A DNA stretch of 64,000 nt from Phnomibacter ginsenosidimutans (GTDB taxonomy: Bacteria; Bacteroidota; Bacteroidia; Chitinophagales; Chitinophagaceae). Positions 1-64,000 of this stretch are shown here, in pieces. The notes beneath the pieces were generated by a model. It ran no database searches. It was not told the origin of the DNA and saw only the letters and a list, made by a program, of their open reading frames with translations. Positions within the stretch are counted from its first letter, which is position 1; every line of letters starts with the position of its first letter. The position numbers and the translations under genes are program-made. Location of the stretch: assembly GCF_009740285.1 (NCBI RefSeq), contig NZ_CP046566.1:2910501-2974500 (forward strand), written 5' to 3'.

Positions 1-13
1 CCTCGAAGGTTTT

Positions 14-310
14 ATGAAACTCACTCCTGCTGAGTATCAAAAAATGACTGGTCAAAAATTGACCCTGAAGGAAAAACTGAAGTTGAAAGCAGCTCAGGCG
101 CTGCTGAAGAAGCAATTGAAAAAAGCCGATAACAGTAGTATTCCGCAAGTATTGTATATCATTCTTGCAATTATTGGTTTTGGCTGGTTAGCCATGGGCA
201 TCATGGACAACTGGAAGGGTAACAATTGGTGGATTAATCTGATTCTGACTTTTCTTTTCTGGCTACCAGGTCTTATTCACGCCTTGATAGTTATGAAGAA
301 CTATTACTAA
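14..310 (+). CDS. YqaE/Pmp3-family small membrane protein
   Basis: Small inner-membrane protein of 98 residues with an N-terminal Lys-rich cytoplasmic segment (about residues 1-40) followed by two hydrophobic helices. The second helix and its flank (N-WW-INLILTFLFW-PG-IHA near residues 70-92) match the Pmp3/YqaE signature, in which an Asn-Leu-Leu-Thr stretch is followed by Pro-Gly and Ile-His-Ala. Pmp3 proteins are usually about 55 residues, so the charged N-terminal extension is typical of the longer Bacteroidota versions. Family members are linked to membrane potential and stress, but no precise reaction is known. It is convergent with galK and separated from it by a strong hairpin terminator. 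It is not obviously related to the glycan genes and probably marks the edge of the locus. Confidence 0.75.
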   Translation: MKLTPAEYQKMTGQKLTLKEKLKLKAAQALLKKQLKKADNSSIPQVLYIILAIIGFGWLAMGIMDNWKGNNWWINLILTFLFWLPGLIHALIVMKNYY

Positions 311-335
311 TAACAAATTCTTTATAACAGACCAT

Positions 336-368
336 AAAAAGGCCATGCATCAACTGCATGGCCTTTTT
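336..368. terminator. bidirectional Rho-independent terminator
   Basis: A perfect 14-bp inverted repeat (AAAAAGGCCATGCA, a 5-base loop, then its complement) ends in a T run on both strands. It lies between the stop of the small membrane protein (plus strand) and the stop of galK (minus strand), exactly where a shared terminator for convergent genes is expected. Confidence 0.9.
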
Positions 369-390
369 ATATTTCTACATTGAATGGACC

Positions 391-1548
391 TTACACTATA
401 CGTCGGGTGCCATCGCCAATGGCTACCCGATGCACCCCCATAGCTACACCAAACTGCTGCTGATATGCAGGTGCAATTGCGGCCAGCAGATGATCTACTT
501 CGCCGGCCTTTACCAGTGCAATTACGCAACCGCCAAAACCGCCACCCATCATGCGGGCACCAATCACTGCTGGTTGTTGCTGGCAGGCATCCGCTATAAA
601 ATCAAGCTCTGCACAACTCACTTCATACAATTTGCTCAGCCCATGGTGAGTGCCAAACATGCGCTGCCCAAAAGAGGCAAGATTATTAGCCAGCAAATCA
701 TCACAGGCCGCTGCCAGTCTTGCATTTTCCTGCACTACGTACAAGCATCGGTTGTACACTTTTTCACCCATGCTGTCTTTGCATTGCTGCAGCATGTCTT
801 CCGTTACATCTCTAAATGTTTTTACAGATGCGAAATTCGATTGCAGAATACCAAAGCCCGTTTCGCATTCCTTGCGGCGGGTATTGTACTCCGAGCTGGC
901 CAGCGAATGTTTTACCTGTGTATCGAGCAGTACAATTTCTAAGCCTGCTGCATCAAATGGGAAATATTCATATTCCAGCGAATCACAATCGAGTTTGATA
1001 ACATGACCCGCTTTGCCAAACATGCTGGCAAACTGATCCATGATGCCGCACTTTACACCTACAAATTCATTTTCTGCAGCCTGCGCCATTTGTACCATCT
1101 CCAACTTGCTGTGACCAAAGTTGAAATGCTCATTCAACGCAAAAACTGTGGCACACTCCAACGCTGCCGATGATGATACACCAGCACCCACGGGTACATC
1201 GCCAGCTATCAGCAAATCAATGCCGTTGATGACAGGATGCTGCTTTTGCAACTGCTCTATAACGCCTAATATATAATTAGGCCACTGCAAATCCGAAGCT
1301 TGCAAATGAGCACTCCCGATTGTTTCAAAGGATTGCTGATGACTGGCAGAATACATGCGAATGCTACCAGTAACATTCGGCGCCAGCAACACACAAACTT
1401 TAAACTGAATGGCAGCGGGTAGTACAAATCCATGGTTATAATCGGTATGCTCCCCTATCAAATTTATACGCCCGGGCGATGCTGTAACGACCGTGGGTTG
1501 CTGCTGAAATTTTTCGGCAAACAATTGCCGTAATTGCGCTAATTCCAT
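391..1548 (-). CDS. galK: galactokinase
   Basis: Phosphorylates alpha-D-galactose to galactose 1-phosphate with ATP (Leloir pathway, cytoplasm). The 385-residue length is normal for the family. The galactokinase signature GRINLIGEHTDY is at about residues 26-37, the GHMP ATP-binding loop GAGVSSSAALE at about 121-131, and the C-terminal GHMP motif MMGGGFGGC at about 335. It is the last gene of the minus-strand run GH29-GH3-xylA-galK, 6 bp downstream of xylA, and ends at the shared terminator. galT and galE are not in the window. Placement with xylose isomerase, an alpha-fucosidase and a GH3 suggests it consumes galactose released from fucosylated xyloglucan-type or galactan oligosaccharides. 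Confidence 0.95.
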   Translation of the reverse strand: MELAQLRQLFAEKFQQQPTVVTASPGRINLIGEHTDYNHGFVLPAAIQFKVCVLLAPNVTGSIRMYSASHQQSFETIGSAHLQASDLQWPNYILGVIEQLQKQHPVINGIDLLIAGDVPVGAGVSSSAALECATVFALNEHFNFGHSKLEMVQMAQAAENEFVGVKCGIMDQFASMFGKAGHVIKLDCDSLEYEYFPFDAAGLEIVLLDTQVKHSLASSEYNTRRKECETGFGILQSNFASVKTFRDVTEDMLQQCKDSMGEKVYNRCLYVVQENARLAAACDDLLANNLASFGQRMFGTHHGLSKLYEVSCAELDFIADACQQQPAVIGARMMGGGFGGCVIALVKAGEVDHLLAAIAPAYQQQFGVAMGVHRVAIGDGTRRIV

Positions 1549-1554
1549 AATTCA

Positions 1555-2883
1555 CTATACAAATCGGTTAATTAAATTTTCGAGGTATTCTTGTTTGCCG
1601 CTCTTCATGGCAGGCTCGCCATGTGCTACCGCAAATGCTTTCAAATCGCTGAGCGACAACTTGCCTTGCTCAAATGCCAATCCTTCAGCACTATCGAAAC
1701 TTTCATAACGGTCTTTTCTGAACTGGCTGTACACTCCGTGTTGCAAAATGGCGTCTGCTGCAACTAATGCACGTGCAAAAGCATCCATGCCACCAATGTG
1801 TGCCAAAAACAAATCTTCCGGATCGGTAGAGTTGCGGCGGATTTTCGCATCGAAGTTGATGCCGCCACCGGCAAAACCGCCAGCCTCCAGTATCACCAGC
1901 ATGGCCTCTGTCAATTCGGGCACGTTGTTGGGAAACTGATCGGTATCCCAACCGTTTTGATAATCGCCGCGGTTGGCATCAATGCTGCCGAGCATGCCTG
2001 CATCTGCAGCAATCTGTAGTTCGTGCTGAAAAGTGTGCCCGGCCAGCGTGGCATGGTTTACTTCAATATTCAGTTTAAAATCGTTGAGCAAATCAAACTG
2101 GCGCAGAAAGCCAATCACGGTTTCACTGTCATAATCATATTGATGCTTGCTGGGTTCGCAAGGCTTTGGTTCAATAAAGAAAGTACCGGTAAACCCATTG
2201 GCACGGGCATAATCTTTAGCCATGTGCAGAAAACGGGCCAGGTGTTCTTTTTCCCGTTTCATGTTGGTGTTGAGCAAACTCATATAGCCTTCGCGGCCAC
2301 CCCAAAACACATAGTTCTGCCCGCCCAATGAAATAGTAGCATCCAACGCAGCCTTCACCTGTGCCCCGGCATGTGCCAATACATGAAAATCGGGATTGGT
2401 AGCAGCACCATTCATATAGCGGCGGTTGCTAAACAAATTGGCCGTACCCCACAGCAATTGTATGCCGCTTTCATCCTGTTTGTGTTTGAGGTAAGCAGTG
2501 ACGGCTTGCAAACGGTCTTCATTTTCCAGCACATTGTTGCCAAAGTCTACCGCATCTACATCATGAAAACAATAAAACGGCAAGCCCAATTTGGTCATGA
2601 ATTCAAAGGCCGCATCGGCTTTGTCTTTGGCCCGTTCAATAGCATCGTCGTGATTGTTCCAGGGAAACAAATGCGTGGGTTCACCAAAAGGATCGGCGCC
2701 GCTACCACAGAAGCTATGCCAATACGCACAGGCAAAGCGCAGGTGTTCTTTCATGGTTTTGCCAGCCACTACAGCGTCGGCATTGTACCAGCGAAATGCT
2801 AGTGGATTATCCGTTTTAGGTCCTTCGTACCCAATGGCACCAATGCCCTTAAAATACTCTTGTTGGCCAATTACAATCGCCAT
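1555..2883 (-). CDS. xylA: D-xylose isomerase
   Basis: Interconverts D-xylose and D-xylulose; a cytoplasmic, metal-dependent TIM-barrel enzyme. The 442-residue length fits the class II (long) xylose isomerases. Visible motifs are the catalytic His region [11 protein letters not shown] (about 101-111), WGGREGY (about 193), the metal/substrate segment [13 protein letters not shown] (about 232) and [12 protein letters not shown] (about 270). The start is an ATG preceded by a 190-bp gap after the GH3 gene, in which I recognise no clear Bacteroidota promoter. No xylulokinase (xylB) sits next to it; the only FGGY kinase of the window is about 50 kb away in the apiose-like cluster. It forms a pair with galK (6-bp gap). 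Confidence 0.96.
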
Positions 2884-3073
2884 GTTGCATCGTTTTGAAG
2901 TGAGAAAGAGATTGCGTCGCCCTTACGGTTGCACTTCTGCTAAATCCAACCTGCCGGGCGGCGACATGCAATTTCGGCTATCTGATTCAATTGAAACCTG
3001 ATTGAAAATAATTTCCTGAAACACATTTACGCAAAGGTTTGCACCGCTTGTTTCTTTTACAAACGAAAAGGCT

Positions 3074-5734
3074 TTACTGCTGTACCGTGAGCAATGTTTT
3101 CAGGCGAAGATCTTTGGAAGAAGCACCAATCATAATGCGAAAATCGCCGGGCTCCAACACTGTTTTCCCATCCAGGTTTATCATGCTCAGCATGGCCGGC
3201 GTAATGGTAAAGCGAACGGTTTTGCTTTCGCCTTTGCGCAATGCAATGCGTTGAAATCCTTTCAGCTCCATCACCGGCCGTGCCAACGAAGCCAACTCGT
3301 CGCGGATATACAACTGCACCACTTCATCGCCATTCATGTTGCCGGTGTTGGTTATATCAACACTCAGCTCAACAGATGCTCCCGCTTTTATGCTGGTAGA
3401 AGAAAGCCGCAGATTGCTGTATGTAAAAGTCGTATAACTCAAGCCATAGCCAAACGGAAACAAGGGTTCTCCACTGAGGTTGTGATAATCATCGCCGCGA
3501 CCGGTGGGCAGGTGCCAATAGCTCAGCGGCAATTGCGATTCATGCACAGGAAAAGTTATGGGCAACCGGCCAGCAGGATTGCGTTTGCCAAGCAATACAT
3601 CGGCCACTGCATGGCCGCCTTCTTCGCCGGGATACCACAGCATCATCACGGATTTCAATTTATGCAACCAACGCTGCATGGTAATGGCACTGCCTCCTAC
3701 CAACAATACGGTTACAGGTTTGCCGGTGGCTGCCAATGCCTCTATCAACTCTTCCTGATGGCAATCGAGGTTTAGATAAGCACGGTCTTGAAATTCTCCT
3801 TCATGAATACCCGCTACCACTACCACAGCATCACTGCTTTGCGCCAGTAGCAAGGCTTCCTGCTGCAATTGCTGCCAATAATTCAAAACATCTTTATTCC
3901 ACACTAAACGAATGTGGGCATTGCCCACTGGTTCTTTAAACTCAATGCGAACACGTACCGATTTACCTGCAGTAAAAGCATAAGGTTTCAACAAAGTATG
4001 ATAGCTGCTTTTCTCCCAGGCATCTACATGCAGCACATCATTCAAATACAATCGATACCCATCGTTGCCATCAAGGCCAATGGCGATGCTGTCAGTAACA
4101 TCTGAGGTGATCTCACCTGTCCAGCGGACTGCGAAGAAATCTCTTTGTAGCGCAGCATCCGGTGCATACAAAGTCCAATGGAAGTCGACCTGTGCATCTG
4201 TTCTTTCTAACACAGGTTTGCCACTCAACTCTATATTGTTATAATACGATGCCTGCAAACCCGCTGCTTTTATCCCATCTTTCAGATGCGATAAAACTGA
4301 AGCAGGCACTATGTTCCATTCTTTCAATGCCCTTGAATAACCCGGCGCAAACCGAACAGTCGATTGGCCTTTTAATGCAGCCTGCAAACCATCAAGAATA
4401 CTCACCTTGCCATTGCCCGGGCCGCTGTATCCGCCAAGCCTTGCAGCAACGGCATCTTCGCCAATCACTGCGAGTCGTTGTACTTTTTGCAACGGCAGCA
4501 TGCCCTCATTTTTCAGCAACACAAAACTTTTAGCAGCCGCTTCACGTGCTATGGATTTATGCCGGGCGATATTGATGCTGTTCGCTATTACATTTTCATC
4601 TACATAGGGATGCTCAAACAAGCCCAACTCAAACTTGATACGCAGCACCCGCCGTACTGCGGCGTTGATAATCGATGAATCGATACTGCCATCGAGAAAA
4701 GGCGGCATAAACAAATGGTGATGTGCATAATCGGTTTGAAAAATAACATCCAAACCATTTTGTATCGACAACGCACTGCTCTGCGGATAATCTTTTCCGG
4801 TCATGTGCAGCACGTTGGCACCACCCACGGCTGAAGCATCCGAAATCACAAAGCCTTTGAAACCATGCTCCTTCTTCAACCATTGGTTCAATATCCAGTT
4901 GTTGGCGGTAGCTGGCTGTCCATTTACACTGTTGTACGAAGTCATTACACTGCGGGTGCCTGCGAGTGCAAATGCTTCCTGAAAAGGCAACAAATGCGTT
5001 TGGCGTAAAAACCATTCGCTCCAGTAAATGGGATAACTATCGCGGCCACCATCGCCCACATTGGCGAGTAAATGCTTGGGGGTTGTTACCACACCCATTT
5101 GCTCAATGGGCTGCATGAACGCAACGCCCATTTGTGCACTCAGCCACGGGTCTTCACCATAGGTTTCTTCTACCCTGCCCCAGCGTACATCGTTGGCCAG
5201 ATTGATAACTGGTGACAACACTTGCCGAATGCCTCTTGCCTTTGCTTCTTTGCCAATGGCACTGGCCACAGAACGCATCAATGCTGTATCCCAGGTGGCA
5301 GCCAAACCAATGCTTTGCGGAAATGCAGTTGCACCAGCTCTCACCAAACCATGCAGGGCTTCATCAAATGGAATGATGGGAATACCCAGCCTGCTTTGGG
5401 TGATAAAATACTGTTGTTGACGGTTGATTTTCAATGCCAGCTCACGGGCATTTTCGGTAGCATTGTATTGCAGCATCTGCCCCGCCGCATTCGCCGTTTG
5501 GCCGCTGGCACTCACCTGAAAACCAAATATACCGTGCTTGTATTGCTGCTCTTCGCCGGGCTTTACTTCGCCGGGTATCATGAAGAGCTGCCAAAACTTT
5601 TCTTCGGGTGTCATGCGGCTGAGCAAATCGGCCACCCGCTGCTCTACTGGCAACTGCGCATTTGTGTAAGGCTGCGCCAACACAGCCAGAGAGCTGCTTG
5701 CAAACAGCAATATCCACATCAGTTTTTTCATCAT
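3074..5734 (-). CDS. GH3 beta-glycosidase with PA14 insert
   Basis: Exported retaining glycosidase, probably a beta-glucosidase or beta-xylosidase acting on oligosaccharides. It has a signal peptide (KKLMWILLFASSSLAVLAQ), the GH3 TIM barrel (about 30-360) with the nucleophile Asp in GFVISDASAVGG (about residue 299), a GH3 C-terminal domain interrupted by a PA14 domain (about 485-615, GLDGNDGYRLYLND), and a fibronectin III-like tail (about 790-886). The PA14 insert normally shapes the active-site entrance toward short substrates. I start at the ATG 3 bp after an in-frame TTG. It lies 7 bp downstream of the GH29 gene, presumably in one transcript. GH3 subfamilies cannot be separated by eye, so the exact sugar is open. 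Confidence 0.93.
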   Translation of the reverse strand: MMKKLMWILLFASSSLAVLAQPYTNAQLPVEQRVADLLSRMTPEEKFWQLFMIPGEVKPGEEQQYKHGIFGFQVSASGQTANAAGQMLQYNATENARELALKINRQQQYFITQSRLGIPIIPFDEALHGLVRAGATAFPQSIGLAATWDTALMRSVASAIGKEAKARGIRQVLSPVINLANDVRWGRVEETYGEDPWLSAQMGVAFMQPIEQMGVVTTPKHLLANVGDGGRDSYPIYWSEWFLRQTHLLPFQEAFALAGTRSVMTSYNSVNGQPATANNWILNQWLKKEHGFKGFVISDASAVGGANVLHMTGKDYPQSSALSIQNGLDVIFQTDYAHHHLFMPPFLDGSIDSSIINAAVRRVLRIKFELGLFEHPYVDENVIANSINIARHKSIAREAAAKSFVLLKNEGMLPLQKVQRLAVIGEDAVAARLGGYSGPGNGKVSILDGLQAALKGQSTVRFAPGYSRALKEWNIVPASVLSHLKDGIKAAGLQASYYNNIELSGKPVLERTDAQVDFHWTLYAPDAALQRDFFAVRWTGEITSDVTDSIAIGLDGNDGYRLYLNDVLHVDAWEKSSYHTLLKPYAFTAGKSVRVRIEFKEPVGNAHIRLVWNKDVLNYWQQLQQEALLLAQSSDAVVVVAGIHEGEFQDRAYLNLDCHQEELIEALAATGKPVTVLLVGGSAITMQRWLHKLKSVMMLWYPGEEGGHAVADVLLGKRNPAGRLPITFPVHESQLPLSYWHLPTGRGDDYHNLSGEPLFPFGYGLSYTTFTYSNLRLSSTSIKAGASVELSVDITNTGNMNGDEVVQLYIRDELASLARPVMELKGFQRIALRKGESKTVRFTITPAMLSMINLDGKTVLEPGDFRIMIGASSKDLRLKTLLTVQQ

Positions 5735-5741
5735 CAATACA

Positions 5742-7181
5742 TTATGGCGCCACTATTTGAAAAACCCAAGCCCATGCATTGGGTGGTGCTGCAACCAAAG
5801 ACTTTGGAATGTTGACCACAATGCCTTTTTCGGTTACCGTAAACGAGAGTTTCTTTGTACTTCCCAACAACTGTACGGCAGTTATTGTAGGCTTGGGCGT
5901 GTACGGAATGAGCACAGTGGCGGGCATTGCTGTTTCATTTTCCGGCACCTGATAAATGGCAAATACTTCATTCGTTTTTTTGGTGAATACCCAAGAACCT
6001 GCAGACGGCAATTGCGGATCGGCTTCGGTAGCATAAATAGCCGAACCGTTTTGTTGCATCCAACTACCAATTTGTTGCAGGCGCTGGTATGCAATGCTGT
6101 CCCATTCGCCATCGGGCCGTGGGCCTACGTTTAGCAGCAGGCTGCCATTTCTGCTCACAATGGTGGTGAGTAGATGAATCACTTTTCTCGCCGGCTTGTA
6201 TTCATCATTGGGCACATGACTCCATGAATTGCCCAGCGTCATGCAACTCTCCCATGGATAGGGCAAGTATTGATTGGGCACACTCTGCTCGGGGGTAGCG
6301 TAGTTTTCATATTCGCCCGGTACGGTTCTGTCTACAAACAACATACCCGGCTGATGCTGCCGCACTTTGGCCGCAATAGCCGGTATGTCTATATCCTGAT
6401 CGTAAGGAATGGTGCGCTGCCACTCCACCGCAGTATCAATGCTGTGCTTGGGACGCACCCAGCCACCATCGAGCCAAAAAATATCTAACGGTCCATAGCC
6501 AGTGGCCAGCTCAAGCATTTGATTGTGTGTAAAGGTTTTGTAAGCATTCCACCGCTCCGGATATTTTGCCGGATTGTAGCTCACATTGCGGTCTTTGGGT
6601 GGAAAATAACGCCACCAATAATCGGGTGTGTGCCAATCGGGCTTGCTGAAATACGCCCCAATCATGAACCCTTTTTTGCGAAACGCATCAAACACTTCCT
6701 TGGCCACATTGGCTTTAGGATGTGTACTGAATGGCGAAGAGGAATGTGTAATGCGATAGTCGGTGTATTTACTATCGAACATGCAAAACCCATCGTGGTG
6801 CTTGGTGGTAAACACCATGTACTTCATACCGGCTGTTGCGGCTGCATCGGCCCATTTATCTGGATTGAACAGCACCGGGTTGAACTGCTGCTGCAAACCT
6901 TCGTATGCTTTTTTGTAAGCAAACCAATCGTTGGCAAATGGGCCGCGGCGTATGCACCAGTTTTCATCTTCGGGGCACAGGCTCCAGCTTTCTACAATGC
7001 CCCATTGGCTATAGGTGCCCCAATGCATGAGCAGGCCAAATTTAAGCTGCTTCCATTGTGCCAGCTTGGCTGCTACCAACGGATCGGATGGTGCAACGTA
7101 TTTGGCACTCAGGTTGTGCTCTTGTGCTTGTGCCATGGCACAACTAAGCCCTGCAAAAAGAAGAATGGTAACAATACGCAT
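5742..7181 (-). CDS. GH29 alpha-L-fucosidase
   Basis: Exported retaining alpha-L-fucosidase that releases terminal fucose. It has a Sec signal peptide (IVTILLFAGLSCAMAQAQ), the GH29 N-terminal HWGTYSQWG motif (about 53-61), KYMVFTTKHHDGF (about 120-132) and the nucleophile Asp in DIFWLDGGW (about Asp238). The C-terminal ~110 residues form a small beta-domain. The 479-residue length is normal. It is the first gene after the AraC regulator in the run GH29-GH3-xylA-galK, which fits trimming of fucose, then glucose/xylose and galactose, from plant oligosaccharides. No phosphorylative fucose pathway (fucK, fucA) is visible; a FucI-type isomerase and a FucO-like dehydrogenase elsewhere in the window are assigned to other modules. 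Confidence 0.94.
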   Translation of the reverse strand: MRIVTILLFAGLSCAMAQAQEHNLSAKYVAPSDPLVAAKLAQWKQLKFGLLMHWGTYSQWGIVESWSLCPEDENWCIRRGPFANDWFAYKKAYEGLQQQFNPVLFNPDKWADAAATAGMKYMVFTTKHHDGFCMFDSKYTDYRITHSSSPFSTHPKANVAKEVFDAFRKKGFMIGAYFSKPDWHTPDYWWRYFPPKDRNVSYNPAKYPERWNAYKTFTHNQMLELATGYGPLDIFWLDGGWVRPKHSIDTAVEWQRTIPYDQDIDIPAIAAKVRQHQPGMLFVDRTVPGEYENYATPEQSVPNQYLPYPWESCMTLGNSWSHVPNDEYKPARKVIHLLTTIVSRNGSLLLNVGPRPDGEWDSIAYQRLQQIGSWMQQNGSAIYATEADPQLPSAGSWVFTKKTNEVFAIYQVPENETAMPATVLIPYTPKPTITAVQLLGSTKKLSFTVTEKGIVVNIPKSLVAAPPNAWAWVFQIVAP

Positions 7182-7288
7182 GCCGTACAGTATTAAACAA
7201 TTGCAACGATACCCATTTCTTCAACGGGAATGAAACGGAGTTATTCAAACTGTGTACAACTACGGCTGAGCTACTGCAACAAAGACGG

Positions 7289-8209
7289 CTATTCGCTTTT
7301 GGTAACACTGGTTCGAACAGTGCGGTATTTTTTGGGCGACATGCCAATGATTTTGCGAAAGCGTTTCGAAAAATAATACGGATCATCGAAGCCCATGCTG
7401 AAAGCAATGTCCTTAATAGCCCTGTCACTAAAATCGAGCTGCTGGCAGGCTTTTTGCATTTTCATTTGCAAAAAATAATCGATGGGAGCATACCCCGTTT
7501 TTTGCCTGAAGAGGCTGGAAAAACGTGACACCGAATAGTTGTAACGTTTGCTTAAATCAATAAGCGATAGATTATCGTTGATGTGCTCTTGCATAAACAA
7601 AATGGCACTGTCTACACAATCAAGACTTTCTTTTGATGTGGCTTCGTAGTGCCGATCGTTGTACAAAAACAAGCTCAAAAACTGCGACAAACAAAGATTG
7701 GCAAACAGCAGATTATCGCTACTGTAACCCAGCTCCAGCGTCTTGTACATTTTCGAAAACAACGGTAAAATTTCGCCGCTGTTGCGTACATGCTGTGGTT
7801 TAAAACAGCGCTGCACCGATTGCATGCTGTTCATTTCGGGCAAGGCTTCGCCACCAAAATGAACCCAGTAAATAGTCCATGGATGTTCTTCATCGCTTCC
7901 ATAAGCATGCTCTGCATGTTGAGGCAAAATGAAAAATTCGTTGGGGCCTACTTCGAAGCGTTGCTTGCCCAACTGGTACCAGCCATGGCCATCTACACAA
8001 TAAAACAAGAAGTTTTCAGGAAGCCCTTTTTTACGATAGGTATAGTGGCCCTTGGCTTTGGGATAATGACCAATAGAACAAATGTGCAATTGGCTATGCA
8101 CTGGATTGTTTTGCACTTTGCCCTTTAGTACAATCCGGGGAATTTCAATGCGCTGCCGGCCAACGCCGTACCAGATATTTTTATGTGAACCTTCTTTATT
8201 GTCTTTCAT
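7289..8209 (-). CDS. AraC-family transcriptional regulator
   Basis: One-component sugar-responsive transcription factor of 306 residues. The N-terminal part (about 1-170) is a cupin-like sensor domain (GWYQLGKQRFEVGPNEFFIL, about 75-95). The C-terminal ~100 residues hold two helix-turn-helices, with the AraC signature IKDIAFSMGFDDPYYFSKRF and then GMSPKKYR. I chose the ATG at 8209 because the longer reading frame upstream encodes non-conserved sequence that runs through the divergent promoter region. It lies between the divergent esterase gene and the GH29 gene, so control of one or both is likely. It is the only recognisable regulator in the window, since no SusR-like, hybrid two-component or ECF system is present. 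Confidence 0.9.
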   Translation of the reverse strand: MKDNKEGSHKNIWYGVGRQRIEIPRIVLKGKVQNNPVHSQLHICSIGHYPKAKGHYTYRKKGLPENFLFYCVDGHGWYQLGKQRFEVGPNEFFILPQHAEHAYGSDEEHPWTIYWVHFGGEALPEMNSMQSVQRCFKPQHVRNSGEILPLFSKMYKTLELGYSSDNLLFANLCLSQFLSLFLYNDRHYEATSKESLDCVDSAILFMQEHINDNLSLIDLSKRYNYSVSRFSSLFRQKTGYAPIDYFLQMKMQKACQQLDFSDRAIKDIAFSMGFDDPYYFSKRFRKIIGMSPKKYRTVRTSVTKSE

Positions 8210-8379
8210 GGCAACCGCAACAATTGGCTGAAAAATTAGGAAAAAAGCGGGAGGGCAAGGTCGGTTATCCAACAAAATGCTGCCAAATCTTCCACGCATA
8301 CGATTGAGTAACCCATGCAGCATGCATTCAGCAGTTGCGCAGTACATTCGGGCAACAATCAACACAGAAAAATAGCCTT
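8210..8379. promoter_or_regulatory. divergent intergenic region, araC / esterase
   Basis: This 170-bp gap separates the only divergent gene pair of the window, so it must hold promoters for both the AraC regulator (minus) and the esterase (plus). I found no convincing Bacteroidota -7 box (TAnnTTTG) on either strand. AraC operator half-sites cannot be assigned by eye. The assignment rests on gene arrangement alone. Confidence 0.35.
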
Positions 8380-9806
8380 ATGAAAATGACATTTCGTTTG
8401 TACAGCCTTTTGCTGCTGCTGTTGGCCAGCATCAACGGCATGGCCAAAGTAAAACTCCCCTATTTTTTTGCCGACAATATGGTATTGCAACAGCAAACCA
8501 ATGCGGCCATTTGGGGTTGGGCAAAACCCGGCGGTAATGTGAGCATTCAAACATCATGGAACAAAGCCAAATACAGCACCACAGCCGATGCGCAGGGCAA
8601 ATGGAAAACAGCTATAGCCACACCTGTTGCCGGCGGTCCATACAGCATCAGCATCAGCGATGGTGATGCCATCACCCTGCAAAATATTTTGATTGGTGAA
8701 GTGTGGTTATGCAGCGGGCAAAGCAATATGGAAATGCCCATGAAGGGTTTTCGTGACCAACCCATCCTCGGTAGCAATGATGCAATTTTCAATTCGGCCA
8801 ACGATCAAATCAGGTTGTACACCGTGCCCCGTTCTGTGCAGCGTTTGCCACAAGATACCAGCAAGCAATCGGCTTGGAAAATTTGCAACGCCGAAACCGT
8901 TGGCGGTTTTAGTGCTACGGCCTATTTCTTTGGCAAAATGCTGCAGGAAAAACTGAAAGTGCCTGTGGCTCTCATTAACATTAGCTATGGTGGTTCGCCG
9001 GTAGAAGCATTTATGGATGCTGCCAGCTTAAAAGCTTTTCCTGAAATTGCTGTGCCTGCCGCCAACGACACCAACAAGCTCAACAACAGAAATGCGACCG
9101 TGCTATACAATGGCATGTTGCATCCGTTTTTAGGCTTCAGCATTCGCGGTGCTATTTGGTACCAGGGCGAAAGCAACAACGAACGTGCTGCGCAATACGA
9201 AAAACTGTTTCCTGCATTTGTGCAGCAAATAAGAGCACAAAGCAAGCAAGGCGATTTTCCATTTTACTACTGCCAGATTGCACCCTACAATTATTTCAAT
9301 TTTGGCGTTGTAAATACAACTGCGGCCAACTCAGCCTACCTGCGGGATGCGCAGCGCAAAGCACTAAAAACAATTCCCAATAGTGGTATGGCGGTCCTAA
9401 TGGATTTGGGCGAAGAATTCAACATTCACCCGGCAGACAAAGCCACTGGCAGCAAGCGGTTGGCCTACCTGGCACTGGCCAATACATACGGCCTCAAAGG
9501 CTTTGCTGCCGAAAGCCCTGCGTATGAATCTATGCACATCAATGGCAACAGTATTACGCTGAAATTCAGCCATGCACCCAACGGGCTCACTGCCTACGGC
9601 AAAAACTCATGCAGTTCGAAATTGCAGGCCCCAACAAGGTTTTTCGTCCGGCTACAGCAGTTATCAATGCAGGCAATGTCGTTGTGTCTTCACCAGAAAT
9701 TCCAAATCCGGTAGCTGTACGCTATGCGTTTAAAGATTTTGTTGTAGGAGAATTATACAACACGGAAGGTTTACCTGTTTCCAGTTTCCGTACCGACGAT
9801 TGGTAA
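8380..9806 (+). CDS. sialate O-acetylesterase-like SGNH esterase (frameshifted)
   Basis: Exported carbohydrate esterase that removes acetyl groups from sugars. In plant-glycan loci such enzymes usually act on acetylated hemicellulose or pectin. It has a signal peptide (FRLYSLLLLLLASINGMA), a small N-terminal beta-domain, the catalytic Ser motif LCSGQSNMEM (about 110), AIWYQGESNNERA (about 265) and the C-terminal Asp/His block GEEFNIHPADK (about 345). The frame breaks at the A5 run at 9601-9605. Upstream the protein reads NGLTAYGK; adding one A continues as KLMQFEIAGPNKVFRP in the next frame to the stop at 9806, giving 475 residues as expected. It is likely a base-call error, otherwise a recent pseudogene. 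I start at the ATG that opens the signal peptide. Confidence 0.85.
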
Positions 9807-9813
9807 CGGACAG

Positions 9814-12207
9814 TTATTTACGATTGAATGATTCTTGTGCAACTGTTGCCGCAAATTCCCAACCGGCTGGCAGTTGCACATCTTTTTTGCGACTGGCCGG
9901 CCACACTTGCAGGTTTGTTATTTTGCCTGACTGTAATCGGGCTTCAACAGTTGTGTTGCCCGGTGCATGCAGTTTGAAATGCACATCTTTTTCTTTGGGC
10001 CATGCGGGAAAAACCAACAACTGGTCGCCATTGATTTGTAACAGCATTTCCTGCAAACCAATCATGCCGCTACCGCCCCAGTTATGATCGGGCACCCAAT
10101 CGAAACCAGGCCCCCAAAAAGCAGGAAAGCGGCGGTCGCTATTGCGCAACTTCATGGAGGTAAGCTGCCAGGCATCGCTGGTGAGACCTAATCTCGCAGC
10201 CCAAATATTGTCTTGCTTCCAACCCACATGACTACGAAATTTTACCACATTGGTATCAAGATACCAAGTATTCAAAGCCGTATCTAAACCGGGTTTGCCA
10301 ACGCCGTAACTACCCCATGGAAAAACCGGATACAACTGTGGCGATTCAGTATTGTTAATGCGTTCCCAACTCTTTGCGGGTGCCAAAGTGGTTTTACCAT
10401 TGAACTGCTGAAAAGAAGGATAAGGAATGCGTTGCAGGAGCTCTTGCACATAGTTGGCTTGCGCATAAAAATACCCGGCTACCGTATCCCTTTCGGGCAT
10501 TGAATGATGGCGATTTGCAAGCCAATGATGAACATAGTCAAGAGCACCTACTGCAATATGAAACACGCCCTCGATGCTGGTAACCGCATTGGTAGCCATC
10601 TTGTAGGTTTCCGCAGCACTACCAGGGTAAATGACCAGCTTGCCATCTGCATCCAACGCTTTACTGCCCCGCTGTTTGGCCAGTATTTGATAATGCTCAT
10701 CGAAGAAACGGAGACAAGACATGATGAATGGAATTCGGTCTGCAATGTCTCTTCCGGTGTACCGATATTCTTCCAACATCATCAGGCAAAATTCAAATAC
10801 GGTGTCCCACTCATATTCCAGCCATGCATTGTACTCTACGCCTTTGTCAAAATCAGCGGGTCGCTTGGTGCCGTACTCAGCATAGTTGGGCAAACCAAAA
10901 TTTTCCATTTGTTCTGTAAAACAGGCGCCGTTATGATTCCAGTAAAACTGCGTTCTTAATTCAGCATTTTTTTGCAGGCGCAGGTAAAAGTTAAGTTGTG
11001 GTTGCAGCATGCCCCAATCGCCACTCTTAATCATGGGATAGTAAACGAGACGTTGGTTTTGCGCTGTGTGTAAGCCGCCACCCCAGTTGCGAAAATCGGG
11101 TGTCAATGCCAGTTTGGAATCGGTAAAAACAGGATCGACGGTGAGCAAACCGCCATTGAATTTGGTAGGCCATTGCCCCTTGGCATTGCAGGCCAGCATG
11201 TAGCGAAACAACTGATAATTTCTCCCTACCTGCCAGGCAATGCTGTCTTGTTGCAAACTGTCGATGCATATAAAACTGCGTTGCCAAAACGCTTTCCACC
11301 ATTGCAGCGTTTTTGTTCGGGCCGATTTGTCTTGCAGCGATTGCTGCTGCAATGCAAGCAGGTTATTTTTCCAATCAGCTATGCTGGCTGTTTGCTCATT
11401 GTGCAAATACAACTGCAACGAAAATGAAGTAGCATTTGATTTGCTTTTCAGTAGCCATGCTTTATAATCTGTGTGGGCATAGGTGCCGGTATCGGTACCA
11501 GCAGGTACAAAGTTTTTGCCCGTAAGCATTCCGCCAAAAGCCAGTTGTTTCAATGGATTGTAGAGCTGTGCTTTCACCGGCTGCATACCCTGCTGAGCCA
11601 CGATGGTATCAAAAATGGTTTGGCTGCTGTTGTGGTGATAAAACAACACCGCATTTGCTGCAAAGCCAATGCTATCCGCCTTGTACACATTGTTTTTGGG
11701 TGCCGCCCATTTCCACGAATTCCCGAAATTTTCTCTGGCTTTTACTATGCGGTCTTGGTACCGCCAACTTTCGTAAGCCGCTGTTACGGCTATCTTACTG
11801 TTGCTTTTTACATCAACATGTGCCACGGGGCGAAATACATCTGCCCAAATGTTGACGGTTGCTTTCACCCCATTGTTTTCGCCCGTTACAGACACGTAGC
11901 CTTCCTGCAAATGCAACTGTTGAGTAAACGATTTTCCTGTAAAAGGATTTGGAGATAATTGAATGCGCAAACGGCCAGATTTCATGAGTGTATTGTGCTC
12001 ATCAAAATTGCCGCTACGTGCTACATGGATCAATACATCGCCATTTTCCACCCACACATTCATGCCAATGTCGCCGGCACCACAAGGCATAGATGCACCA
12101 GCGTTATCACTGGGCGAATGCCAGATAACATTGTATGCATGCATGGAGGGCTGTGCTTGCGACCACAGCATCCAGCAACACAATAACAAGCTTATTACAC
12201 CTCTCAT
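9814..12207 (-). CDS. DUF5703-containing GH95-like glycoside hydrolase
   Basis: Predicted exported (alpha/alpha)6-barrel glycosidase of 797 residues. A signal peptide (GVISLLLCCWMLWSQAQ) is followed by the N-terminal block NVIWHSPSDNAGASMPCGAGDIG and VWVENGDVLIHVARSGNFDE, which I recognise as the DUF5703 N-terminal region. The remainder is helical, with Trp- and Asn-rich motifs (NWGGGLHTAQNQR; WNHNGACFTEQ) and a short beta tail, resembling the GH95 alpha-1,2-L-fucosidase/alpha-L-galactosidase clan. The exact specificity is not known to me. Its start overlaps the stop of the GH106 gene by 4 bp (ATGA), so the two are probably co-translated and act on one substrate. It is convergent with the esterase, 7 bp apart. 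Confidence 0.7.
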   Translation of the reverse strand: MRGVISLLLCCWMLWSQAQPSMHAYNVIWHSPSDNAGASMPCGAGDIGMNVWVENGDVLIHVARSGNFDEHNTLMKSGRLRIQLSPNPFTGKSFTQQLHLQEGYVSVTGENNGVKATVNIWADVFRPVAHVDVKSNSKIAVTAAYESWRYQDRIVKARENFGNSWKWAAPKNNVYKADSIGFAANAVLFYHHNSSQTIFDTIVAQQGMQPVKAQLYNPLKQLAFGGMLTGKNFVPAGTDTGTYAHTDYKAWLLKSKSNATSFSLQLYLHNEQTASIADWKNNLLALQQQSLQDKSARTKTLQWWKAFWQRSFICIDSLQQDSIAWQVGRNYQLFRYMLACNAKGQWPTKFNGGLLTVDPVFTDSKLALTPDFRNWGGGLHTAQNQRLVYYPMIKSGDWGMLQPQLNFYLRLQKNAELRTQFYWNHNGACFTEQMENFGLPNYAEYGTKRPADFDKGVEYNAWLEYEWDTVFEFCLMMLEEYRYTGRDIADRIPFIMSCLRFFDEHYQILAKQRGSKALDADGKLVIYPGSAAETYKMATNAVTSIEGVFHIAVGALDYVHHWLANRHHSMPERDTVAGYFYAQANYVQELLQRIPYPSFQQFNGKTTLAPAKSWERINNTESPQLYPVFPWGSYGVGKPGLDTALNTWYLDTNVVKFRSHVGWKQDNIWAARLGLTSDAWQLTSMKLRNSDRRFPAFWGPGFDWVPDHNWGGSGMIGLQEMLLQINGDQLLVFPAWPKEKDVHFKLHAPGNTTVEARLQSGKITNLQVWPASRKKDVQLPAGWEFAATVAQESFNRK

Positions 12208-15200
12208 TGAACAACTAATTTCACCGCTCCTGTTAAGCCTGCTGGTTGCAATGGTTTGCCTTGCAATCGAAACGGTGCGGTGGTAAAGGTAAGACGTTGA
12301 TGGGGCGGCAGCTGCGCATCTGCAATCAGGCGGTTGTGCCAGGTGTTGGTAACATCGATTTCAATCAGGTTTGTACCTTCCTTCAGCACAGCACTGATGT
12401 CTAGTTGATACGGTGGCGTCCAGATAGCACCGCAATCAATGCCATTCACTTTTACGGTGGCAATGTTGTACACCGAATCGAGCACCAGCCTTGCCTGCTG
12501 AAACGGAGTTTGCGGTTGCAGGTTTACCGTTTTGCTATACTTCACTGTTCCGGAATAATAGCGTACAGCATCGTTTGCAACGGTTGTCCAACTTTGTAAC
12601 GCAGCCATGGGTAATGGTGCAGCCGGCCCCGCTTTGGTAGTATCAAATTGCAGCGTCCAATCCCGGCTGATATCGAAAGTTTCTGGTGCTTTGATGGTGG
12701 CAAAAACATCACTCTCGGGTGATGCTTCTTTTTTACAAATAAAGAATACTGCTTGTGCTGCATCCAACATCACATCGACTGCTATCCCCTCCTTACTGAC
12801 GGTGTAGCGATAGTCATTAAAATATTTTCCCGTAACCGGATCAAGAGCTTCAACAGCTGGATAGCCCGAACGTAATGTGAAGGAAGATCGAATAGCACGG
12901 CCCGATTGATTGCTCACAAAGTAAATGTCTGCATCAGGAAGACGACGATGTGTCCAAGCCAGTTGTCCTTTCCCTTTTGTAACGTCCACATCTTTCTGCA
13001 CTTGCATCAGTGGTTCATTCTTAGTCCATGCACCGATGTGCAATTGTCCTTTATACCCGCCAGCTTCTATTGCTGAAAACACTTTTCTCAATTCAGCATT
13101 CTCATCTTTCATACCACGGCCAATAACAGGCGATTGCTCCAATACAATGCGGGCACCTTGCTGTAGCAAACTCAGTATTTTTTTTGCCACAGGCACAGTC
13201 ATCCACAAATGATTGGGATTGAGTGCATGCTGTGCCGGAAACACCAAAACCGAATAGCCGTTGCCGCCAGGTGTCAGCACCTTGTTGCCAGCCACTGTCA
13301 TTTGCATCAATACATCGGGGTTAAAAGAATCGTATGCATACCCATTCAGCGGATCTATCCAATTTTCGGGGTCGGCCATGTTAGCAGAATGACTGACACC
13401 ATCGGGTATGCTGCGCAATGGCTGACCGATATTCGCCAACCGCTGTTGCTCGGCCTGCAACTTTTCAGCCGTCATCAAACCCGGCAGCACATTCACCAAC
13501 CTGTCTGGCAGCAAGGCCCTGCGTGGCAATGCATCACTGGTAAAAACGGCGATGTCTGTTACCGGTTTGCCAAGCTGCAACAACGCCTGACAGCGGCTCA
13601 GGTACTCCATCCATGCCTTGCTTTGTTGAAACCAGGTTTGATCTCGTTGAAAATACAAACCCACCCCATCGAGGGTCATGCCCGGTTGTTTATTCACCCA
13701 CGGATTGTGTGCAAACACATGAAACACCAGTTTATTAATACCCAATGCAAACTGCCTGTCGCCAAGGACTTTCAGCTTACCGGGATGTTCTGTCCAATCC
13801 ATGCGGACCGTTGTAAAAGATTCGGCCTGCACTATGTTTTTTCCATACATGTGTGCTGCACTAATGGCATCACGCATGTCGTTGGGTTTATCATGCGTAG
13901 GACTGTTGTGCCAAAATTCACCCATGGGCAAATCGGCGTACTTAAAATGCGTTAGTCCATCACTCATCATGGTTGGCGCAATGGCTTCTGCACTTAGCAA
14001 ACATCCTTTTGCTTTTGCAGCAGCTTTTACCTGCGTGTAAAAAACATCGTTTACCAAATCGGCAATGGTTTGTCTTACATCATGCAACACTTTCTCCGAT
14101 TTTTCTGCACTATTCACCGGCACACCTGTCATGCACAGCAGCCAGGGTGTGATATCATACCCACGACGTTGTTGAAATGCAGCAGCAAAATTGGCCGACC
14201 AGTTTTGACTGCCAGCCTCCCAACTATCTACGTGCAACACTTTCAACACCTGCTTTGCCAGCACTGCTTCTGTTTTGCTGTAAAACTGACCGAACCAGCT
14301 GTTGAGTTGCAACTGCACAGCTGCAGGATTAAACTTGTCGCACTCCAACCCCAAACCTGCACCACCCGTGTAGTTGGTGTGCCCTTGCGAAGTATGACCA
14401 ATGCGAACAATCATCCAATTGCCCGCAGGCACTTTCCATTGCAAACGACCCTGCTTGTCCAGCTTTCCGGTGAGGTTGATGATGCGTTCTTTGGGCACCG
14501 CATCTGATACTGTAACAGCCCCATCGTAAGTAGCTTGTGCCATGCGCCACACCGAACCATTCTTCGATTCGTACTGATGAATTTTTGGTTGATTGCTCAG
14601 GTAAATGCCTTTTACTTTCAAAGAAGGTTTCCACTTGGCCGCATCCAAATCTTCTGCACCGGGCAATGAGCCTTCTTTATTGTACACAAATCTGAAATGC
14701 GTGGCAGTAGTAGCCGGTATGGCATAGGTAAAATTTTCATCCGCATCTTGCCAGCCATGCCGTGGTGCTTGCAACTGAGCAATATCTGTAAACGTAATGC
14801 CATCGTTGCTGATTTGCATTTTCAATCGCAATGCCTGATAGGTATTGCCGCCCGTTTTTATTTCCAAAGAACGGATGGTTACGGAAGTGTCGTAGCTGTA
14901 TTGAATCCAACACGCAGTATCGCTGCGAAAGGTTTGCTGATTGTTGGGCTCACTCAAAAATGATGCATCAATAGCATTGCTGGTAGAAACAATGGGTTGT
15001 AGCAACATTTCATCGGGCACCGCTTTCAGCGGGTAAGCAAGTATGGCTACCTCTTTGTAAAAACCTTTGTACGAAGCAGGCTGTGACAGTTGAATGTTCG
15101 TAGCGCCTTGCTGAACCACCGTATTACTCCACACCAGTTTTTGCATGCTCAGTTCGGGTGTAATCCACGGGCCGCCAGCCAATGCAAAACCATCACTCAC

Positions 15201-15584
15201 ATGAACGCCCAGTTGCAGGTTGAGCCGCTTCGCTTCTTGCATGGCAAACTTTACCAGTTGCCACCATTCAGCACTCAGTTGCCGGGCAGTGGGGCTAAAC
15301 GGAATGTTGGCACTTGTGTCTTTGATGGGCATGAGGTAAGCACCGGCAATCCCTACTGATTTCATAGCTTCCAAATCAGCTGTAATGCCCTGTTTGGACA
15401 CAGCAGCATGCATCCAATACCAGAAGACCCATGGCTTGGCTTGTTGGCCGGGATGTTGGAATGAATACTGAATAACATCGTTGATTTTCGTTTTTGGCTG
15501 TGCCGCTCCTTGCAGACTCCACAATAGTAGCCAAGCCATACACATCCACAATTTCTCTAGCCTTATCAGCACTGCTTTCATCAT
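12204..15584 (-). CDS. GH106 alpha-L-rhamnosidase
   Basis: Exported inverting alpha-L-rhamnosidase of about 1126 residues, matching the large GH106 enzymes used on rhamnogalacturonan. A signal peptide (near MAWLLLWSLQGAAQ) precedes the characteristic start of the barrel, PWVFWYWMHAAVSKQGITAD with LEAMKSVGIAGAYLM, then VHVSDGFALAGGPWITPE. The middle has HVDSWEAGSQNW (about 455) and AEAIAPTMMSDG (about 540). A GH2-like jelly-roll domain sits near the C-terminus (GIDCGAIWTPPYQLDIS). I start at the first ATG; an in-frame TTG lies 6 bp earlier. The neighbours are a propeller glycosidase upstream (12-bp gap) and the DUF5703 gene downstream (4-bp overlap). Confidence 0.88.
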   Translation of the reverse strand: MMKAVLIRLEKLWMCMAWLLLWSLQGAAQPKTKINDVIQYSFQHPGQQAKPWVFWYWMHAAVSKQGITADLEAMKSVGIAGAYLMPIKDTSANIPFSPTARQLSAEWWQLVKFAMQEAKRLNLQLGVHVSDGFALAGGPWITPELSMQKLVWSNTVVQQGATNIQLSQPASYKGFYKEVAILAYPLKAVPDEMLLQPIVSTSNAIDASFLSEPNNQQTFRSDTACWIQYSYDTSVTIRSLEIKTGGNTYQALRLKMQISNDGITFTDIAQLQAPRHGWQDADENFTYAIPATTATHFRFVYNKEGSLPGAEDLDAAKWKPSLKVKGIYLSNQPKIHQYESKNGSVWRMAQATYDGAVTVSDAVPKERIINLTGKLDKQGRLQWKVPAGNWMIVRIGHTSQGHTNYTGGAGLGLECDKFNPAAVQLQLNSWFGQFYSKTEAVLAKQVLKVLHVDSWEAGSQNWSANFAAAFQQRRGYDITPWLLCMTGVPVNSAEKSEKVLHDVRQTIADLVNDVFYTQVKAAAKAKGCLLSAEAIAPTMMSDGLTHFKYADLPMGEFWHNSPTHDKPNDMRDAISAAHMYGKNIVQAESFTTVRMDWTEHPGKLKVLGDRQFALGINKLVFHVFAHNPWVNKQPGMTLDGVGLYFQRDQTWFQQSKAWMEYLSRCQALLQLGKPVTDIAVFTSDALPRRALLPDRLVNVLPGLMTAEKLQAEQQRLANIGQPLRSIPDGVSHSANMADPENWIDPLNGYAYDSFNPDVLMQMTVAGNKVLTPGGNGYSVLVFPAQHALNPNHLWMTVPVAKKILSLLQQGARIVLEQSPVIGRGMKDENAELRKVFSAIEAGGYKGQLHIGAWTKNEPLMQVQKDVDVTKGKGQLAWTHRRLPDADIYFVSNQSGRAIRSSFTLRSGYPAVEALDPVTGKYFNDYRYTVSKEGIAVDVMLDAAQAVFFICKKEASPESDVFATIKAPETFDISRDWTLQFDTTKAGPAAPLPMAALQSWTTVANDAVRYYSGTVKYSKTVNLQPQTPFQQARLVLDSVYNIATVKVNGIDCGAIWTPPYQLDISAVLKEGTNLIEIDVTNTWHNRLIADAQLPPHQRLTFTTAPFRLQGKPLQPAGLTGAVKLVVQ

Positions 15585-15596
15585 CCGCAAATTTGC

Positions 15597-20049
<4,453 letters not shown>

Positions 20050-20153
20050 TCAGTAGTGAACAGAAACTTGAAGTGTGCGACGCAACGAAGATGCCAGCTG
20101 CACGGCTGCTGACATCCACATTGTATTATGCTATAGCAGTCAAATGCTCATCC

Positions 20154-21200
20154 TTAAAAGTGAAGCCCCAACCCGGACGGTTGTGTGGCAATGCAAATCC
20201 GTTGTGAAACTGAATGGGATGATCGAATCAACGGATCAATCCAATCGAATGACTCAACACCAGCGCCATTGGCAATAGTGCTGAGCAAGGGAACATCATA
20301 ATCTTTGTAGTAGTGCGGTAATACAGGCACGTTGTACGCAGCTGCTAAAGCCGCACTGTTGCGCCACGCTTCTACGCCGCCAAGCCGCAATATATCGGGC
20401 TGCCAAATGTCGAGGGCATTGCGTTTTAGTAATTCCCGCAGCGGCACTGTGCTGTATTCTCTTTCGCCCATGGCAAGAGAAATGCCCGCCTGATGACGCA
20501 GTATGCTATAGCCTTCATAGTCGGTATGATCAATGGGTTCTTCAAACCATTGAATACCGATGTTGCGGGCAGCACGGGCCAGCGCCAATGCATTGGGTAC
20601 ATTCATGCCCTGGTTGGCATCCATCATGATATTGATGTGTGGCCCCACCGCTTCACGAACCAACTGCAATCTTTCAAGATCTTCCCGCCAATCGGGTTTG
20701 CCTACTTTAATTTTTACAGCACCAAAACCACGGGCAGCATAGCCTTTCACTTCATCCAACAATTCGGCTTCGGTGTAACTTATCCAACCACCGCTACCGT
20801 ACGCAGGTATTTTTTGTGCCGAATGGCCCAACACTTTCCAAATGGGCTGTTTGAGTATTTTGCACCACGCATCCCACATGGCCATGTTGTAAGCCGCCTG
20901 TGCCCAACGGTTGATGCCTTCGTGCCCAAAGTATTCGTTGGCATGATTCAACTTCATAAATACCTTAACGGTATCGCAAACCTCTTCCCCGATTAACAAT
21001 GCTCCCTGATCTTTCAGCGCACCAATAATGGCTTGCGGACTGTATTGAAAACTCAACAGGTAGGCTTCGCCCATGTGACCGCTTTGGGTATGCAATCGCA
21101 GCACCACAAATGAGATTTCGGTAAGCGTATGCGTAGCATCGGCAATGGGCTTTTGTAATGGCGCAGTTGCCGTAAAGATTTCAAATTGTTTGATGGTCAT
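20154..21200 (-). CDS. enolase-superfamily acid-sugar dehydratase (mandelate racemase subgroup)
   Basis: Cytoplasmic Mg-dependent enzyme of 348 residues that should dehydrate an aldonic acid to a 2-keto-3-deoxy acid. It has the mandelate-racemase arrangement: base motif KIK (Lys163, Lys165), metal ligands Asp194 (MMDANQG), Glu220 (WFEEP) and Glu246 (AMGERE), and the catalytic His296 in VLPHYYKDY. The KxK plus His pair is typical of fuconate, talarate/galactarate and related acid-sugar dehydratases; which acid it uses cannot be read by eye. It could supply 2-keto-3-deoxy acids to the FAH-family and DapA-family enzymes encoded near 38-42 kb. It lies between GH127 (upstream, 23-bp gap) and GH2. 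Confidence 0.85.
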   Translation of the reverse strand: MTIKQFEIFTATAPLQKPIADATHTLTEISFVVLRLHTQSGHMGEAYLLSFQYSPQAIIGALKDQGALLIGEEVCDTVKVFMKLNHANEYFGHEGINRWAQAAYNMAMWDAWCKILKQPIWKVLGHSAQKIPAYGSGGWISYTEAELLDEVKGYAARGFGAVKIKVGKPDWREDLERLQLVREAVGPHINIMMDANQGMNVPNALALARAARNIGIQWFEEPIDHTDYEGYSILRHQAGISLAMGEREYSTVPLRELLKRNALDIWQPDILRLGGVEAWRNSAALAAAYNVPVLPHYYKDYDVPLLSTIANGAGVESFDWIDPLIRSSHSVSQRICIATQPSGLGLHF

Positions 21201-21223
21201 TTTACTTAATTAATCTTTCGCGG

Positions 21224-23242
21224 TTAACGAACAACCGGCATCCATACAGTCATATCAGTTTTGCCACGGTTGGCCCATGCATAATATGGAATGAGTGTAA
21301 CGGCTGCAGCTTTCAGCTGATTATTCAATGGTTGATACAATGTATTGCTCCAGGTTTGTGGCGCTTTCACTTTGGCCGTAGTGGTAAGGGCTGTAACCGT
21401 GCTGCCCGCAATGGCCAATGGTTTTGTTTGCCATACAGCACTGGCCGGAATGGCCACATCAAAAATGTTGTGCTGTGGCAAATCGGCAGACTCCAGACAG
21501 TATACGATGGGGCCACGTTTTACTGTAACCTGACCACGGGTTTCCTCCACCAGTGGATTGCTTTCCAGCAATGTCACCGGCATATCCAACCGCAATTCAA
21601 TCTTGTCTCCTTTTTGCCAGCTGGACTTTACACCAATGTAACCATTCGAACGGTCTACTACATTGTGAGGCACTTTCCCATTTACAAGCAACGTGTATTT
21701 ATTGCACCAACCTGGTATGCGGAAGAAAATGATTGCAGACTTTGATAATGATTGTTTGATATGGATAGCAATATTACCCTGCCATGGATAGTTGGTTTGT
21801 TGCTCCAAAATCATTTGTTGCCCATCGTGTAAAGTGGTAGACAACTGACTGCCTCCATACATGTTGATGTACAAACCTTTTTCTCCAATGCTGTACATAT
21901 AACTGTTTACCTCAGCAATGGTACGCACCACATTTGGCGGACAGCAGTTGGATTTGCTGATGTATGGAATGCGGCCACCTTCCCAACGCATGTGATACGG
22001 AAAGCGATCGGATGCTGCCAACGGATTGGTATAAAAATAGTTGCCGCCATCCAGGCTTACGCCACTCAACACACTGTTGTACAAAGCCAGTTCAACAATG
22101 TCTGTATACTTCGATTCTCCCGTGAGCAAAAACATGCGCCAGTTCCACAATACATTGCCAATATTGGCACAGGTTTCATTGTGTGCAGTGAGGTTGGGCA
22201 GTTGAAAATCACGGCCATAAGATTGATGCACTTTCTGAACCGTATCAGGTTTATACGAAGTACCATCCACACTTACACCATCATACAAAGCACCACAGCC
22301 ACCCGTTACATACATTTTGCTGAGGATGACATTATTCCACAAACGGTGAAGTGTAGTGAGCAAACTGGGATCACCTGTTTCGGCATACACATCGGCTACA
22401 CCTGCCAGCAAATAATTGGCACGTACTGCATGGCCGGCAATCTTTTGCATATCGCGGAATGGTGCCCGGTCGCTGTTATCATCCGTGCCTTCTACAGAAC
22501 CACGGATATTGATGAGATGAATAACGAGATCGAGATATTTCTTTTCGTTTGTTGTGCGGTACAACTCTGTCAACCCCATGTAATGCGAAGGGCAAATAGC
22601 GTTGCGTGCCTGCTCTGGTGTAGCAGATTTGTAAAAGCCAATTAAAAAATCTGCTGCTTTGCTGGCGATGTTGAGCAAGGTTGTTTTACCTGTTGCCCGA
22701 TAATGCACACAGGCCGCCGTCATTAAATGACCAAAGTTGTACGCTTCGAAACTCAACTGGTCATCAAACATTTTTTCGCTGCCCGTTTTGCGCTGTTCAA
22801 TGATGTTTTTGGTATAGATGTAGCCATCTGCTTTTTGTGCTTTGCCAATAACGGCAATGGCTTCATCCATCCATGCTTCGAGCTTTGCATCTTTTGTGCT
22901 GGCATACATGGCAGCCACTGCTTCCAAAGTTTTATAAAAATCGCCATCATGAAAAGATGGGCCACGAAAGCGGCCGGTATCTAAACCCGCTGCTACTCGA
23001 AAATTCTGAAACGAATAACACATATTTTTGCTCGTGTATGTTTGCCAGAGTTGTGGCAACATAGCATCGCGGCAAACAGCAAAGCGTTCTGCCCAAAAAC
23101 CTTTGGTCCACTGCACATCGCTTATGCCTACGCTGTTAAGTGCCGCCTTTGGACTATTGCCAGTACTCACCAATCCGTTTTGTGCCAGTAGCGACAGCGG
23201 CAACAATAACACAGCGAAGAACAATTTGTGTACGGGTTTCAT
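21224..23242 (-). CDS. GH127 glycosidase (beta-L-arabinofuranosidase type)
   Basis: Exported GH127/DUF1680 (alpha/alpha)6 glycosidase of 672 residues. A signal peptide (LFFAVLLLPLSLLAQ) is followed by the family block DVQWTKGFWAERF and later SFHDGDFYKTLEA. The zinc-cysteine catalytic site is intact: Glu356 and Cys358 in HNETCANIGN, and Cys433-Cys434 in SNCCPPNVVRT, the pair that carries the nucleophile in characterised GH127 beta-L-arabinofuranosidases. A beta-sandwich domain forms the C-terminal ~200 residues. GH127 also includes an aceric-acid hydrolase acting on RG-II, which fits the neighbouring GH140 and GH106 genes. It starts 2 bp after the stop of the GH78 gene. Confidence 0.93.
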   Translation of the reverse strand: MKPVHKLFFAVLLLPLSLLAQNGLVSTGNSPKAALNSVGISDVQWTKGFWAERFAVCRDAMLPQLWQTYTSKNMCYSFQNFRVAAGLDTGRFRGPSFHDGDFYKTLEAVAAMYASTKDAKLEAWMDEAIAVIGKAQKADGYIYTKNIIEQRKTGSEKMFDDQLSFEAYNFGHLMTAACVHYRATGKTTLLNIASKAADFLIGFYKSATPEQARNAICPSHYMGLTELYRTTNEKKYLDLVIHLINIRGSVEGTDDNSDRAPFRDMQKIAGHAVRANYLLAGVADVYAETGDPSLLTTLHRLWNNVILSKMYVTGGCGALYDGVSVDGTSYKPDTVQKVHQSYGRDFQLPNLTAHNETCANIGNVLWNWRMFLLTGESKYTDIVELALYNSVLSGVSLDGGNYFYTNPLAASDRFPYHMRWEGGRIPYISKSNCCPPNVVRTIAEVNSYMYSIGEKGLYINMYGGSQLSTTLHDGQQMILEQQTNYPWQGNIAIHIKQSLSKSAIIFFRIPGWCNKYTLLVNGKVPHNVVDRSNGYIGVKSSWQKGDKIELRLDMPVTLLESNPLVEETRGQVTVKRGPIVYCLESADLPQHNIFDVAIPASAVWQTKPLAIAGSTVTALTTTAKVKAPQTWSNTLYQPLNNQLKAAAVTLIPYYAWANRGKTDMTVWMPVVR

Positions 23243-23244
23243 GA

Positions 23245-25377
23245 TTAATCAGCTTTGTATTGAATGATGTATGCTATTCCGGGTTGAATGGCCATTTCAT
23301 AAAGGCCATTGCCTTTTGACAATGGCACAATGTCCCGTCCTTCCGGAAGTATGCTGCTTTTCAATCTCAGCAATCCCATTCCTGCAGGAGCCTTTACCTC
23401 TACAGTAGTGTTGGTCACTTTCAATTCTATTTCACCCTGTGGTGTTGGTACTTTGCCCTGCATCCATTCGAGGCCACCAAGGTTTGGTTCTACCACATAT
23501 TTTTGATACCCGGGTGCAGTTGGTTTTACTCCGAGATAATATTTACCCAGCAGATACAACGGGCTTGCGCCCCATGCATGGCATAAACTCTTACCGAACT
23601 TCCGGCCATACATGGCGTAATGTTCTGCTCCTTGTTTGGCAGGGTTGTATTCTTCCCAGAAACTGGTTGCACCCAATTTCAACATGCCGCCCCAGTAATC
23701 TTTCATTTCGCTCAACACATAGTTTTGTTCACCCAAAGCACACAATGCTTCCAGTTCGTAGAAACGCATGTAAGGTGTAGTGATCTTCTGAATATCGTCG
23801 TTCAGTAACACAGATGTTTTCACCTGTTGTTTTTGTTCCTCGTTAAAATAATCGAAGAAGATAGAGAACATGTTTGCATAGCGTGTTACATTTTCTGTTT
23901 GCTGGCCATCCACACGACTGTGCACCAGTGCCTGCTTTGTATCGTTCCAGTAAATGCTGAATAATTTGTTTCGCATATCAGCTGCTAATGAGTTGTATTG
24001 CGCTTCGGCATCTTTATCATCAGCAATGTTTGCACACAGCGCCATTGTTTCGAGACTGCGTGCCAGCAACAACTGTTCAAAGCTTACTTCACCTTTTTTG
24101 CTAAGCCCTTCAGCCCAATCAATAAATATCCAGTCACCGGTCATCCATTCCATCAACCCCTCTTTATTTCTTCTTGCCAGAACATAATCCATCAACGCTT
24201 TCATGCGATCGTAGTTCTGTGCAATAAATTTTTTATCACCGGTGTAGAGATAGTAATCGTAAATACCAAGGAACCAGTAAAAGGTATAATCCATAATGGT
24301 GTTGATGTGCCCCGTTACCGGATCTTTACCACGCAATGCATAGGTTGTACGTTTGACTGTTTCATTATCGAAGTAGAGATAATAGTTCATGAGATAGCTT
24401 TGGTAAGCATCACCACTCCGCATCCAGCGGTCACGTTTGATACCATCTATGAAAAATTCTCTTGTATTTAATTCAAACGTATATTTCGAAACATCGTAAA
24501 TACGATTGATCTCTTCATCGTTACAGGTAAAACTGCCACGTTCTTTTACATCAGCATATTCGTACAGCATCGAAACGGAATCGAGTATTACGCCTTCATC
24601 GTATTGCACATTTACAAAACGATAAGCTTTCGAAAGTTTCATAATCTCATCTTTCTTCTCCGTGTTATTTACATCTACCCTATCCAACGTTTCGCAATGC
24701 TCTGTAGATAAGGCTTCTTCTTCTGATTCGCCATAATACACCGACAGTTTACCTTTTCCACTCAGACCATTTAATTGAATAAAACCAAAGGTTTCCTTAC
24801 CAAAATCAACCAGCATAGAATTTTCTCCTTTCACAGTTGATATGGCTTTTTGTTCTCTTACAGGCAAGGCAAATTGCGAAGGCAATTGTGTAGGTGAATT
24901 AAAATTCCAGCTTCCAGCATTGAGCCATTTAGTAGCAGAGATGTCAGATGCTTTACCTGTCTCATCAATCCATTCTTTGTCTTCGAATGTTACAAGCCAT
25001 GAAGCATCGGATACAATTGTTTTTCCTTTTACATAGATAGCAGGCACGTTGGCCTGGTTAAATACTTTAATGTTGATCTTGTGTTTACCAGCCGGTACAA
25101 CAATTTGTTTCGGACTACCTTCAAATGCTTTTCCATCGAGCTTTACATGGTATTCACCTTCTACATAAATATCAACGGTTTCAGGTGCAGGGACATCAAA
25201 CACTTTATGAAAATCCATGAGCACATAATGGCTATCTATTTTCCAGAATACAGGAAAGAATGTACCACGTTCAGTACGACGGTTTTGCATTTTATTGGCC
25301 AGTACAATTTCGAAATCGCCAGGATACCATATCCATGTTGGTGTTGAAATTGTATTTGATAAATCAGAGTTATTCAT
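23245..25377 (-). CDS. GH78-like alpha-L-rhamnosidase, no signal peptide
   Basis: About 710-residue (alpha/alpha)6 glycosidase. The N-terminal beta-domains (about 1-280; PTWIWYPGDFEI, FDVPAPETVDIYV) lead to the GH78 barrel with the acidic motif FFIDGIKRDRWMRSGDAYQS (about 308-327), corresponding to the DG-x-RDR region with catalytic and substrate-binding acids. TGDWIFIDW and LGATSFWEEYNP follow. There is no signal peptide with either the ATG at 25377 or the GTG 9 bp earlier, so it probably acts in the cytoplasm on imported rhamnosides. It fits the transporter genes just upstream. Its base composition is visibly AT-richer than the GH127 gene that follows 2 bp later, marking an edge of the AT-rich block. 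Confidence 0.88.
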   Translation of the reverse strand: MNNSDLSNTISTPTWIWYPGDFEIVLANKMQNRRTERGTFFPVFWKIDSHYVLMDFHKVFDVPAPETVDIYVEGEYHVKLDGKAFEGSPKQIVVPAGKHKINIKVFNQANVPAIYVKGKTIVSDASWLVTFEDKEWIDETGKASDISATKWLNAGSWNFNSPTQLPSQFALPVREQKAISTVKGENSMLVDFGKETFGFIQLNGLSGKGKLSVYYGESEEEALSTEHCETLDRVDVNNTEKKDEIMKLSKAYRFVNVQYDEGVILDSVSMLYEYADVKERGSFTCNDEEINRIYDVSKYTFELNTREFFIDGIKRDRWMRSGDAYQSYLMNYYLYFDNETVKRTTYALRGKDPVTGHINTIMDYTFYWFLGIYDYYLYTGDKKFIAQNYDRMKALMDYVLARRNKEGLMEWMTGDWIFIDWAEGLSKKGEVSFEQLLLARSLETMALCANIADDKDAEAQYNSLAADMRNKLFSIYWNDTKQALVHSRVDGQQTENVTRYANMFSIFFDYFNEEQKQQVKTSVLLNDDIQKITTPYMRFYELEALCALGEQNYVLSEMKDYWGGMLKLGATSFWEEYNPAKQGAEHYAMYGRKFGKSLCHAWGASPLYLLGKYYLGVKPTAPGYQKYVVEPNLGGLEWMQGKVPTPQGEIELKVTNTTVEVKAPAGMGLLRLKSSILPEGRDIVPLSKGNGLYEMAIQPGIAYIIQYKAD

Positions 25378-25424
25378 TTGCTTCACGTTAATTGCTTCGG
25401 ATATTTAGATACCGACTTCATCAT

Positions 25425-26791
25425 CTAAATATCCTCTCCATATCTTTCTTTGGAAATTTGTTGTAATGATTTGCCTTGGGTTTTGGGTGTCCAGATGGCT
25501 CCTACAATCAGTGCAAAAATGAGCAGCCCAATCATAATGTAGGCCGCGGTGGAAAATCCTTCGCCATTCTCACCATAAATATTTACAAAACCAAAACCCC
25601 ATACTGCTGCAATACTTCTCACTGCAAAAAACATAATACCCTGAGCAGCGGCCCGGTATTTTGCCGGAAAAAGTTCTGAAGCCCAAAGTGCATAAAATGC
25701 CTGGACGCTTATGCCTGCATGTATGCCCCAAAGCATGGTGAACGTCCATAGCGCAACATGATTTTTTATGCCGATGAAAATTAGAATGCACCAGGCCACT
25801 ATACCAATTGATGTACCGAAAACATACAACCAGCGTTGATTCACTTTATCAACCAACATGGCAAAACCAAAATAGGTAACGGCTATAATGACAATCCATT
25901 GTACTGCCGTAATCATGTTGGCCTCACCATTTGAAAGACCACCTGCGGTTTCATAAATATGTTGCTGAAAGAAGCCCATCACCGAAGCCACCATATTCCA
26001 GCTGATATAAATACCAGCGAGGAAAAGCATGGTTCGAATATTCACTTTGTTGGTAAACAGTGTACCAAACGATGCGAAAACGCCAGGTTGCTTTTCGTTT
26101 GATTGTGATTGCTTTGCTTCTTCCCAATCTTTCGATTCATTGAGTTTTCGTTGCAATGTCCATGCGATAAAAGCAACCACTAACAAAGATCCAAAAATGA
26201 TACGGCTGCTGAATACATTGATGGCTTCAACACTTGCATCGTTACCTATAAAAAGTGTTGCAATTTTTTGCACGTAATCAAATAAAACACCGGCCGAAGC
26301 ATCAGCGTTGCCGGGAGCAAGGAGCATGCCCAGCAATAAAATAATCATTGGGCCCACACCCCATGCAAACTGTGAAATACCCATGTTCTTTCCACGATTA
26401 CCTACTTCTGAATTTTCGGAGATATATGTCCATGATGCTGGAACACCCACGCCAACTGAAATACCTGTGATAAGAAAACCGGCCAACAGCATGGGAAAAT
26501 TAACAGTGAACATGATAATGGCAATCCCCAGCATATACACCAACATGTTGTACGTATAAATGGTTTTGCGTCCGTATTTATCAGCAAGAAACCCACCGAA
26601 AATGGCACCGATAGCTGCACCAAAGGCGTTGGCGCTAAGCGCATTCAGCCAACCGAGATGCCCTTCATTAAGTCCAAGGTAATTTTGCCAAAGCGTCAAC
26701 CCGCTTGCGCCTGCAACGATTGCCCCAGCATCCAGGTAATTAGTCAGCGATACAGCAATCGTACTTTTTAAACTTCCTTTTTATGTTCCAT
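25425..26791 (-). CDS. MFS sugar permease (frameshifted at codon 8)
   Basis: Inner-membrane major facilitator permease, about 455 residues and 12 helices, presumably importing a sugar or small glycoside by proton symport. The loop-2 signature FLADKYGRKTIYTYN is clear. Reading from the ATG at 26791, 2 bp after the symporter stop, gives MEHKKEV and then TAA. Adding one T at 26770-26772 (T3 to T4) gives MEHKKEVLKSTIAVSLTNYL and joins the long frame (DAGAIVAGASGLTLWQNYLG), restoring the first helix. Without it the frame opens only at a TTG (26699), inside helix 1. The break is probably a sequencing indel; if real, the permease is dead. Confidence 0.85.
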
Positions 26792-26793
26792 GT

Positions 26794-28383
26794 TTAGTGT
26801 CCGTTGAAGATGATGTAGAGGGTTAGTATCACAAGACCTAATAATGCAAATAGCATTTTTACCTGCTTATCTGTTTTTGGCAATGGCGCTGTTTCGATGG
26901 CGGCCGTTACTTTGTTTTTATCGAGTAAGGATATAAGAATGGCTGCAACAAATAAGATAGCGAAGATGTAAAATGAAATAAGAAAATAATGCGGCCACCA
27001 TGTGTTGGTACCCGTTGCTGCATCGGGAGGCAGAATCCACAAGTTGAGCATTCCTACCAACAAACTGAATGCAGAACCTGCCGATAAAATTACATTCACA
27101 GCAAGCTTGGTGGTGCGTTTCCAGAAAACACTCAACAAGAATGTAACTGCCAATGGCGGAGCCAAGTAGCCAAGTATGGATTGAAAAATATCGAACAAGG
27201 TTTTGCCTTGTATATTATCAAATGCTATCGCCATTAACACAGCCAGCACACAACCCGCAACAACAGTATAACGTCCTACTTTTATTTGTTGCTGCACAGT
27301 GGCCTGCGGATTCATGTTATTGACATAAATATCTTTTGTAAACACTGTGCTTAATGCATTCAAGGAGGAACCAATGGTTGCCACCAACACAGCGATCAAC
27401 ACACAAATCACCAACCCATTCAATCCTGAAGGAAAGAGATTTGTTACCATTGTCATGTAAGCCAACTTATCATCAGTTAAATCGGGGAACAATGCAAAAC
27501 ATAAAATGCCCGGCAAGATGAACATGGGCAATGCCAGTACTTTTAACCAGCCGATGAAGTTTACACCGAGCTGTCCCTGTTTTAAATTTTTTGCACCCAA
27601 CACACTTTGCACCATACTCTGATCGGTACAGAAAAATGCAACGGCCGATACAGGATAACCCAACAACAATGCATGCCATGGATAACCGGGATCGGATGCA
27701 GGATGAATTAAGTTCCAAAAGTGGCTCGGTGTTTTATCAATCAAAGCAGTAATACCACCAAGCTTTTGTAAACCGATAAACGTTAATGCCAATGATACAA
27801 TGATTAGTAAGATCATTTGGAATACATTCACTTTTGCAATGGCTTTTAAGCCGCCCATATAAGTAAACAAACCAGAGAAGGCCACGAGTACAATGGTTGA
27901 TTGCCACATCGGGATGCCTAAAATTTGGCGAACTAAAATTCCTCCGCTGAACAAACCAAGGCTCAACCAACTGATGAGAATTTTTATCAACGCATAACCT
28001 GCTAAAATATCCTGTGTGCTTTTGCCATAACGCTTGCCCATGAACTCGGGCATGGTACTTACTTTGCTGGCGATGTAACGAGGTGCAAACACCAGTGCCA
28101 GCAGCGTTAAAAACACAAACGCATACCATTCAAAATTTCCACCCACAATACCTGCGGAAAAACCAATGCTTGCGAATGCAAGTAATGATGAGGGGCCCAC
28201 ATTTGTTCCCCACATGTTGAAACCAATGTTGTACCAGTTGAGTGAATTGCTCGCCAAAAAAAGCGTTTCATCTTTTTTCTTGTTTCGGAAACTGGCGATA
28301 TAACCAATGGCCAGCAATGCAACCAGGTAAATGGCTACAATGGCAAAATCAAGCGTTGTGAGTTTATTGTAAATTTCGTTCAT
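26794..28383 (-). CDS. sodium:solute symporter (SLC5/SSS)
   Basis: Inner-membrane sodium-coupled sugar symporter, 529 residues, about 13-14 helices. The N-terminus TTLDFAIVAIYLVALLAIGY and the block FLASNSLNWYNIGFNMWGTNVGPSS (in part) are typical of SGLT-like SSS proteins of Bacteroidota. The helix with YMGGLKAIAKVNVFQM contains the SSS signature, and ATIGSSLNALSTVFTKDIY is the C-terminal core. I start at the ATG at 28383; the 11 extra codons upstream are translated repeat DNA. It lies directly before the MFS gene (2-bp gap) and after the Gfo/Idh oxidoreductase, so it is likely an importer for the rhamnose-like module. It is one of three SSS genes in the window. Confidence 0.92.
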   Translation of the reverse strand: MNEIYNKLTTLDFAIVAIYLVALLAIGYIASFRNKKKDETLFLASNSLNWYNIGFNMWGTNVGPSSLLAFASIGFSAGIVGGNFEWYAFVFLTLLALVFAPRYIASKVSTMPEFMGKRYGKSTQDILAGYALIKILISWLSLGLFSGGILVRQILGIPMWQSTIVLVAFSGLFTYMGGLKAIAKVNVFQMILLIIVSLALTFIGLQKLGGITALIDKTPSHFWNLIHPASDPGYPWHALLLGYPVSAVAFFCTDQSMVQSVLGAKNLKQGQLGVNFIGWLKVLALPMFILPGILCFALFPDLTDDKLAYMTMVTNLFPSGLNGLVICVLIAVLVATIGSSLNALSTVFTKDIYVNNMNPQATVQQQIKVGRYTVVAGCVLAVLMAIAFDNIQGKTLFDIFQSILGYLAPPLAVTFLLSVFWKRTTKLAVNVILSAGSAFSLLVGMLNLWILPPDAATGTNTWWPHYFLISFYIFAILFVAAILISLLDKNKVTAAIETAPLPKTDKQVKMLFALLGLVILTLYIIFNGH

Positions 28384-28392
28384 GACGTATTT

Positions 28393-28468
28393 GAACCACA
28401 AAGACACAGGGAACACAAAGCAACACGAAGCTTTGCGTTACTTCGTGCCTTAGTGGCTTAGTGATTCG
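28393..28468. repeat. dispersed palindromic repeat, family B, copy 2
   Basis: Left arm AACCACAAAGACACAGG and right arm CTTCGTGCCTTAGTGGC form an imperfect inverted repeat with a short internal hairpin (ACACGAAGC..). The right arm supplies the last codons and the stop of the oxidoreductase gene (C-terminal Asn-Leu-Glu-Ser-Leu-Ser-His), a pattern repeated at copy 3. Confidence 0.75.
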
Positions 28469-29580
28469 AGATTATATTGCTTTAAAATGTCTGCAATTTT
28501 CACCGGCGCACCCGTTTTCAAACTCTTATCCATTGCCTGCAGCAACGCCACGGTTCCAATTCCTTCCTGCATGTTTGGATAAGCGGTAAAACTTTGTTCA
28601 ATGGAATCAACAAAGTATTCCAGGTAATTCTGGTACTCCCCTGCATGATGACTCTGTCCTTCGAAACGGAAATAATATTTCAAGGTGCTGTCGCCCCAAT
28701 GAACAATTTTTTCTTCGCCTGTTTTATCAGTAATAGCATACCGCAGTTCATGGTAATCGGCTTGTGATGCACCTTGTGTACCACGCAACACACAGCTCAT
28801 CCCACTGTCACGCTTTGTTGGTTGCGTTGGACTGGTGTATGTTCCGCTCACCCTTGCAATACGACCATCGGTTGCTTTGAAGATGAAATGCATGGTATCT
28901 TCATTCTTTAATCCGGCGGCTTTCCCATTGGCGCCGATCATGCCATAACCCATCACCTCTTCAATGTTAGGCAGATACCAACGAATGAAATCTACAGGAT
29001 GACTTAACCCACCGTACAACCATTTAAATGAATCTTCCAATGCCCATTTCTTTTCAAGAAACCAACGATGATCCGCATTGTAATGACTTTCGATGGTGAT
29101 GAGTTCGCCGATCTCCCCTGCTTCGAAATCTTTGCGTTGACGTTTGTATGGTTCGAAGAAGCGTGAGCTTTGTCCCACAAATACTTTCTTACCTGTTTGT
29201 GCTTGCAGCTCTAGTAATTCTTTTGCACGATTTAGATCATCAATGAATGGTTTGGTACACACCACGTGTTTACCATGCAGCAATGCCTGTTTAATATGAT
29301 CGGCATGCAGATGATCGGGAGTATAAATAGCAATGATGTCGATCTCCGCATCGTTGAGCAGATCTTCGTAGCTGGTTGTATAGTTTGCAAAATCAAATTC
29401 CTTGCAACGTTGTTTGCACAACTCTTCATTACGATCACAAATGATCTTGAGATGCAGTTTTTTGCTTTGCAAAGCTGCACTCATGGTACTGCGGCCTTCA
29501 CCAACGCCTAAAATTCCAATTGTAAGCCCCCCCGTCCCTAAAGGGGTGCTATCAGCATCACTATTTTTCTCGTATTTCAT
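28450..29580 (-). CDS. Gfo/Idh/MocA-family oxidoreductase
   Basis: Cytoplasmic NAD(P)-dependent sugar dehydrogenase of 376 residues. The Rossmann fold opens with LTIGILGVGEGRS (about 19-31); the catalytic Lys is in VVCTKPF (about 113), and GGLSHPVDFIRWYLP (about 191) supplies the His-Asp of the second motif. The substrate is unknown; placement between rhamnose-linked genes suggests oxidation or epimerisation of a deoxy-sugar or an inositol-like product. Both ends are shaped by repeats. The N-terminal codons ahead of the Rossmann strand (Ser-Thr-Pro-Leu-Gly-Thr-Gly-Gly) come from a family A repeat, and the C-terminal stop comes from a family B repeat. Confidence 0.9.
   Translation of the reverse strand: MKYEKNSDADSTPLGTGGLTIGILGVGEGRSTMSAALQSKKLHLKIICDRNEELCKQRCKEFDFANYTTSYEDLLNDAEIDIIAIYTPDHLHADHIKQALLHGKHVVCTKPFIDDLNRAKELLELQAQTGKKVFVGQSSRFFEPYKRQRKDFEAGEIGELITIESHYNADHRWFLEKKWALEDSFKWLYGGLSHPVDFIRWYLPNIEEVMGYGMIGANGKAAGLKNEDTMHFIFKATDGRIARVSGTYTSPTQPTKRDSGMSCVLRGTQGASQADYHELRYAITDKTGEEKIVHWGDSTLKYYFRFEGQSHHAGEYQNYLEYFVDSIEQSFTAYPNMQEGIGTVALLQAMDKSLKTGAPVKIADILKQYNLESLSH
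29525..29555. repeat. dispersed GC-rich palindrome, family A, copy 1
   Basis: A C7 run is followed by GTCCCTAAAGGGG. The core is a short palindrome (CCCTAAAGGG-like), related in inverted orientation to copy 2 at 29626-29652 and more distantly to copy 3 at 53854-53886. It is translated as part of the oxidoreductase N-terminus. Confidence 0.7.
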
Positions 29581-29625
29581 CTATTTCAAAATAATTATTG
29601 TTAATCGTCACAAGGGTTTTTCCTT

Positions 29626-29652
29626 GCTCCCCTTTAGGGGTTGGGGGTTTGA
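29626..29652. repeat. dispersed GC-rich palindrome, family A, copy 2
   Basis: The sequence CCCCTTTAGGGG with a trailing TTGGGGG is the inverted counterpart of copy 1. The two copies bracket about 70 bp holding the start region of the oxidoreductase gene. This copy supplies the terminal residues (Ser-Gln-Thr-Pro-Asn-Pro) and stop of the beta-helix/mutarotase gene. Confidence 0.72.
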
Positions 29653-32144
29653 CTTAAAAACACCCACGTCTCTCCCGGCTTTGTTCCTTTAATTCCTTCC
29701 TGGTATTTTTTCATGATCGTATTCCAATCATTCACCCGTGGATTATTGGCTGTTGTTCTTGGGTTCAACTTATCCAGGCTTTCACCTTTCGGAATGCTAA
29801 TGATCAGCATCAATTGCCTTCCGTTTCTGAACAACAACAACTGCTGAAAATCGGCATTGCAGAAACCTTTTGAAATCTCCGGCCATTTTTCAAACTGTGT
29901 AATGTGATAGTCGAGATATTCTTGCTGCAATTTTTCATCTGCCACCAGGTTTGCTGTAAGGATGATATGCTGCCATTCTTTCGCCACTGTTTTATCTGTG
30001 CAATGTTTTTTCTTGCTGTATTCGTAAAACATGTCGTGGTACACGCTTACTTCCGCTTCCGGAAAATTGTTGGCGATACGCCCTTGCATTACGCCGATGT
30101 CCTGCACTTTATCGAAGATGACATAATGATTCTGCCAATGATAAATGGCATTGCTGTCCATATTATTCTTCGCCAACAATTCTTTTAGCTTGGGTAAATT
30201 CAACTGCATGCCTTCTTTCACTACCAGCTCAATTACCTCGTTATGTTCTTCGTTGATGACACCAACCTTCGCTGTTTTATTGGCGGTTAAATAGTGGAAG
30301 CGTTTTTCCAGTCCGGCATTTTGCTTTACACTGTCATGCACCTGCGGACCATTATTGCTCCACACATTACCGGGACCGTTGTTATTCTGTAAATATTTCT
30401 GTGAAGGCGTCCAGTTATTTTTTACAGTGAAATGTGAAGAGCCTTCATCCGTATAAATATAAAACCAGTGCGATGGCAAATGAGCAATGGGCGACTTATA
30501 AATACTGTCGATATAATTTTCTTCAATGATGGAATTCTGTTGTGCACTCAATGTATAAATACCGGCGCAATCATAATTCCATTTGCCGTAATGATGGATT
30601 TTGTTGGCAACGATTCGGTTGTCCTTCATCATATTCTGTACAGGTGACCATCCCCAACCCAAACTGATGCCGCTGTACGATACATTTTCAATTTCGTTGT
30701 GACGAATACTTGTTCTGCTCACAAAGCCGCAACCAATACCCACCGTGCCCCAATCTTCATTGGCAGCATTGGTGATGAAATTATTCTCGATGAAAATGAC
30801 ATCGCATTTCTCCCGTTCATCTTTCGGATCAAAGGGCAAATGAATTTCTCTTCCTTCATCACCGAAATTACCGGCGAGGATAGCCGTACCACCAATATCG
30901 CTGAACAGATTATTCTTCGTCATATTATCCTGCACGCCTTTTTTTAAATCAATACCCGTTGCCGCTAAATGCAGGAAAGAACAGTTTTTAATTCGTGTAC
31001 GAATGGCATAACTCAATTCCACAGCAGCCGCTTGTCGGCCAATCCATGCCTGGTTATCCAAACCCGGTTTCTCTTTTGTACCTGCAGGTTTTAACCGGTA
31101 TGCTTCTGTCATATACAAACCAACCTGGTGCGGTACATGTCCTTGCAGTGAAGGACGCAACCAACCTGTATGCTGAAAAGAAATGCCATCGATTACCAGG
31201 TTCTTCACCGGGTTATCAATCGTTCCTTCCAGACGTATTAATGTCTCGGTAAATGGAGCAACTACTTTTGCTGTTGCTAAATTTTCATTGCTGCGTGGCC
31301 AGTAATAGATTTTTTTATTGCTGACATCTAAATACCATTCACCCGGTTCGTCTAAAAACTGAATCGCATTGGTTAAGTAAAAAGCAGAGTTACCGGTTTC
31401 TTTACTGATCCACGGAGCAGGCCAGGGATGTTCGTTTTGTATGTTGCTTTCCGGTTGATGAAAAAACAACTTTGTGCTGTCGCCCATCACCTGCAGTTTT
31501 TTCACACGCAGGTTAGCGATCTCCCACCACTGATGAATAAATAATTCCAAACCTTTTGCTTTATCCAGGTTTTGAAAAGCCAATGTTGGAATCACACAAG
31601 CAGCTTCAGTTTTGTTCCAGTTCAAAATGCGCAACATAGCATCGCCGTTCGATGATTTGGCCCGTATTGCTTTCACATCATTCACCCACAGTTGACGGAA
31701 ATTGAAAACATTCCCATTCACCATCGGCACATCGGCCACCCATATTTTTGCTTGACTATTTTTCGGCAAACCATTAACAGGCGTTGTTACTTTTTTCCAA
31801 TTGCCGATCTGTACACCTCCACTTAAAACAGGCTTTTCATTTTGTGCTGCTTCAATAAACGTGGCGCTTTCACGGGTGCCGCTATCTTCCGGTCTGATAA
31901 CAATGGTTTCAAGCACCTGATAATGGCCGCCCCGCAAAATGATATGAATGTCTTCTTTGTACGATGCATCATTCATCCGGCGTAGGTCTCTTGCTTTGCG
32001 CAAGGCCATATTGAGGGTAGCAAAAGGTCTTTCAATGGAGCCATCATTGCTGTCTGCGCCATTGGGGGCTACATAAATATTTACTGCCATTGCCGAAGAC
32101 AAGGCACAGCAAAAAAACAGCAGGCTAATCAACAATCGTTTCAT
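29634..32144 (-). CDS. right-handed beta-helix glycosidase fused to L-rhamnose mutarotase domain
   Basis: Two-part exported protein of 836 residues. A signal peptide (RLLISLLFFCCALSSAMA) precedes a right-handed parallel beta-helix region (about 20-600). It opens with IYVAPNGADSNDGS and contains IILRGGHYQVLETIVIRPED and LSGGVQIGNW, like GH141 (alpha-L-fucosidase/xylanase) proteins. The C-terminal ~110 residues match the RhaM/DUF718 mutarotase fold: YLDYHITQFEKWPEIS with the catalytic-type His, then LLLFRNGRQLMLII, and the terminal W-x-x-IM...YQ..GxKPGETWVFL. RhaM interconverts alpha- and beta-L-rhamnose. The fusion suggests the enzyme releases a sugar anomer that the tail domain equilibrates. 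I start at the ATG opening the signal peptide; a longer upstream frame adds unrelated sequence. Confidence 0.82.
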   Translation of the reverse strand: MKRLLISLLFFCCALSSAMAVNIYVAPNGADSNDGSIERPFATLNMALRKARDLRRMNDASYKEDIHIILRGGHYQVLETIVIRPEDSGTRESATFIEAAQNEKPVLSGGVQIGNWKKVTTPVNGLPKNSQAKIWVADVPMVNGNVFNFRQLWVNDVKAIRAKSSNGDAMLRILNWNKTEAACVIPTLAFQNLDKAKGLELFIHQWWEIANLRVKKLQVMGDSTKLFFHQPESNIQNEHPWPAPWISKETGNSAFYLTNAIQFLDEPGEWYLDVSNKKIYYWPRSNENLATAKVVAPFTETLIRLEGTIDNPVKNLVIDGISFQHTGWLRPSLQGHVPHQVGLYMTEAYRLKPAGTKEKPGLDNQAWIGRQAAAVELSYAIRTRIKNCSFLHLAATGIDLKKGVQDNMTKNNLFSDIGGTAILAGNFGDEGREIHLPFDPKDEREKCDVIFIENNFITNAANEDWGTVGIGCGFVSRTSIRHNEIENVSYSGISLGWGWSPVQNMMKDNRIVANKIHHYGKWNYDCAGIYTLSAQQNSIIEENYIDSIYKSPIAHLPSHWFYIYTDEGSSHFTVKNNWTPSQKYLQNNNGPGNVWSNNGPQVHDSVKQNAGLEKRFHYLTANKTAKVGVINEEHNEVIELVVKEGMQLNLPKLKELLAKNNMDSNAIYHWQNHYVIFDKVQDIGVMQGRIANNFPEAEVSVYHDMFYEYSKKKHCTDKTVAKEWQHIILTANLVADEKLQQEYLDYHITQFEKWPEISKGFCNADFQQLLLFRNGRQLMLIISIPKGESLDKLNPRTTANNPRVNDWNTIMKKYQEGIKGTKPGETWVFLSQTPNP

Positions 32145-32318
32145 ACCGGGTACTGCTACAATTTGCCTTGTTAGCAGGCAAGCTGCAGCCATTAAAAGTA
32201 CCGGTATCAGCAAGCCCGGAAAATGTGACTATTTGCCAAAAAGATGGTCTATTTTACTGTTTTGCCAAGGGCTACAGTTGCGTCATACAGACCTCTGGCT
32301 ACCGCTGCCTGCACTATT

Positions 32319-34547
32319 TTACTCTTCCTGAAAAATGCGTTTGAGATAGGCAGTGTTGGCACCGTAATTATACTTTGTATCTGATGGCTTTTTAGCATCA
32401 CGACTGCGTTCAATCACCAGCCAGCCGCTCCAACCCATGGCATCCAGCGTTTGCTTTACCTGCTGCATGTTTATTTGCGAATCGTTTTCCAACCACACAC
32501 TGTCTTTGTTTGTAGCATGTATCATGCTGATGCGATCCTTACCCAATGTTTTCAATTCAGCAATCAGGTCGCGGCCTTCCTTGAGTGGCGAAGAAAAATT
32601 GAAATATATTTTAATGGCCGGCGAGCCAATTTCTTTCAGCAATTGGACTTCCTCTTTTGCACTCAAGGATGTTTCGATGCCAATGATAACGCCGGCGGCT
32701 TCAGCCATTTTGCCGGCTATTGTCAATCGGGCAATAACTGAATCGCGAATGCCAGGATTTTTTTTGATATCGCATTGCACACCTAGTGGCAAAAACGCAT
32801 GCTTCACTTGCATGAGTTGCATGGTGCGTATACAATCTTCAATGCTCCGAATGTACTCGGCCCGGCTGCAAAACGACTGCGCATAGTAGCCTGTCATGGC
32901 CAAACAAAACAGCTCTACTTTTCTTTCTTTCGCTGTTTGCAAAAACAACTGCCGCACACTGTCGTTCAACAATTGATTGTCGAAGGTGGGCCGGTTGCCC
33001 AAGCCACCCATATCTACTTCTACACCGTCTGCTTTCAAGTCGGCAGTGAGGGTAATGGCACCGAGTTTTTGGCGCTTCAGCAGCATCAAATCTATCAGGC
33101 CAATTTTATAGCGTTGGCTAGTTTTGGCTTTCTCTACTTCTGCTGCAAACAACTTTTCCAAATTATCAAAACCGTGTACTGCATGTGCAGGCAATCGTTC
33201 TCCTTTATCGCCAAACACATACATGTTTTGCTCTGGCTCTATGGTAATCGTTGACTCGTCAATTTCACCGGTTTTGTTTTGAATAGCGGGCAATTGCAAT
33301 TGCAAATACTTCGCCATGAATTCGTATACCGCCTTGCGTTTGTTGATACCAAAATCATGTTTTTCATTGGACAAATGCACATTGCTCACCGCCGAAGGCT
33401 GGCTGCACATGGCATACATTTTTTGCAAATAAGGAAAGTCATGTTCCGGCATTTTATCTGTCCAGTCGCCACCATCGCTTACAATCAACTGTGGCCTTGG
33501 TGCAGCCATAGCAGCCAGTTCTACATTGTTGGTGCGGCCACCGCAACCGTGTATATCCATGCCGCTTTCGCATGGGCAGCCGCCATAGAAATACGACGAC
33601 AACGATACCACTGGTGCAGATGCTTTAATGCGGTCATCGAGTGCCGTCATAAGTACTGTATGGCTACCGGCACCAGAGCCGCCAGTCATGCCTACTCTGG
33701 CAGTATCGGCATCTTTTTGCGCCAGCAAATAATCGAGAATCCGAATGCTGCCCAATGCCTGAATGGTCATGCCCAAACTGCGGCGATGATCTTCGATATT
33801 GAATTGCAATAAAGACTCGCCCCATGCAAACAAATCGTAACTAAATGCCATCGCCCCCATTTTGGCCAATGCTGCACAGCGATACTGACAATCGGGGCGG
33901 TAGCGTTGTTTTTCCCAATGCCCGTCGGGGTTGAGAATAACAGGAATTTTGCCTTTGTATTTGGCTGGTTTGTACAACGAACCGTTGATCCACACACCCG
34001 GCAAAATTTCCAGCGCAATATTTTCTACCGTATACCCATCATACATTCTTTTGGGGGTAATAATAGGAGCACTGTTTGGCCTTGCAGGCAAATGTGTCAG
34101 TTGTAATGCTTCCCGTATACAAGGACGTAATTCTGCCTTTCTTTTTTCCCATGCCTCGGGTGTATTGTATTGCGCAGCAATGCGGTCCATTTCGGCCCAG
34201 CCTTCTGCCACCGGCCAGCGGTAATATTCATAGGCACTCAGCTTATACTGTTTCTCCTTTTCCTTCTTCACTTTCAGCTCCAACGGCCTCAGCACATTAT
34301 CCAATGTTACCTCTACATCTGGCCGGTATTTCCAATCGGCATAGGTCACCATTTTATTGGCCACCATGCTGTCCGCAAACTTGATAACAACACCATATTT
34401 TTTCTGAATGTTTTGCAACACTTCTTTCAATGGACGGCTGTATTGCTGATCGGTATTGAGTTGTGCCCATGCAAATACCTGCAACAGCATCATGCATATA
34501 AGCATGAAAACGACTTGCTTGTATTGCTGATGGTGTTTATTCCACAT
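32319..34547 (-). CDS. STN domain + acetylxylan-esterase-like hydrolase + TIM-barrel sugar isomerase fusion
   Basis: Three-part protein of 742 residues. A signal peptide (VVFMLICMMLLQVFAWAQ) is followed by an STN-like domain (about 35-105; SRPLKEVLQNIQKKYGVVIK), normally found at the N-terminus of TonB receptors and secretins. An alpha/beta hydrolase follows (about 110-420) of the acetyl-xylan/glucuronoyl-esterase type, with nucleophile Ser291 in GMTGGSGAGSH, a candidate acid near Asp358-Asp361, and His397 in NEKHDFG. The C-terminal third (about 475-742) is a xylose-isomerase-like TIM barrel (DGVEVDMGGLGNRPTFD, IGIETSLSAKEE, SMIHATNKDS, GWSGWLVIERSRD). The joint is uninterrupted in one frame. 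A TIM-barrel sugar isomerase/epimerase is usually cytoplasmic, so its export here is odd. The neighbouring gene 11 bp downstream is a symporter. Confidence 0.82.
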   Translation of the reverse strand: MWNKHHQQYKQVVFMLICMMLLQVFAWAQLNTDQQYSRPLKEVLQNIQKKYGVVIKFADSMVANKMVTYADWKYRPDVEVTLDNVLRPLELKVKKEKEKQYKLSAYEYYRWPVAEGWAEMDRIAAQYNTPEAWEKRKAELRPCIREALQLTHLPARPNSAPIITPKRMYDGYTVENIALEILPGVWINGSLYKPAKYKGKIPVILNPDGHWEKQRYRPDCQYRCAALAKMGAMAFSYDLFAWGESLLQFNIEDHRRSLGMTIQALGSIRILDYLLAQKDADTARVGMTGGSGAGSHTVLMTALDDRIKASAPVVSLSSYFYGGCPCESGMDIHGCGGRTNNVELAAMAAPRPQLIVSDGGDWTDKMPEHDFPYLQKMYAMCSQPSAVSNVHLSNEKHDFGINKRKAVYEFMAKYLQLQLPAIQNKTGEIDESTITIEPEQNMYVFGDKGERLPAHAVHGFDNLEKLFAAEVEKAKTSQRYKIGLIDLMLLKRQKLGAITLTADLKADGVEVDMGGLGNRPTFDNQLLNDSVRQLFLQTAKERKVELFCLAMTGYYAQSFCSRAEYIRSIEDCIRTMQLMQVKHAFLPLGVQCDIKKNPGIRDSVIARLTIAGKMAEAAGVIIGIETSLSAKEEVQLLKEIGSPAIKIYFNFSSPLKEGRDLIAELKTLGKDRISMIHATNKDSVWLENDSQINMQQVKQTLDAMGWSGWLVIERSRDAKKPSDTKYNYGANTAYLKRIFQEE

Positions 34548-34558
34548 GGTTGATTTTT

Positions 34559-36118
34559 TTAGAATGAATTTTCTTTTTCCTGCTGCCGGTTTTGCCGCCA
34601 GCTACTAAACAAGAGGTTGGGTTCCAGCACAGGTGGCGGATAAAACAAACTGGCGATATAACCGACCACAATCACAATGAGGTGGCTATACACACCCAAC
34701 ATGAGTTTGTGATGTGTAAAGTTATAGTCTCCCAAATCAAGCAGCAATCTGGGGTTGCTAACTCCCACAGGTGTGCTGGTTAAAAATGCCCATGCCGTAA
34801 ACAGAATACACACAATGATACCAATATTAACGCCTTGCCGATTGGCCCGGGCACTAAACAATCCCAGTAAAAAAATACCCACAATGCCGCCAGAGAAAAT
34901 GGCGTACACGGTAAAGATGACACCTAACACACCTTCATTGCCGGTAAGTAAATACAAGCCGCCAATGGCAATGGACAACAAACCAGACAACACTACGTAC
35001 AGCTTACTCATGTGGAGGTATTGCTTATCCGTTTTGTGCGGACGAAGTTTTTTATAGTAGTCTTCAATACCTACAGCGGCCAGCGAATTGAGGTCGGCAC
35101 TGAGGCTGCAAATAGCAGCGGAAATAAGTGCTGCTACAATAAAACCAATAACACCCGTTGGCAGTTGCGTCATTATAAAATGAGGAAATACCGCTTCGGC
35201 CTGCATGCCATCGGGCAGGCCACGCTGTTTGTAAAAAACAAACAACGCTGTACCAATCAACATGAAAATGGTCCAGATGGGAACCGTTAGTGAAATACCC
35301 AGCAACGATGCTTTGATGGCAGCCTTATCATTTTTTGCAGAGAGGTATCTTTGCACCACGGTCTGATCGGTGCCATACTTCTGAATGGCATAAAATGCAC
35401 CATTAATCATCATGACCAGCAAGGTAAGTTGCGTTACATCCCATTTGTACGGACCAAAGCCGGTGCGGTTGTTGGCACTTGCAATGTTCCAAGCTTCGGC
35501 AATGCCCCCATCAATAGAATACAACAATACCAGCAGGCAAATAATGCCACTGGCAAACAGCATAAAGCCCTGAAAAACATCCAGCCAAATCACTGCCTGC
35601 ATACCGCCTTTCAAATTCACCATTACCAATACAAAACCAACCACACCCAAAACCAGAAAGGGATGCATATTCGTCATTTCATGTATGGCTACTGCAATGA
35701 GAAACAAGACCGTACCCATACCCGCAAACTGCCTTATGATAAAAGATGACGAACTGTAGTAACGGGCAAACATGCCGAACCGCTTTTCAAAATACTCGTA
35801 GGTACTCAGGCCAATCACTTTTCGGTACAAGGGAACAATGAACCAAATGGTGCCCATCAGTACTACTGGCACCATCAAACCTTGCACCAGTAAAATCCAG
35901 TTGCTGGTAAAGCCCTGTGCGGGATAGCCCAAAAATGTAACACTGCTGATGAGGGTAGACAGCAAGGACAATCCCAATGCCCATGCGGGAAAATTGCCTT
36001 TCGATAAAAAATATTGTGCTGTTGTTTTTTGCCGGTTGGCAAAACGAAATCCCAGCCAGAGCGTAATGCCCAACACCAGCAGGATGATAACGTAATCAAT
36101 GGTTTGAAGATGGGACAT
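34559..36118 (-). CDS. sodium:solute symporter (SLC5/SSS)
   Basis: Inner-membrane Na+-coupled importer, 519 residues, about 13 helices. The N-terminus has LQTIDYVIILLVLGITLWLG followed by FLSKGNFPAWALGLSLLSTL, and the SSS core ICSLSADLNSLAAVGIEDYY is present. It starts 21 bp after the stop of the DUF1537 kinase gene; I prefer the ATG at 36118 to the GTG at 36136. Between an acid-sugar kinase and the esterase/isomerase fusion, it may import a sugar acid or a uronate-type monosaccharide, but SSS substrates cannot be read from sequence by eye. Confidence 0.9.
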   Translation of the reverse strand: MSHLQTIDYVIILLVLGITLWLGFRFANRQKTTAQYFLSKGNFPAWALGLSLLSTLISSVTFLGYPAQGFTSNWILLVQGLMVPVVLMGTIWFIVPLYRKVIGLSTYEYFEKRFGMFARYYSSSSFIIRQFAGMGTVLFLIAVAIHEMTNMHPFLVLGVVGFVLVMVNLKGGMQAVIWLDVFQGFMLFASGIICLLVLLYSIDGGIAEAWNIASANNRTGFGPYKWDVTQLTLLVMMINGAFYAIQKYGTDQTVVQRYLSAKNDKAAIKASLLGISLTVPIWTIFMLIGTALFVFYKQRGLPDGMQAEAVFPHFIMTQLPTGVIGFIVAALISAAICSLSADLNSLAAVGIEDYYKKLRPHKTDKQYLHMSKLYVVLSGLLSIAIGGLYLLTGNEGVLGVIFTVYAIFSGGIVGIFLLGLFSARANRQGVNIGIIVCILFTAWAFLTSTPVGVSNPRLLLDLGDYNFTHHKLMLGVYSHLIVIVVGYIASLFYPPPVLEPNLLFSSWRQNRQQEKENSF

Positions 36119-36139
36119 GCTTACAATCGTTGACACTGT

Positions 36140-37264
36140 TTATGCTACAAACAGTTGTTGAATAATGGGTGGCAGCACATAACTACCGGGCTTTACGGAG
36201 ATAAAACAATCATTGGATTTCATACGAACAGAACCACGCTCCCACTCTTGCTGTGGCTGCAGTTCGTGTAGCTGCAAGGCTTCCAATATACTGGTGGCGG
36301 TAGAGCCCCCTTCAATAAACATTTCTGCTACATATTGGCGGGCAAATAGCTGCGCAACCGCATCGGCCATGCAACTGCGCAATTGAGCAGCCGTACAACC
36401 AGCAGGTATTTGTGTAGCATCAATGGCGAATATCACTTTACCCACATGCTGTAATGCAAAGGCAAGTTGTTGCACACAATCCGGATGTGGTTTAGTACCA
36501 TTGGCTACAAATGATAACCATACAACAGACGCCGGATGCATAAGGGCTACCTGCTGTACAAAACTGACAGCTGCAGGAAATGCTGTACCACACACATACA
36601 AAAACGGTTGCTGCAACTGAATCACACTTGAAAGCTGTTCCTGGTAGGTTCTGGCTAACAAGGCTGTAAAAAAATCACCGGCCCCAGCCAATGCAATGCC
36701 TGCAGGTACGGCATTGGCCCAATGATGCACATCTTGCATGGTTGCTGCGGAGGCAAGCATTACAGCTGCATGCGACAATGCTTCGCCCACTTCCAATACA
36801 GGTATTTCTTCTACACCCAGCATGTCGGCCAAACCGGCACTGGTTCTGGGAAACTCAGGATCTGCAGCAAAGCCTGCCTCATGCACCGGCACTTTGTTTA
36901 CCAAATATTTTCCTTGTTCAATGGTTCGTCCCAAGGTTGGATTGGCCGGTAGCAACAGGGCTTGTGTTTGGTTGCACAATTGCATTTGCAATTGCAACTC
37001 TTGCATTACATAACCCCGCAGCACACTGTCGGTTTTTTTGTACATCCAACGTGGTTGTAGCAGCAATATTTGCTGCACTATAGTTGAAGTAACAGCCAGT
37101 GCTTTTGCATCTGACATACTGCGGCTATCGGTAGATACAACAAGTACATCGGCAGTTGTAGGTTTTACTTCGCCCAGGCATAAGGAAACCCGAAGCCCGT
37201 ATCGAACAGCAATGCCTGCCAGTTCTGCAGCACCCGTAAAATCATCGGCCAATACAGCTATCAT
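36140..37264 (-). CDS. four-carbon acid-sugar kinase family protein (DUF1537)
   Basis: Cytoplasmic ATP-dependent kinase of 374 residues that phosphorylates acid sugars such as threonate, erythronate or 3-oxo-isoapionate. The N-terminal domain opens with IAVLADDFTGAAELAG, the DUF1537 acid-sugar-binding signature, followed by VSTDSRSM and MYKKTDSVLRG. The C-terminal nucleotide domain has EGGSTATSILEAL and the terminal SVKPGSYVLP motif. It is slightly shorter than most members. DUF1537 kinases usually work with a PdxA2 dehydrogenase, which is exactly the gene 73 bp upstream. One characterised branch (OiaK) belongs to D-apionate catabolism, which is of interest given the apiose-like cluster about 16 kb away. 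Confidence 0.92.
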   Translation of the reverse strand: MIAVLADDFTGAAELAGIAVRYGLRVSLCLGEVKPTTADVLVVSTDSRSMSDAKALAVTSTIVQQILLLQPRWMYKKTDSVLRGYVMQELQLQMQLCNQTQALLLPANPTLGRTIEQGKYLVNKVPVHEAGFAADPEFPRTSAGLADMLGVEEIPVLEVGEALSHAAVMLASAATMQDVHHWANAVPAGIALAGAGDFFTALLARTYQEQLSSVIQLQQPFLYVCGTAFPAAVSFVQQVALMHPASVVWLSFVANGTKPHPDCVQQLAFALQHVGKVIFAIDATQIPAGCTAAQLRSCMADAVAQLFARQYVAEMFIEGGSTATSILEALQLHELQPQQEWERGSVRMKSNDCFISVKPGSYVLPPIIQQLFVA

Positions 37265-37337
37265 CTTTCTTCAATCCTGATTTTTTTCAAATGCAAGTAA
37301 GATGTTGTAGCGCCACCATGCCTGCAAGAATGTTCAA

Positions 37338-38369
37338 CTATTGGTGCTGGCTCAGCTGCACCGCACTTTCTATGGCCAGTATCATGGCATCGGCACTGGC
37401 TATGCCTTTGCCTGCTATTTCAAAAGCAGTACCGTGGTCTACTGACGTACGGATAATGGGCAAGCCCAAAGTAATGTTTACACCTTTCACACTGTCCATT
37501 TGTTGTTTTTTGGCATTCCATTTAAAACCCGAAAGCTTGAAAGGAATATGTCCCTGATCGTGATACATGGCCACCACACCACCATAAGCACCCATGGCAG
37601 CTTTGGCAAACATGGTATCGGGTGGCACAGGTCCTTCTACATCGTAGCCCAAAGCACGGGCCGTTGCAACTGCCGGCGCTATTTCTTCTATGTCTTCTGT
37701 GCCAAATAAACCATTGTCTCCGGAGTGAGGGTTCAATCCCGCAACGCCGATTTTCAGGTTGGTTTTTCCTAATCGTTTCAAACCATCTACAATCAGTTCT
37801 ATCACCTGAACGATACGGTCGTGCTTTACCAAATCGCAAGCCTGACGCAGCGAAACATGGGTACTCACGTGTATTACATTGATGTTGTCTTCCACCAGTA
37901 GCATGGCATATTTTTTAGTGCTGGTGTAATGCGCATATATTTCTGTATGGCCGGCAAAATGATGCCCTGCTTCGTTGATGGATTTTTTATTGATGGGACC
38001 AGTAACAGTGGCATCCACTTCTCCGGCCATCGCCAATTCAATGGCTTTTTTTACAGCCTGAAAAGAAGCTTCGCCACACATGGCGGCTATTTCGCCAAAC
38101 TGCAATGCAGACACATCTGTAATCCCTAAATCGAATACATCAATGCTGCCTATGTTAAACCGTGCATCGGCCACACTGTTGACAGCATGTACCTGCGCAG
38201 GCAACTTCAACAGCTGGATGATTTGCTGAAACACGGCGGCATCACCAATCAGCAATGGCCGGCAAATTTGATGAATAGCGGGTTGTAATAATGCTTTCAC
38301 TGCTATCTCCGGACCAATGCTGGCCGGGTCGCCCATGGTAATGGCGAGTATGGGTAATGCTTTACTCAT
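37338..38369 (-). CDS. PdxA2-type 4-phospho-acid-sugar dehydrogenase
   Basis: NAD-dependent oxidative decarboxylase of the PdxA family, 343 residues. Motifs are ITMGDPASIGPEI (N-terminus), GPINKKS (about 125), the metal His in FAGHTEIYA, GLNPHSGDNGLFG (about 236) and VAMYHDQGHIPFK. In vitamin B6 synthesis PdxA uses 4-phosphohydroxythreonine; PdxA2 paralogues next to DUF1537 kinases instead oxidise and decarboxylate 4-phosphothreonate or 4-phosphoerythronate to dihydroxyacetone phosphate. The context here points to that catabolic role. Its start overlaps the stop of the upstream DapA-family gene by 4 bp (ATGA), so the pair is translationally coupled. Confidence 0.9.
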   Translation of the reverse strand: MSKALPILAITMGDPASIGPEIAVKALLQPAIHQICRPLLIGDAAVFQQIIQLLKLPAQVHAVNSVADARFNIGSIDVFDLGITDVSALQFGEIAAMCGEASFQAVKKAIELAMAGEVDATVTGPINKKSINEAGHHFAGHTEIYAHYTSTKKYAMLLVEDNINVIHVSTHVSLRQACDLVKHDRIVQVIELIVDGLKRLGKTNLKIGVAGLNPHSGDNGLFGTEDIEEIAPAVATARALGYDVEGPVPPDTMFAKAAMGAYGGVVAMYHDQGHIPFKLSGFKWNAKKQQMDSVKGVNITLGLPIIRTSVDHGTAFEIAGKGIASADAMILAIESAVQLSQHQ

Positions 38370-39274
38370 GCTGTTTGTTTTAACGCTTCAAATTCTTGTA
38401 TGAGTGTTGCTGCTTCCGCATCACTCATGGGCTGCAATGGTGGCATCACAGTTGCTGCACAAATACCTTTGTGTTGCATCAACCGTTTCAATGCCCACAA
38501 ACTTTCGCCCAGTGTTTTTCCTCCCTGATACAACTGTCCGTATACATCGCTTTGTACCTGCATGGCTTGTGCAGTGGTTACATCGTTGTTGTGTACTGCT
38601 TGCAACATACGGCTATAGATGCCTGGCATAAGATTGCCCGTACTCGGTATCAAGCCACGGCTACCGCCCAGCAATGCATTGGCCGATTGCGCAGCCCAGC
38701 CGAGGAAGTGACCAAAATCTGTGCGGTCTTTCCATAACGCCAGGGATTGCTGCAGCCGCTCTTCACTTCGTTCTGAATCTTTTGTAGCAACAATATTGGG
38801 ATGATGACTCAAGGCATCAATCACCTCCAGCGGAATGCTCATGTGTGTGGTAGCCGGTATGTTGTAAACAATAACGGGCAATGGCGAAGCATCAGCCAGT
38901 GAGCGGAAATACTGATGCATTTGCGCTGGCGTCAATGCATAATAAGATGGCAGTGTTGCAGCCACAGCATCAACCTGGTGCGTGGCACACTGCGCTGCAA
39001 ATGCCAGGCTTTCTTCCAACACATTGGAGGAAATACCGGCATACAACACAGTGCCTGTTTGCTTGTGCTTTGCAGCGGCTTCGAGGTATTGCAATTTTAC
39101 CGCAGCACTCAGCGATGCTGATTCCCCGGTGGTGCCCAAAATAAAAGGCGAAATCTGATGTGCATAGAATGATTGAAACAACCGGCCCACTGCTGGCTCA
39201 TCTATTTGAAAAGATGCTGTAAGTGGTGTAACAGCCGGTACGATGATGCCTTTGTATATCGAATAATCTATCAT
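38366..39274 (-). CDS. DapA/NanA-family lyase (first copy)
   Basis: Class I TIM-barrel aldolase or dehydratase of 302 residues. The Schiff-base Lys165 lies in IVATKDSERS, the catalytic Tyr137 in VYNIPAT, and the pyruvate-binding motif is intact as LGTTGESASL (about 46-55). Members cleave or dehydrate 2-keto acids, for example 2-keto-3-deoxy-sugar acids or N-acetylneuraminate. In this operon (Fe-ADH, DapA, PdxA2, DUF1537) a role in 2-keto-3-deoxy-acid cleavage to pyruvate plus an aldehyde is plausible, with the neighbouring dehydrogenase reducing the aldehyde. Its start overlaps the Fe-ADH stop by 4 bp and its stop overlaps the pdxA start by 4 bp. Lysine biosynthesis is unlikely given the context. 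Confidence 0.88.
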   Translation of the reverse strand: MIDYSIYKGIIVPAVTPLTASFQIDEPAVGRLFQSFYAHQISPFILGTTGESASLSAAVKLQYLEAAAKHKQTGTVLYAGISSNVLEESLAFAAQCATHQVDAVAATLPSYYALTPAQMHQYFRSLADASPLPVIVYNIPATTHMSIPLEVIDALSHHPNIVATKDSERSEERLQQSLALWKDRTDFGHFLGWAAQSANALLGGSRGLIPSTGNLMPGIYSRMLQAVHNNDVTTAQAMQVQSDVYGQLYQGGKTLGESLWALKRLMQHKGICAATVMPPLQPMSDAEAATLIQEFEALKQTA

Positions 39275-40425
39275 GCAAATGCGTTTGTAAAAATATCAAT
39301 TGCGTCAGCTTCAGTCACGTTGCGTGGATTGTTTTTCAACAGGCGTTGAATCTTCATGGCTTCAGCAGCCATTTGCGGAATGCTTTCTTTGGTAACGCCT
39401 ACTTCTTGCAACGTAGCCGGTATACCACAAGCCTTATTCAACGCTTTTATTTTCTTCACGCCCCATTTAGCGGTAGCAATATTATCGGCCAAAGCATCGC
39501 AACCCAAGGCTACTGCTACTTGTGCATAGCGGTGCGGCGCAGCCACAAGGTTGTATTCCATTACATAGGGCAACAGTAATGCATTGCTTAAACCATGCGG
39601 CAAATGATACATGCTGCCTAATGGATAACTCAAGGCATGTACTGCTGCTGTATTCACAGGCCCCAAACAAAATCCGCCATACAAACTACCAAGTGCTACT
39701 TTTTCACGGGCATCCAAATCGCTGCCATCTTTTACCGCAGCTTCAATATTGGCAGCAATCAATTGAATGCCTTTCAATGCAAACATATCAATGAAGGGCT
39801 GTGCGAATTTATTGGTGTATGCTTCGAGGCAATGTGTCAGCGCATCCATACCAGTAGCGGCAGTAATGGCCGGCGGTACAGAAACAGTCAGCAATGCATC
39901 CACACACACCGGATCGGGTACGAGGTACGGACTAATGATGCCTTTCTTTTGATTGTCGGTATCATCAACCAAAATGGCGTTGGGCGACACCTCGCTGCCA
40001 GTGCCGGCTGTAGCAGGTACACACACCAATTTTTTAGAGCGGTCTTTGAGCAACCCAATGCCTACATACTCTTGCAATGTCTGCGGATTGTCGAGTTGGG
40101 CAGCTATGAGTTTGGCAATGTCTAACACACTGCCGCCGCCAATGCCTACCACTACATCGGGTGCAAATGCTGCGGCCTCTTGCATGATGTGGTGAAAATC
40201 GGCAAAGCTTGGCTCTGCAACGATAGCCGTATTGATGAGCACTTCTACCTGAGCAGCTTCGAGTGCTGCTTTGAGTGGTTGAATGTTTGCCAACAACGGT
40301 TCGATGGTAGCCAGCAACACTTTGCGTGGCTGCCACTGCAGCAGTTCACCGGGCAACTGTGCAAAGCTGCCATTGCCCACCATGAGCTTGCCGGGAAAAA
40401 TGATATGCATAGGAGAATTGGTCAT
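39271..40425 (-). CDS. iron-containing alcohol dehydrogenase (FucO-like)
   Basis: Group III Fe-dependent NAD(P) alcohol dehydrogenase of 384 residues. It has the nucleotide-binding GIGGGSVLDIAK (about 100), PATAGTGSEVS (about 142), the family signature around MDALTHCLEAYTNKFAQP, and the metal His residues in HALSYPLGSMYHLPHG. Family members include lactaldehyde reductase FucO, hydroxybutyrate dehydrogenase and maleylacetate reductase. Next to DapA-family lyases it could reduce lactaldehyde or glycolaldehyde released from deoxy-sugar acids, or oxidise a hydroxy acid. It is the first gene of an ATGA-coupled trio and is preceded by a 103-bp gap, the most likely place for an internal promoter, though I recognise no consensus there. 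Confidence 0.9.
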   Translation of the reverse strand: MTNSPMHIIFPGKLMVGNGSFAQLPGELLQWQPRKVLLATIEPLLANIQPLKAALEAAQVEVLINTAIVAEPSFADFHHIMQEAAAFAPDVVVGIGGGSVLDIAKLIAAQLDNPQTLQEYVGIGLLKDRSKKLVCVPATAGTGSEVSPNAILVDDTDNQKKGIISPYLVPDPVCVDALLTVSVPPAITAATGMDALTHCLEAYTNKFAQPFIDMFALKGIQLIAANIEAAVKDGSDLDAREKVALGSLYGGFCLGPVNTAAVHALSYPLGSMYHLPHGLSNALLLPYVMEYNLVAAPHRYAQVAVALGCDALADNIATAKWGVKKIKALNKACGIPATLQEVGVTKESIPQMAAEAMKIQRLLKNNPRNVTEADAIDIFTNAFA

Positions 40426-40528
40426 GTGGACGATGGAGTAAATGAATTGTTCAATAGTAGTAGCGTAAACAAACGGAGCGTCGCAACTTCAGCTTCATAG
40501 GAGTACTGCAGCTGGCGACCACTTGGTA

Positions 40529-41512
40529 TTAAATAGCCGCATCTAACCGGTAGCGGGGCAGCATGATTTGCTCTATATCAACCGGAGTAATGTTGAGCCT
40601 TTCGCACCAGTGCATAAAGCTGCGATGGATATCATCTAGTGTTTGCTTTTGCTCTGGCGTTAGCTCCAGCGCAGTAGCCCTGCTGATTGTACGAACGGGC
40701 AAGCCACGTTTGCGCAAAAAATACTTGGCACTCATGGGATAAGCCACATGAATGAGCGGGTCTACCCGGCTGATTTCTGCCTGCAACCATTTTACATCTT
40801 CCTGCTTGTCGGGGTTGTTGGCATTGTTGACCATCCACACCAAAATTTCAGGATAAAAATTGCCGCTGATGCTCGACATGCCACGGGCACCCATTTGCAA
40901 ACTATACATGGCATTGGGCGAATGCGCATCATAAAATTCGAGCTTGCTTGCTGTGGCTTTGAGCAAATCGAGTTTGGCTTTTACTTTTTCCGGATCGATG
41001 GACGTGTCTTTGTGATACACCATGCGGCCGGCGCTGAGTAAAGTGCTGAATACATCAGGACTAATGATGCGTTTGTACGGCGCCGGACATTCGTACATGC
41101 CCAATGGAATATTGCCGGTGAGTTTGAACATGCGTTCAAAATTGTTGAGCAACACTTCATCGCTGTCTTCCACATTGGCAAAATGCCCGGTAATCAAAAT
41201 GGCTGCATCGATGCCCGTATCAAATATGCGTTTGGTAAATTCTGCTTTGTCGTAAATGGTGAGGCCAAAGGAAGAAGTAGCTACCACGGGCACCCGGCCA
41301 TTTACATACCGCACTACGTGGCGGGTGAGTTCTAGCCGTTCATCTTCGGTGATGCTGTACATTTCGCTGCTGAGGCAATTGGCGAAAAAACCTTTTACAC
41401 CCGCCGCAAGGTAAAAATCGATGAGGCGGTTCACGGCATCAAAATCCACTTTCGCCTTGAGGTTGAAAGGCGTAATCATGACGGGCACAAACTTGTTGGC
41501 AACTGCTGGCAT
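40529..41512 (-). CDS. DapA-family lyase, divergent (second copy)
   Basis: TIM-barrel protein of 327 residues with the Schiff-base Lys in MVYHKDTSI (about residue 168) and the Tyr in GMYECPAP (about 140), so the class I aldolase chemistry is kept. The pyruvate-carboxylate motif, GTTGE or GSTGE in DapA/NanA, is replaced here by NCLSSE, suggesting a different substrate head group. I start at the ATG at 41512; a TTG lies 9 bp upstream. It is 12 bp downstream of the FAH-family gene, so the two probably act in sequence on one 2-keto-3-deoxy acid. The function is otherwise not assigned. Confidence 0.82.
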   Translation of the reverse strand: MPAVANKFVPVMITPFNLKAKVDFDAVNRLIDFYLAAGVKGFFANCLSSEMYSITEDERLELTRHVVRYVNGRVPVVATSSFGLTIYDKAEFTKRIFDTGIDAAILITGHFANVEDSDEVLLNNFERMFKLTGNIPLGMYECPAPYKRIISPDVFSTLLSAGRMVYHKDTSIDPEKVKAKLDLLKATASKLEFYDAHSPNAMYSLQMGARGMSSISGNFYPEILVWMVNNANNPDKQEDVKWLQAEISRVDPLIHVAYPMSAKYFLRKRGLPVRTISRATALELTPEQKQTLDDIHRSFMHWCERLNITPVDIEQIMLPRYRLDAAI

Positions 41513-41524
41513 AGCACTCAATTT

Positions 41525-42364
41525 TTAGGCAATGGAATTGGTCAATGTTCCGATGCCATCGATGTGAATGTGCACCACATCGGCCTGCTGCAATGTAAAG
41601 TCGTTATCAGGAACCACGCAGGTACCGGTCATGAGGTAGCAGCCATGAGGATGACTGTATTCCCGGTACAAAAAAGACACCAGTTCCTGATGCGTTCTCT
41701 TCATTCGGTCGATGCTGGTTGCCCCTTCAAATACGGTGGCACCCATCCTTTCGATGCGCATAGCAATACCTGTGTGTGGAGCAATGGGCTGCGGTAACAC
41801 CAAAATACATGGCCCTATGGCAGCGCTTCCGTCATACATTTTTGCCTGCGGCAAATACAAAGGATTTTCACCCTCAATACTACGACTGCTCATATCGTTC
41901 CCAATAGTATATCCTACTATTTTGCTGGAAGATGTTATTACCAACGTAAGCTCTGGTTCGGGTACATTCCAGCTGCTGTCTTGCCGGATGCGCAATGGCT
42001 GCAAATGCCCCCGTACCCTTGAGGCTGTGGCTTTGAAAAACAGCTCGGGCCGCTCGGCATCGTACACTTTATCGTAAAAGGTAGCGCCGCCGCTTTCCTT
42101 GCTTTCTTCCATGCGGGCTGTTTTGCTGCGCAGATAAGTAACCCCTGCGGCCCATACTTCCTGCGAACCAATGGGTGGCAAAATGGTTTGCTGTTGCAAC
42201 CACTGTTCGTTGCCCGCCACGGCTGTTTGTGCAAGTAGTTGTTGTAAATGCGCATAGGCATCGTCGCGGTTGATGAGTGCATCCCAGCTGCTGTGCATCA
42301 ATACGAAGGCGTTGCCCTGATGCAGCGCTACAATGCCGGCTGATGTGTTGTACAAATGTATCAT
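41525..42364 (-). CDS. FAH-family 2-keto-3-deoxy-acid dehydratase/hydrolase
   Basis: Fumarylacetoacetate-hydrolase superfamily enzyme of 279 residues. The metal ligands are visible: Glu136 and Glu138 in VPEPELTLV, and the Asp in [16 protein letters not shown] (about Asp157), with [11 protein letters not shown] following. The N-terminal [10 protein letters not shown] is typical of the branch containing 2-keto-3-deoxy-D-arabinonate dehydratase and diketo-deoxy-rhamnonate or -fuconate hydrolases. It would act downstream of an acid-sugar dehydratase such as the enolase-superfamily gene at 20154. I start at the ATG at 42364 rather than the TTG 6 bp earlier. It follows the symporter by 42 bp and precedes the divergent DapA gene by 12 bp. 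Confidence 0.87.
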
Positions 42365-42406
42365 GGCCAATAAAGTTAATGGGATGACTCTGGCGACCTT
42401 CCTGCA

Positions 42407-43974
42407 CTATGCAGTGCCGCCCGGTACTTTGCGCCGCAGGCTACTCACTACAAGACCTGTGAGAAAAATGCTGAGCGTACCAACTACTATAATCATGTTT
42501 TTGTGCAACGGACTTTGCCATGCGGCCAACGATCCCGTAAGCTTGGGAGAAAAACTCATCCACAAAATGATGAGGATACCAATCACAACGGCCGTTACCG
42601 CTGCTGCATTGCCTGCTTTTTTACTGATAAGACCCAGCAAAAATAAACCCAGCATGCCACCGGCAAAAATGCCGCTCAGCTCCCACCATACATCGAGCAG
42701 ACTTTTGGCACCAATCATGGCAAGACCTGTACACAAACCAATTACGCCAAACACAACCGTAAAAATGTGCAGTAAACGCAGTTGTTGTTTATCGGTGCTA
42801 TGCTTTCGAAAATATTTTCCGTAAATGTCTACAGTAAACACTGTGGCAGATGCATTCATGTTGCTGCTAATGGTACTCATAGCTGCAGACAACAGCGCTG
42901 ATACAATAAGCCCCACCAAACCAGTTGGAATATGATTGACCATGAAGAATGGCAACACTTTATCGCCGTAATCTGCAGGCTGTAAACTATTGGCCAGCTG
43001 CTGCAAGGCCTGCGGCGTAGCGGCCGCACCCAACCTTTCTGTCGCCACCTGTAGTTTAATCGGCTCAATCAACGCGGGTTGCGCCTGATAGAAAGCATAC
43101 AATGCTGTGCCAATCAAAAAGAACAATAAGGAAGCAGGCACATACATCCACACACACAACCAAACCGATTTACGGGCCTGCCGTTCGTTGCTGGCTGTAT
43201 GGTAGCGTTGGATATAGTTTTGGTCCATGCCAAAATTGTTGAGGTTGATGAAGAAGCCATACAACAACACCACCCAAAAAGTACTGCTGGTAAAGTCCGG
43301 CGCCATGCTGCCAAGGCTGATTTTATCATCGGCCATGGCGGTCTTTGCAATGCTGGTAATACCACCAGGCACTTGCTGCCACAGCAACCACAAAATGAGC
43401 ACGGCACCTAGCGTTTTAATAATGCCTTGCGCCACTTCCGTCCAGATAACGGCTTCCATTCCACCCAGCACGGTATATACAATAATGCAGGCACCCATCA
43501 CCAGCATAATAGATTGCATACTGAAACCGGTAAGTGCTTGCAGGCTTAGTGCGATGCCAAAAAGATAGAGCCCATGCGGGCAAATTGTGTCAGCAAAAAA
43601 CAAACTACTGCATAGGTTCGGGCCCAGGGGCCAAAGCGTTTTTCCAAATGTGTGTACGCAGAAATTTCGCCGGTGCTCCGGTAAAAGGGTACAAAATATT
43701 TTGCTGCTACCCATGCTGCCAGGGGCATAGAGATGCTGAACACAAATGCATTCCAGTTACTGCCAAAAGCTTTGCCGGGTACACCCAAAAAAGTATTGCT
43801 GCTTAAAAATGTGGCATAAATAGAAAGACCAATAGCCCAGCCGGGTATACGGCCCGATGCCTTGGTAAACTGCTCAGTGTTTTTATTTCTTTTCGAAAAA
43901 TAAACACCAATGGCTACCATGGCCAGCATGTACACGGCAATTACTGCCAGGTCTATCAATGGCAAATTGTGCAT
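42407..43974 (-). CDS. sodium:solute symporter (SLC5/SSS), frameshifted
   Basis: Inner-membrane Na+ symporter, about 522 residues if repaired. The first part (LPLIDLAVIAVYMLAMVAIG, FTKASGRIPGWAIGLSI, FLSSNTFLGVPGKAFGSNW) ends in QFARMGSIF and then a premature stop at 43546. The rest continues one frame over as GIALSLQALTGFSMQSIML and runs to 42407, including the core STISSNMNASATVFTVDIYG. The break is the A5 run at 43559-43563 (T5 on the coding strand); one extra base gives RMGSIFFGIALSLQ. All helices are present across the two pieces, so this looks like a homopolymer error. It probably imports the sugar acid or monosaccharide processed by the downstream FAH/DapA genes. Confidence 0.88.
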
Positions 43975-44022
43975 CGTTGTTGTTTGGTGTTGCTGTGCCG
44001 TTTTGGTTGCAGCAACTATGGG

Positions 44023-47000
44023 TTAATCATCTGATGTGGTGGCGTCCGATTCGTGGGCACCCGGCCATTGCTTGTTCACTATTTCCTGCAGTGTCAGTTT
44101 GGATGGATCCACTACTACATGCTTGATTCTTTCTCTTCGCCATGTGTACACAATGTGCACCAATCCGTCTTTCGTTTGTATAACCGAAGGGTACGAATAC
44201 TGGCTGATGGGTGAATCTTCCAGTATCAATGCTGCATACCAGGTTTTACCATTGTTGGTAATGCTCACATTCAGTGGTGTGCGGGGCCCCTTCCCTTTTA
44301 CCCAACTGTTGGTGGGCAGCAAGTGGTTGTACACCAACAACTGCCGGCCATCCTGCAGCGTAACGGCATCGGTGCCAGAGTTGTTGTTGGGCAATGGGCT
44401 GGCTTGCATGGGCGACCATGTTTTGCCGCCATCATGACTCCATGTTTCATTCAACGTGGTATTGCGGCTGCGGCAAAGCAATTGCAGCCGGCCATCTTTA
44501 TATTGCAAAATGCTGGGCTGAATGGCTTGTGTTGGATTGGCATCATTCAGTGCTTCTGTTTTGGTCCATGTTTTACCGTAATCACGGGTCATTTCTATGT
44601 GTGCTTTCCATCCGTTTTTTTCGGTGCTCGACGGACACATCAATACCCCGTTTATCATGACGGGTTTGTTTTTGATGGGCCCCAAAAATCCTTCCGGCAA
44701 TGCTTCACGTTTGCTCCAGGTGTAGCCATGGTCTTTGCTACGCATCATCCAACCAGTCCATCCTGCTACATTGGGGCCAATTTTGTAAAACAACAATAGC
44801 TCACCGTTATCAGCATAGTACAACACAGGATTATACGTCGGATATCTTGTAGAATCATTGAGCACACCATCGGCAACCATGTTGGGTGTTGTCCATTGGC
44901 CATTGCGTAAATGACTGGTGTAAATGCACACATCTTTATTACCTTCCTTGGTACCGCCAAACCATGCTGCTATCAACCCTGATGGTGTTTCAGCAATGGT
45001 AGCTGCATGGCTTTCTGGAAAAGAAGCTCTCTCGAAAATGAATTCATCTTTTACAATGCCCTGTTTGAAAGGTTTGTTGCGTACAAAATGATAGGTGCCC
45101 GATGGAATGTTAATTTGCAGCAGGCCTTTTTCCAGCTTACCAATACTGATATAATTGTAGGCCGTCAGTGGCTTGCCGTTTTCCGTAATTTCTTCTACTG
45201 CTGTTGCAGGTATGTACACTTGGGCGCTACTGTTGGCAGGAATAGTGATGTGCCATTCAAACTTTGACTCAGTGTTTTTCCAATGGCTGGCAATGCTACC
45301 ATGCATGCTTTCATAGGCCGCCTTCACTTCTTTCAAGCCAGCGGGTATAGTAGGTTTCATAATTACTTTTTTGAAACCTACTTCAGATTTATGACTGCGA
45401 ATGCCAGCGAGGTTTTCATAGAACCAGGTAATCAAATCGCCCAGCAACATCACGTGGTTTTGACTGTTCATGCCGGGGTCGGCCGTGTTGCCATTCCACA
45501 ATTCCCAAATGGTAGTGGCACCATTGGCCGCCATATAGCCCCAACTCGGATAAGTATTGTTGGACGCAATGGTATACGCCAGTTCGGGATAGCCATACTC
45601 GGTAAGGCCACGCATCAACCATTGCGAACCAATGAGCCCGGTGCTGATGTGATCGTGGTTTTCGACATGCACTTTGTGCCTTATTTTTTCGAAAACTGCA
45701 CTGCGTAATGAATCGGGACATATACCGAAGTACAAAGGCAGCAGGTTGGCAGTAACAGTATTGTTGCTGTATTGCTTGAGTGCAGGCCGGTAAAACTTTT
45801 CCTGAAATGCAATACGAATGCTGTCACTCAACTTGCCGAAGTAAGCAGCATCTTCAGGCAGTTGCTGCATGCCAGCAAAGCGCTGCATGTACGAGAGCAA
45901 TTTGTAATAGTATGCTGTAGCTATCAACTGGCCATCGGTTTGGCGGCTGCTGTCTTTTGAGTGAATCAAATGCAAGGCTTCGGGAGGCACACACCAGTCG
46001 CCATATTTGTCTTTCGTCATGATGTATTGCTTCATGAATTTTTCTTTCATGTACATCATCCACTTTTTCATGCTGGCATAATGCTTCCGAATCGGCATAT
46101 CATCGCCATACTGATTGTACAAATGATTGCTGATAAAAATAAATGCCGCTGGCCAGGTTACATCATCGGTATAATAATTCCAGAATGCAGGAGCCACATC
46201 AGGAATGCTACCTGCAGTTGTTTGGCTTTCTTCTATGTCCTGCATCCATTTGGCATAGAGTTTCGCATTGTCAAACACAAAACTTTCACCCTGTGCTCCT
46301 ACTGTTCTGTCGCCCAACCAAGGCTGGCGTTCGTTGCGCTGCGGGCAATCAACCGGCATGCCTTTGTAATTGCTGGCAATGCCCCACCACGCATTTTGAT
46401 ACACTTGATTAATCACTGCATTGGAAGTAGAAAAACGTCCCGTAGTAGTCAATGCATCGTACACCAACTCGCCGCTAAACTGTGCCAGCTGTGGTGTGCC
46501 AGGAAATGCACTTACTTCCACATAGCGAAAACCATGGTAAACAAATGATGGCCGCCAACCGTTGGCATCTATCGCATGATTGCCGAAAAAATATTTATCA
46601 GTCACCTTTGCATCCCGCAAGTTGGCAACAAACAATTCGCCATTCGGTTGCAGGCTTTCAGCAAAGCGCAACACAATGCTGTCGCCTTTTTTGCCCGCAA
46701 TATTTTTCAGGCGCATCCATCCCGAAAAATTTTGCCCCATGTCAATGATGTATCTGCCGGATGCATTTTTGCGGATGGATTTTGGTTGAATAATCTTCAT
46801 CACTTGCATGGATTCTGTCGACTGTGCCTGCAATTTCCCATCGGGTGCTGTTACAAGATTGGCCTGCATCCATTTCGATGCATCGAAGGCTGCAGTTGTC
46901 CAACCGGGCCATTCTTTTCTTGCATCATATTCTTCACCATCGTATTCGTTGTTGCTGCGAATGGCACCATCCACATTCAGTTTCCAGCTTTCGTCGCTCA

Positions 47001-47820
47001 GCACCCATTGCTTGCTACCATCTGCATATTCCAGTTGCAGTTGCAGCAGCAGTTTGGGGAAACCAAAGTTGTTGTGCTTGTGTGTTTTATAGTTTTGGCG
47101 CATGGTAAAAAAACGGCCATTGCCCAGCACCACGCCAATAGCGTTGTTGCCTGCTTTCAATGCTGTGGTTACATCATGCGTGTTGTACAACACCGTTTTC
47201 CGATAGTCAGTAGGATTGGGCGCCAACACCTGATTGCCAATTTTTTTTCCATTGATGTACAACTCATACATCCCCATACCGGCTATGTGTACAGTAGCCC
47301 TCTTCAAAGCAGGCTTGGCAGAAAAGCTTTTGCGCAAATACCGTGCACTCAACCGCGACCACTGGCTGATGCTATCCCACGGTGAAGCCTGATCGTAACC
47401 AATCCATTTGGCTTTCCAATCGGATGATTGAAAAAGACCGGTACTAAATTCGGATGATAACGTAACTGGATTGCTGCTCTTGTTTGTCCAAGCCAATACT
47501 TTCCAATAATAGCGGCTACCCGATTGCAACGCCGCACCATTGTACCGAATGTGTATGCTTTGGCTGCCAGCTACTTTTCCCGAATTCCAAACATCAGCTT
47601 TGTTGGCCGCCAGTGCAGCCTTGCTACTGCTCACCAGCACTTGATAATGCGTTTGCTGTACATTTCTTTCCTGGCTGATGAGCTGCCAGCTAAAGCGGGG
47701 TTGAGCTACATCAATGCCTTGCGGATTGCTCAACATTTCGCAACGCAATTGTTGCAAGCGGGCTTGTGCAGACAGCTGCAACGAAAACAACACCGCTAAC
47801 AGAGAAAAAAATGTACGCAT
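44023..47820 (-). CDS. GH78 alpha-L-rhamnosidase fused to a sialidase-like beta-propeller
   Basis: Exported 1265-residue bimodular enzyme. A signal peptide (RTFFSLLAVLFSLQLSAQ) leads to the GH78 layout: N-terminal beta-domains (RFSWQLISQERNVQQTHYQV; GMGMYELYINGKKIGNQVLA) and the (alpha/alpha)6 barrel with the acidic motif DCPQRNERQPWLGDR (about 485-500) and GDWCVPPE. It ends with a beta-domain near residue 890 (FHFVRNKPF-like). The last ~360 residues form a sialidase-type propeller (FPESHAATIAETPSGLIAAWFGG; Asp-box repeats RSKDHGYTWS, MTRDYGKTWT, WSHDGGKTWS, TNNGKTW). Joining both activities suggests sequential removal of rhamnose and the next residue. The propeller may be a hydrolase or a lyase; the identity is not certain. 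Confidence 0.87.
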   Translation of the reverse strand: MRTFFSLLAVLFSLQLSAQARLQQLRCEMLSNPQGIDVAQPRFSWQLISQERNVQQTHYQVLVSSSKAALAANKADVWNSGKVAGSQSIHIRYNGAALQSGSRYYWKVLAWTNKSSNPVTLSSEFSTGLFQSSDWKAKWIGYDQASPWDSISQWSRLSARYLRKSFSAKPALKRATVHIAGMGMYELYINGKKIGNQVLAPNPTDYRKTVLYNTHDVTTALKAGNNAIGVVLGNGRFFTMRQNYKTHKHNNFGFPKLLLQLQLEYADGSKQWVLSDESWKLNVDGAIRSNNEYDGEEYDARKEWPGWTTAAFDASKWMQANLVTAPDGKLQAQSTESMQVMKIIQPKSIRKNASGRYIIDMGQNFSGWMRLKNIAGKKGDSIVLRFAESLQPNGELFVANLRDAKVTDKYFFGNHAIDANGWRPSFVYHGFRYVEVSAFPGTPQLAQFSGELVYDALTTTGRFSTSNAVINQVYQNAWWGIASNYKGMPVDCPQRNERQPWLGDRTVGAQGESFVFDNAKLYAKWMQDIEESQTTAGSIPDVAPAFWNYYTDDVTWPAAFIFISNHLYNQYGDDMPIRKHYASMKKWMMYMKEKFMKQYIMTKDKYGDWCVPPEALHLIHSKDSSRQTDGQLIATAYYYKLLSYMQRFAGMQQLPEDAAYFGKLSDSIRIAFQEKFYRPALKQYSNNTVTANLLPLYFGICPDSLRSAVFEKIRHKVHVENHDHISTGLIGSQWLMRGLTEYGYPELAYTIASNNTYPSWGYMAANGATTIWELWNGNTADPGMNSQNHVMLLGDLITWFYENLAGIRSHKSEVGFKKVIMKPTIPAGLKEVKAAYESMHGSIASHWKNTESKFEWHITIPANSSAQVYIPATAVEEITENGKPLTAYNYISIGKLEKGLLQINIPSGTYHFVRNKPFKQGIVKDEFIFERASFPESHAATIAETPSGLIAAWFGGTKEGNKDVCIYTSHLRNGQWTTPNMVADGVLNDSTRYPTYNPVLYYADNGELLLFYKIGPNVAGWTGWMMRSKDHGYTWSKREALPEGFLGPIKNKPVMINGVLMCPSSTEKNGWKAHIEMTRDYGKTWTKTEALNDANPTQAIQPSILQYKDGRLQLLCRSRNTTLNETWSHDGGKTWSPMQASPLPNNNSGTDAVTLQDGRQLLVYNHLLPTNSWVKGKGPRTPLNVSITNNGKTWYAALILEDSPISQYSYPSVIQTKDGLVHIVYTWRRERIKHVVVDPSKLTLQEIVNKQWPGAHESDATTSDD

Positions 47821-47850
47821 ACTATTGAGCTGAAAAGTTGAAGAATAAAG

Positions 47851-50649
47851 TCATGTGTAAAGCCCTTGCAGGATCTTTTCGTAGTCGTAAAAAATATTTT
47901 TGAAGCCCATTGGGCCAGTGGTTTCATTGCGTTGTGTTTTGGTACCAATACTGCTGATGCCATGCATAAAAGAAATATCACCCGGTGGAAACAATGGTTC
48001 GTAATTGTGCCACTGATCCGTTTTCCAAGCAGGCGTAAACAAACGCAGGAAAATATTTTCTGTTTCGCAAACAACAGTAAAGCGATTGCTTTTGCTGAAA
48101 AAATAACCGCCATAAAAACGGGAATGATAGCCTTTGAACTCAGGATACAACCACGGGCTCTCTCCAGTTTCAGCATTATTGTAGGTTTTGCTCCATACAC
48201 CAAACTGATTGCCCTTCATTCTGTTTTTCCAAACACGATACGGGCCATCGCCCATATAGGTAACGGATTGTACTTCCTTTTCCGGAAATGAAAAATTGAT
48301 GCCCGCAAAATTGGTAAAGTAGGCAGATGGAAAGTATTGCACTTGCAGCTTTACCCAACCCGATGGATAAATGGTCCAACTGATGTTGTTGTAATGGCTT
48401 TGCTTGTTGTATTGCGTTTGCAACACAACAGAATCGCCGGAAGCTGTTACCTGCAAAGCACCCAGATTATTCACTGCATCTTGCAACACTGGTCCATTGT
48501 GCAAAGGCAGTACACCCTTTGCATTGCTCACAGATTGCATGATGCCATTGTATTTATTGAACTGAATGGTTACATCACTCACCCGAACTTGCAGCATTGA
48601 ATCTTGCTCCTGCAGTTGAATAGCATGTGGCCCTTTTATGCTGCGCATTCTTGAACCGATTGCAGCTGGCTGATGAATCGGGTAAGTCCAGGTAAACAGT
48701 TCCTGCTGTTGCGCATCTGTAATGCTGAGATACAAAACATCGTATTCCATCCAGTTGGCAGGCAGGTTTAATTGAAGCGTCGCTTTGGTGAGTGGTGCAG
48801 CATCAGGCATCGGTGCAGTACCATTCACTTCATTCGTACTGCGTACATCAATCCTTTTCAATTTCCAACGCAGTTGGCAAGTGTTCAAATTGGTAAAATG
48901 ATACCGGTTTTCAACAGTAAAACTTCCATCGAAATCGGGTGTCATTTCTCTTCGCTCAATAAATACCGGACTCCAGATTTGTTTGATGGCAAAATAGCTG
49001 CCTTCTTTTTCATGATGAGGACCTACGATACCATCCGCAGCCCGATGTTTATCTGTATCCAGCGAATCATTTTTGTCTTTTCGAACAACAGCATTGTCGG
49101 CAAAGTCCCACAAAAAACCACCGGCACTCAGTGGGTTGTGCCACATGTGTTGCCAGTAATCTTCTAAGCCGGCACCATGTCCCCCATCAAACTGCCCATG
49201 CAAAAATTCAGTAGGCATTACTATCTCATTGCCATTGTCGTAATTGCCAATGCCATAGTTGTACTCACGGTAGTGTTGTGTTTCTACACCATTGTACAAC
49301 TCCCATGGATGTACAACTGGCCGCTGCTGCAAATCATATTGTGTAAAGTATGCATCGAGTTCACGGTTGTGCCCGCCCTCATTGCCATTGGCCCACAACA
49401 CAATGGATGGATGATGCGCATCATGCAACATCATTTCTTTCAACAGCTTTTTCCCGGTAGGCGTATCGTAGTGGCCATGCCAGCCCGCCAACTCATCCAT
49501 AACAAACAAACCCAACGAATCACACACATCCAGGAAATGATCATCAGGAGGATAATGACTCATTCGAACAGCATTCATGTTCATGCTTTTGATGAGCTGC
49601 ACATCTTCCACACTAATGCGATAGCTGGTGGTGCGGCCCGTTTCCGGACGAAATGCATGCCGGTTCACGCCTTTGAATTTCATCTTGACGCCATTTACAT
49701 AAATGCCGTCCCGTTGCTTTAGCTCAACCGTTCTGAAACCAACTTTCTTGCGTATGCTGTGCAGCAGTTTTCCCTCTTGATAAATGGAGAAAATCGCTGT
49801 GTATAAATACGGCGTTTCGGATGTCCATTGCCGTGGTTGCGTCAGCGTTCCTGTCAACAGCATTTCGCCGGGCCTTTCCGGATGCACATTCTTCCCTTCA
49901 AAAATGGATACCGTTTTTCCTGTTGCATCCAGCAGTTGCACTTTGGCTTGAATGGCTTGTTGGCTATTGCTGTTAAGTGTAGCAAAAAAACTACCATCAG
50001 CTTCTGCTCTCCATGCTACTTTACTTATGTGTACTGCAGGCAATACTTCCAACCACACCGGGCGAAAAATGCCGCCAAAAATCCAAAAGTCAGCCAGCCT
50101 TTCTGCTGCGTTTACAGAAGCGTTGGCAGAATGCTTCGATACTTTTACTTCCAGCAAATTTTCTTTGCCGTACTTCAGCAAATTGCTCACGTTGTATTTG
50201 AATGCATAAAAGGCCCCCTGATGAATTTCGCCAGCCTTCTGTCCATTCATGGTTACTTCGGCATCCGTCATTACGCCTTCAAACACCAAATTGATTTGCT
50301 TTCCTTTCCAGGCGATTGGCGCATTAAAACGGTGCTTGTACAAACCCTGCTCTTTCCCTCTTACACTGTCTTTGGAAAAGCCATAATCATACTTACCAAA
50401 CCCTTGCAACTCCCAACAAGATGGTACAGCAATCTTTGTCCACTTATTGGCATTCATGCCAGCTGTACACATAAAATCCCATTGTACCGTTGCATCGCTG
50501 CCAGTGCCAGAGAGATATATTTTTTCGGTTTCTTGTGCGTTAGCTGAAAGTGAAAAAAACATCAAGTTGTAAAAGCAACAGACCAACACAAAAAACATGT
50601 GCTGGTTATTGCGCCAAAATGAAAAAAATGTATGGATAAACCTGATCAT
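47851..50649 (-). CDS. GH2 beta-glycosidase
   Basis: Exported retaining GH2 enzyme of 932 residues, probably a beta-galactosidase, beta-glucuronidase or beta-mannosidase. A hydrophobic export segment (MFFVLVCCFYNLMFFSLSANAQ, in part) leads to a jelly roll, an immunoglobulin-like domain and a TIM barrel. Acid/base Glu424 lies in VLWANGNEGGH and the likely nucleophile Glu481 in IVMPTEFLHGQFDGG. The unusual GNEGGH in place of GNE(A/S)G marks a separate GH2 subgroup from the LacZ-type gene at 16732. I start at the ATG at 50649, which overlaps the stop of the upstream glycosidase (ATGA); a longer frame upstream is out of context. The nucleophile motif is inferred by position, so the substrate is open. 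Confidence 0.88.
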   Translation of the reverse strand: MIRFIHTFFSFWRNNQHMFFVLVCCFYNLMFFSLSANAQETEKIYLSGTGSDATVQWDFMCTAGMNANKWTKIAVPSCWELQGFGKYDYGFSKDSVRGKEQGLYKHRFNAPIAWKGKQINLVFEGVMTDAEVTMNGQKAGEIHQGAFYAFKYNVSNLLKYGKENLLEVKVSKHSANASVNAAERLADFWIFGGIFRPVWLEVLPAVHISKVAWRAEADGSFFATLNSNSQQAIQAKVQLLDATGKTVSIFEGKNVHPERPGEMLLTGTLTQPRQWTSETPYLYTAIFSIYQEGKLLHSIRKKVGFRTVELKQRDGIYVNGVKMKFKGVNRHAFRPETGRTTSYRISVEDVQLIKSMNMNAVRMSHYPPDDHFLDVCDSLGLFVMDELAGWHGHYDTPTGKKLLKEMMLHDAHHPSIVLWANGNEGGHNRELDAYFTQYDLQQRPVVHPWELYNGVETQHYREYNYGIGNYDNGNEIVMPTEFLHGQFDGGHGAGLEDYWQHMWHNPLSAGGFLWDFADNAVVRKDKNDSLDTDKHRAADGIVGPHHEKEGSYFAIKQIWSPVFIERREMTPDFDGSFTVENRYHFTNLNTCQLRWKLKRIDVRSTNEVNGTAPMPDAAPLTKATLQLNLPANWMEYDVLYLSITDAQQQELFTWTYPIHQPAAIGSRMRSIKGPHAIQLQEQDSMLQVRVSDVTIQFNKYNGIMQSVSNAKGVLPLHNGPVLQDAVNNLGALQVTASGDSVVLQTQYNKQSHYNNISWTIYPSGWVKLQVQYFPSAYFTNFAGINFSFPEKEVQSVTYMGDGPYRVWKNRMKGNQFGVWSKTYNNAETGESPWLYPEFKGYHSRFYGGYFFSKSNRFTVVCETENIFLRLFTPAWKTDQWHNYEPLFPPGDISFMHGISSIGTKTQRNETTGPMGFKNIFYDYEKILQGLYT

Positions 50650-52190
50650 AGTTTGCCTGTAATTTTTTCGAGTGATAAAGAAGAGGCTACTTTCTTCCCA
50701 TTCACCCACACACTCAATCCCTTGCCCCGCTTATACTTCGTACCGTCTTCATCCCACACAATGCTGATGATTTTATCATGGTACAATACATTGTCAAGGC
50801 AAAACCATTTCCATGTATGCTGAGGTAATAATGGCGATACTTCCAACACATTATCGGCCCGTGGACGCAACCCTACCAAACCAGTAATGATTAAATCATT
50901 AAACGTAGAATGATTGTAATATCTGCTCCGTTCTTCATCGCCTTTTAACCAGTAACCCGTTTTTTCATCGAGGTACTCGCCAATGTATGGACGCCCCCGA
51001 TAGTATTGCGATTCAACATACGTGTTCAGCAGTTGAAAATAATCTTGCTTAGATACGTAGGGAGCTGGCTGCACCTGCAACAAATTGGCCATACCCGTCA
51101 ATGTTTGTGCAGTGGCAAATGGCCACACTGCACCATCCCATTCGCATTTGCAACACCCATGTGTTCTGAATTGCGGATGACTTCTGTCCGCAGTAGTGAT
51201 GCCAAAAGGAGCACAAAATGTTTTGGTATCTGTCAGGCTTTTCCAAGCAATATTGTAGCTGCTATCGGGCATATTGAAATACCATGGAATAAACCCAATG
51301 GCTTCTTTCACCGCGGCCAATGTATCGCCTTGCTCTTTGCGTACTTCAAAAAAGTTATGTTCACTGTTCCAGAGTTTTGATTGCGTTTCGGCTTTAACGG
51401 TTTTGGCTTTCTGCAAATAGTCTGCCGCCTTTGTTGCATCACCATTCAGGTGCCACAAGGCTGCCATAGCATTGGCATTGCCATACATATACCCGTTGAT
51501 GGAAGGTCGTGGATTCTTTTCTTTTCTGCCACCGCTAATGGTTTCTTCCATGGCGTCCCGCACATCGTATTGCCAATACAAACCATCGGGCCGCTGCTTC
51601 TCTTTTTCCCAGGCCTGATAATCCGCATCCAAATCAGGCAACAGATTCAAGACGAAACTCTTGTCCCCATTGACCAAAAAACGATTGTAAATGGCATCCA
51701 TATTCCAGCTGCTGTAAAAGCGGAGCTTATTCAGCGGCTTTCCGTTATTGCCCCTGTACCAAACCAGCAGGTTCTCATCCATGTACTGCTTGTGGTGCAA
51801 CCAGCGAGACTCGTAAATATGATGCCCCAACCCGCTGGAGATAAGATTGTATTTATCGGCATAACTACGCTGCACTAAAAATTCTGTCATCACAAAACCT
51901 TGTGGGGTTTTCTTGATGTGTTTGCGCAACGTCCACCAACGGTAATAGAAAATCTCTTCCATGTTTTGCTGCGGACATTCAAACAGCGGAATGTTTTGCT
52001 GCATCCAATACCACGCACTATCATTTGGAATGGCTTGCTCAATATTGGGCGTTTCCATGCTGTTGAAATAATCAACATAATGCTTGAATTGCTGATGCTT
52101 GAGCAACAATGGCTTTGATTGTGCCATTGCTTGACATGTGAACATCAACACAGCTGCTACAGCAATACAATATTTGAATACACACTTCAT
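50646..52190 (-). CDS. (alpha/alpha)6-barrel glycosidase, GH63/MGH1-like
   Basis: Exported glycosidase of 514 residues. A signal peptide (FKYCIAVAAVLMFTCQAMAQ) is followed by helical repeats typical of the GH63/trehalase/mannosylglycerate-hydrolase-like fold: YYRWWTLRKHI (about 80), FYSSWNMDAIYNRFLVNGD (about 160), DGLYWQYDVRDAMEETISGG, SINGYMYGNANAMAALWHL and CKCEWDGAVWPFATAQTL (about 350). A short C-terminal beta-domain ends it. I do not recognise a specific CAZy family with certainty. It is 5 bp downstream of the FGGY kinase gene and 4-bp coupled to the GH2 gene, linking the apiose-like catabolic genes and the next hydrolases into one operon. Confidence 0.72.
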   Translation of the reverse strand: MKCVFKYCIAVAAVLMFTCQAMAQSKPLLLKHQQFKHYVDYFNSMETPNIEQAIPNDSAWYWMQQNIPLFECPQQNMEEIFYYRWWTLRKHIKKTPQGFVMTEFLVQRSYADKYNLISSGLGHHIYESRWLHHKQYMDENLLVWYRGNNGKPLNKLRFYSSWNMDAIYNRFLVNGDKSFVLNLLPDLDADYQAWEKEKQRPDGLYWQYDVRDAMEETISGGRKEKNPRPSINGYMYGNANAMAALWHLNGDATKAADYLQKAKTVKAETQSKLWNSEHNFFEVRKEQGDTLAAVKEAIGFIPWYFNMPDSSYNIAWKSLTDTKTFCAPFGITTADRSHPQFRTHGCCKCEWDGAVWPFATAQTLTGMANLLQVQPAPYVSKQDYFQLLNTYVESQYYRGRPYIGEYLDEKTGYWLKGDEERSRYYNHSTFNDLIITGLVGLRPRADNVLEVSPLLPQHTWKWFCLDNVLYHDKIISIVWDEDGTKYKRGKGLSVWVNGKKVASSLSLEKITGKL

Positions 52191-52195
52191 GGTTA

Positions 52196-53674
52196 TTATA
52201 TTAACTGCTTCCAAACAGCATAACTCTTTTTTATTTGATTGGCATCTGCATCAGGAAGAAAACTTTTTTGAGCAACCGGTAATTGTGCAATCACCACAAG
52301 ATTGTCAAATACACCTGTTTTGAGTCCCGCCAACAATGCAGCACCCAATGCGGAGACGTCTGGATTGCCAATGGTAGTTACTTTTTTACCCAACAAGTCG
52401 GCCATGCTTTGCACCACAAACCGATTGGCAGAAATTCCGCCATCCACATTGAAATCATGCAACTCAACAGCAGCGTCTTGCTCCATGGCAGTAATGACAT
52501 CTTTTACCTGAAACGGAATAGACTCCAACGCTGCCCGCACAATATGATTTTTGGTGGTGCCGAAACTCATACCACTAATAGAAGCCCTGCGTTCTGGCTG
52601 CCAATGCGGCGAACCTAATCCACTGAACGCAGGAATCACACACACACCTGCACTATCAGCAACAGCGTTTGCCATGGCTTCAGTTTCTTTGCTATCGGCA
52701 AATAAATTCAATTCATTTTTCAACCATTCAATAGTGGCGCCGCAGGACACAATCACGCCTTCAAATGCATAATCAATGCGCCCATCAATACTCCAACAAA
52801 TGGTAGTAACCATTCCGTTGTTAGACCGTACCGGTTTATCGCCAATGTTCATGAGAATGCTGCAACCAGTGCCCAATGTAGCTTTCGCAGTGCCTGCTTC
52901 AAAACAACCTTCACCAAATGCAGCAGCATGCGAATCGCCAATCATACCTGTTACAAGAACGGGTTGCGCAAACAACCCATCCAATGTTGTTTCACCAAAA
53001 AATGCGGAAGATGATTTTACTTCCGGCAACTGAATACCTGTTAATCCAAACGCATCAATCAACTCATTATCCCATTGCAATGAATGCAGATTGAAGAGCA
53101 GTGTTCTTGAAGCATTGGTATAGTCTGTAGCATACTTTTTGCCGTTGGTCAACTTGTACAGCAACCATGTATCAATTGTTCCGAAGTAAGCTTCTCCACT
53201 TTGAATGGCTACTTTTATGGCCTCATTATTCCTGTTGAGCCAGATGAGTTTGGTAGCAGAAAAATAAGGATCAATCACCAGACCGGTTTTCTGATTCACC
53301 TGTTCAGACAATCCTTGTTGCTTCAATTCCTCACAAATTTGTACCGAACGTTTGCATTGCCACACCACAGCATTGTGCAATGGTTTGCCGGCTTTATCCC
53401 ATACAACAAATGTTTCCCGTTGATTGGAAATGCCAATGCCAGCAATTGCAGTTGAATCAAATCCCTTTTCAGTAAAAGCCTGCAAACATTTTTGTACAGC
53501 TGCCAGTACGTTTTGATAAATGATTGCTGGCTCCTGTTCTACAAAACCATGGTCGAGATAATGCGTATGCAAATTCTCAGCACCTTTTGCAATAGCCTGC
53601 CCTTGCTCATCGAAGACGAGTGCCTTGGTAGAACTTGTTCCCTGATCAATAGCAAGTATATATTTCGCTGACAT
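52196..53674 (-). CDS. FGGY-family sugar kinase (glycerol-kinase-like; candidate apulose kinase)
   Basis: Cytoplasmic ATP-dependent kinase of 492 residues. The phosphate-binding start AIDQGTSSTKALVFD, the ISNQRETFVVWD block, GTIDTWLLYKLTNGKKY and the C-terminal ATP motif DGGISANRFVVQSMAD are typical of FGGY kinases close to glycerol kinase. The neighbours argue for a ketose substrate: a FucI-type isomerase and a split transketolase lie directly upstream, and a GH140 apiosidase is in the same run. In the described D-apiose pathway an isomerase, an FGGY apulose kinase and a two-subunit apulose-4-phosphate transketolase act in this order. Alternative substrates are glycerol, xylulose or another ketopentose. 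Glycerol is less likely, as no glpF or glpD is present. Confidence 0.88.
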   Translation of the reverse strand: MSAKYILAIDQGTSSTKALVFDEQGQAIAKGAENLHTHYLDHGFVEQEPAIIYQNVLAAVQKCLQAFTEKGFDSTAIAGIGISNQRETFVVWDKAGKPLHNAVVWQCKRSVQICEELKQQGLSEQVNQKTGLVIDPYFSATKLIWLNRNNEAIKVAIQSGEAYFGTIDTWLLYKLTNGKKYATDYTNASRTLLFNLHSLQWDNELIDAFGLTGIQLPEVKSSSAFFGETTLDGLFAQPVLVTGMIGDSHAAAFGEGCFEAGTAKATLGTGCSILMNIGDKPVRSNNGMVTTICWSIDGRIDYAFEGVIVSCGATIEWLKNELNLFADSKETEAMANAVADSAGVCVIPAFSGLGSPHWQPERRASISGMSFGTTKNHIVRAALESIPFQVKDVITAMEQDAAVELHDFNVDGGISANRFVVQSMADLLGKKVTTIGNPDVSALGAALLAGLKTGVFDNLVVIAQLPVAQKSFLPDADANQIKKSYAVWKQLI

Positions 53675-53728
53675 ATCTTTTATTTTCTCTCACCGATTTC
53701 AATGACACTACATAGCTGCACCGTCTGA

Positions 53729-54716
53729 TTATTGCTGAATCAGCTTCAGCACTTCACTTGCTATCCCCTCTTTACTAATTCCGTAATGGTTGAAAATTTC
53801 AATCTGCGAACCTGTTACCGTGTATTCATCTGGAATACCGATGATCTTAAATGAGCCTCCCCAAACCCCTCCGGTGGAGGGGCTTTTCAGCTGCATTAAA
53901 AAGGATGCCACTGCTTCACCTAATCCACCATAAATACTATGCTCTTCCACTGTAACAATTGCTTTGCACTTTCTTGCAAGCGATTCAATAAGTGCAGTAT
54001 CCAACGGCTTAATGGTATGCATGCTTACCACTGTTGCTTCAATGCCTTGTTCTTTTAGCAACGCTTGCTGCCTGTACTGCGGGATAAACCGTTTCACCAT
54101 TAGCAATGATGGCGACATCATTTCCTTCGGTGATGATTCTTCCTTTACCAAAAACAAATGAGTCGTTGTTATTTGCTTTTAATGCAGGCATTATTTTTTT
54201 GCCGAATCGCAGGTACACAGGTTTGTCACTAGCTGCCGCAAGTTCAGTTGCTTTTTCGGTTTCGAAATTATCGGCGGGAGCAACAATGGTAATATTGTTG
54301 ATGGCTCGCAACACTGCAAAGTCGTGCAGACTATGATGCGTACTTCCCAATGCACCATAGCTAACGCCAGCACTGATACCCACAACAGTTACCGGATGAT
54401 TGCTGTAGCAGATATCGGTTTTGATTTGCTCCAACGAACGTGCCGTTAAAAAACAAGCCGGCGAAACGGCAAACACTTTTTTACCGCAAGAACCTAAGCC
54501 CGCAGCTACGCCCACAAGATTTTGTTCTGCTATTCCTACTTCCACTATTTGCTGGGGAAACTGCTTTCCAAAAGGCACCAGCTTTCCTGACCCTCTCGAA
54601 TCGCTGGTAACAGCAATCACGTTGCGGTCGGATGCTGCCAGCCGTTGCAAGGTTTCAGCAAAAACATCCTGGTTGGGCTTGTCGCCTCCGGGTTCTATAT
54701 GTATTTGTTCTGCCAT
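53729..54716 (-). CDS. transketolase C-terminal half subunit (frameshifted, repeat insertion)
   Basis: Second subunit of a split transketolase, about 328 residues if repaired. It carries the pyrimidine-binding domain with the catalytic Glu in IVEVGIAEQNLVGVAAGLG (about 60) and FLTARSLEQIKTDICY, and the C-terminal domain SMHTIKPLDT, TVEEHSIYGGLGEA and FKIIGIPDEYTVTGS. The frame breaks near 54062-54068: PAVQAA would continue as ALLKEQGIEATVVS if one base of the AA pair (TT at 54065-54066) were removed. A second oddity is a family A palindrome (53854-53886) read in frame as about 12 extra residues (LKSPSTGGVWGGS) between FLMQ and FKIIG. It partners the next gene upstream; candidate apulose-4-phosphate transketolase. 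Confidence 0.87.
53854..53886. repeat. dispersed GC-rich palindrome, family A, copy 3
   Basis: Contains a perfect 7-bp stem with a 3-base loop, CCCCTCC-GGT-GGAGGGG (53866-53882), flanked by GCCTCCCCAAA. It lies inside the transketolase C-terminal gene and is translated in frame, unlike copies 1 and 2, which sit at gene ends. Confidence 0.8.
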
Positions 54717-54728
54717 CTTCTTTTTATT

Positions 54729-54805
54729 TAACTACAAAGACACAGAGCACAAAAAGAGCCACTAAGCTTTCTTTGTGCAGCTTTTTTTCTTAGTTACTCA
54801 GTCGT
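54729..54805. repeat. dispersed palindromic repeat, family B, copy 3
   Basis: Left arm AACTACAAAGACACAGAGC and right arm TTTCTTAGTTACTCAGTCG, with an internal pair (CTTTCTTTGTGCAGC). It fills the gap between the two transketolase genes and supplies the C-terminal codons (Asn-Leu-Glu-Arg-Leu-Ser-Asn) and stop of the upstream subunit, matching the way copy 2 ends the oxidoreductase gene. Confidence 0.75.
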
Positions 54806-55656
54806 TCAAGATTGATTCGTTCCGCATCTAATTCTTCCATTGCCTGTTCATACTGTTCCTTACTGGGCACACCATGATGCCACTTCAATTCATTCTCCAT
54901 GAAGCTCACCCCCTTTCCCTTTGTTGTATGTGCAATAATGACAGATGGCTTCCCTTTTTCAAAAGGAAGACTGTTGAATGCAGCTCTTAGTTCATCAATA
55001 TCATTTCCGTTTACTTCTTTCACTGCCCAGCCAAATGCTTTCCATTTTTCATCCAACGGGTCGGTGTTCATTACATCACTCGTAGCTGCTGTAATCTGCA
55101 GACTGTTCTTATCAACAATAGCACAGAGGTTATCCAGCTTGTAATGTGCTGCACTCAAAGCGGCTTCCCAGTTGCTGCCTTCGGGCAATTCACCATCCCC
55201 CATCAAGGTAAACACACGATACGCTTTGTTATCGAGTTTGGCAGCAATAGCAGTGCCTACACAAATAGGCAAACCATGCCCCAACGCACCAGTATTTTGT
55301 TCAACACCTTTTACTTTTCGGGTTGGGTGGCCGATGTAATGAGATTGATATTTACACAACGTGTTCAACTCTTCTTCCGGAAAAAAACCTTGATCGGCCA
55401 ACACGACAAACAATGCTTCTACGCAATGTCCTTTGCTTTGCACGTAACGGTCACGGTCGGGGGATGCAAAGTTTTCCGGCGATACATTCAACACATCGTT
55501 GTACAACACGTTCAGAATATCGGTAGCTGATAAACTACCACCAGTATGCCCGGCTTTTGCCTGCAAAATGTATTTGAGTATTTTTTTCCGATACTCAACT
55601 GATTTTAATTTTAATTCCTTGCTTGTCATTTTTAATGCTTTTGAACCATTCACCAT
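54790..55656 (-). CDS. transketolase N-terminal half subunit
   Basis: Thiamine-diphosphate-binding subunit of a split transketolase, 288 residues. It has AKAGHTGGSLSATDIL (about 33-48), YVQSKGHCVEALFVVL, QNTGALGHGLPICVG and the ThDP motif LMGDGELPEGSNWEAALSAA ending in VDKNSLQ (about 150-185). It transfers a two-carbon unit between ketose phosphate and aldose phosphate together with the C-terminal subunit. The ATG at 55656 abuts the stop of the isomerase gene (TAAATG); a second ATG at 55629 starts where homologues usually begin (TSKELKLKS). The C-terminus is set by a dispersed repeat. A housekeeping transketolase would normally be one chain of about 670 residues, so the split form next to a kinase and isomerase points to a dedicated sugar pathway. 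Confidence 0.92.
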   Translation of the reverse strand: MVNGSKALKMTSKELKLKSVEYRKKILKYILQAKAGHTGGSLSATDILNVLYNDVLNVSPENFASPDRDRYVQSKGHCVEALFVVLADQGFFPEEELNTLCKYQSHYIGHPTRKVKGVEQNTGALGHGLPICVGTAIAAKLDNKAYRVFTLMGDGELPEGSNWEAALSAAHYKLDNLCAIVDKNSLQITAATSDVMNTDPLDEKWKAFGWAVKEVNGNDIDELRAAFNSLPFEKGKPSVIIAHTTKGKGVSFMENELKWHHGVPSKEQYEQAMEELDAERINLERLSN

Positions 55657-57072
55657 TTACCCATGTGTGTAGGTTTCCCAACCCAGGTAATTTTCAAACG
55701 ACTCTTTCAGAATGCCTGCAGTTTTGCTGGCGTTCATTACTACATGATGTTCAAAACCATTGCGGCATACATAATGCATTAAGCCTTGCAGGTTGTTGAT
55801 TTGTGCCACAGCACGGTTACCAAAAGTGTTGAGTGAATCATTCGTTAATTCACCTTCACCAATGTATGCTTTGATAATGCCTTTGCAATCATCCGTACTG
55901 ATACGACCGTATGTTAATGGCATGGCGGGAGTACGGCCATCCAATGCACCATACGTATTTTCTGTACCAACACTTGTACCAAGAATGGGTGCTGTGCTAA
56001 TGGTAATATCCGGCAAGAAAGATTTTGCCCAGTTGCCACAATGGAACAATACACATTTGGTATCATCATCGGCATAGTTGTTGTTCCAATCTACCAGTGC
56101 AGATGGTGAACCACTTGCCAATTGCATGGCATACATACTGAGTGTACCTGTTACATCTACTTCGCATGCAGAAGGCAACATGTTTTCACTCATCATACTC
56201 ATGCTGGTGCACACATTGCAACCATAGTTTTGTTGTAGCGATGTCCAGCATTGAATAGCGGTTGCGTCTAATGAATTGGCAGCCATAAAATCGGCAAGCG
56301 CCACATCCAATTTTGCAATCTGTACCAATCGATCGTTGGGCGTAGCTCCTGTAGCTGCATAGGCATGTATCTTTTCCAGTTTCTCTTTTACCGATTGATC
56401 GCTGGCAGTAAGTTTATTGGCATTACCCAGTATTTCACTCAGGTCAACTGTTGTTACAGAAATACCGTTGCGTTGTAAAATTTTCTCACTGTAACGAACG
56501 GTATTGAATGCTCCTGGCCTTGCGCCCACTGCACCTATTCGCACTTTGCGCATACCTTTCACCACACGACAAACAGCAAGAAAGTTTTTCAAATCAGCAA
56601 TGAAACTTTCATCCGTCGGACTCACCACATGTTTTGTAGTAAGTGAATACTTGATGCCAAACTGATACAGATTGTTGCACACTGAAATTTTTCCGCACCA
56701 GGCATCTCTCCTGTTTACCACATCCATTTTGCCTAAATCATCGGGATAGGCCTGTATCAACACAGGCACATTCAAGCCCGACCACTTAATGGTTTCTGCA
56801 ACACCCTTTTCATCGCCAAAGTTGGGCAGCACCACCAAAATGCCTTCAATGCTGTCTGCATGTTGTTTGAACAATGCCGCACATTTCTGTGCCTCCGAAA
56901 AAGTTTCTACACCGCCGAGCTTTGTATCGGCGTCACTTAGCATTACTGGCGTAATGTTCAATTGATGAAACAGGTCTATAATTTGTGTTCTTGCTTCTGC
57001 CACCAGTTTATCAGGAAAGAAATCACGGTTTCCGATGATGACACCGATGGTTGCATATGATTGATTTGCCAT
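55657..57072 (-). CDS. L-fucose/L-arabinose isomerase-family protein (candidate apiose isomerase)
   Basis: Cytoplasmic metal-dependent aldose-ketose isomerase of 471 residues in the FucI/AraA superfamily. It has an N-terminal Rossmann-like domain (GVIIGNRDFFPDKL; ILVVLPNFGDEKGVAETIKW; VPVLIQAYPDD), then KVRIGAVGARPGAFNTVRYSE (in part), with candidate metal ligands in the later barrel (ACEVDVTGTLSMYAMQLASG; LFHCGNWAKSF) and the terminal FEHHVVMN. It is shorter than true FucI (about 590 residues) and not a close match to AraA, so the substrate is not fixed. Immediate linkage (0 bp) to the split transketolase and kinase suggests it makes the ketose that the kinase phosphorylates. The known D-apiose isomerase is of a different (xylose-isomerase-like) fold, so this would be a non-homologous replacement if the pathway is right. 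Confidence 0.82.
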   Translation of the reverse strand: MANQSYATIGVIIGNRDFFPDKLVAEARTQIIDLFHQLNITPVMLSDADTKLGGVETFSEAQKCAALFKQHADSIEGILVVLPNFGDEKGVAETIKWSGLNVPVLIQAYPDDLGKMDVVNRRDAWCGKISVCNNLYQFGIKYSLTTKHVVSPTDESFIADLKNFLAVCRVVKGMRKVRIGAVGARPGAFNTVRYSEKILQRNGISVTTVDLSEILGNANKLTASDQSVKEKLEKIHAYAATGATPNDRLVQIAKLDVALADFMAANSLDATAIQCWTSLQQNYGCNVCTSMSMMSENMLPSACEVDVTGTLSMYAMQLASGSPSALVDWNNNYADDDTKCVLFHCGNWAKSFLPDITISTAPILGTSVGTENTYGALDGRTPAMPLTYGRISTDDCKGIIKAYIGEGELTNDSLNTFGNRAVAQINNLQGLMHYVCRNGFEHHVVMNASKTAGILKESFENYLGWETYTHG

Positions 57073-57080
57073 GGTTATAC

Positions 57081-58918
57081 TTATTTATGATTTGTAAATA
57101 CGCTATGAATAAAATAGGTTGCTTCTTTCACTCTCGATGCTGCAGCAGGCGGATCATAATCCTGATCGGTGGGTGTGTCTGCATTGGGAAAACGCCGTAC
57201 TTCACCCGTACGAAATGCAATACGTTGCACCGTTTCTACAGGCTGAAAGAAAACATTCAGGGACGGTTTTCCATCGTTGATAATAACAGAATAAAAACGA
57301 GTAGTAGTATTCAATTCAATTCGAATACGGAGTGTTTCTCCGGCACGGTATTTACCCAGGCTCTTGTTGCGATAGCCTTGTTTGGTAAGCACATTTCCTG
57401 CACTATCCAATATCAGGCGTAGCGTTGCAGTGCCTTTACTATCCAGCACTTCCACGTATAAATCACCATGTTGATTTTGCGCCGGCGTAAGGCTAAAATC
57501 AATATTTACCTGCTTCGATTCTGGAAACAAACGTTCCGCTTTTGCATAATCAAAAGGATCGCTATCGTGCAGCGTTAGTCCTTTTTATCCAAAGAAACAT
57601 TACACCACAAAGGGCTATAGATATTCCATTTGTTCCATGCGGCTATCGCGGTATCTGATGTAAAATCATCCTGCACATCAGCTGTTGCTTTATCTGCAAC
57701 GGGCACAGGAATTTTGCTCACCCACATGTCCTCTTTGTTCATACTGTAGGTCACCCACATGTTGCCATCAGCAGGCTTGCCATTCATTTCCTGAATGCCC
57801 CGCACATACTGTGGTCCATAACTTTTGTAAGCGCCGCCATACCGCATCGAGGTTATTTCACCATTCACCAACAACAGATTGTTGTAATTCAAGCCATCCT
57901 TGCTTACACTCACAGCCAATGGCCAGCGAAACTCTGCCGGATTGTACACCGTTGCATAATTGCCATCGCTGGTGCGCTGACCCCATATTTTTGCATTGGC
58001 GTTGATAAAACCCGGAGCCCGAAGCGGACCATACTGCCATGTTTTACCTTCATCTTTGCTAATACTCGTTAATGCGTATTTCCACAAGCCTACTACATGG
58101 CCGTTGGGTAAATGATAAAAGTTGAATGCTTTAAAATCTTTTTGCAAAGGAATCAGCGGATCATTTCTGTCGGCCTCTTCTACAGTTTGCATCATGAGTA
58201 GTGGCGTCGCTAAAATTTCTTCGCATGCTGCCTGCAAAGCTTTATCACCAGATGATTTATAAAACGGATACACAGTGTTTTGCGCATTGAATGCATGGTT
58301 GTAGCGCAAAAAATAAATCGGGCCAAAGCTGCCATCAGCTTTTACCTCCCGAATAACACGGCCTATGCCATTGCCATCATTCGGATCATCTTTTGCACCC
58401 AGTACAATACCATAAAAACCCAATGCATACAATCGGTTGGCTTTCGATACATAAAAACCAAACCGCTGATGCATCACCGCAAAATTGTTGTGTGCTGTAT
58501 CTTTTTTGCCGGGCTTTACATAACCATCCGGCACTTGGTATGGCGGAAAAATAATGACTGGTTCCGTCCACTCATATCCATTGGATGAAGATTGCAAAAG
58601 TGTTTGTCCGGCACCTTGATGTTCACCAACAGGATTGCTCAGGTATTCGAGATAAAACTTATTGTTCCAATACGCCAACATAGGTGCGTGGTTATACGTC
58701 CATGCAGTGGGCTTTGGTGCATCGGCTCTGTTGGCCCGCATGGTTTGTATGTTGTGTACACCCATGGCCGGCGATAACTGCCCATGATGATAATCGACAT
58801 TTGCCAGTGTGCTACCTATATATCGAACCGTATCTTGAGCACAGGCAACATTTACGTTTGCCATGCAAAAAATGAGAGCAGCTGCACCTATCGTATTCTT
58901 CACTACACGCATAATCAT
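57081..58918 (-). CDS. sialidase-fold beta-propeller protein with C-terminal beta-sandwich (frameshifted)
   Basis: Exported protein of about 612 residues if repaired. A signal peptide (GAAALIFCMANVNVACAQ) is followed by a six-bladed propeller (YHHGQLSPAMGVHNIQTMR, PTAWTYNHAPMLAYWNNKFY, ISKDEGKTWQYGP, VSKDGLNYNNLLLVNGEI). The last ~180 residues are a concanavalin-like domain (VNIDFSLTPAQNQHGDLYVE; LRIRIELNTTTRFYSVII). The frame ends after SLDKKD at 57575; one missing base in the T5 run at 57582-57586 would restore DKKGLTLHDSDPFDYAKAER and LFPESKQ. It resembles L-rhamnose-alpha-1,4-D-glucuronate lyase-type propellers (PL42), but I hold that loosely. It is 4-bp coupled to the GH43 gene. Confidence 0.75.
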
Positions 58919-59823
58919 TTTGTATTCTTAATCAACCGCCGGATGAATGTTCTTTTTACGGGCACTATCGTTCCATGTTTGTGGCCAGCTGGCACCTGCA
59001 CTTCTGTCGTTACATTGTTGAATTGTTGAAAGTTGCTGGTGGAATAGGCTTCGTAAATTTTCTTTTGGTAGGAGTCAAAATAAATCAACCACTGATTGCC
59101 AAGTTTTACCACGGTTGGGCCTTCTGTAAAAGCATCGCTAAAGGGTGCAGAAATCTTTTCCCATGGCCCATTGATGCTATTGCTAAAAGCAACTTTCAAA
59201 TTGCGTTCCGGTCTTGTATTGTCTTTGAGCACCAATACAAAATCGTTTGCAGCTCTTCGCACAATCACCGCATCAATCACACTAAAACCCGGGTCAAGAA
59301 ATAATTGGGTGGGCGAAAATGTTTGAAAGTCTTTGGTGCTGCTGATATACATGCGATGATTGTTGCTGTCAGCCTCCTGCCCTTTTTCGAACCTACCGGG
59401 AATGCAACTGGCCCAAATGATGCTGTACGTTTTTGTAGCCGCATCATAAAAAATCTCCGGAGCCCACACATTTACCGTAGTTGGTTCGTGAGCCATTACC
59501 GGTATCAAACGTTGTTCACTCCAATGGATTAAATCTTTGGACGAAGCATAACCAAATCCTTTATCGCCACGCCAGCTACTGGTCCACACCAAATGAAAAG
59601 TACCGTCAGGGCCTTGTACCATTGACGGATCCCGCATAACTTGCTGATTACCTACGGTTGGCTTCAGCAGCACTGTATCCAAATCTGTCCAGTGTTTGCC
59701 ATCGAAACTGTAGAGCATGCGTAGCCCCGCATCTGCCGGTTCGTGAAAGGATGTAAACAAATAACCTTTGCCTGCACAAGAAGTCAGGAAAACACAAACT
59801 ACTATGTAAACAAAATACCGCAT
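58915..59823 (-). CDS. GH43-family glycosidase, lipoprotein
   Basis: Surface or periplasmic lipoprotein of 302 residues with the lipobox LTSC (about residue 16). It is a single five-bladed propeller with the three GH43 acids visible: Asp in VMRDPSMVQG, Asp in FSVIDAVIV and Glu in AFTEGPTVV. The opening YLFTSFHEPADAGLRMLYSF is typical of small Bacteroidota GH43 enzymes acting on arabinan, galactan or arabinogalactan side chains. The inverting exo-enzyme releases arabinose, galactose or xylose; specificity cannot be set by eye. It lies between GH140 (2-bp gap) and the propeller gene (4-bp overlap). Confidence 0.88.
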   Translation of the reverse strand: MRYFVYIVVCVFLTSCAGKGYLFTSFHEPADAGLRMLYSFDGKHWTDLDTVLLKPTVGNQQVMRDPSMVQGPDGTFHLVWTSSWRGDKGFGYASSKDLIHWSEQRLIPVMAHEPTTVNVWAPEIFYDAATKTYSIIWASCIPGRFEKGQEADSNNHRMYISSTKDFQTFSPTQLFLDPGFSVIDAVIVRRAANDFVLVLKDNTRPERNLKVAFSNSINGPWEKISAPFSDAFTEGPTVVKLGNQWLIYFDSYQKKIYEAYSTSNFQQFNNVTTEVQVPAGHKHGTIVPVKRTFIRRLIKNTK

Positions 59824-59825
59824 GT

Positions 59826-61199
59826 TTATTTTTCAATCACCAATACCCAGTCGTTACCATTGGCTTCATCGCCCGGTGGATCAAATGTTACTTCACCTTT
59901 TTTAGTAAAGGTTTCAATTGCTATCTGGTCGCCGGTAGCAGGCTTTATCCAATAGGCTTTTGTAGGTGTAAACATGATTCGGTTCATGTACAATTTAAAT
60001 GACCGACCGGTGTATACATAAAACATGGCCAGCTTATAAGAAGCTGCAGCTGCTACACGGGCATAGCGTTCACCATTGTCCACAACCAAATGCTGTGCGG
60101 ATGCATGCTGAAAAAAATCTTTGCTTTCAACCAGTTTTTTCAGCTGTTGCATTTGCGTAGCACCCGGTGCCAGCAATGCTTGTTTCCAATTCATGGTCAC
60201 ACCATAATTGGCGGTCCAATCACCAGCATTGTTGAATTGCATCACCGCATTTTCGCCATAGGTAAAACCAGCACCACCGGCAAAAACACTCCAGTAAGCA
60301 TAGCGGCGCAAATCAGCATCGGTCCAGCGGGGTTGCAAACTATCGTGCAAACCATGCGGAATGTTTTCATACGAAGGCTCACCATCCAACGTTGGTTTTA
60401 CCGGGCTGAGTTTGTAATCCAGTGCCACGTACTTCCAGTTGTCTTCGCCAAAGTGATGTGTTTCCGTAGCTACGGTATCCTGCGCATAATCTTTATGCCC
60501 ACTCTGAAACATATTGAAATCGAGCCAGCTACTGTTGTGAAACCATTCGCTGGAAGTTGTTCTTCCCCTTGGGTGAAAAGTCATGAGGTGATGGGGATCG
60601 TATTGCTTGATGGTTTTACCCAGCACTTCCCAAACTTCGCCACCTTCTGAACCTCTTACATCGCCACCATTCAGCCAAATGATATTCGATTTCTTAGCAA
60701 AACGCTGTGCCAAAAATTGGCCATACACGGCAGCTTGTTCCGGCGTTACTTTTCCGCCTTTCACGTTACTTCCCCACACTGGTACCAGTGCCATATACAT
60801 ACCCCGTTTGGCCGCTTCATCTACAATGTATTCTACGTGATCCCAATAATCGTATGCATCTGCATTATCAGGATTTTTCCCTTCCGTTACATTGGGCTTC
60901 GACACATCTTCATTTCGCAAAGCCAAATCGCCGTACACATTTTTGGTATTGTTCATGTCGTGCAGCACCATTACCTGTATCACATTAAATCCCTGCGACT
61001 TTCTTACATCCAGGTAGTGCACCGCATCCTGCCGATTGCATTTTACAAACAACAACCAGCCGGTATCGCCCAACCAAAAAAAGGGTTTTCCATCAGCCGT
61101 TTGAAAATACCGTTGATTAGAAGACACTTGCAACAAAGGCAACTGCGCCTGTGCAAACAAGTGAAGCAACATGCCTATCGATACTAAAAACTTCTTCAT
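59826..61199 (-). CDS. GH140-type apiosidase (DUF4038 family)
   Basis: Exported retaining glycosidase of 457 residues. A signal peptide (KKFLVSIGMLLHLFAQAQ) precedes the DUF4038 barrel: RYFQTADGKPFFWLGDTGW (about 30-48), GFNVIQVMVLHDMN, then acid/base candidate Asp180 in IIWLNGGDVRGSEG and nucleophile candidate Glu274 in TLDGEPSYENI. A beta-sandwich tail ends in FDPPGDEANGNDWVLVIE, the collagen-binding-like C-terminal domain usual in this family. GH140 cleaves the apiose linkage to galacturonan in RG-II. The spacing of the two acids is close to that of the characterised Bacteroides enzyme as I recall it. It is co-directional with the isomerase, transketolase and kinase genes about 3-8 kb downstream, which supports apiose as the sugar used. 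Confidence 0.9.
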   Translation of the reverse strand: MKKFLVSIGMLLHLFAQAQLPLLQVSSNQRYFQTADGKPFFWLGDTGWLLFVKCNRQDAVHYLDVRKSQGFNVIQVMVLHDMNNTKNVYGDLALRNEDVSKPNVTEGKNPDNADAYDYWDHVEYIVDEAAKRGMYMALVPVWGSNVKGGKVTPEQAAVYGQFLAQRFAKKSNIIWLNGGDVRGSEGGEVWEVLGKTIKQYDPHHLMTFHPRGRTTSSEWFHNSSWLDFNMFQSGHKDYAQDTVATETHHFGEDNWKYVALDYKLSPVKPTLDGEPSYENIPHGLHDSLQPRWTDADLRRYAYWSVFAGGAGFTYGENAVMQFNNAGDWTANYGVTMNWKQALLAPGATQMQQLKKLVESKDFFQHASAQHLVVDNGERYARVAAAASYKLAMFYVYTGRSFKLYMNRIMFTPTKAYWIKPATGDQIAIETFTKKGEVTFDPPGDEANGNDWVLVIEK

Positions 61200-61216
61200 A
61201 ATCCTAAATCAGTTAT

Positions 61217-64000
61217 TCAATCTTGAACAGTGAATTGATGGGTGTTGCTGTTGTACACAATGGAAGCTTTGCCATTGCTCAGGATATAGACGCCTTCTTC
61301 TTTGCCAGATACAGGTTTCATGCCCGCAGCTTTTTCCAATATTGCTGCATCTATATTGGCAGGCAAAACGGGTAAGCTACCACCCGCCATCAAAACAGCA
61401 ATTCCAAATTCGGGATAATTATCACCGCTGTACATCACTGCTTTCTCAGGAAACTTCTTTTTGTATTCGAGTACAGCACGGTACACTTGCCCGAAGCTGG
61501 TCTTTTTGGTTTCAGCAACCGTGCATGTTGGCGTGGCGCCAGGCTTACGCCACCAGCAGGTGCATACAAAGTGCCATCTGCCTGATAGTGCCAGTAGCGT
61601 ATGTCGATAATGTTGATGAGTGCTGCATATTTGGGCTTCGCCAAAATACTATCCTGCACATCTTTTGTTGTGCTCAACGCAATGAGCGGTTGCTTGCCGG
61701 TTTCCTTTTTCCACTCTGCAATTACATCCAGCCAAAATTGCACAAAGTGCAAAGGACCGGTATATTCTTCGCTAATGCTGTGAATAACCGCATGGTTATT
61801 GCTGAAGTTATTGAGACACTGCTGTATGTATTGGCGGTGCAATGCTCTGCGAACCGGATGGCTGATGTCATAAAATTGTTCGGCGTAAAAAATGCGTTTG
61901 TCGCCTGCATAATTCACCGGCTCTACAAAACCTGTGTTATTGATATTGTTGGCCGTACGCCATGGAAAATCAGCATAGTGGGCTCCGGCTTCAATAATGT
62001 TGTGCTGGAAGTAATGATGTTGCAGCAATACCAAACCGTTAGCATCGGCTTCATTGGCAAATGATTGTAAACGGTTCCAATAAAAAGCATTGTACTTGGT
62101 CAAATCATACTTACTCAATCCATCCCATGCCGTGCCTTGGCCACTGCGGGCAAATGGCTGCTCATAAAATGGTGGCCACACTTCAGCATCCATTCTTCGC
62201 ACCCGCTGATGATCATCTCTCCTTCTGTCGTACCAAAGACCATAGTTGTGTTCCAACATTACGGTGCCTGTCGCCTTCATGTCAACAGCCACTTCTTTAA
62301 TATTATCGGTCAAACCTTTGCCGTAGCGTCCGGGTACAAAACGAGTAAGGTGCGGTTTGGCATTGGCAATGTCTTTGGCGCTAAGGCTACCACTCCACCA
62401 TTGTACATTGGTACGTTTACCAGCCAGTAAATGGCCATCTCTTACCAATACCCCTTGCTTCAGTTGTGGAATTGGAAAGGGATCAGCTGGTCGGGAAACA
62501 ATTTCTACAATATCAGTAATGGATGGTGCGGCAGTTGTTGTTACAGGCAACGCATTTCGTTTGGCAGCAGCTTCAATCCATGTCTTCAACAGTGGCTTGG
62601 GCTGCATGGCTTCTTTACTCAGTTGCAATGCCACCGCTACCGAAGGGCTACTACTCGCCTCCGTAGACACCGGCATCAGTTGTGCCAAAGCGGCTACATC
62701 TTTTTTCAAACGCTCTTGCAGTTGTGCATAGTACAAACTGCGGGGTTGTATGCTGTTGTTCGATTCGTTCCAGTAACCATCGCCTGCAAACTGACTCCAA
62801 CTACCAAACGCCCAGTTTTGTGCTGTAGGTGGCTGATAGCAATCTATACGGGCTGCACTACAATTCCAAAACACACTGTTGGCAGCCGCCCACCCTGCAC
62901 CATTTGCATCCTGTCCTCTGTTGTCAAAACGCAATGCGTTGCCATCTACAGTTACCACATCCATCAGCACTCCGCTTGCCCAGCTGTCTATGGCGCCGCT
63001 AAAGCTGTACGGCAAAATAGATTCACATTGAACAAATGCATTGGGGCCGGGGGCACAAAAACCTGCAGCAAAATCATGATAACCATTTTCGGCATAGCAG
63101 CGCTGAAACAAAGTTTGCTGGCCGCTGGTGAAGAAAGTATACCGACGTTGACCGCCAATTTCAGAAATGGGTTGTGAAGCAATACAATCTTCTACGGTGA
63201 TGCGTTGTGCCGTTTCCAACACCCGAACAGCACTGCCTGCAAAATGCTGAAAACTCACCTGACGCACCCAACAGTCGACTGCATTATCAATGCCAATAGC
63301 ATCCCAACGATGATCTTCGTCTTTTGCGTTGGCTTTGTTGTAAGCAGAAACGAGTTGCAGATTTTCCACACCAGATTGAGTGATCCGGCCGGGCCATTGT
63401 ATCAACTGCACAAATGCAGCTCCGTATTGTACGTCCAATGCCGTAGTTATGGGTGCATCCAGCTCCAGCTGATGGCCATGAATAGCCGTGATGGTTCTGT
63501 CGAAAAACAAATCTCTTTCGCCCGGCTTCCAACCCAGCGCCGTAATGCCGCCACCAAAATGGTCGGTACCCAAAGTTTGTATCCATGCTGCAGTGGATGG
63601 CCGGTGAATGCGAACATGCTGCCCAACCTGATAGACAGCTACATCAGCCACTGTTACCAGCTTGCTATTGACTGGCACATACTTATCTGCAATGGCTTGC
63701 GTATGCAGCACTGTGCGTTTTCCTTCGCCGAACAGGCGCAGCAAGGTTTCGCGGCTGGTGCCGGTACCGGTAATGCGGGTGCCTTTTGCAAAGGCCCCAC
63801 TACCCCGCAGCACCACACCCGATGAATCGATGCGCAAAGAGCCGCTCACTTTATACTCACCCGGCAACAATTGAACAGCGCCCCGAAAACCTTGTGCATC
63901 TTTCGGCATACCACTTACATAATCAATGGCCAGTTGAATGTTATCTGTGGCATCTTTTGCGCTAAGTGGCACATACACTTTTGCAGGTACTACGGGTATG
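61217..64000 (-). CDS. pectate-lyase-like beta-helix protein with TIM-barrel tail, DUF6298-like (partial, frameshifted)
   Basis: The frame is open to the window edge, so the N-terminus is missing (the visible part begins IPVVPAKVYVPLSAKDATDN). The first ~400 residues form a right-handed beta-helix (AVQLLPGEYKVSGSLRID, VVLRGSGAFAKGTRITG, NLQLVSAYNKANAKDEDHRW). The second half is a glycosidase-like barrel (VMLEHNYGLWYDRRRDDHQR, VIHSISEEYTGPLHFVQFW with a possible catalytic Glu pair, ALINIIDIRYWHYQ) and a short beta tail. I believe this is the DUF6298 architecture. The frame breaks at the T5 run at 61503-61507: LLKPK continues in the next frame as KTSFGQVYRAVLEYKKKF when one base is added. The role is unknown; the context is apiose/RG-II-type glycan. 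Confidence 0.75.

Follow-up and report, generated by a model that had tools for sequence, protein, structure and literature searches.

The known non-oxidative route for D-apiose uses an isomerase, a kinase and a split transketolase, and the name of the isomerase, ApsI, reportedly stems from the apiose paper by Carter and co-workers of 2018. On the side of polysaccharide degradation, the closest counterpart is the RG-II apparatus of Bacteroides thetaiotaomicron, in which BT1012 (presumably the protein of PDB entries 3kzs and 5msy) is taken here to be the GH140 enzyme and BT1020 to combine GH143 and GH142. The non-oxidative pathway is given as ApsI, AplK and AptA/AptB, MetaCyc PWY-8089 (PMC13001218, PMC6302742), and lineages that harbor an AptA/AptB cluster of the Escherichia coli SE15 type are described as growing on D-apiose (PMC13001218). 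BT1012 is identified as a β-apiosidase, and rhamnose is reported to be freed from Rha-Api by BT1001 (PMC7939467).

A locus that appears to join the two systems was found in the window, the 64,000-nucleotide stretch of Phnomibacter ginsenosidimutans DNA analyzed here. With a probability of roughly 85%, it contains a D-apiose catabolic module set inside an RG-II-degradation locus, and apiose is very probably cut out and fed into central metabolism via the route that is already known. The coupling of apiose release and catabolism, which had been put forward in an earlier sequence-only reading, is supported by the gene content, by homology to clusters of the E. coli/Klebsiella type and by the co-occurrence of GH140.

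Organization of the Gene Run

The sequence-only reading had described the genes for a GH140 enzyme, an isomerase, a split transketolase and an FGGY kinase as co-directional and almost gapless, and this layout was borne out: they occupy the minus strand from 61199 to 52196 (Table 1), with intergenic spacings of −4 to 73 bp along the run, a further value of −119 representing the overlap between two pieces of one broken gene. The run, which is probably co-transcribed, extends beyond the kinase into GH142-like, GH2 and GH78 genes that had been overlooked. Related loci were surveyed as the best 80 named loci with a window-type isomerase (two of which share identical isomerases), 64 of them with full flanks. 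The genes for the isomerase and the N-half transketolase lie on the same strand in all 78 named loci that have both, and less than 400 bp apart in 65 of these 78, the remaining two of the 80 being contigs under 5 kb; this arrangement is far from chance.

Table 1. Features of the gene run, in window coordinates
Feature	Coordinates	Strand	Domain match
GH140 β-D-apiosidase, presumably secreted	59826..61199	-	PF13204, 384 bits
GH43-like protein (BT_3657-like)	58915..59823	-	PF22847, 39 bits
GH143-type (DHA hydrolase-like) β-propeller half of BT_1020-type enzyme	57575..58918	-	PF24067, 375 bits
Displaced C-terminal CBM-like domain of the GH143-type protein	57081..57530	-	PF22585, 156 bits
AraA/FucI-type sugar isomerase, probable D-apiose isomerase (ApsI)	55657..57072	-	PF02952
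Transketolase N-terminal (TPP) subunit, probable AptA	54790..55656	-	PF00456
Transketolase C-terminal subunit, probable AptB, frameshifted	53729..54716	-	PF02779/PF02780
FGGY kinase, GlpK-like clade, probable apulose kinase	52196..53674	-	FGGY_N, FGGY_C
GH142-type (β-L-arabinofuranosidase-like) half of BT_1020-type enzyme	50646..52214	-	PF22422
GH2 enzyme, same run	47851..50709	-	PF02836/PF02837
GH78 rhamnosidase fused to BNR/sialidase-like propeller	44023..47820	-	PF17389, PF08531, PF13088

Enzymes Predicted to Act on RG-II

The GH140 protein matched PDB 3kzs/5msy with 381 bits over residues 23–455 and PDB 8t9w, entitled "Apiosidase," with 250 bits, and its catalytic domain appears to be homologous to BT1012. 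The neighboring GH43-like protein scored slightly under the cut-off of PF04616 (31.4 bits) and reached 76 bits against a cut-off of 500 in the NCBIfam α-arabinofuranosidase model. The GH143-type and GH142-type halves matched residues 23–444 (614 bits) and 617–1098 (688 bits) of PDB 5mqr, respectively. In the window, the GH143-type frame is broken at the C-terminus; of 19 further relatives with a match, 18 have open frames of 603–680 aa and one has a fragment at the start of a contig. In a genome of the same genus (G006), whose isomerase is 99% identical to that of the window, the GH143 gene is a single frame of 615 aa, long enough to take in the CBM-like domain. The window additionally holds GH106, GH141 and GH127. 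Among 148 relatives, GH140 is present in 10 of the 11 genomes with the isomerase and in 21 of the 137 others (Fisher 4e-7, with kinship ignored). Within the flanks of the best 80 named loci it is found in only eight, which counts against the apiose reading.

The Split Transketolase and the FGGY Kinase

Both transketolase halves claimed in the sequence-only reading are present, but the C half is not whole: in the window assembly it is frameshifted into two overlapping pieces (54039–54716 and 53729–54157), a point against the apiose reading, and in G006 it is one frame of 333 aa. In the named relative Lacibacter luteus, the genes for the isomerase, the kinase and both transketolase halves are all open. 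The N half is 52% identical to AptA of E. coli SE15 and 60% identical to the Listeria homologue, and the two C-terminal pieces are 42% and 37% identical to SE15 AptB, similarities that argue for a split transketolase of the AptA/AptB type. Both halves are encoded in 64 of the 64 full-flank loci and a kinase, at least partial, in 47; in the other 17, a GlpK-like kinase was not found, which likewise weighs against apiose.

The kinase passes the subfamily model NF000756 (576 bits vs. 498) and fails the glycerol kinase equivalog TIGR01311 (564 bits vs. a cut-off of 590). It carries Ser at both of the glycerol-pocket places that Gln247 and Phe271 occupy in GlpK. The resulting signature, D-S..S, occurs in all 48 distinct AptAB-linked kinases of Bacteroidota (50 rows, with two identical pairs), in 2/2 from Bacillota and in 4/4 intact ones from enterobacteria, whereas 32 of 32 glycerol kinases have D-Q..F and Gln and Phe are also seen in both additional GlpK copies of the window genome. 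The two pocket residues are common to the window kinase and AplK of the apiose-growing E. coli lineages; the window kinase is 37% identical to SE15 AplK and belongs to a separate clade. It had been asked earlier whether the kinase groups firmly with glycerol kinases; in a tree of 41 rows selected from 90, it falls in a clade of its own (support 99/98) beside the GlpK clade (100/100), and so does not. Glycerol catabolism was rejected on the basis of the pocket residues and the separate clade, and the kinase appears to be an FGGY-family apulose kinase. Probable apulose kinases, which family models take for glycerol kinases, can be told apart from these by the D-S..S signature.

The Isomerase and Its Substrate

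The predicted structure of the isomerase (pLDDT 84.7, pTM 0.88) has L-arabinose isomerases as its best matches (E 3e-23, TM 0.78), and all 41 Foldseek matches with E <0.001 are arabinose, D-arabinose or fucose isomerases; the predicted AraA/FucI fold is firm. Six residues that are presumably metal ligands (E304, D306, D328, H344, H442 and H443) are identical in 24 of 24 aligned rows, the window included. A single-sequence search of the PDB gave no match for the isomerase, and a profile search gave a single match at chance level (E 0.63). The sulfoquinovose isomerase SftI was rejected as a candidate (NF048012, 88 bits vs. an equivalog cut-off of 700). Two further genes in the window (1555–2883 and 32319–34547) encode TIM-barrel proteins that resemble xylose isomerase, which counts against the apiose pathway proposed here.

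Of the earlier claim on this enzyme, the AraA/FucI fold stands, and it favors the idea that a non-orthologous enzyme has taken the place of the known D-apiose isomerase, which would make the route new. The supposed difference from the known enzyme is not supported: three enterobacterial clusters of the apiose type, on plasmids of Klebsiella, Rahnella and Sodalis, carry an ABC transporter, AptA, AptB and a kinase beside an isomerase 54.6–55.7% identical to that of the window. No second isomerase is annotated in the fetched stretches of these three clusters, so the 55%-identical protein is the sole isomerase candidate for ApsI there. A new fold or new route was therefore rejected as the likeliest reading and is improbable, which corrects a misleading lead. 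The counterpart of their isomerase gene in the published cluster of Pectobacterium is apsI, so the window isomerase is probably an ordinary member of the ApsI family. The position of apsI in the Pectobacterium cluster is taken in Escherichia by two oxidoreductase genes (PMC13001218). In the Rahnella stretch, an SDR oxidoreductase gene directly precedes the binding-protein gene.

Isomerases 48–53% identical to that of the window adjoin AraB- and AraD-like genes in five of the seven such loci fetched, so the substrate is not fixed by sequence alone. An AraA-like isomerase, a pentulose kinase and a transketolase could also handle L-arabinose or another pentose of RG-II, in which arabinose is present (PMC7939467). 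The AptAB-linked isomerases of Bacteroidota and enterobacteria, however, are joined in a branch of their own, with a support of only 94/93, and placement of the Bacteroidota isomerases with the ara-type was not rejected in an AU test (p 0.27). Moreover, the best 80 AptAB-type named loci have no AraD match and AraB matches of at most 27% identity, the kinase is GlpK-like rather than ribulokinase-like, and the transketolase is split and AptAB-like. Arabinose or another RG-II pentose is thus a very improbable substrate, and D-apiose is preferred.

Uptake and Nucleoside-Hydrolase-Like Genes

Among the 64 full-flank loci, 61 encode an RbsB-type binding protein and 54 an RbsA-type protein. In other Bacteroidota operons, the binding protein has its nearest match (55% identity) in the T. 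maritima ribose-binding protein, whose structure was solved with ribose, and the sole match to an apiose-type binding protein in the window genome scores 24 bits; both findings count against apiose. PDB 5IBQ, which we take to be an apiose-bound binding protein, is absent from the 50 matches listed for the Bacteroidota-operon protein. The likeness to a ribose-binding protein, together with the nucleoside-hydrolase-like genes that 21 of the best 80 named loci carry within the run, would fit a module for D-ribose or nucleoside-derived ribose. Ribose, however, requires a ribokinase only and not an aldose isomerase and a split transketolase; in addition, GH140 co-occurs with the isomerase, the kinase has the same pocket residues as its counterpart in E. 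coli lineages that grow on apiose, and neither the binding protein nor PF07632 is present in the window genome. Ribose, too, is a very improbable substrate.

The nucleoside-hydrolase-like genes occur in 0 of the 8 GH140 loci, a sample too small to claim mutual exclusion. They and the DHA-type cassette described below appear to be more novel leads than the apiose operon.

Proposed Route for D-Apiose and a Possible Route for DHA

We infer the substrates and the cellular place of each step as follows. Outside the cytoplasm, GH140 would detach the side chains headed by apiose from the backbone of galacturonan, and D-apiose would be exposed by rhamnosidases that the locus also encodes; the sugar would presumably enter the cell through a permease. 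The AraA/FucI-type isomerase would convert D-apiose to D-apulose, the GlpK-like kinase would convert this to apulose-4-phosphate, and dihydroxyacetone phosphate would remain once the two-subunit transketolase had passed two carbons on to an aldose phosphate as acceptor. Bacteroidota would here encode the means of freeing apiose side by side with those of catabolizing it.

A dehydrogenase-aldolase-PdxA-kinase cassette adjoins the apiose genes in the window and would suit the breakdown of DHA (3-deoxy-D-lyxo-heptulosarate), an acid sugar of RG-II for which we know of no described pathway. A DHDPS-type aldolase (38366–39274) might cleave DHA to pyruvate and D-threuronate, an Fe-dependent dehydrogenase might convert D-threuronate to D-threonate, and D-threonate-kinase-like and PdxA-like enzymes might yield dihydroxyacetone phosphate. 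Tentatively, the window could be a self-contained RG-II island that combines hydrolases with cytoplasmic routes for D-apiose and DHA. If true, the cassette would go some way towards accounting for the consumption of the most complex polysaccharide of plants.

Comparison with Known Systems

The window shares with the non-oxidative D-apiose pathway an isomerase, an FGGY kinase and a two-subunit transketolase in one cluster, and most Bacteroidota relatives, like the enterobacterial apiose clusters, have RbsB, DUF2291, RbsA and RbsC genes. It differs in that its kinase belongs to a GlpK-like clade rather than to the enterobacterial AplK clade, in that no ABC transporter or SorC-type regulator was found among the window ORFs scanned, and in that the module sits in an RG-II locus with an apiosidase of its own. 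GH140, GH143-type and GH142-type enzymes are found both in the RG-II apparatus of B. thetaiotaomicron and in the window, where the two halves corresponding to BT1020 are separate genes, with the isomerase, AptAB and kinase genes between them. The cluster of Listeria monocytogenes NCTC7974 has a PTS transporter, unlike the window, and its isomerase and its GH140-like protein, annotated DUF4038, are each only 27% identical to those of the window. As in the window, a single run of this cluster unites the genes for an isomerase, an AptAB-like transketolase, a protein of the apiosidase family and a kinase, which is GlpK-like with Ser at both signature places.

Organization of the run

Genes for a GH140 protein, a GH43-like protein, a GH143-type protein, an isomerase, a split transketolase and an FGGY kinase follow one another in this order on the minus strand, with intergenic gaps of -4 to 73 bp and 0 bp between the isomerase and the transketolase N half; the co-directional, nearly gapless GH140-isomerase-transketolase-kinase run described in the sequence-only reading was thus recovered. 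Beyond the kinase, the run adds GH142-type, GH2 and GH78 genes, and GH106, GH141, GH127, GH2, GH3 and alpha-L-fucosidase genes and several symporters are located elsewhere in the window, which, judged by gene content, is a rhamnogalacturonan-II (RG-II) locus. The genome is a single contig of 4.37 Mb. Among the matches listed, the named relatives with the most similar isomerases are Lacibacter cauensis and a Chitinophagaceae MAG, both at 93%, and Lacibacter luteus at 92%.

Features of the window
Feature	Coordinates	Strand	Remark
SASA carbohydrate-esterase domain ORF	8335-9714	+	60 bits; sole gene examined on this strand
GH141-type protein fused with L-rhamnose mutarotase-like domain	29634-32213		
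D-threonate-kinase-like, PdxA-like, DHDPS-type aldolase and Fe-dependent dehydrogenase genes	36140-40425		One run; candidate DHA cassette
Second DHDPS-type gene, FAA-hydrolase gene, sodium symporter	40529-43714		Adjoin the candidate DHA cassette; partly retained beside it in relatives G012, G074 and G036
GH78 rhamnosidase fused with BNR/sialidase-like propeller	44023-47820		Single 1265-aa frame
Gene matching 5mqr residues 617-1098	50646-52214		688 bits
GH140 to FGGY kinase	61199-52196	-	Probable apiose run
Frame break, transketolase C half	53729-54716		Absent from G006; overlapping pieces 54039-54716 and 53729-54157, frames differ
Frame break, GH143-type gene	57081-58918		Absent from G006; 447 aa

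The corresponding locus of G006, a genome of the same genus, has an identical gene order and 94-99% identity, and its AptB (the transketolase C half) is a single 333-aa frame, with 323-335 aa in five further relatives examined. The GH143-type frame has 615 aa in G006 and 603-680 aa in 18 of 19 other matching relatives. Because the two breaks lie within 4 kb and are both absent from this near relative, they are probably assembly indels, or alternatively real mutations. The GH143-type protein aligns to residues 23-444 (614 bits) of PDB 5mqr, which we take to be B. theta BT1020, and a second protein of the window aligns to a separate part of the same chain; hence the two parts, united in one chain in BT1020, are encoded here by two genes. 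The isomerase, AptAB and kinase genes sit between these halves, an order common to G006 and the isomerase-containing loci L015 and L019.

Affinity of the isomerase

The sole Pfam match of the isomerase is PF02952. The top matches of its AlphaFold model (20 rows, pLDDT 84.7, pTM 0.88) are L-arabinose isomerases (E 3.3e-23, TM 0.78), followed by D-arabinose and fucose isomerases, and all 41 structure matches below E 0.001 belong to the arabinose/fucose isomerase superfamily. Among 296 sampled genomes of the phylum, 13 contain isomerase matches (E 1e-60), eight of which are only 48-53% identical to the window isomerase. Seven of these eight loci were fetched with flanks; none contains a close AptA or AptB, and one (L152) holds a full-length transketolase. 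AraB- and AraD-like genes, also assigned by family models in L152 and L155, share the stretch with the isomerase in five loci (L151, L152, L154, L155 and L158; 48-52% identity), so the five are probably divergent-type L-arabinose isomerases. In a tree of 35 rows picked out of 121 hits, the Bacteroidota and enterobacterial AptAB-linked isomerases, whose genes adjoin an AptA/AptB-type split transketolase, group together with support of 94/93, which is not firm, and constraining the Bacteroidota members with the ara-type was not rejected (AU p 0.27). In the best 80 named AptAB-type loci, no AraD match was found and AraB matches are weak, which speaks for the apiose reading. Caution against it comes from transport: the binding protein encoded in the other Bacteroidota operons shares 55% identity with the ribose-binding protein of T. 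maritima. The Klebsiella binding protein is closest to 5ibq/4ry0 (450 bits). The scanned ORFs of the window include no ABC transporter set, and the best match of the genome to an apiose-type binding protein reaches only 24 bits. Candidate apiose carriers are the symporters and an MFS protein.

Affinity of the kinase

The window kinase passes the cut-off of the GlpK subfamily model NF000756 (576 bits against 498) and stays below that of the GlpK equivalog (564 bits against 590). With NF000756, GlpKs of the relatives score 639-860 bits, some being fragments, and the AptAB-linked kinases score 546-586 bits together with two others from fragmented genomes (G009 and G034), where the isomerase was not found. 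Two signature positions, presumably the glycerol-pocket residues of GlpK, are Gln and Phe in 32 of 32 GlpKs (E. coli K-12, two from the own genome and 29 of the relatives' best-scoring). The same positions are Ser and Ser in every one of the 48 distinct AptAB-linked kinases from Bacteroidota (50 rows, with two identical pairs), in the Listeria and Monoglobus kinases, and in four intact enterobacterial AplKs (the kinase of the known D-apiose pathway) and one broken AplK (L008); a single XylB-like outlier carries neither pair. The sequence-only reading had named firm grouping with glycerol kinases as evidence against itself; in a tree of 41 rows, the Bacteroidota kinases form their own clade (99/98), separate from GlpK (100/100) and AplK (100/99), with two Bacillota kinases unplaced. 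Judged by pocket residues and separate clades, the window kinase is not an ordinary glycerol kinase. The simplest cause of the Ser pair common to AplK and the Bacteroidota kinases would be a shared substrate; an ancestral state is possible.

Distribution of the module

A genome-contig scan with the isomerase matched at least 592 stretches, 542 of them relatives; the best 80 of these at least 542 relatives, all Bacteroidota going by titles and two with identical isomerases, were analysed. In the 64 with full flanks, the transketolase halves occur in 64, an RbsB-type protein in 61, DUF2291 in 55, RbsA in 54, RbsC in 52 and the kinase, whole or partial, in 47. GH140 lies within the flanks in 8 of the 80. 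Among 148 relatives, where co-occurrence was counted per genome at any distance, the isomerase is present in 11 and GH140 (E 1e-50) in 31, including 10/11 isomerase genomes versus 21/137 others (Fisher 4e-7, kinship ignored); with GH140 restricted to matches of 49% identity or more, the counts are 9/11 versus 11/137 (Fisher 1e-7, kinship ignored).

Nucleoside-hydrolase-like genes (Sde182 NH-like PF07632 and IU_nuc_hydro PF01156, identified in L037) lie between the isomerase and AptB, or up to 600 bp after, in 21 of the best 80 loci (L009, L037-L045, L052, L057, L061, L064, L066, L067, L073-L075, L082 and L084), and in none of the eight GH140-bearing loci. PF07632, not found in the own genome, occurs in 8/11 isomerase genomes versus 12/137 others of the 148 (3e-6), but in only two of the eight (G072, G130) does it lie some 11 kb or less from the isomerase gene. 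These genes could encode furanosidases acting on apiosides, as alternative apiofuranosidases, or could point to ribosides. In Listeria monocytogenes NCTC7974 (L006, 5296-13083), a distant isomerase (27%) accompanies an AptAB-like transketolase, a PTS, a GlpK-like kinase carrying the signature Ser pair and an apiosidase-family protein annotated DUF4038, probably constituting an apioside operon.

Candidate DHA cassette

Aldol cleavage of DHA (3-deoxy-D-lyxo-heptulosarate, an acid sugar of RG-II) yields a C4 unit of D-threo form, by stereochemistry, and the four-gene run is a candidate catabolic route for DHA. Its proteins all fall below NCBIfam equivalog cut-offs, the general pdxA model excepted. 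Eight of the 148 genomes, the own one included, carry the D-threonate-kinase homologue. All eight belong to the 20 genomes with GH143, a family of DHA hydrolase type (Fisher 3e-8), and all eight have the four genes clustered; in G000, G012, G074 and G080, but not in the other four, the homologue is at most 22 kb from GH143. Counter to the DHA reading, 12 GH143 genomes, including G006, are without the homologue.

Comparison with known apiose clusters

A plasmid collection contains 16 records with isomerase matches; the top relatives (Klebsiella pINF102.2, Rahnella and Sodalis) are 54.6-55.7% identical and the remaining ones 22-30%. The three clusters each encode RbsB, DUF2291, RbsA, RbsC, a sugar-binding regulator, transketolase N and C halves, the isomerase and an FGGY kinase, and one SDR gene also adjoins the Rahnella cluster. 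E. coli lineages with a D-apiose cluster (aplK, aptA, aptB) were demonstrated to grow on D-apiose, and this cluster is reported to be without the Pectobacterium apsI and to have two oxidoreductase genes in its place (PMC13001218). The two-oxidoreductase layout was found in E. coli SE15 and two Klebsiella records. Since the isomerase marks the other layout, we infer that it is ApsI, the isomerase of the known non-oxidative pathway. The earlier proposal of a new route, through an isomerase unlike the known apiose isomerase, is not supported, given so similar an isomerase in three enterobacterial apiose-type clusters. Overall, the run is probably an apiose module of a kind already known, whose kinase belongs to a GlpK-like clade and which is embedded in an RG-II locus: the route would be ordinary and the setting is informative.
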